A stretch of 15,348 bases of DNA from NCBI GenBank assembly GCA_046497505.1, contig JAWOFN010000065.1, positions 1 to 15,348 on the forward strand, given 5' to 3'. This stretch comes from JAWOFN01 sp046497505 [NCBI: bacterium]. Its GTDB lineage: Bacteria > Blakebacterota > Blakebacteria > Blakebacterales. Made by a program: the position numbers and the translations under genes. Positions 1 to 15,348 of this stretch are shown here, one piece after another (the first letter of the stretch is position 1; each line of letters begins with the position of its first letter). Below the pieces are notes generated by a model that made no database searches, was not told where the DNA came from, and worked only from the letters and a program-made list of their open reading frames with translations.

Positions 1-1005
1 TACCGGGACCACCACCTGAGCTCACTCGTGGCCCGCTACCGCAGCGCCGAGCCGCTGAATGGGAAGGTGTTCAACGCCCTGATCAGCAAGATCCGGGGAA
101 AGAGCAGGCTGCCTTCGGATCGCCGCCTCCTGGTCTTCTCCCCCCATCCCGACGACGATGTGATCAGCATGGGCGGGGTGCTGGCCAAACTGCAGGAGAA
201 CGGGAACCGGATCACCGTGGCCTACCAGACCAGCGGGAACATCGCGGTCTTCGACCACGACGTGCGGCGCTACCTGGACTTCACCGAGCGGGCCTCGGGA
301 CTCCTGGGCCCCGAACATGCCTTCCCGGAGGAGACGGTCCGCCGGATCCTCGAGTTCCTGGACTCCAAGCAGCCGGGGCAGGTCGACCTTCCCGAGATCC
401 AGGCCCTCAAACGGGCCATCCGGGAGTCGGAGGCCGTCTCCGCCCTCCAGACCCTCGGCCTGCCCCGGGAGGCCGCCCGGTTCCTGGACATGCCCTTCTA
501 CCGGACCGGCATGGTGAAGAAGGACCCGATCGGGGAGGAGGACGTCCGGGTGGTGGAGGAGCTGCTGGAGGAGGTGGAGCCGGAGATCGTCTTCGCGGCC
601 GGGGACTACTCCGATCCCCACGGCACCCATCGCATGTGCCGACAGGCCATCGAGCAGGCCCTGGAGCGCTGGTCCGGCGAGCCTCCCGAGGTCTGGCTCT
701 ACCGGGGCGCCTGGGAGGAGTGGTCGGTCACCGAGGCCACGGTCCTGGTGCCCATGTCCCGGCACGAGATGCGCCGGAAGATCCTGGCCATCTTCAAGCA
801 CCAGTCCCAGAAGGACCGGGCACCCTTCCCGGGGCCGGACGAGCGGGAGTTCTGGCAGCGGGTGGAGGACCGGAACACGGCCACCGCCCACAGGCTGGAA
901 GCACTGGGCCTGCCCGCCTACGGGGCGATGGAGGCCTACGTGGTGGAGCGGGAGGGTGTGAGGGTGGAGAACCCGGAGGTCCCCACCGGCTCACTGGGGG
1001 ATTAG
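1..1005 (+). CDS. PIG-L/LmbE-family de-N-acetylase domain, probably the C-terminal part of a NagB-type fusion (5' partial)
   Basis: The reading frame is open from base 1, so the GTG at 28 is probably internal and the gene starts outside the window. The visible 334 residues contain the zinc-binding signature PHPDDD (bases about 142-159) followed by ISMGG, and a later DPHGTHRMC segment (about 613-639) that supplies the remaining histidine ligand. These mark the PIG-L/LmbE superfamily, which removes acetyl groups from N-acetylglucosamine-type substrates. The preceding linker (AEPLNGKVFNALISKI) and the segment VAYQTSGNIAVFDHDVRRYL resemble, from memory, the long glucosamine-6-phosphate deaminase (NagB)-LmbE fusions of Bacteroidota and relatives. 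The NagB half would lie left of base 1 and is not seen. The whole protein would therefore act in cytoplasmic amino-sugar breakdown. The TAG stop at 1003-1005 overlaps the stop of the convergent permease gene. The domain call is firm; the fusion is inferred. Confidence 0.85.
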   Translation, partial: YRDHHLSSLVARYRSAEPLNGKVFNALISKIRGKSRLPSDRRLLVFSPHPDDDVISMGGVLAKLQENGNRITVAYQTSGNIAVFDHDVRRYLDFTERASGLLGPEHAFPEETVRRILEFLDSKQPGQVDLPEIQALKRAIRESEAVSALQTLGLPREAARFLDMPFYRTGMVKKDPIGEEDVRVVEELLEEVEPEIVFAAGDYSDPHGTHRMCRQAIEQALERWSGEPPEVWLYRGAWEEWSVTEATVLVPMSRHEMRRKILAIFKHQSQKDRAPFPGPDEREFWQRVEDRNTATAHRLEALGLPAYGAMEAYVVEREGVRVENPEVPTGSLGD

Positions 1006-2774
1006 AACGGCCAGACGACCGGGACGAGCAGCACGATCCCTGCCATCACCAGGATGGTGAGCGGGAGCCCCAGCCGAGCGTAGTCCCCGAAGCGGTAGCC
1101 GCCGGGCCCGTAGACCATCGTGTTGGTCTGGTAGCCGATGGGGGTCATGAAGGAGGTGGCAGCGGCCAGCATCAGGCCCAAAGCGAAGACGCGGGGGTCG
1201 GCACCGATCTGCTCCGCCGAGGCCAGGGCGATGGGGAAGACCAGCACGGCCGCGGCGTTCTTGGTGATGAACTCCTTGAGGATCGTGACCGCGAGCACGA
1301 TGCCCAGCAGCACACCGTGGGCCCCAAGGAAGGAGAATCCGGCCACCAGCCCGTGGGCCAGCCGGTCCGCCAGCCCGGAGGTCTCCACCGCCGCTCCCAG
1401 ACCGAAGGCCGCCCCGATCAGGATGATCACGTCCATCTGGACCGCGTCCCGGGCCTCGCCCGGGGTGAGGACCCCGGTGGCCACCAGGGCGAAGGCCGCC
1501 ACCAGGGCCGCCTGCACGATGGGCAGGATGCCGGTGGAGGCGGTCGCCACCAGGCCGGCGGCGATGAGGCCCACCACCCAGCCCTTGCCCGAGACCAGGG
1601 GCGGGGTCCCTCCCAGGCGTGAGACCAGCAGGAAGTCGTTCCGGTTGCGCCAGCGCTCCCCGAACCCCGGGTCGGTGAGCAGCAGGAGCGTATCGCCCAG
1701 CCGCAGGGGGATCTCGCCCAGCTTGCCCGCCACCCGCTGGCCGGCCCGGTGGATGGCCAGCACCGCCGCCTGGTAGGAGCCCCGGAAGTCGGCCTCCTTC
1801 AGCGTGGTGCCCAGCAGGGGGGAGTCGGCCCCCAGGACCACCTCGTAGAAGGTGTGGCGGGCACTCCGGAAGTGGTCCATGTGCTCCTGCTCGGTGGACT
1901 CCAGCCCGCTCATGCGCTGCAGGTCGACCACATCGTCCGCCCGGCCCACGAACACCAGCCGGTCGCCCGGCTGCAGGACCGTCTCCGGCGTTACGGGTGC
2001 GATCGACTCGCCGTCCCGGTCGACCTCCACCAGGAAGACCCCTTCCAGGTGGCGCAGGCCCCCGTCGGCCACCGTCCGGCCCACCAGGGGCCCATCTTCC
2101 TTCACACGCATCGTGACCACGAACTGGCGCACCTGTTCGGGTTCCAGTTCCTTCCTCGCCGCGCGCCGGGCCGGGAGCAGCCGGGGAGCGAGCAGGATGA
2201 GCGCGGCCATCCCGGCGGCGGCGATGGGCAGCCCGACCCGGGTGACCTCGAACATGCCGATGGGCGCGAAGCCGTGGTCCTGCAGGAGCCCGGAGACGAT
2301 GAGGTTGCTGGCCGTGCCGATGACCGTGACCAGACCGCCCAGGATGGCCGCGAAGGAGAGGGGCATGAGGAGCGTGGAGGGGGAGATGCCTCTCCGCTCG
2401 GCCCACTCGGAGACCTGGGGCACCAGCATGGCCACGATGGGGGTGTTGTTGAGGAAGGAGGAGGCCGCGGTCACCGGGAGCAGGAGCCGGCTGAGGGTCC
2501 GGCGGTCGGAACCGCCCGGGCCCATCGTCCGCCGGAGCATCGGCTGCAGCGCCCCGGTCTTCTCCACGGACCGGGCCAGTACGTAGAGGGCGGCGATCGT
2601 GATGGGAGCGGGGTTGCTGAACCCCGAGAAGGCCTGCCGGACGTCGATGATGCCGGCGACCAGGAGGACCACGGTGGCCCCCAGCACCGCGGCCGAGGGC
2701 GCTACCAGGTCCCGCATCAGCAGGAAGACCATGGCCGCGAGTACGGCCACGATGAACCATTCCTGGGGACTCAA
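1002..2774 (-). CDS. SLC13/DASS-type anion permease with two RCK_C (TrkA_C) domains, likely sulfate transporter
   Basis: This 590-residue inner-membrane protein has hydrophobic segments at residues 1-200 and 400-590 around a soluble insert at about 215-390. Family hallmarks are SFLNNTP (106-112), GTASNLI (153-159), the re-entrant segment KNAAAVLVFP (505-514) and SFMTPIGYQTNTMV (541-554), which form the substrate and cation site of SLC13-type symporters. The insert reads as two tandem RCK_C domains (VTMRVKEDGPLVGRTV onward, then GADSPLLGTTLKEADF onward), which usually bind small ligands and gate transport. The start is TTG at 2774. An AGGAG site lies nine bases upstream and overlaps the stop of the sulfate adenylyltransferase/APS kinase gene, so the two are translationally linked, and this context makes sulfate the best substrate guess. 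The start register matches the paralogue at 6542-8311 almost residue for residue. The gene ends in a 4-base overlap with the convergent de-N-acetylase gene. Confidence 0.9.
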   Translation of the reverse strand: MSPQEWFIVAVLAAMVFLLMRDLVAPSAAVLGATVVLLVAGIIDVRQAFSGFSNPAPITIAALYVLARSVEKTGALQPMLRRTMGPGGSDRRTLSRLLLPVTAASSFLNNTPIVAMLVPQVSEWAERRGISPSTLLMPLSFAAILGGLVTVIGTASNLIVSGLLQDHGFAPIGMFEVTRVGLPIAAAGMAALILLAPRLLPARRAARKELEPEQVRQFVVTMRVKEDGPLVGRTVADGGLRHLEGVFLVEVDRDGESIAPVTPETVLQPGDRLVFVGRADDVVDLQRMSGLESTEQEHMDHFRSARHTFYEVVLGADSPLLGTTLKEADFRGSYQAAVLAIHRAGQRVAGKLGEIPLRLGDTLLLLTDPGFGERWRNRNDFLLVSRLGGTPPLVSGKGWVVGLIAAGLVATASTGILPIVQAALVAAFALVATGVLTPGEARDAVQMDVIILIGAAFGLGAAVETSGLADRLAHGLVAGFSFLGAHGVLLGIVLAVTILKEFITKNAAAVLVFPIALASAEQIGADPRVFALGLMLAAATSFMTPIGYQTNTMVYGPGGYRFGDYARLGLPLTILVMAGIVLLVPVVWPF

Positions 2775-2783
2775 GCCTGTGGT

Positions 2784-2788
2784 CTCCT
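2784..2788 (-). promoter_or_regulatory. Ribosome binding site AGGAG for the SLC13 permease
   Basis: On the minus strand AGGAG lies nine bases before the TTG start at 2774 and overlaps the TAG stop (2789-2787) of the upstream sat-cysC gene. It supports the non-ATG start and indicates coupled translation of the two genes. Confidence 0.75.
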
Positions 2789-4520
2789 AGCTGTTGTTGG
2801 CACTGGGCCCCAGATATCCCTCCTTCTCCAGGTGGAGCAGGATCTTCTGGGTGGCCTCGTCCGGGCTCACGTTCGTGGTGTCGATGACGATGTCCGCGTC
2901 CTCCGGCTCCTCGTACGGGTCGGAGATGCCGGTGAACTCCTTGATGATACCGGCCCGGGCCTTGGCGTACAGCCCCTTCCGGTCCCGCTCCTCGCAGACG
3001 GCCAGCGGGGTGGCCACGTGGACCAGCTGGAATGCACCGCCGTTCTCCACGACCTCGCGTACGGATTTGCGCGTGGCATCGTAGGGGGCGATGGGGGCGC
3101 AGATGGCGATCCCGCCGTTCTTGGTGATCTCCGAGGCCACGAAGCCGATCCGCTGGATGTTCAGGTCGCGGTGCTCCTTGGAGAAGCCGAGTTCGCTGGA
3201 GAGGTTCTTCCGGACGATATCCCCGTCCAGCAGGGTGACGGGCCGCCCGCCCATCTCGAGCAGCTTGACCATCAGGGCGTTGGCCAGCGTCGACTTGCCC
3301 GAACCGGAGAGGCCGGTGAAGAAGACGGTAAGGCCCTGCCGGTGCCGGGGCGGGTGGCTCTTCCGCAGTTCCTTCACCACCGCCGGGAAGCTGAACCAGT
3401 GGGGGATCTCCCGCCCCTCGTTCAGGCGCCGGCGCAGCTCGGTGCCCGAGATGCTCAGGGTCCGCATCTCCTCGGGGACCTCGTCCACCGGCATGTACTC
3501 GTCCCGCTCCTCCACGTAGACCATGAGGCGGAAGGGCACCATGGTTACCCCGATCTCCTCCTCGTGCTCCTTGAATAGGTCTTGCGCCTCGTAGGGGCCG
3601 TAGAAGGCCTTGCCCTTCGAGTCCGAGCCGGGCCCGGCGTGGTCACGTCCCACGATGAGGTGGGTGCAGCCGTGGTTCTTGCGGATGATGGCGTGCCAGA
3701 CCGCCTCCCGGGGACCGCCCATCCGCATGGCCAGGTTGAGCAGCGCCAGCTTCACCGTGGCCTTCGGGTACTGCGGTAGCAGGGCCTGGTAACAACGGAC
3801 GCGCGTGTAGTGGTCCACATCCCCCGGCTTGGTCATCCCCACCACCGGGTGGATGAGGAGGTTGGCCTCCACCTCCCGGGCCGCCCGGTAGGTCAATTCC
3901 TGGTGGGCCCGGTGCATCGGGTTGCGGGTCTGGAAGGCCACCACCTTGCGCCAGCCCTGCTTCGCGAACTGCGTGCGCAGCTCGGCCGGGGTCATCCGCA
4001 GGCCCTTGAAGTCGTAGTGGTGGGGCATCTGGATGCCCTCCAGGGTCCCGGCCACGTACACCGGGTGGGTCCTGTTCAGCAGGTAGTCCACCCCGGGGTG
4101 CTCGGGGTTCGTGGTACCGAAGACCTTCTTCGCCTCCTCCTCCCGGTCGGGCTCGTACATCTCTTCGATGGTGAGGGCGGCGACCATGACCCCCTCTTCG
4201 TCCCGCAGGGCCATCGACTGGCCGGTCTCCAGCTCACCGGCCAGCTCCTTCGGGATGTCGAGCACGATGGGCATGGGCCAGAGGGTGCCGTCGGCCAGGC
4301 GCATCTCATCGCGCACCTCTTCGTAGTCCTCCTGTCCCAGGAATCCCCGCAGGGGGGAGAAGCCCCCGTTGAGAAGCAGCTCGAGGTCGCAGGTCTGCCG
4401 TTCGGTGAGGTCCCAGGAGGGCCAGTCGCGGGAGGCCTCTTTGATCTCGGCCACACGCTCTTCGTCTGCCATCAGGTCCACGAGTTCGCCGCCGTGCGGC
4501 TTGATCAGGCTGTCCGGCAC
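2787..4520 (-). CDS. sat-cysC: Bifunctional sulfate adenylyltransferase / adenylylsulfate kinase
   Basis: This 577-residue cytoplasmic enzyme has an N-terminal ATP sulfurylase (about 1-385) and a C-terminal APS kinase (about 396-570). The first makes adenosine 5'-phosphosulfate (APS) from ATP and sulfate; the second phosphorylates APS to PAPS. The sulfurylase carries QTRNPMHRAH (197-206) and GRDHAGPG (291-298), the nucleotide- and sulfate-binding motifs. The kinase has an intact P-loop, GLSGSGKS (403-410), then DGDIVR (432-437), RDLNIQRIGF (451-460) and KGLYAKARAG (515-524). All key residues seem present, so both activities are expected; the order and length are like the Aquifex-type fusion. 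The start is GTG at 4520 with GGAGAG eight bases upstream (4529-4534). It is followed after 12 bases by an SLC13 permease, giving a sulfate import-and-activation pair. The product could feed cysteine synthesis or sulfation; no PAPS reductase or sulfotransferase is in the window. Confidence 0.96.
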   Translation of the reverse strand: MPDSLIKPHGGELVDLMADEERVAEIKEASRDWPSWDLTERQTCDLELLLNGGFSPLRGFLGQEDYEEVRDEMRLADGTLWPMPIVLDIPKELAGELETGQSMALRDEEGVMVAALTIEEMYEPDREEEAKKVFGTTNPEHPGVDYLLNRTHPVYVAGTLEGIQMPHHYDFKGLRMTPAELRTQFAKQGWRKVVAFQTRNPMHRAHQELTYRAAREVEANLLIHPVVGMTKPGDVDHYTRVRCYQALLPQYPKATVKLALLNLAMRMGGPREAVWHAIIRKNHGCTHLIVGRDHAGPGSDSKGKAFYGPYEAQDLFKEHEEEIGVTMVPFRLMVYVEERDEYMPVDEVPEEMRTLSISGTELRRRLNEGREIPHWFSFPAVVKELRKSHPPRHRQGLTVFFTGLSGSGKSTLANALMVKLLEMGGRPVTLLDGDIVRKNLSSELGFSKEHRDLNIQRIGFVASEITKNGGIAICAPIAPYDATRKSVREVVENGGAFQLVHVATPLAVCEERDRKGLYAKARAGIIKEFTGISDPYEEPEDADIVIDTTNVSPDEATQKILLHLEKEGYLGPSANNS

Positions 4521-4528
4521 TTGGTCTT

Positions 4529-4534
4529 CTCTCC
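4529..4534 (-). promoter_or_regulatory. Ribosome binding site GGAGAG for sat-cysC
   Basis: GGAGAG on the minus strand ends eight bases before the GTG codon at 4520-4518. Because the start is not ATG, this site is the main support for it. Confidence 0.65.
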
Positions 4535-4565
4535 GTCTGGATCGTGAAAGGTCATAACCCTCGTC

Positions 4566-4584
4566 GCGGGCCCGCAGGGCCCGC
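4566..4584 (-). repeat. Perfect 8-bp GC inverted repeat in the sat-cysC leader
   Basis: The arms GCGGGCCC (4566-4573) and GGGCCCGC (4577-4584) are perfectly complementary around a 3-base loop. In the minus-strand transcript this would be a very stable hairpin about 45 bases before the sat-cysC start. No U-run follows it, so a simple intrinsic terminator is unlikely. It may be an operator, an mRNA-stabilising hairpin or an attenuator element. Confidence 0.6.
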
Positions 4585-4619
4585 CTGGTTCAGGATGGAT
4601 GCTGTAGGGTAAGCAACGG

Positions 4620-4673
4620 CCGCGGGGGCGCAAAGGGCGGAATCCGCGCTCTGCTTCGGTCTGAGCCCCGCGG
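4620..4673 (-). repeat. Inverted repeats just 3' of the membrane-protein gene; possible Rho-type or weak terminator
   Basis: CCGCGGGG (4620-4627) and CCCCGCGG (4666-4673) are perfect complements enclosing 38 bases, which themselves contain the near-palindrome GCGGAATCCGC (4637-4647). The structure starts within ten bases of the stop codon of the gene at 4682-6313. It could end or protect that transcript, but there is no T-tract, so it is not a textbook intrinsic terminator. Confidence 0.3.
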
Positions 4674-4681
4674 CGGCGGCC

Positions 4682-6313
4682 TCAGTGCGGGTCAGGCCCA
4701 CCACCCGTCTCCGGCACCGTGTCTGCGGCCGTCGCCGCCCGGTCCTCCTGCTCCCCCCGGAAGAGGTAGACGGTACCGATCGGGAAGCAGCGCCGGTCGG
4801 TGGGGGGTACCCTCTTCAGGAGGGTCCGCGGGGAGACCAGGTAGTCCCGGGGATGGGTGCCGTTCAGCAGGACCAGGGAGCCCCCCCGGCGGCGGAGCAG
4901 GTCCACCACCTGTTCCACCTCGTCCTCGCCCCCCTCCAGCGGCTCGTCCTTGAAGACGTCCCAGGCCCGGGGGAGCAGGCGGGCCGGGCGGCCGGTGGCC
5001 AGGTAGACGGCATCGGCCGCGTTGGAGAGCACCGGCAGGTCGGGGGGGAGCCGCTCGAGCCACGCCATGATGGGGGCCTCCTGGATCCGCTCGGAAGCGA
5101 GCCCGAGTCCCTCCTCCCGCGCGGTCCGCACCACCTCGATCCCCTCCCCCAGTTTCAGCATGCCCAGCACGGCCAGCAGGGTGAGGAGCATCACCCCCTC
5201 CCGCTCACCGAGCACCCGGTGGCGGACCACCCGCTCGGCCCACCACACCGCGGCGAGGAAACCGAGCAGGTAGAGCGGCCGCAGCAGGCGCTCGTCGAAG
5301 GGGATGTTGGCGTAGACCAGGGTCCGCGCGGCCAGCAGGGCCGCAACATAAGACGCTCCGACGAGGAAGAGGAGCAGGGGCAGCGAGGGGCGGTCCCTGC
5401 CCGGGCGGCCGGCGGTCCGGAAGGCGAGACGGGTCAGCACGATCCCCGCGACCACGGCGCCGAGGAGCAGGACCGCCAGCAGCAGGTGGATGGGCAGCCC
5501 CCGCGGGAAGAACCAGGCCGCCAGGGTGTACGCGAGGTCCTTGAGATCGGTGAGCGTGGGGGGGTGGATACCCAGGGAGGCGGCGTGCGGGCCGGCCTCC
5601 CGGGGGACGGTGAGCAGCTTGTAGAAAAGGGCCGGCGCCATGGCCAGGACGGCGGCACCCGCGGCGCGCCCCAGGCGGCCCGGATCCTCCTCGTCGCCCA
5701 GGAGCAGCACCAGGAAGAGGGCCGGACCCAGGAAGAGCCCGACGTAACGGACCAGGGCGGCGAGGGCCGCGGTGAGGACGAGCCCCGCCAGCAGCAGCGC
5801 GCTCCTGCGTTCCGTCCAGGCGGTCACCAGCAGCAGGAAGGTCAGGAGGAGGGCGAGGAAGAGCCCCTCGGAGAGGAGCATGAGGAGCTGCTCGTGCACG
5901 TCGAAGAAGATCGCCAGCAGCAGGGTGCCGCCCGCAGCGGCGGGCGGCGAGACGGCGCTGCGTACCAGCAGGAGGTAGAAGAGGAGCGGGATCAGCCCGG
6001 CGAGCAGGGCGTGTAGCGACCTCGCCGTCTCGGAAGGTGTGAGACCGACGAGGGACCCGGTGGCCAGCACGATCGGATAGCCGGGGGGGAAGTGGGAGAG
6101 GAGGACCTGCTCCCCCCTCCCGTCGTGGACGCGGAGGCCTTCGCCCCCGGTCAGGCTGCGTGCGGCCTCCAGGTAGACCGCCGAGTCGGCGGTCAGTCCC
6201 AGTCCCCGCGGCGTGGCGGTCCAGACCAGGCCCGCGGCCAGCACGGCCAGCAGGAGCACGGCCGCGTGGGAACGCAGGTCCCGGCCCTGTGGTCCCTCGT
6301 TCTCTCCGTACAT
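4682..6313 (-). CDS. Polytopic membrane protein resembling GT-C glycosyltransferases (ArnT/PMT-like)
   Basis: From the ATG at 6313 the product has 543 residues. There is a short charged N-terminus, a first hydrophobic segment at about 15-33, then an outward loop with LTADSAVYLEAARSL (40-54) and LLSHFPPGYP (71-80). About nine further hydrophobic segments follow to residue 390, then a soluble tail at about 400-543. An acidic residue in the first loop (here D43) and a multi-pass core are typical of GT-C enzymes, which move sugars from polyprenyl-phosphate carriers. The family resemblance is by layout and loop motif only, and the acceptor is unknown. A GTG at 6355 would add 14 arginine-rich residues but has no good ribosome binding site, so I prefer 6313, which has only a weak AGGCGG before it. 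The gene lies between two sulfate-block genes without an obvious sulfur role; it might build a sulfated surface glycan, which is speculation. Confidence 0.8.
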   Translation of the reverse strand: MYGENEGPQGRDLRSHAAVLLLAVLAAGLVWTATPRGLGLTADSAVYLEAARSLTGGEGLRVHDGRGEQVLLSHFPPGYPIVLATGSLVGLTPSETARSLHALLAGLIPLLFYLLLVRSAVSPPAAAGGTLLLAIFFDVHEQLLMLLSEGLFLALLLTFLLLVTAWTERRSALLLAGLVLTAALAALVRYVGLFLGPALFLVLLLGDEEDPGRLGRAAGAAVLAMAPALFYKLLTVPREAGPHAASLGIHPPTLTDLKDLAYTLAAWFFPRGLPIHLLLAVLLLGAVVAGIVLTRLAFRTAGRPGRDRPSLPLLLFLVGASYVAALLAARTLVYANIPFDERLLRPLYLLGFLAAVWWAERVVRHRVLGEREGVMLLTLLAVLGMLKLGEGIEVVRTAREEGLGLASERIQEAPIMAWLERLPPDLPVLSNAADAVYLATGRPARLLPRAWDVFKDEPLEGGEDEVEQVVDLLRRRGGSLVLLNGTHPRDYLVSPRTLLKRVPPTDRRCFPIGTVYLFRGEQEDRAATAADTVPETGGGPDPH

Positions 6314-6541
6314 GCGAAGCCGCCTGCGCTGAGACCTCCGGCGGAGGGATCCCACCGCCGGTGATGAGGGGCGATCCTACCCGGATGATATCCGGACCGT
6401 GTGAAAACTATGTCAGGATCTGTTGGCAGGGGAGGGATATCGAAGCGGCCGGGACGCCGCCCGGCGCTGGCCCGCCCTCGAGGGCCTGGTGACCCGCCTC
6501 CTGCACAGCCTGCTGGGCTGAGCCGGGAGGCGCATGGTCGT
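6314..6541. other. 228-bp gap between the SLC13 permease and the GT-C-like gene
   Basis: Apart from the palindrome at 6381-6395, this gap holds a small CAGCC-5-GGCTG hairpin (6506-6520) shortly after the permease stop and a CCCTCGAGGG palindrome near 6475-6484. Neither is followed by a T-run in the transcript direction. No gene was found in it. Confidence 0.5.
6381..6395 (-). repeat. Operator-like palindrome CCGGAT-GAT-ATCCGG upstream of the GT-C-like gene
   Basis: Two perfect 6-bp arms (6381-6386 and 6390-6395) with a 3-base spacer lie about 70 bases before the preferred start at 6313. On the minus strand a TATCAT hexamer (6390-6385) overlaps it and a CTGACA hexamer (6416-6411) lies upstream. 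The 20-base spacing between those hexamers is too long for a good sigma-70 promoter, so a repressor site over a weak promoter is only a possibility. Confidence 0.35.
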
Positions 6542-8311
6542 TCAGAAGGGCCAGACCACCGGGGCCAGCAGGACGACGACGACGACCACGGTCAGGGTCA
6601 GGGGCAGGCCCAGGCGGGCGTAGTCGGTGAATCGGTAGCCTCCGGGCCCGTAGACCATGGTGTTGGTCTGGTAGCCGATGGGGGTGAGGAAGGAGCAGGA
6701 GGCGGCCACCGCCACGGCCATGAGGAAGGCCCGGGGCTCGGCCCCCAGACCGGCGGCGACCGCCAGGGCGATGGGGAAGAGGATCACCGCCGCCGCGTTG
6801 TTCGTGATGACCTCGGTGAAGAGGAGGGTCACCAGCACCACGGCCAGCAGGGCCCCGGCGGGACCCAGCCCGCTGCTCACGGCCAGCAGCCCCCCGGCCG
6901 CCCGGTCGGCCAGGCCGGAGACCTCGATCGCCGAGCCCACCCCGAAGGCGCCGGCGATGACGAAGATCACGTCCAGGTCGATGGCGCTGCGTGCCTCCTC
7001 GGGGGTGAGCACCCCGGTGAGGATGAGCAGGAGCGCCCCGGCCACCGAGGTGTGGAGGATGGGGAGCAGGCCCAGGGAAGGGGGGAGGATGATCCCGACC
7101 GCGATGAGGCCCACGATCCAGGCGGTCGGGGATACGGTCCGCGGCCCCTCGCCGATCTCCGAGACGAGCAGGAAGTCGCCGCGGCCGCGCCACCGCTCGG
7201 CGAAGTCGGGGTCGGCGGCCAGCAGGAGCGTGTCCCCCAGGTGCAGCTTCACCGTGTCCAGCCGGGCCCGCACCGGCCGGCCCGCGCGGTGGATGGCCAC
7301 CACGGCCGCCTGGTAGCGGTTCCTGAAGCGGGCGAAGCGCAGCGTGCGGCCCAGCAGCGGGCTCGAAGCGCCGATGACCACCTCGAAGAAGGAGTGGCGC
7401 CCGCGGTCGAAGGGGGCTCCCTCCCGGCTCTCGGCCCGGTGCAGTCCCTCGGTGGCCACCAGGTCCACCACCTCGTCCGCCCTGCCCACGAAGGTCAGGC
7501 AGTCCCCGCCCCGGAGCAGGGTGGCGGGGCGTACGGGTACGATGATCTCCTCCCCCCGCTCGATCTCCACCAGCGAGACGTTGGCCAGGGAGCGGAAGTC
7601 CGCCTGGGCGACCGTGCGCCCGTCCAGGGCCCCGCCGGGGTCCACCCGCATGCGGGTGACGAACTCCCGGATCTGGCTGTCCAGGTCGCGGCGGGCGGGG
7701 CGCCGCTCGGGGAGCAGGACGGGACTGAGGAAGAGGAGCAGGACCAGGCCGGCCCCCGCGACGGGCAGGCCCAGCAGGGTGATCTCGAACATGCCGATCG
7801 GCTCGAGGCCGTGGCTGTGCATCAGCCCGGAGACCACCAGGTTCGTGGAGGTGCCGATGAGCGTGGCGGCCCCGCCCAGGATGGCGGCGAAGGAGAGGGG
7901 CATGAGGTAGCGGCTGGCCGAGACCCCCTGGCGGTCGGCCCACTCCCCCACCTGGGGGGTGAGCATGGCCACGATGGGGGTGTTGTTCAGGAACGCGCTG
8001 GCCGCCGATGCGGGGAAGAGCAGGCGCACCAGGGTGCGGTAGCGCCCGGGACGCTCCCCCAGGGTGCGGGCGAGCAGCGGTTCCAGCACGCCCGTCTCAT
8101 CCACCCCCCGGGCCAGCACGTAGAGGGCGGCCACGGTGATGGGGGCGGGGTTGCTGAAGCCCGAGAAGGCCTGACCGGCGTCGACGATGCCCAGGAGCAG
8201 GAGCACGGTCACCGAGCTTACCATGGCCGTGCCCGGGGAGACCCAGTCCCTGCTCAGGGTCACCACGGTAAGGACCACCACGATGAGGGTCAGCAGTTCC
8301 TGCTGCTCCAT
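6542..8311 (-). CDS. SLC13/DASS-type anion permease with two RCK_C domains (paralogue of the 1002-2774 gene)
   Basis: The product is 589 residues from the ATG at 8311. It is near-identical in plan to the permease at 1002-2774: SAFLNNTP (105-112), GTSTNLVV (153-160), a soluble RCK_C pair at about 212-388, NNAAAVILFP (504-513), and the shared tail YQTNTMVYGPGGYRF with PVVWPF at the very end. The frame stays open to 8443, but those 44 extra residues are proline- and arginine-rich and have no counterpart in the paralogue. The ATG at 8311 matches the paralogue's start exactly and is preceded by AGGAGG (8324-8329) twelve bases away. It is an inner-membrane, probably sodium- or proton-coupled importer of sulfate or another small anion. 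The upstream divergent region may control it; no sigma-70 promoter was recognised. The second SNT-type segment reads TNNAAAV here and TKNAAAV in the paralogue, which may tune substrate or cation use. Confidence 0.9.
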   Translation of the reverse strand: MEQQELLTLIVVVLTVVTLSRDWVSPGTAMVSSVTVLLLLGIVDAGQAFSGFSNPAPITVAALYVLARGVDETGVLEPLLARTLGERPGRYRTLVRLLFPASAASAFLNNTPIVAMLTPQVGEWADRQGVSASRYLMPLSFAAILGGAATLIGTSTNLVVSGLMHSHGLEPIGMFEITLLGLPVAGAGLVLLLFLSPVLLPERRPARRDLDSQIREFVTRMRVDPGGALDGRTVAQADFRSLANVSLVEIERGEEIIVPVRPATLLRGGDCLTFVGRADEVVDLVATEGLHRAESREGAPFDRGRHSFFEVVIGASSPLLGRTLRFARFRNRYQAAVVAIHRAGRPVRARLDTVKLHLGDTLLLAADPDFAERWRGRGDFLLVSEIGEGPRTVSPTAWIVGLIAVGIILPPSLGLLPILHTSVAGALLLILTGVLTPEEARSAIDLDVIFVIAGAFGVGSAIEVSGLADRAAGGLLAVSSGLGPAGALLAVVLVTLLFTEVITNNAAAVILFPIALAVAAGLGAEPRAFLMAVAVAASCSFLTPIGYQTNTMVYGPGGYRFTDYARLGLPLTLTVVVVVVLLAPVVWPF

Positions 8312-8323
8312 GGGTACCGGGTT

Positions 8324-8329
8324 CCTCCT
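8324..8329 (-). promoter_or_regulatory. Ribosome binding site AGGAGG for the upstream SLC13 permease
   Basis: AGGAGG on the minus strand lies 12 bases before the ATG at 8311. The spacing is a little long, but the perfect core plus the paralogue alignment favour this start over the longer frame reaching 8443. Confidence 0.65.
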
Positions 8330-8483
8330 CGAACGTCCTCGAAGCAGGCGGGACCGGGGTCCCGGGAAAGGGGCGCGGGGAGGAGTGTACATCAGGGAAG
8401 GAGAGGGCGGGGAAGGGGAATCGACCGGTGAGCACACCTTCATCTATTCAGGACCCGGAAGTCTTTTTCCCCTTCATGGGGGT

Positions 8484-8502
8484 CGGAACGGCCCGATTTC
8501 CG
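8484..8502 (+). promoter_or_regulatory. CGGAA-N9-TTCCG inverted repeat, copy A (candidate activator site)
   Basis: CGGAA (8484-8488) and TTCCG (8498-8502) are perfect arms around CGGCCCGAT. The 19-bp unit matches copy B at 16 of 19 positions. Its centre lies about 250 bp upstream of the start point predicted from the sigma-54 promoter. Confidence 0.6.
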
Positions 8503-8505
8503 TGG

Positions 8506-8524
8506 CGGAACGACCCGCATTCCG
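8506..8524 (+). promoter_or_regulatory. CGGAA-N9-TTCCG inverted repeat, copy B (candidate activator site)
   Basis: CGGAA (8506-8510) and TTCCG (8520-8524) flank CGACCCGCA. It repeats copy A with a 22-bp period, close to two DNA turns, so both copies would face the same side of the helix. Confidence 0.6.
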
Positions 8525-8545
8525 TCCCGGCCGGTACACCCCGGG

Positions 8546-8581
8546 CGGAAGGTCCCTTCACCCCCCTGCAGGGACCTTCCG
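8546..8581 (+). promoter_or_regulatory. 12-bp perfect inverted repeat CGGAAGGTCCCT / AGGGACCTTCCG (copy C)
   Basis: The arms (8546-8557 and 8570-8581) are perfect over 12 bp around a 12-base spacer and begin and end with the same CGGAA/TTCCG half-sites as copies A and B. Because it lies between divergent genes, no transcript needs ending here, and no T-run follows on either strand. An operator or enhancer role is more likely than a terminator. Its centre is about 180 bp upstream of the predicted start point. Confidence 0.6.
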
Positions 8582-8663
8582 GCGCGCTCTCTCGAGGGTG
8601 CTATCCCGCTGCCGGGGAGTGACTTATGAACCTCCCATTCAAACCCGGAAGCAGCGGTCCGCC

Positions 8664-8679
8664 CGGAAAGAGGGTTCCG
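8664..8679 (+). promoter_or_regulatory. CGGAA-N6-TTCCG inverted repeat, copy D
   Basis: CGGAA (8664-8668) and TTCCG (8675-8679) are separated by six bases, about 72 bp upstream of the predicted start point. The shorter spacing makes it a weaker family member; a lone CGGAA half-site sits just before it at 8646-8650. Confidence 0.4.
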
Positions 8680-8717
8680 CGGCCGCCCCCGATCCCCCGG
8701 GCCCTCCCGCCGGTATC

Positions 8718-8733
8718 TGGCACGGCGCTTGCA
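8718..8733 (+). promoter_or_regulatory. Sigma-54 (RpoN) -24/-12 promoter
   Basis: TGGCACG (8718-8724), four bases, then TTGCA (8729-8733) matches the TGGCACR-N4-TTGCW consensus at every defined position, with exactly ten bases between the GG and GC dinucleotides. It lies upstream of the TonB-dependent receptor and points at it. The -12 element predicts transcription starting near 8744, giving a leader of about 75 bases. Such promoters are silent without an ATP-driven activator bound upstream, which the repeat cluster at 8484-8679 could recruit. Confidence 0.85.
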
Positions 8734-8751
8734 TGTTAACAGTAGTTGACA

Positions 8752-8783
8752 CCTCCTGCCTCAGAGCGAGAGTCGGCAGGGGG
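8752..8783 (+). other. Leader hairpin near the 5' end of the receptor operon mRNA
   Basis: CCTCCTGCC (8752-8760) can pair with GGCAGGGGG (8775-8783) as a 9-bp stem with one G-U pair and a 14-base loop. It starts about eight bases after the predicted transcription start, so it could shield the 5' end from decay. It does not cover the ribosome binding site at 8805-8810. Confidence 0.45.
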
Positions 8784-8804
8784 CGAGCCATGCCATGCAT
8801 TCTT

Positions 8805-8810
8805 GGAGGA
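8805..8810 (+). promoter_or_regulatory. Ribosome binding site GGAGGA for the TonB-dependent receptor
   Basis: GGAGGA ends eight bases before the ATG at 8819. It decides the start: the in-frame ATG at 8795 lies upstream of this site and would put eight extra residues in front of the signal peptide. Confidence 0.8.
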
Positions 8811-8818
8811 AAGACTCC

Positions 8819-11800
8819 ATGAGTAGACGACTGATTGGAGCCTTGGCCGTTTTCGCGGCGCTCGCGCTCCTGGCCCCTGCCGTCGTGCAGGCCCAGGGGA
8901 CGACGGGCACGATCCGCGGCAAGGTCACCGATTCAACCACAGGTGAGCCCCTGGCGGCGGTGAACGTGGTCGTTTTCGAGACCGACGGGACCGCTACCAC
9001 GATGGGCGCGATGACCAACGCGGAGGGCGACTACGTGATCGTCAACGTACAGCCCGGCCGCTACGACCTGCGCGCCTCCATGATGGGATACAAGCAGGTC
9101 CTCGTGGAGGACTTCCTCGTGACGGTGGGCGTGAGCGCCATCCGCAACTTCGAGCTCGAACCCACGGTCCTCGACGTGGGTGAGACGGTCACGGTCACCG
9201 CGGAGCGCGAGCTCATCCAGCGCGACGTCTCCGGGACCCAGGAGTCGTACACCATCGAGGAGATGGAGCGGATGGCGGTGAGCAGCACCTCCGACATCCT
9301 GGCGCTGCAGACCAACACCGCCACGCTCCAGAACAACTTCGTGGACGACATCGAGGGCTACTACGACCGGGGCCTGGAGCAGGTGCACATGCGCGGCGGT
9401 CGGAACGCCGAGGTGGCGTTCATGATCGACGGCATGCAGGTCACCAACCTGGTCTTCGGGGGGCAGGCCGCCCAGATCAGCCCCTTCTCGCTGAGCGAGA
9501 TGGTGGTCATGGCCGGCGGCATGAGCGCGGAGTTCGGCAACGCCATGTCCGGTGTGGTCAACATGGTCACCCGGGAGGGCGGTACGAGCTACGACGCCAA
9601 CATGCAGATCCTGAGCAGCGAGTTCAGCGGGGCGGACCAGGACGCGGTGATGAACAACACCAGCATGGACGGCTACGTGGGCGGTCCGATCCCCATGGTG
9701 GACCGTCTCACCTTCTTCGCCTCCGGGTCGGCCTCCCACGGTCGTGACTACCTGGTCGAGAAGGACGACATCCTCTTCGACTACAAGGCCAACCCGCTCG
9801 ACCCCGAGTGGACGCGGGACCCGGGCATCGAGTACTACGGTCTGCCCGACGACCTGGCCGACTTCGATCCGGACGAGCACAACCCCTACCTGCAGCGGGG
9901 GCCGGACGGCCGGCGGATCCTCCCCGGTGACCACCTGGAGGGCTTCCTGGGGTACGGGTTCGACAACCGCTGGAGCGGCATGCTGAACCTCACCTACAAG
10001 CTGAGTCCCAGCATGAAGATCACCGGCTCCGGCAACGTCAACGGACGCTGGGGCACCCCGTACACCAGCTCGTGGCGCTATGCCATGTTCTGGGGCATGC
10101 CGTCCGACTTCGAGGACTGGCACGTCCTGGGATATCCCGCCTACGACACCATCGACCCCAGCACCGGTGAGATCATCACCGACCCGGCGACCGGGCTGCC
10201 CATCACCGACCCGAAAAACAGCGGCAGCCACGTCATCAGCGGGTCGGGCCTCACCGACATGGAGAACGAGAAGAACATCCTCTTCCACGACAACCGGAGG
10301 GCGGCGTTCGTCTGGACCCACCAGATGAGCCAGGCCACCTTCTACAGCGTGCGGGGATCGCACTACACCTACGACCGCACGATGCGGGTGAAGCGGTTCG
10401 TGAACGAGGAGGGCTGGGCGCGGCGCTTCGAGCACGTCTACCGCGGAAGGGACCCGATCCTCGACCCCGACACCAATGAGGTCATCGGGTACGAGCCCCG
10501 GGACCCGTACTGGACACCGGAGGACCCGATGCACCGGGTGACCCTCCTGCCGATCCCCTACTCCGCCGACACCTACGGGGAGCGGGCCCACGGCTACTTC
10601 CCCATGGGGGGCGCGGCGGCGGGCAACGACGCCTCGGACCGGTACTACACCAACCACATCGACGTCACCCGCACGCTGAAGGCGGACATCACCTCGCAGG
10701 TCACCTCGCACCACCAGGTGAAGACGGGGTTGATCTACAACTACCTGACCCTGGACCAGTACGACCTGCAGCTGCTCTACCTGGACCCGCCCTACGAGGT
10801 GGACTACCGGCACAGTCCCTGGGAGGTGGGGATCTACCTCCAGGACAAGATCGAGTACGACTTCCTGATCCTGAACGTCGGCGCCCGTTACGACGGTGCC
10901 AACGCGGGCGAGATCTCGTACTGGACCGGGCCGCGGGATGTGACCGACCCGGAGACCGGGCTGCCGGTCATCGACCCGGGCGACCCGGAACAGGCCCCGG
11001 TGACCTCGGGTGAGCTGCGCAGCCAGATCTCACCGCGGCTGGGTGTCTCGCACCCGGTCACCGACGCCTCGGTGATCTACTTCAACTACGGGCACTTCTT
11101 CCAGAACCCGGTCTACCGGAACCTCTACCTGGAAGGGACGCTCCACGACTCGAGTCCGCTCATCGGCAACCCGAACATGGAGAACGAGAAGACCGTCTCC
11201 TACGAGTTCGGGTACAAGCAGCAGTTCGGTGAGCTGATCGCGCTGGACGTCTCGATGTGGGCCAAGGACACCTCGAACATGGTGGGCTCGGAGCGGGTCC
11301 CCGCGTGGTTCCAGGGTCAGACCAACCCGTACGGATACACCACGTTCGTCAACTACGACTATGCCTCGTCGAAGGGTGTGGACGTCTCGCTGAGGAAGCG
11401 CTACAGCGACCTCTGGGCGGGGACCATGAACTACTCCTTCATGACGACCCAGTCGAACCGTGACGACCCGTGGTCGGGGTACCGGGAGGGCGACGACCTG
11501 GAGACCACACCGAAGCGCCCGCGGGTGCTGGGATGGGACCGGCCCCACAGCTTCAGTGCCAACGTGAGCATCAACGTGCCGGAAGGCGTGGGTCCCGAGA
11601 CCTTCGGGGTGCGGCCGTTCGAGAAGGTGAACGCGAGCCTCATCTACCGCGCCAGTGCGGGACGGCCGTACACGCCGACGACCTTCGACCGCCGCCTCGA
11701 CCCCAACTCGGGCCGTCGTCCCTGGACCTTCCAGTGGGACGCGAGGGTATACCGGGACTTCGACACGTTCGGGATGCGGTTCAGCGTCTTCGCGGACGTC

Positions 11801-11962
11801 CGTAACCTGTTCGACCGCAAGAACATCGTGAACGTCTACAGCCGCACCGGCAAGGCGGACGACCCCGGTCCCGACGCCACCGGATACAGCGACTCCTACG
11901 ACCGGTCGCACTACTACGGTACGCCCCGCAGGATCAACCTGGGTCTGCGGATCTACTTCTGA
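8819..11962 (+). CDS. TonB-dependent outer-membrane receptor with N-terminal carboxypeptidase-regulatory-like domain
   Basis: This 1047-residue protein begins with a signal peptide (MSRRLIGALAVFAALALL, cut likely after VQA at 25). A carboxypeptidase-D-regulatory-like beta-sandwich follows at about 29-113 (TIRGKVTDSTTGEPL, GRYDLRASMMGYK), then a TonB-box-like stretch ETVTVTAE. A plug lies at about 150-255 (VHMRGGRNAEVAFMIDG, NAMSGVVNMVTREGG). The remainder is a beta-barrel rich in aromatic residues, ending in LGLRIYF with the terminal phenylalanine usual for barrel insertion. It would import a substrate across the outer membrane using TonB-ExbBD energy. The layout is SusC-like or Oar-like, and the substrate is not evident. 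No cysteine was seen. Predicted surface loops carry repeated DPxTG-type segments (about 445-460 and 705-722). It is the first gene after the sigma-54 promoter, and a secreted partner follows after 20 bases. Confidence 0.93.
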   Translation: MSRRLIGALAVFAALALLAPAVVQAQGTTGTIRGKVTDSTTGEPLAAVNVVVFETDGTATTMGAMTNAEGDYVIVNVQPGRYDLRASMMGYKQVLVEDFLVTVGVSAIRNFELEPTVLDVGETVTVTAERELIQRDVSGTQESYTIEEMERMAVSSTSDILALQTNTATLQNNFVDDIEGYYDRGLEQVHMRGGRNAEVAFMIDGMQVTNLVFGGQAAQISPFSLSEMVVMAGGMSAEFGNAMSGVVNMVTREGGTSYDANMQILSSEFSGADQDAVMNNTSMDGYVGGPIPMVDRLTFFASGSASHGRDYLVEKDDILFDYKANPLDPEWTRDPGIEYYGLPDDLADFDPDEHNPYLQRGPDGRRILPGDHLEGFLGYGFDNRWSGMLNLTYKLSPSMKITGSGNVNGRWGTPYTSSWRYAMFWGMPSDFEDWHVLGYPAYDTIDPSTGEIITDPATGLPITDPKNSGSHVISGSGLTDMENEKNILFHDNRRAAFVWTHQMSQATFYSVRGSHYTYDRTMRVKRFVNEEGWARRFEHVYRGRDPILDPDTNEVIGYEPRDPYWTPEDPMHRVTLLPIPYSADTYGERAHGYFPMGGAAAGNDASDRYYTNHIDVTRTLKADITSQVTSHHQVKTGLIYNYLTLDQYDLQLLYLDPPYEVDYRHSPWEVGIYLQDKIEYDFLILNVGARYDGANAGEISYWTGPRDVTDPETGLPVIDPGDPEQAPVTSGELRSQISPRLGVSHPVTDASVIYFNYGHFFQNPVYRNLYLEGTLHDSSPLIGNPNMENEKTVSYEFGYKQQFGELIALDVSMWAKDTSNMVGSERVPAWFQGQTNPYGYTTFVNYDYASSKGVDVSLRKRYSDLWAGTMNYSFMTTQSNRDDPWSGYREGDDLETTPKRPRVLGWDRPHSFSANVSINVPEGVGPETFGVRPFEKVNASLIYRASAGRPYTPTTFDRRLDPNSGRRPWTFQWDARVYRDFDTFGMRFSVFADVRNLFDRKNIVNVYSRTGKADDPGPDATGYSDSYDRSHYYGTPRRINLGLRIYF

Positions 11963-11968
11963 GCGCAC

Positions 11969-11973
11969 AGGAG
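11969..11973 (+). promoter_or_regulatory. Ribosome binding site AGGAG for the secreted partner gene
   Basis: AGGAG lies nine bases before the ATG at 11983 but only three before the ATG at 11977. This favours the downstream codon as the true start. Confidence 0.65.
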
Positions 11974-11982
11974 CACATGACC

Positions 11983-14900
11983 ATGAGATTCTGGAAGAAA
12001 GCGACGAGTCGAGGGCTGCTGTTCTCGGCTTTCATCCTGTCGCTCACACTGGGACCCGCCGAGGTCTCAGCACAGAGCGGCAACGAATACATCGGGAAGA
12101 GCTGGGCAGAGATCCAGCAGGCCCTGCACGAGGTCCTCTTGACCCCCGAGCGGGGGGACGACATCCGGATCCTGGAAGCGATGCGGGAGATAGAGGACCC
12201 GGGGCGTGCCGGCGTCCCCTATGGACGGAGCGCCGACGAGCTGGACCGCGCGTTCGGGTACGTCTACGTCTCCGACCTGGAGGGGCGGATACACAACTTC
12301 CCCCACCAGGGTACGGACGGGATCAGCCCGGAGTGGTTCCCGGTCCCCGGCGGTACGTCCCGCTACCGGATCCACTATGCCACCACCCTGGCCGTGGGGG
12401 TCGAGGACGGCCCCTGGGGCGGGGCCACGGTGATCGAGAGCCTGGGGTACTACCAGGGGATCAACTCCTCCGACTGGGAGGCGAAGGACGGCCAGCGCGG
12501 CGGTGCCTTCGCCGATCCCCCCCAGCTCCGGTTCAGCTACCCCCTGATGGCCATCTCGAACCTCGAGGCGACCTGGCCCGAGAGCGGCTGGCCCGCCCCC
12601 GAGGACGTGGAGGCCGTATGGTGGGGCACGGAGACGTGGAAGAAGTGGGAACGCAGGGCGGAGGCGGAGCTGTACGGGGAGTTCGATGACAACCGGGCGG
12701 GCCGCGACGACGCGCCGGCCACCGAGTCGTATCCCCTGGGGATCGACGGCAAGATCCGCGCGCTGGCCTATGCGGCCTACCCGGCCATGTTCGTCCAGTA
12801 CGAGCTCACCAACACGAGCAGCCACGAGTACACCAACGTGTTCATCGGCTACCCGCACGTGCGTGACAGCCCCTGGGTGAGGACCTACTCAACCGGGTTC
12901 CCGCGCTGGGACGGCAGCCGCAACATGGTCTACGCCATCGGGAAGAACTACGACCCGGGCGCAGGCACCCACGAGGACTATTACAACCGGCCGGCATCCT
13001 TCGGCGGTCTGCTCTTCCTGGAGACACCGACGGGGTCCTTCAAGGCGGACGACCTGGGCAATTTCGTGGACCGCCCGGACTCGGTCCTCACGCGGCTCTC
13101 GCTGAGCCGGTACGGTGACCGGGTCACGCCGAGCGATCACAAGTGGAGCTACTACGCGGCCCTCTCGGGGGACGTGAGCTACTTCGAGGACCCCACGCAG
13201 GCGGTCGACCTGTGGAAGACCGGGCATCCCGGGCAGGCGGGTGCCCCGGTGCTGATGCAGACCGAGGAACATTACAACTACCTCGATTACGGCACGACCA
13301 CCCCGAGCGAGTCCGACATCGCGGGCGGTACGGCCAACAGCATCAACTACCCCTCGGCGGGACCCTTCACCTGGGGCCCGGGTGAGACCATCGATTTCGT
13401 GGTGGCCACCGTGGCGGGATACACCGAGCAGGACCTGCAGAAGACCGCGGACAAGGTGATCCGCAGCTACCAGGCGCAGTTCTCGGCCTCGGGTCCGCCG
13501 CCTTCGCCCCGGCTGCAGACGACGGGTGTCTCGGCGGGTCCGGCGGGCAGGGATTTCAACCCGAACATCCACGCCTATCCGATCCAGTACGTGGACTCGG
13601 GTTCCATCACCCTGACCTGGGACGGCTCGGAGGCGGAGAGCTACGCCGACCCCATCACCCTGAACAACGATTTCCAGGGCTACCGGATCTACCGCTCCAT
13701 GGACCGCGGTGCCACCTGGGGCACCCCGGTGACCGACGAGGAGGGGAACGTCGCCGCCTGGAAGCCGATCGCCCAGTTCGACCTCGATGACGGGGTCACG
13801 GGCAGGCTCGACGCCGGCTCCTACCTCAGTCTCGGGGAGGACACCGGCCTGGTGCACACCTGGACGGACGAGAACATCCGCGACGGGATCGAGTACTGGT
13901 ACGCCATCACCGCCTATGACTACGACCCCTCCCAGGGTGCGGACAACCCCACGTTCGAGGGGTCCCGGGGATCGAACCCGAACTCCCCGAACGTGCTGGG
14001 CATCATCGCCGGCGCGCGGCCCTCGGGCTTCAGCCCCGGCGCGGTCCTCGAAGGCGGCGAGCGTGCGGCGAGCACCGTCCTGAGCCCCCTCTCGGGTCCG
14101 AAGAACGACGGGACCGTCACCGTGGATGTGCTGGGAGACACCGACGTGGTGGGCGGGACCTACCGTCTCACCTTCGCGGACACGGCGGTCTACGGGACGG
14201 CGGACTACACCAACACGCTCGGCGTGACGCTGACGAACACGACCACCGGCGATGTGCTCTACGAGAGCATGCTCCCGGAGGACGTGGACTTCGGTACCGA
14301 CCTGCTCCCGCTCACCGAGGGCTTCAAGGTGAACGTGGAGACGGGCTGGAACGCGGTGAGCAGCGTGGGCGACCTCTACGAAGCGTCCATGCCGGACTCG
14401 GTGACCGACGTCTACGGGTACGATTTCTACCCGGCCCAGTTCGTGTTCGGGTCCACGCTCAACATCTACTCGCTGAGCGATGCCTCGACGGGCTTCTTCG
14501 ACATCGAGGTCCGCTTCGACGGCACCGAGACCCAGAACGCGTACTACTACGACCGGACCGCCGGGTACGTCTACTTCGACTACGCGGAATTCCCCGGGAC
14601 GGTGTGGGATGTGAGCGACCCGGACGACCCGCGGCAGATCAACGTGTCGGTCGCCTCGGGCGGCGGGCCCAACTTCGACATCGATGCGGGTACGCGCTAC
14701 ATCCACTTCCTGAGTTCCGACTACTCGGGCGATACACCGGAGACCGTCTACACCACCGGAGCGATGTCCAACTTCGGTTCCCAGGACGCGAACTTCTTCG
14801 GCTGGTGGGACATGGCCGAGTCGGGCCAGACCATCGAAGCCGCCTACGGGCAGGTCGCGGCCCTCGAGTTCACCAACCCGGTCTCCCCGTCGAACGTGTA

Positions 14901-15252
14901 CGAGTTCACCACCGCCGCCGCGGAAGTGGTCCAGGAAGAGGTGGACCTGGACGAGGTCGTGGTGGTCCCGAACCCGTACTACGTGTTCGCCGAGTGGGAC
15001 AAGAACGTGAACCAGCGGAAGATCCAGTTCCGCAACGTTCCGCCCAACAGCACGGTGGACATCTACACGCTCTCGGGTGAGCTCATCGCGAGCCTCGGGC
15101 ACGATGAGGAGTACAACTCCACCGAGATCGGCACCGTGGACTGGAAGATCTGGACGTACGAGTACACCGAAGCGGCCTACGGCCTCTACCTCTACGTCGT
15201 GAAGACGGCGGACGGGCAGAAGAAGGTCGGCAAGTTCGCGATCATCCGATGA
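11983..15252 (+). CDS. Large secreted multidomain protein with Fn3-like region and sorting-type C-terminal domain
   Basis: The 1089-residue product starts with a signal peptide (MRFWKKATSRGLLFSAFILS, cut near VSA-QS around residue 31). Residues about 35-530 form a Trp/Tyr-rich region I do not recognise. Residues about 535-655 look fibronectin-III-like (SGSITLTWDGSEAES, DFQGYRIYRSMDRGATW, EYWYAITAYDYDP). A second beta-rich stretch follows at 690-960. The last 100 residues (from VVVPNPYYVFAEW, through VDIYTLSGELIASL, to YGLYLYVVKTADGQKKVGKF) match the plan of the type IX secretion/FlgD-Ig-like C-terminal domain of FCB bacteria. It is probably exported and held on the surface, working with the receptor encoded 20 bases upstream, perhaps as a capture lid or binding partner. 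No cysteine and no catalytic motif was seen. The role is inferred from context. Confidence 0.88.
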   Translation: MRFWKKATSRGLLFSAFILSLTLGPAEVSAQSGNEYIGKSWAEIQQALHEVLLTPERGDDIRILEAMREIEDPGRAGVPYGRSADELDRAFGYVYVSDLEGRIHNFPHQGTDGISPEWFPVPGGTSRYRIHYATTLAVGVEDGPWGGATVIESLGYYQGINSSDWEAKDGQRGGAFADPPQLRFSYPLMAISNLEATWPESGWPAPEDVEAVWWGTETWKKWERRAEAELYGEFDDNRAGRDDAPATESYPLGIDGKIRALAYAAYPAMFVQYELTNTSSHEYTNVFIGYPHVRDSPWVRTYSTGFPRWDGSRNMVYAIGKNYDPGAGTHEDYYNRPASFGGLLFLETPTGSFKADDLGNFVDRPDSVLTRLSLSRYGDRVTPSDHKWSYYAALSGDVSYFEDPTQAVDLWKTGHPGQAGAPVLMQTEEHYNYLDYGTTTPSESDIAGGTANSINYPSAGPFTWGPGETIDFVVATVAGYTEQDLQKTADKVIRSYQAQFSASGPPPSPRLQTTGVSAGPAGRDFNPNIHAYPIQYVDSGSITLTWDGSEAESYADPITLNNDFQGYRIYRSMDRGATWGTPVTDEEGNVAAWKPIAQFDLDDGVTGRLDAGSYLSLGEDTGLVHTWTDENIRDGIEYWYAITAYDYDPSQGADNPTFEGSRGSNPNSPNVLGIIAGARPSGFSPGAVLEGGERAASTVLSPLSGPKNDGTVTVDVLGDTDVVGGTYRLTFADTAVYGTADYTNTLGVTLTNTTTGDVLYESMLPEDVDFGTDLLPLTEGFKVNVETGWNAVSSVGDLYEASMPDSVTDVYGYDFYPAQFVFGSTLNIYSLSDASTGFFDIEVRFDGTETQNAYYYDRTAGYVYFDYAEFPGTVWDVSDPDDPRQINVSVASGGGPNFDIDAGTRYIHFLSSDYSGDTPETVYTTGAMSNFGSQDANFFGWWDMAESGQTIEAAYGQVAALEFTNPVSPSNVYEFTTAAAEVVQEEVDLDEVVVVPNPYYVFAEWDKNVNQRKIQFRNVPPNSTVDIYTLSGELIASLGHDEEYNSTEIGTVDWKIWTYEYTEAAYGLYLYVVKTADGQKKVGKFAIIR

Positions 15253-15272
15253 GCGGCCGGAACGGACCATTC

Positions 15273-15279
15273 AAGGAGG
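15273..15279 (+). promoter_or_regulatory. Ribosome binding site AAGGAGG for the third operon gene
   Basis: AAGGAGG ends eight bases before the ATG at 15288, an ideal spacing. It is the main evidence that the short frame at the right edge is a real gene. Confidence 0.85.
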
Positions 15280-15287
15280 CAACAACC

Positions 15288-15348
15288 ATGCGTAAGCTGT
15301 TGGCAGTATCGATGGCGCTCCTCCTGGTGACCGCGACGGCTGCATACG
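15288..15348 (+). CDS. N-terminus of a third exported protein in the receptor operon (3' partial)
   Basis: Twenty codons are visible: MRKLLAVSMALLLVTATAAY, a textbook signal-peptide start with two basic residues and a leucine/alanine core. It follows the secreted partner gene by 35 bases and has a strong ribosome binding site, so it is the third member of the same operon. In FCB genomes this slot is often filled by a PorV/PorQ-like outer-membrane barrel that accompanies sorting-domain proteins. That identity is a guess from gene order, since the mature protein lies beyond the window. Confidence 0.8.
   Translation, partial: MRKLLAVSMALLLVTATAAY

What the first reader, a model, noticed from the sequence alone, without database searches (positions are those of the whole stretch)
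8456..8679. Cluster of CGGAA/TTCCG half-sites forming an enhancer-like array
Within 224 bp there are six CGGAA and four TTCCG pentamers; by base composition well under one of each is expected. Eight of them pair into four inverted repeats: two 19-bp copies spaced by 22 bp, one with 12-bp arms, one with a 6-base gap. Copies A and B and both arms of C share the longer half-site CGGAA[C/G]GNCCC. The array sits 70-250 bp upstream of the sigma-54 start point, where activator enhancers normally lie. I know of no named activator with this exact site.
Basis: partly seen in the sequence, partly recalled or inferred. Interest (0 to 1): 0.75.

Follow-up and report, generated by a model that had tools for sequence, protein, structure and literature searches.

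The report
Enhancer-like site cluster before receptor gene
A cluster of repeated, mirror-image DNA sites lies upstream of a sigma-54-type promoter of an outer-membrane receptor gene in a poorly known bacterial group; a core part of it recurs beside the same gene in related genomes, so it is probably the docking site of an unidentified activator protein.

Summary
Window 8456-8679 carries 6 CGGAA and 4 TTCCG (1.35 expected in 8444-8800; 0 of 5,000 shuffles reached 10), 262-43 bp upstream of an exact -24/-12 element (8718-8733) of a TonB-dependent receptor gene. Every CGGAA-N6-TTCCG (3, up to one mismatch) and CGGAA-N9-TTCCG (2, both exact) dyad of the window lies in the array, with two abutting tandem duplications found nowhere else in the window. 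Four genomes are held for this phylum. In three, one module opens with this 16-bp dyad: before the receptor in G002 and G004, and beside the receptor's usual neighbour at a contig end in G003. The window holds a fourth, weaker copy: its best match starts at 8456, and the dyad-to-promoter distance equals that of G002 (262 bp). One close homologue (L004) lacks both module and promoter. Best reading: upstream activating sequence for an unidentified sigma-54 activator, enlarged in the window by local duplication. New member of a known kind; no activator assigned, no binding shown.

The parts
8456..8471 (+). dyad I, CGGAA-N6-TTCCC (one mismatch to CGGAA-N6-TTCCG); start of the conserved module
   Evidence: aligned without gaps to CGGAAAATATTTTCCG of L006 and L085 and AGGAAAAAATTTTCCG of L002
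8456..8506 (+). diverged copy of the conserved module (GGAA....TTTTCC.C ... TT.CCGTG.C)
   Evidence: best of 30,594 positions (both strands) in the window for a profile of the three relatives; cmsearch best hit 8465-8506, E 0.046
8484..8502 (+). inverted repeat A, CGGAA-N9-TTCCG; its right half overlaps the conserved TT.CCGTG
8506..8524 (+). inverted repeat B, CGGAA-N9-TTCCG, abutting tandem copy of A (22-bp unit, 17/22)
8546..8581 (.). inverted repeat C, 12 perfect arm bases (15 with one mismatch, 6 bases between); a stable hairpin if transcribed; no T run
8646..8661 (+). N6 dyad with one mismatch, in the first unit of an abutting 18-bp tandem pair (8644-8679)
8664..8679 (+). inverted repeat D, exact CGGAA-N6-TTCCG, in the second unit of the 18-bp pair
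8718..8733 (+). -24/-12 (sigma-54 type) promoter element TGGCACGGCGCTTGCA
   Evidence: 0 mismatches; aligned with L002 and L006
8752..8783 (+). hairpin in the presumed 5' leader (9 pairs predicted); a hairpin at a like place in L006, L002, L004
   Evidence: energy not beyond shuffles
8819..11962 (+). TonB-dependent receptor gene, presumed target
   Evidence: Pfam TonB_dep_Rec_b-barrel 3e-27, Plug 3.2e-8, CarboxypepD_reg 1.1e-17; start at 8819 aligned with relatives
11977..15252 (+). large partner gene downstream, presumably same operon (inferred)
   Evidence: no Pfam hit at 1e-4

Best explanation
The array is an upstream activating sequence (enhancer) of a sigma-54 promoter. A dimeric sigma-54 activator of the AAA+ type binds 16-bp dyads of the form CGGAA-N6-TTCCG and related half-sites 43-262 bp upstream of the -24 element, assembles there as a ring, and by DNA looping contacts RNA polymerase held at TGGCACGGCGCTTGCA to switch on the TonB-dependent receptor operon. 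The core module is ancestral in this small phylum; in the window's lineage the site cluster grew by tandem duplication (22-bp and 18-bp units), giving several dimer sites. Shown here: sequence anatomy, the promoter match, conservation of module and promoter in relatives, sigma-54 and activator genes in relatives. Inferred: which protein binds, activation rather than repression, looping, and the signal.
For: Exact -24/-12, its first base 100-103 bp before the start codon in window, L002 and L006 (arithmetic; aligned). All N6 (up to one mismatch) and N9 dyads of the 15.3-kb window lie in the array. A module with the dyad occurs in 3 of 4 genomes of the phylum; the model was built from these three copies, so their scores (E about 1e-17) are by construction, and what counts is that no second good copy exists (next independent hit E 0.11, inside an open frame). 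The dyad is the identical 16-mer in G003 and G004, and 0 of the other 384 genomes searched has it. Exact N6 dyads occur 17 times in the four genomes (reversed control 7); of the 15 places fetched, 13 lie in long open frames away from this locus and 2 are the receptor-locus dyads (L075, L085; the L085 one is overlapped by an open frame antisense to its neighbour). Window copy: rank 1 of 30,594 positions, cmsearch best hit at the same place, dyad-to-promoter distance 262 bp in both window and L002. The module goes with the receptor and not with the upstream neighbour: Pfam Phosphodiest gene in L006 and L085, a co-directional receptor copy in L002, a transporter in the window. L004, a close homologue in G002, has neither module (filters off) nor a good -24/-12; and none of seven other receptor-like contigs (G001 C167, C124; G002 C155, C244, C86, the last being L004; G003 C164, C7) bears a strict TGGCAYN5TTGC or the module. 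Substitutions in module columns 1-62 show no codon rhythm (7, 9, 8 variable columns), so it is not a hidden gene.
Against: No activator gene lies on the receptor contigs of G002, G003 or G004, and no N6 or N9 dyad (up to one mismatch) was found outside open frames in the 30 fetched of 48 activator loci, so no activator can be named. The TGGCAYN5TTGC pattern as a whole is not enriched in the four genomes (36 against 30 for the reversed control). Of the 30 such sites fetched of 36, only the G004 receptor site has more than 3 pentamers in 500 bp upstream (6), but within 300 bp it has 3 where four others have 2, so it stands out only at long range; the G002 receptor site has 3 in 500 bp, as two unrelated sites do. 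The window match to the module is weak: E 0.046 in 15.3 kb; 0.9% of 1,000 intergenic shuffles reach the 52-column score; the 70-column shuffle test was uninformative because scores were floored at zero; nhmmer did not report it. In L006 the module lies 379, not 262, bp from the promoter. The G003 copy is at a contig end, so its receptor gene and promoter are not seen. L001 shows no promoter, but its contig has only 288 bp upstream, too short to hold the module (362-482 bp upstream elsewhere); G001 as a whole had no module hit. Only 4 genomes exist for comparison, and none is held for the window itself.
Confidence: 0.55

Rival explanations
1. The dyads are operators of a non-sigma-54 regulator (a dimeric repressor or modulator that senses the receptor's substrate); the sigma-54 activator binds elsewhere.
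For: Perfect short dyads fit many dimeric regulators (general knowledge); some sites lie close to the promoter (8646-8679, about 39-72 bp upstream of -24); no activator is linked to the locus.
Against: The conserved dyad sits 262-379 bp upstream of -24 in window, L002 and L006, a place more usual for activation than for repression (general knowledge; in Desulfovibrio most promoters lie within 100 nt of the closest activator site and four lie beyond 300 bp, PMC4641369 section 13); module and -24/-12 are both lacking in L004.
Confidence: 0.22
2. The array is a by-product of local tandem duplication and G+C-rich composition and has no function in the window; only the promoter matters.
For: 22-bp and 18-bp abutting duplications; some 5-mer reaches 10 copies in 21% of shuffles; CGGAASGNCCC not conserved.
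Against: 0 of 5,000 shuffles reach 10 for this pentamer; enrichment also upstream of the G004 homologue; conserved module in three genomes and best window match at its start.
Confidence: 0.14
3. The array serves the divergent SLC13/CitMHS-type transporter gene (start about 8309) rather than the receptor.
For: It lies between divergent genes.
Against: The neighbour is a different gene in L006/L085 and in L002 while the module stays beside the receptor (receptor not visible in L085); in L002 the upstream neighbour runs in the same direction; no sigma-70-like site found in 8300-8900 and no -24/-12 with up to 2 mismatches on the minus strand there.
Confidence: 0.06
4. Inverted repeat C (8546-8581) is an RNA hairpin (terminator or leader element), not a protein site.
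For: Folding z-score -3.1; 1 of 200 shuffles folds as well.
Against: No T run; it lies upstream of the inferred start point; the 4 Rfam matches listed up to E 5 are all far below their cut-offs. It applies to C only.
Confidence: 0.03

Closest known systems
Upstream activating sequences of sigma-54 activators (NtrC type; Desulfovibrio vulgaris sigma-54 regulome, PMC4641369)
   Same: Short dyads upstream of a -24/-12 with consensus tGGcacg / tTGCt (passage seen); distances from under 100 to over 300 bp occur (section 13 read)
   Different: Site sequence: CGGAA and TTCCG do not occur in the main text of that paper (its motif figures are not held). Here the conserved module is single-copy, not spread over a regulon
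yGTCA-N6-TGACr inverted repeat predicted for the activator DVU2894 (PMC4641369, passage seen)
   Same: Same layout: five-base arms, 6-base gap, 16 bp
   Different: Different arms; no match with up to 2 mismatches in the array
NtrC site TGCACC-N5-GGTGCA (recalled consensus)
   Same: Dyad layout; multiple sites (recalled)
   Different: No match in the array with up to 3 mismatches

Membership tests
sigma-54 (-24/-12) promoter | TGGCACG-N4-TTGCW with GG and GC at fixed spacing | tested here: met
   0 mismatches at 8718-8733; consensus agrees with tGGcacg/tTGCt in PMC4641369
sigma-54 (-24/-12) promoter | Conserved before the orthologous gene | tested here: met
   Present at matching position in 2 (L002, L006) of 4 close homologues with readable upstream DNA; not in L001 and L004
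sigma-54 (-24/-12) promoter | rpoN in the organism | tested here: inconclusive
   Present in 4 of 4 related genomes; the window's own genome is not held
Upstream activating sequence of a sigma-54 activator | Dyad sites upstream of the promoter, usually several | tested here: met
   Three N6 and two N9 dyads plus palindrome C
Upstream activating sequence of a sigma-54 activator | Conserved together with the promoter | tested here: inconclusive
   Both in window, L002, L006; both missing in L004; L001 lacks the promoter but its contig is too short for the module; promoter not visible beside the G003 copy. Agrees as far as seen, but few cases
Upstream activating sequence of a sigma-54 activator | Bound by an AAA+ activator and needed for transcription | not testable with these tools
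   Candidate activators exist in relatives (48 PF00158 matches in 4 genomes, some partial) but none is assigned
NtrC site | TGCACC-N5-GGTGCA (recalled) | tested here: not met
   No match in 8456-8679 with up to 3 mismatches
DVU2894-type site | yGTCA-N6-TGACr | tested here: not met
   No match in 8456-8679 with up to 2 mismatches

The most novel reading that the evidence does not exclude
A sigma-54 activator of a small candidate phylum recognises a CGGAA-N6-TTCCG dyad not seen in the papers searched, and is dedicated to a single outer-membrane receptor operon; in the window's lineage the enhancer has been built up by tandem duplication of 22-bp and 18-bp units into a multi-dimer array.
Probability: 0.35. 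Interest if true: 0.45.

Novelty: new member of a known kind. Interest (0 to 1): 0.36.

Why it matters
It gives a concrete, testable cis-regulatory site for sigma-54 control of a TonB-dependent receptor in a phylum represented by only four held genomes, where regulatory sites can hardly be studied otherwise. The contrast between a single conserved module in relatives and an expanded, duplicated cluster in the window would be a small natural example of how an enhancer gains sites.

Tried and rejected
Longer half-site CGGAASGNCCC as the conserved unit: rejected, absent upstream of the relatives' genes and not enriched against its reversed control.

Genome-wide regulon: not seen at this sensitivity. 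The module occurs once in each of G002, G003, G004 and not in G001; a model that includes the window copy found nothing in 30 loci (L001, L004 and 28 of the 30 loci fetched around -24/-12 sites, the two receptor loci L049 and L061 left out). Exact N6 dyads: 17 in four genomes against 7 for the reversed pattern; 13 of the 15 places fetched are in long open frames away from this locus. Clusters of three pentamers: 46 in four genomes against 13 for the reversed pattern; of the 30 loci fetched of 46, 27 are in long open frames; the other three are two places, L137/L141, beside a gene with UvrA domains, and L150, which I read but did not follow. CGGAA-N{0,30}-TTCCG is commoner than its reversed control in all four genomes, which I take for codon composition (inferred); only part of that list was shown, so no gap-length distribution could be made.

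Hidden small gene: the module reads open in one frame in three relatives, but L002 has no ATG, GTG or TTG between the last stop and the module in that frame, and variable columns show no codon rhythm; rejected. The only further genome hit besides the palindrome's own reverse match (G003:C434, E 0.11) lies inside an open frame.

RNA element: Rfam gave nothing near a cut-off in 8300-8900; RNAalifold on the leader gave a poor alignment and no useful consensus.

Helical phasing of the pentamers: different best period for the two orientations with few sites; not used.

Literature: listings (20 of 186 shown; 10 of 24; 0 papers; 10 of 31); passages and section 13 of PMC4641369 and one passage of PMC3333781. 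No CGGAA-type activator site was seen in these; most subscription papers are not covered.

Changes made on re-checking: the absence of the module in L001 is no evidence, since that contig is too short; for this the confidence in the enhancer reading was lowered from 0.58 to 0.55. The comparison with seven other receptor contigs and the sorting of N6 dyads were added.

Full report
Setting. The window holds, around the finding, a minus-strand SLC13/CitMHS-type transporter gene (Pfam CitMHS 2.7e-83; longest frame to 8443, likely true start near 8309, by eye), an intergenic region of about 509 bp, a plus-strand TonB-dependent receptor gene (8819-11962; Pfam TonB_dep_Rec_b-barrel 3e-27) and a large downstream partner without Pfam hit. 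No whole genome is held for the window.

Observation. Ten in 8444-8800 compares with a mean of 1.35 and a maximum of 7 in 5,000 dinucleotide shuffles; the densest 224-bp stretch elsewhere in the window has 4. A stricter control is less kind: some 5-mer reaches 10 copies in 21% of 2,000 shuffles of this G+C-rich stretch. The stronger evidence is in the dyads: all three CGGAA-N6-TTCCG sites with up to one mismatch in the whole window (8456, 8646, 8664; 4 of 200 shuffles reach three) and both CGGAA-N9-TTCCG sites (8484, 8506; 13 of 200 reach two) lie in the array. A and B are abutting 22-bp tandem copies, 8644-8679 is an abutting 18-bp tandem pair, and no other place in the window reaches those thresholds. 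The -24/-12 at 8718-8733 matches the consensus exactly.

Relatives. A scan of genome contigs with the receptor found 21 loci. Seven of them (40-71% identity in the best segment) belong to three of the genomes now called G002-G004, and to G001; these four genomes are all that is held of their phylum. Their records bear different names (Latescibacterota, Zixiibacteriota, unnamed bacterium), so I do not name the phylum. Close homologues (59-65%) with readable upstream DNA are L001 (288 bp only), L002, L004 and L006; a further region, G003:C463 (L085), carries the Phosphodiest-family gene that neighbours the receptor in L006, and ends before any receptor. L002 and L006 carry -24/-12 elements whose first base is 100 and 103 bp before the start codon, as the window's is at 101. 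L004 and L001 do not show one.

Conserved module. L006, L085 and L002 share a 66-bp block that starts with CGGAAAATATTTTCCG (identical in G004 and G003; one mismatch to the dyad in G002) and continues to a TT.CCGTGTC box. A sequence-only model of the block finds its three source copies, as it must, and no second good copy in G001-G004 (a partial reverse match of the palindrome itself at E 0.54 and one hit at E 0.11 inside an open frame). The exact 16-mer is in 2 of 386 genomes searched, these two. Of exact CGGAA-N6-TTCCG dyads in general there are 17 in the four genomes (control 7); of the 15 fetched, 13 lie in long open frames away from this locus, and the other two are the receptor-locus dyads, one of them overlapped by an open frame antisense to its neighbour. 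In the window the best match of the three-sequence profile, among 30,594 positions on both strands, starts at 8456, and a covariance search with filters off puts its best hit at 8465-8506 with E 0.046, in the same register. The distance from the dyad to -24 is 262 bp in both the window and L002; in L006 it is 379. Against this: 0.9% of 1,000 shuffles of the intergenic region reach the 52-column score, the 70-column shuffle test is uninformative because scores were floored at zero, and nhmmer did not report the match. I noticed the resemblance in an alignment before building the 52-column profile, so that length was not chosen blind; the 66- and 70-column versions give the same best place. I take the window copy as homologous but diverged.

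What is and is not conserved. CGGAA/TTCCG is enriched upstream of the G004 homologue (8, expected 2.04, p 0.0005) and in the G003 region (4, expected 1.02, p 0.014), not significantly in G002 (3, expected 1.29, p 0.14), and is absent in L004 (0) and at chance in L001 (1). So the array in the window is an ancestral module plus lineage-specific sites, partly made by tandem duplication (inferred).

Function. The module goes with the receptor and not with the neighbour on the other side, which is a Phosphodiest gene in L006 and L085, a co-directional receptor copy in L002 and a transporter in the window. Module and -24/-12 are present together in window, L002 and L006, and both missing in L004. 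Seven other receptor-like contigs (G001 C167 and C124; G002 C155, C244 and C86, C86 being L004; G003 C164 and C7) carry neither a strict TGGCAYN5TTGC nor the module. L001 lacks the promoter, but its contig ends before the place where the module would lie, so it says nothing on the module. All four genomes encode sigma-54 and have 9-16 activator-domain matches each, some partial. None of these is on the receptor contigs, and no matching dyad outside open frames was found near the 30 fetched of 48. Of 36 TGGCAYN5TTGC sites in the four genomes 30 were fetched; only the G004 receptor site (L049, the same place as L006) has more than 3 pentamers within 500 bp upstream (6), though within 300 bp it has 3 and four others 2; the pattern itself is not enriched over its control (36 against 30). 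The most likely reading is therefore an enhancer for one dedicated, unidentified sigma-54 activator. In Desulfovibrio, most promoters lie within 100 nt of the closest activator site and four lie more than 300 bp from it (PMC4641369, section 13), so both the near (43-72 bp) and far (262 bp) sites fit. Binding, activation and the signal are inferred, not shown.

Novelty. The kind of element is well known. The site sequence was not seen in the listings and passages, a limited search. Interest is moderate: the array is real and unusual for this window, the core is conserved, but the mechanism is conventional and the activator is missing.

Noticed in passing
window 8752-8783; L006 2299-2327; L002 1867-1894; L004 1375-1408: A G+C-rich hairpin of 7-10 predicted pairs sits between promoter place and ribosome-binding site in the 4 homologues folded (L001 was not folded), with a T-A to C-G difference on both sides of one pair (by eye). 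Its energy is not beyond shuffles (z -0.1 to -1.0), and the automatic alignment shifts the window arm by one base.
   Followed up: partly
L002 1-4963 (G002:C117): Two receptor copies lie in tandem; the second has the -24/-12 and the module between them.
   Followed up: partly
window 1002-2774 and 6542-8443: Two transporters of the CitMHS/TrkA-C type flank an ATP sulfurylase-APS kinase fusion gene (2787-4520) and a gene with a weak PMT-type match (4682-6355).
   Followed up: no
L006 about 1913-1931, L002 about 1599-1617: Next to the 16-bp dyad the conserved module holds a second imperfect dyad, GGCACG-N7-CGTGTC (by eye), weaker in L085 and changed in the window.
   Followed up: partly
L137 1362-1560 (G003:C301): A cluster of CGGAA/TTCCG beside a gene with UvrA domains; no sign of a link to the receptor module.
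   Followed up: partly
L150 1500-1546 (G002:C179): A group of CGGAA/TTCCG outside long open frames, upstream of what looks like a gene start; not followed.
   Followed up: no
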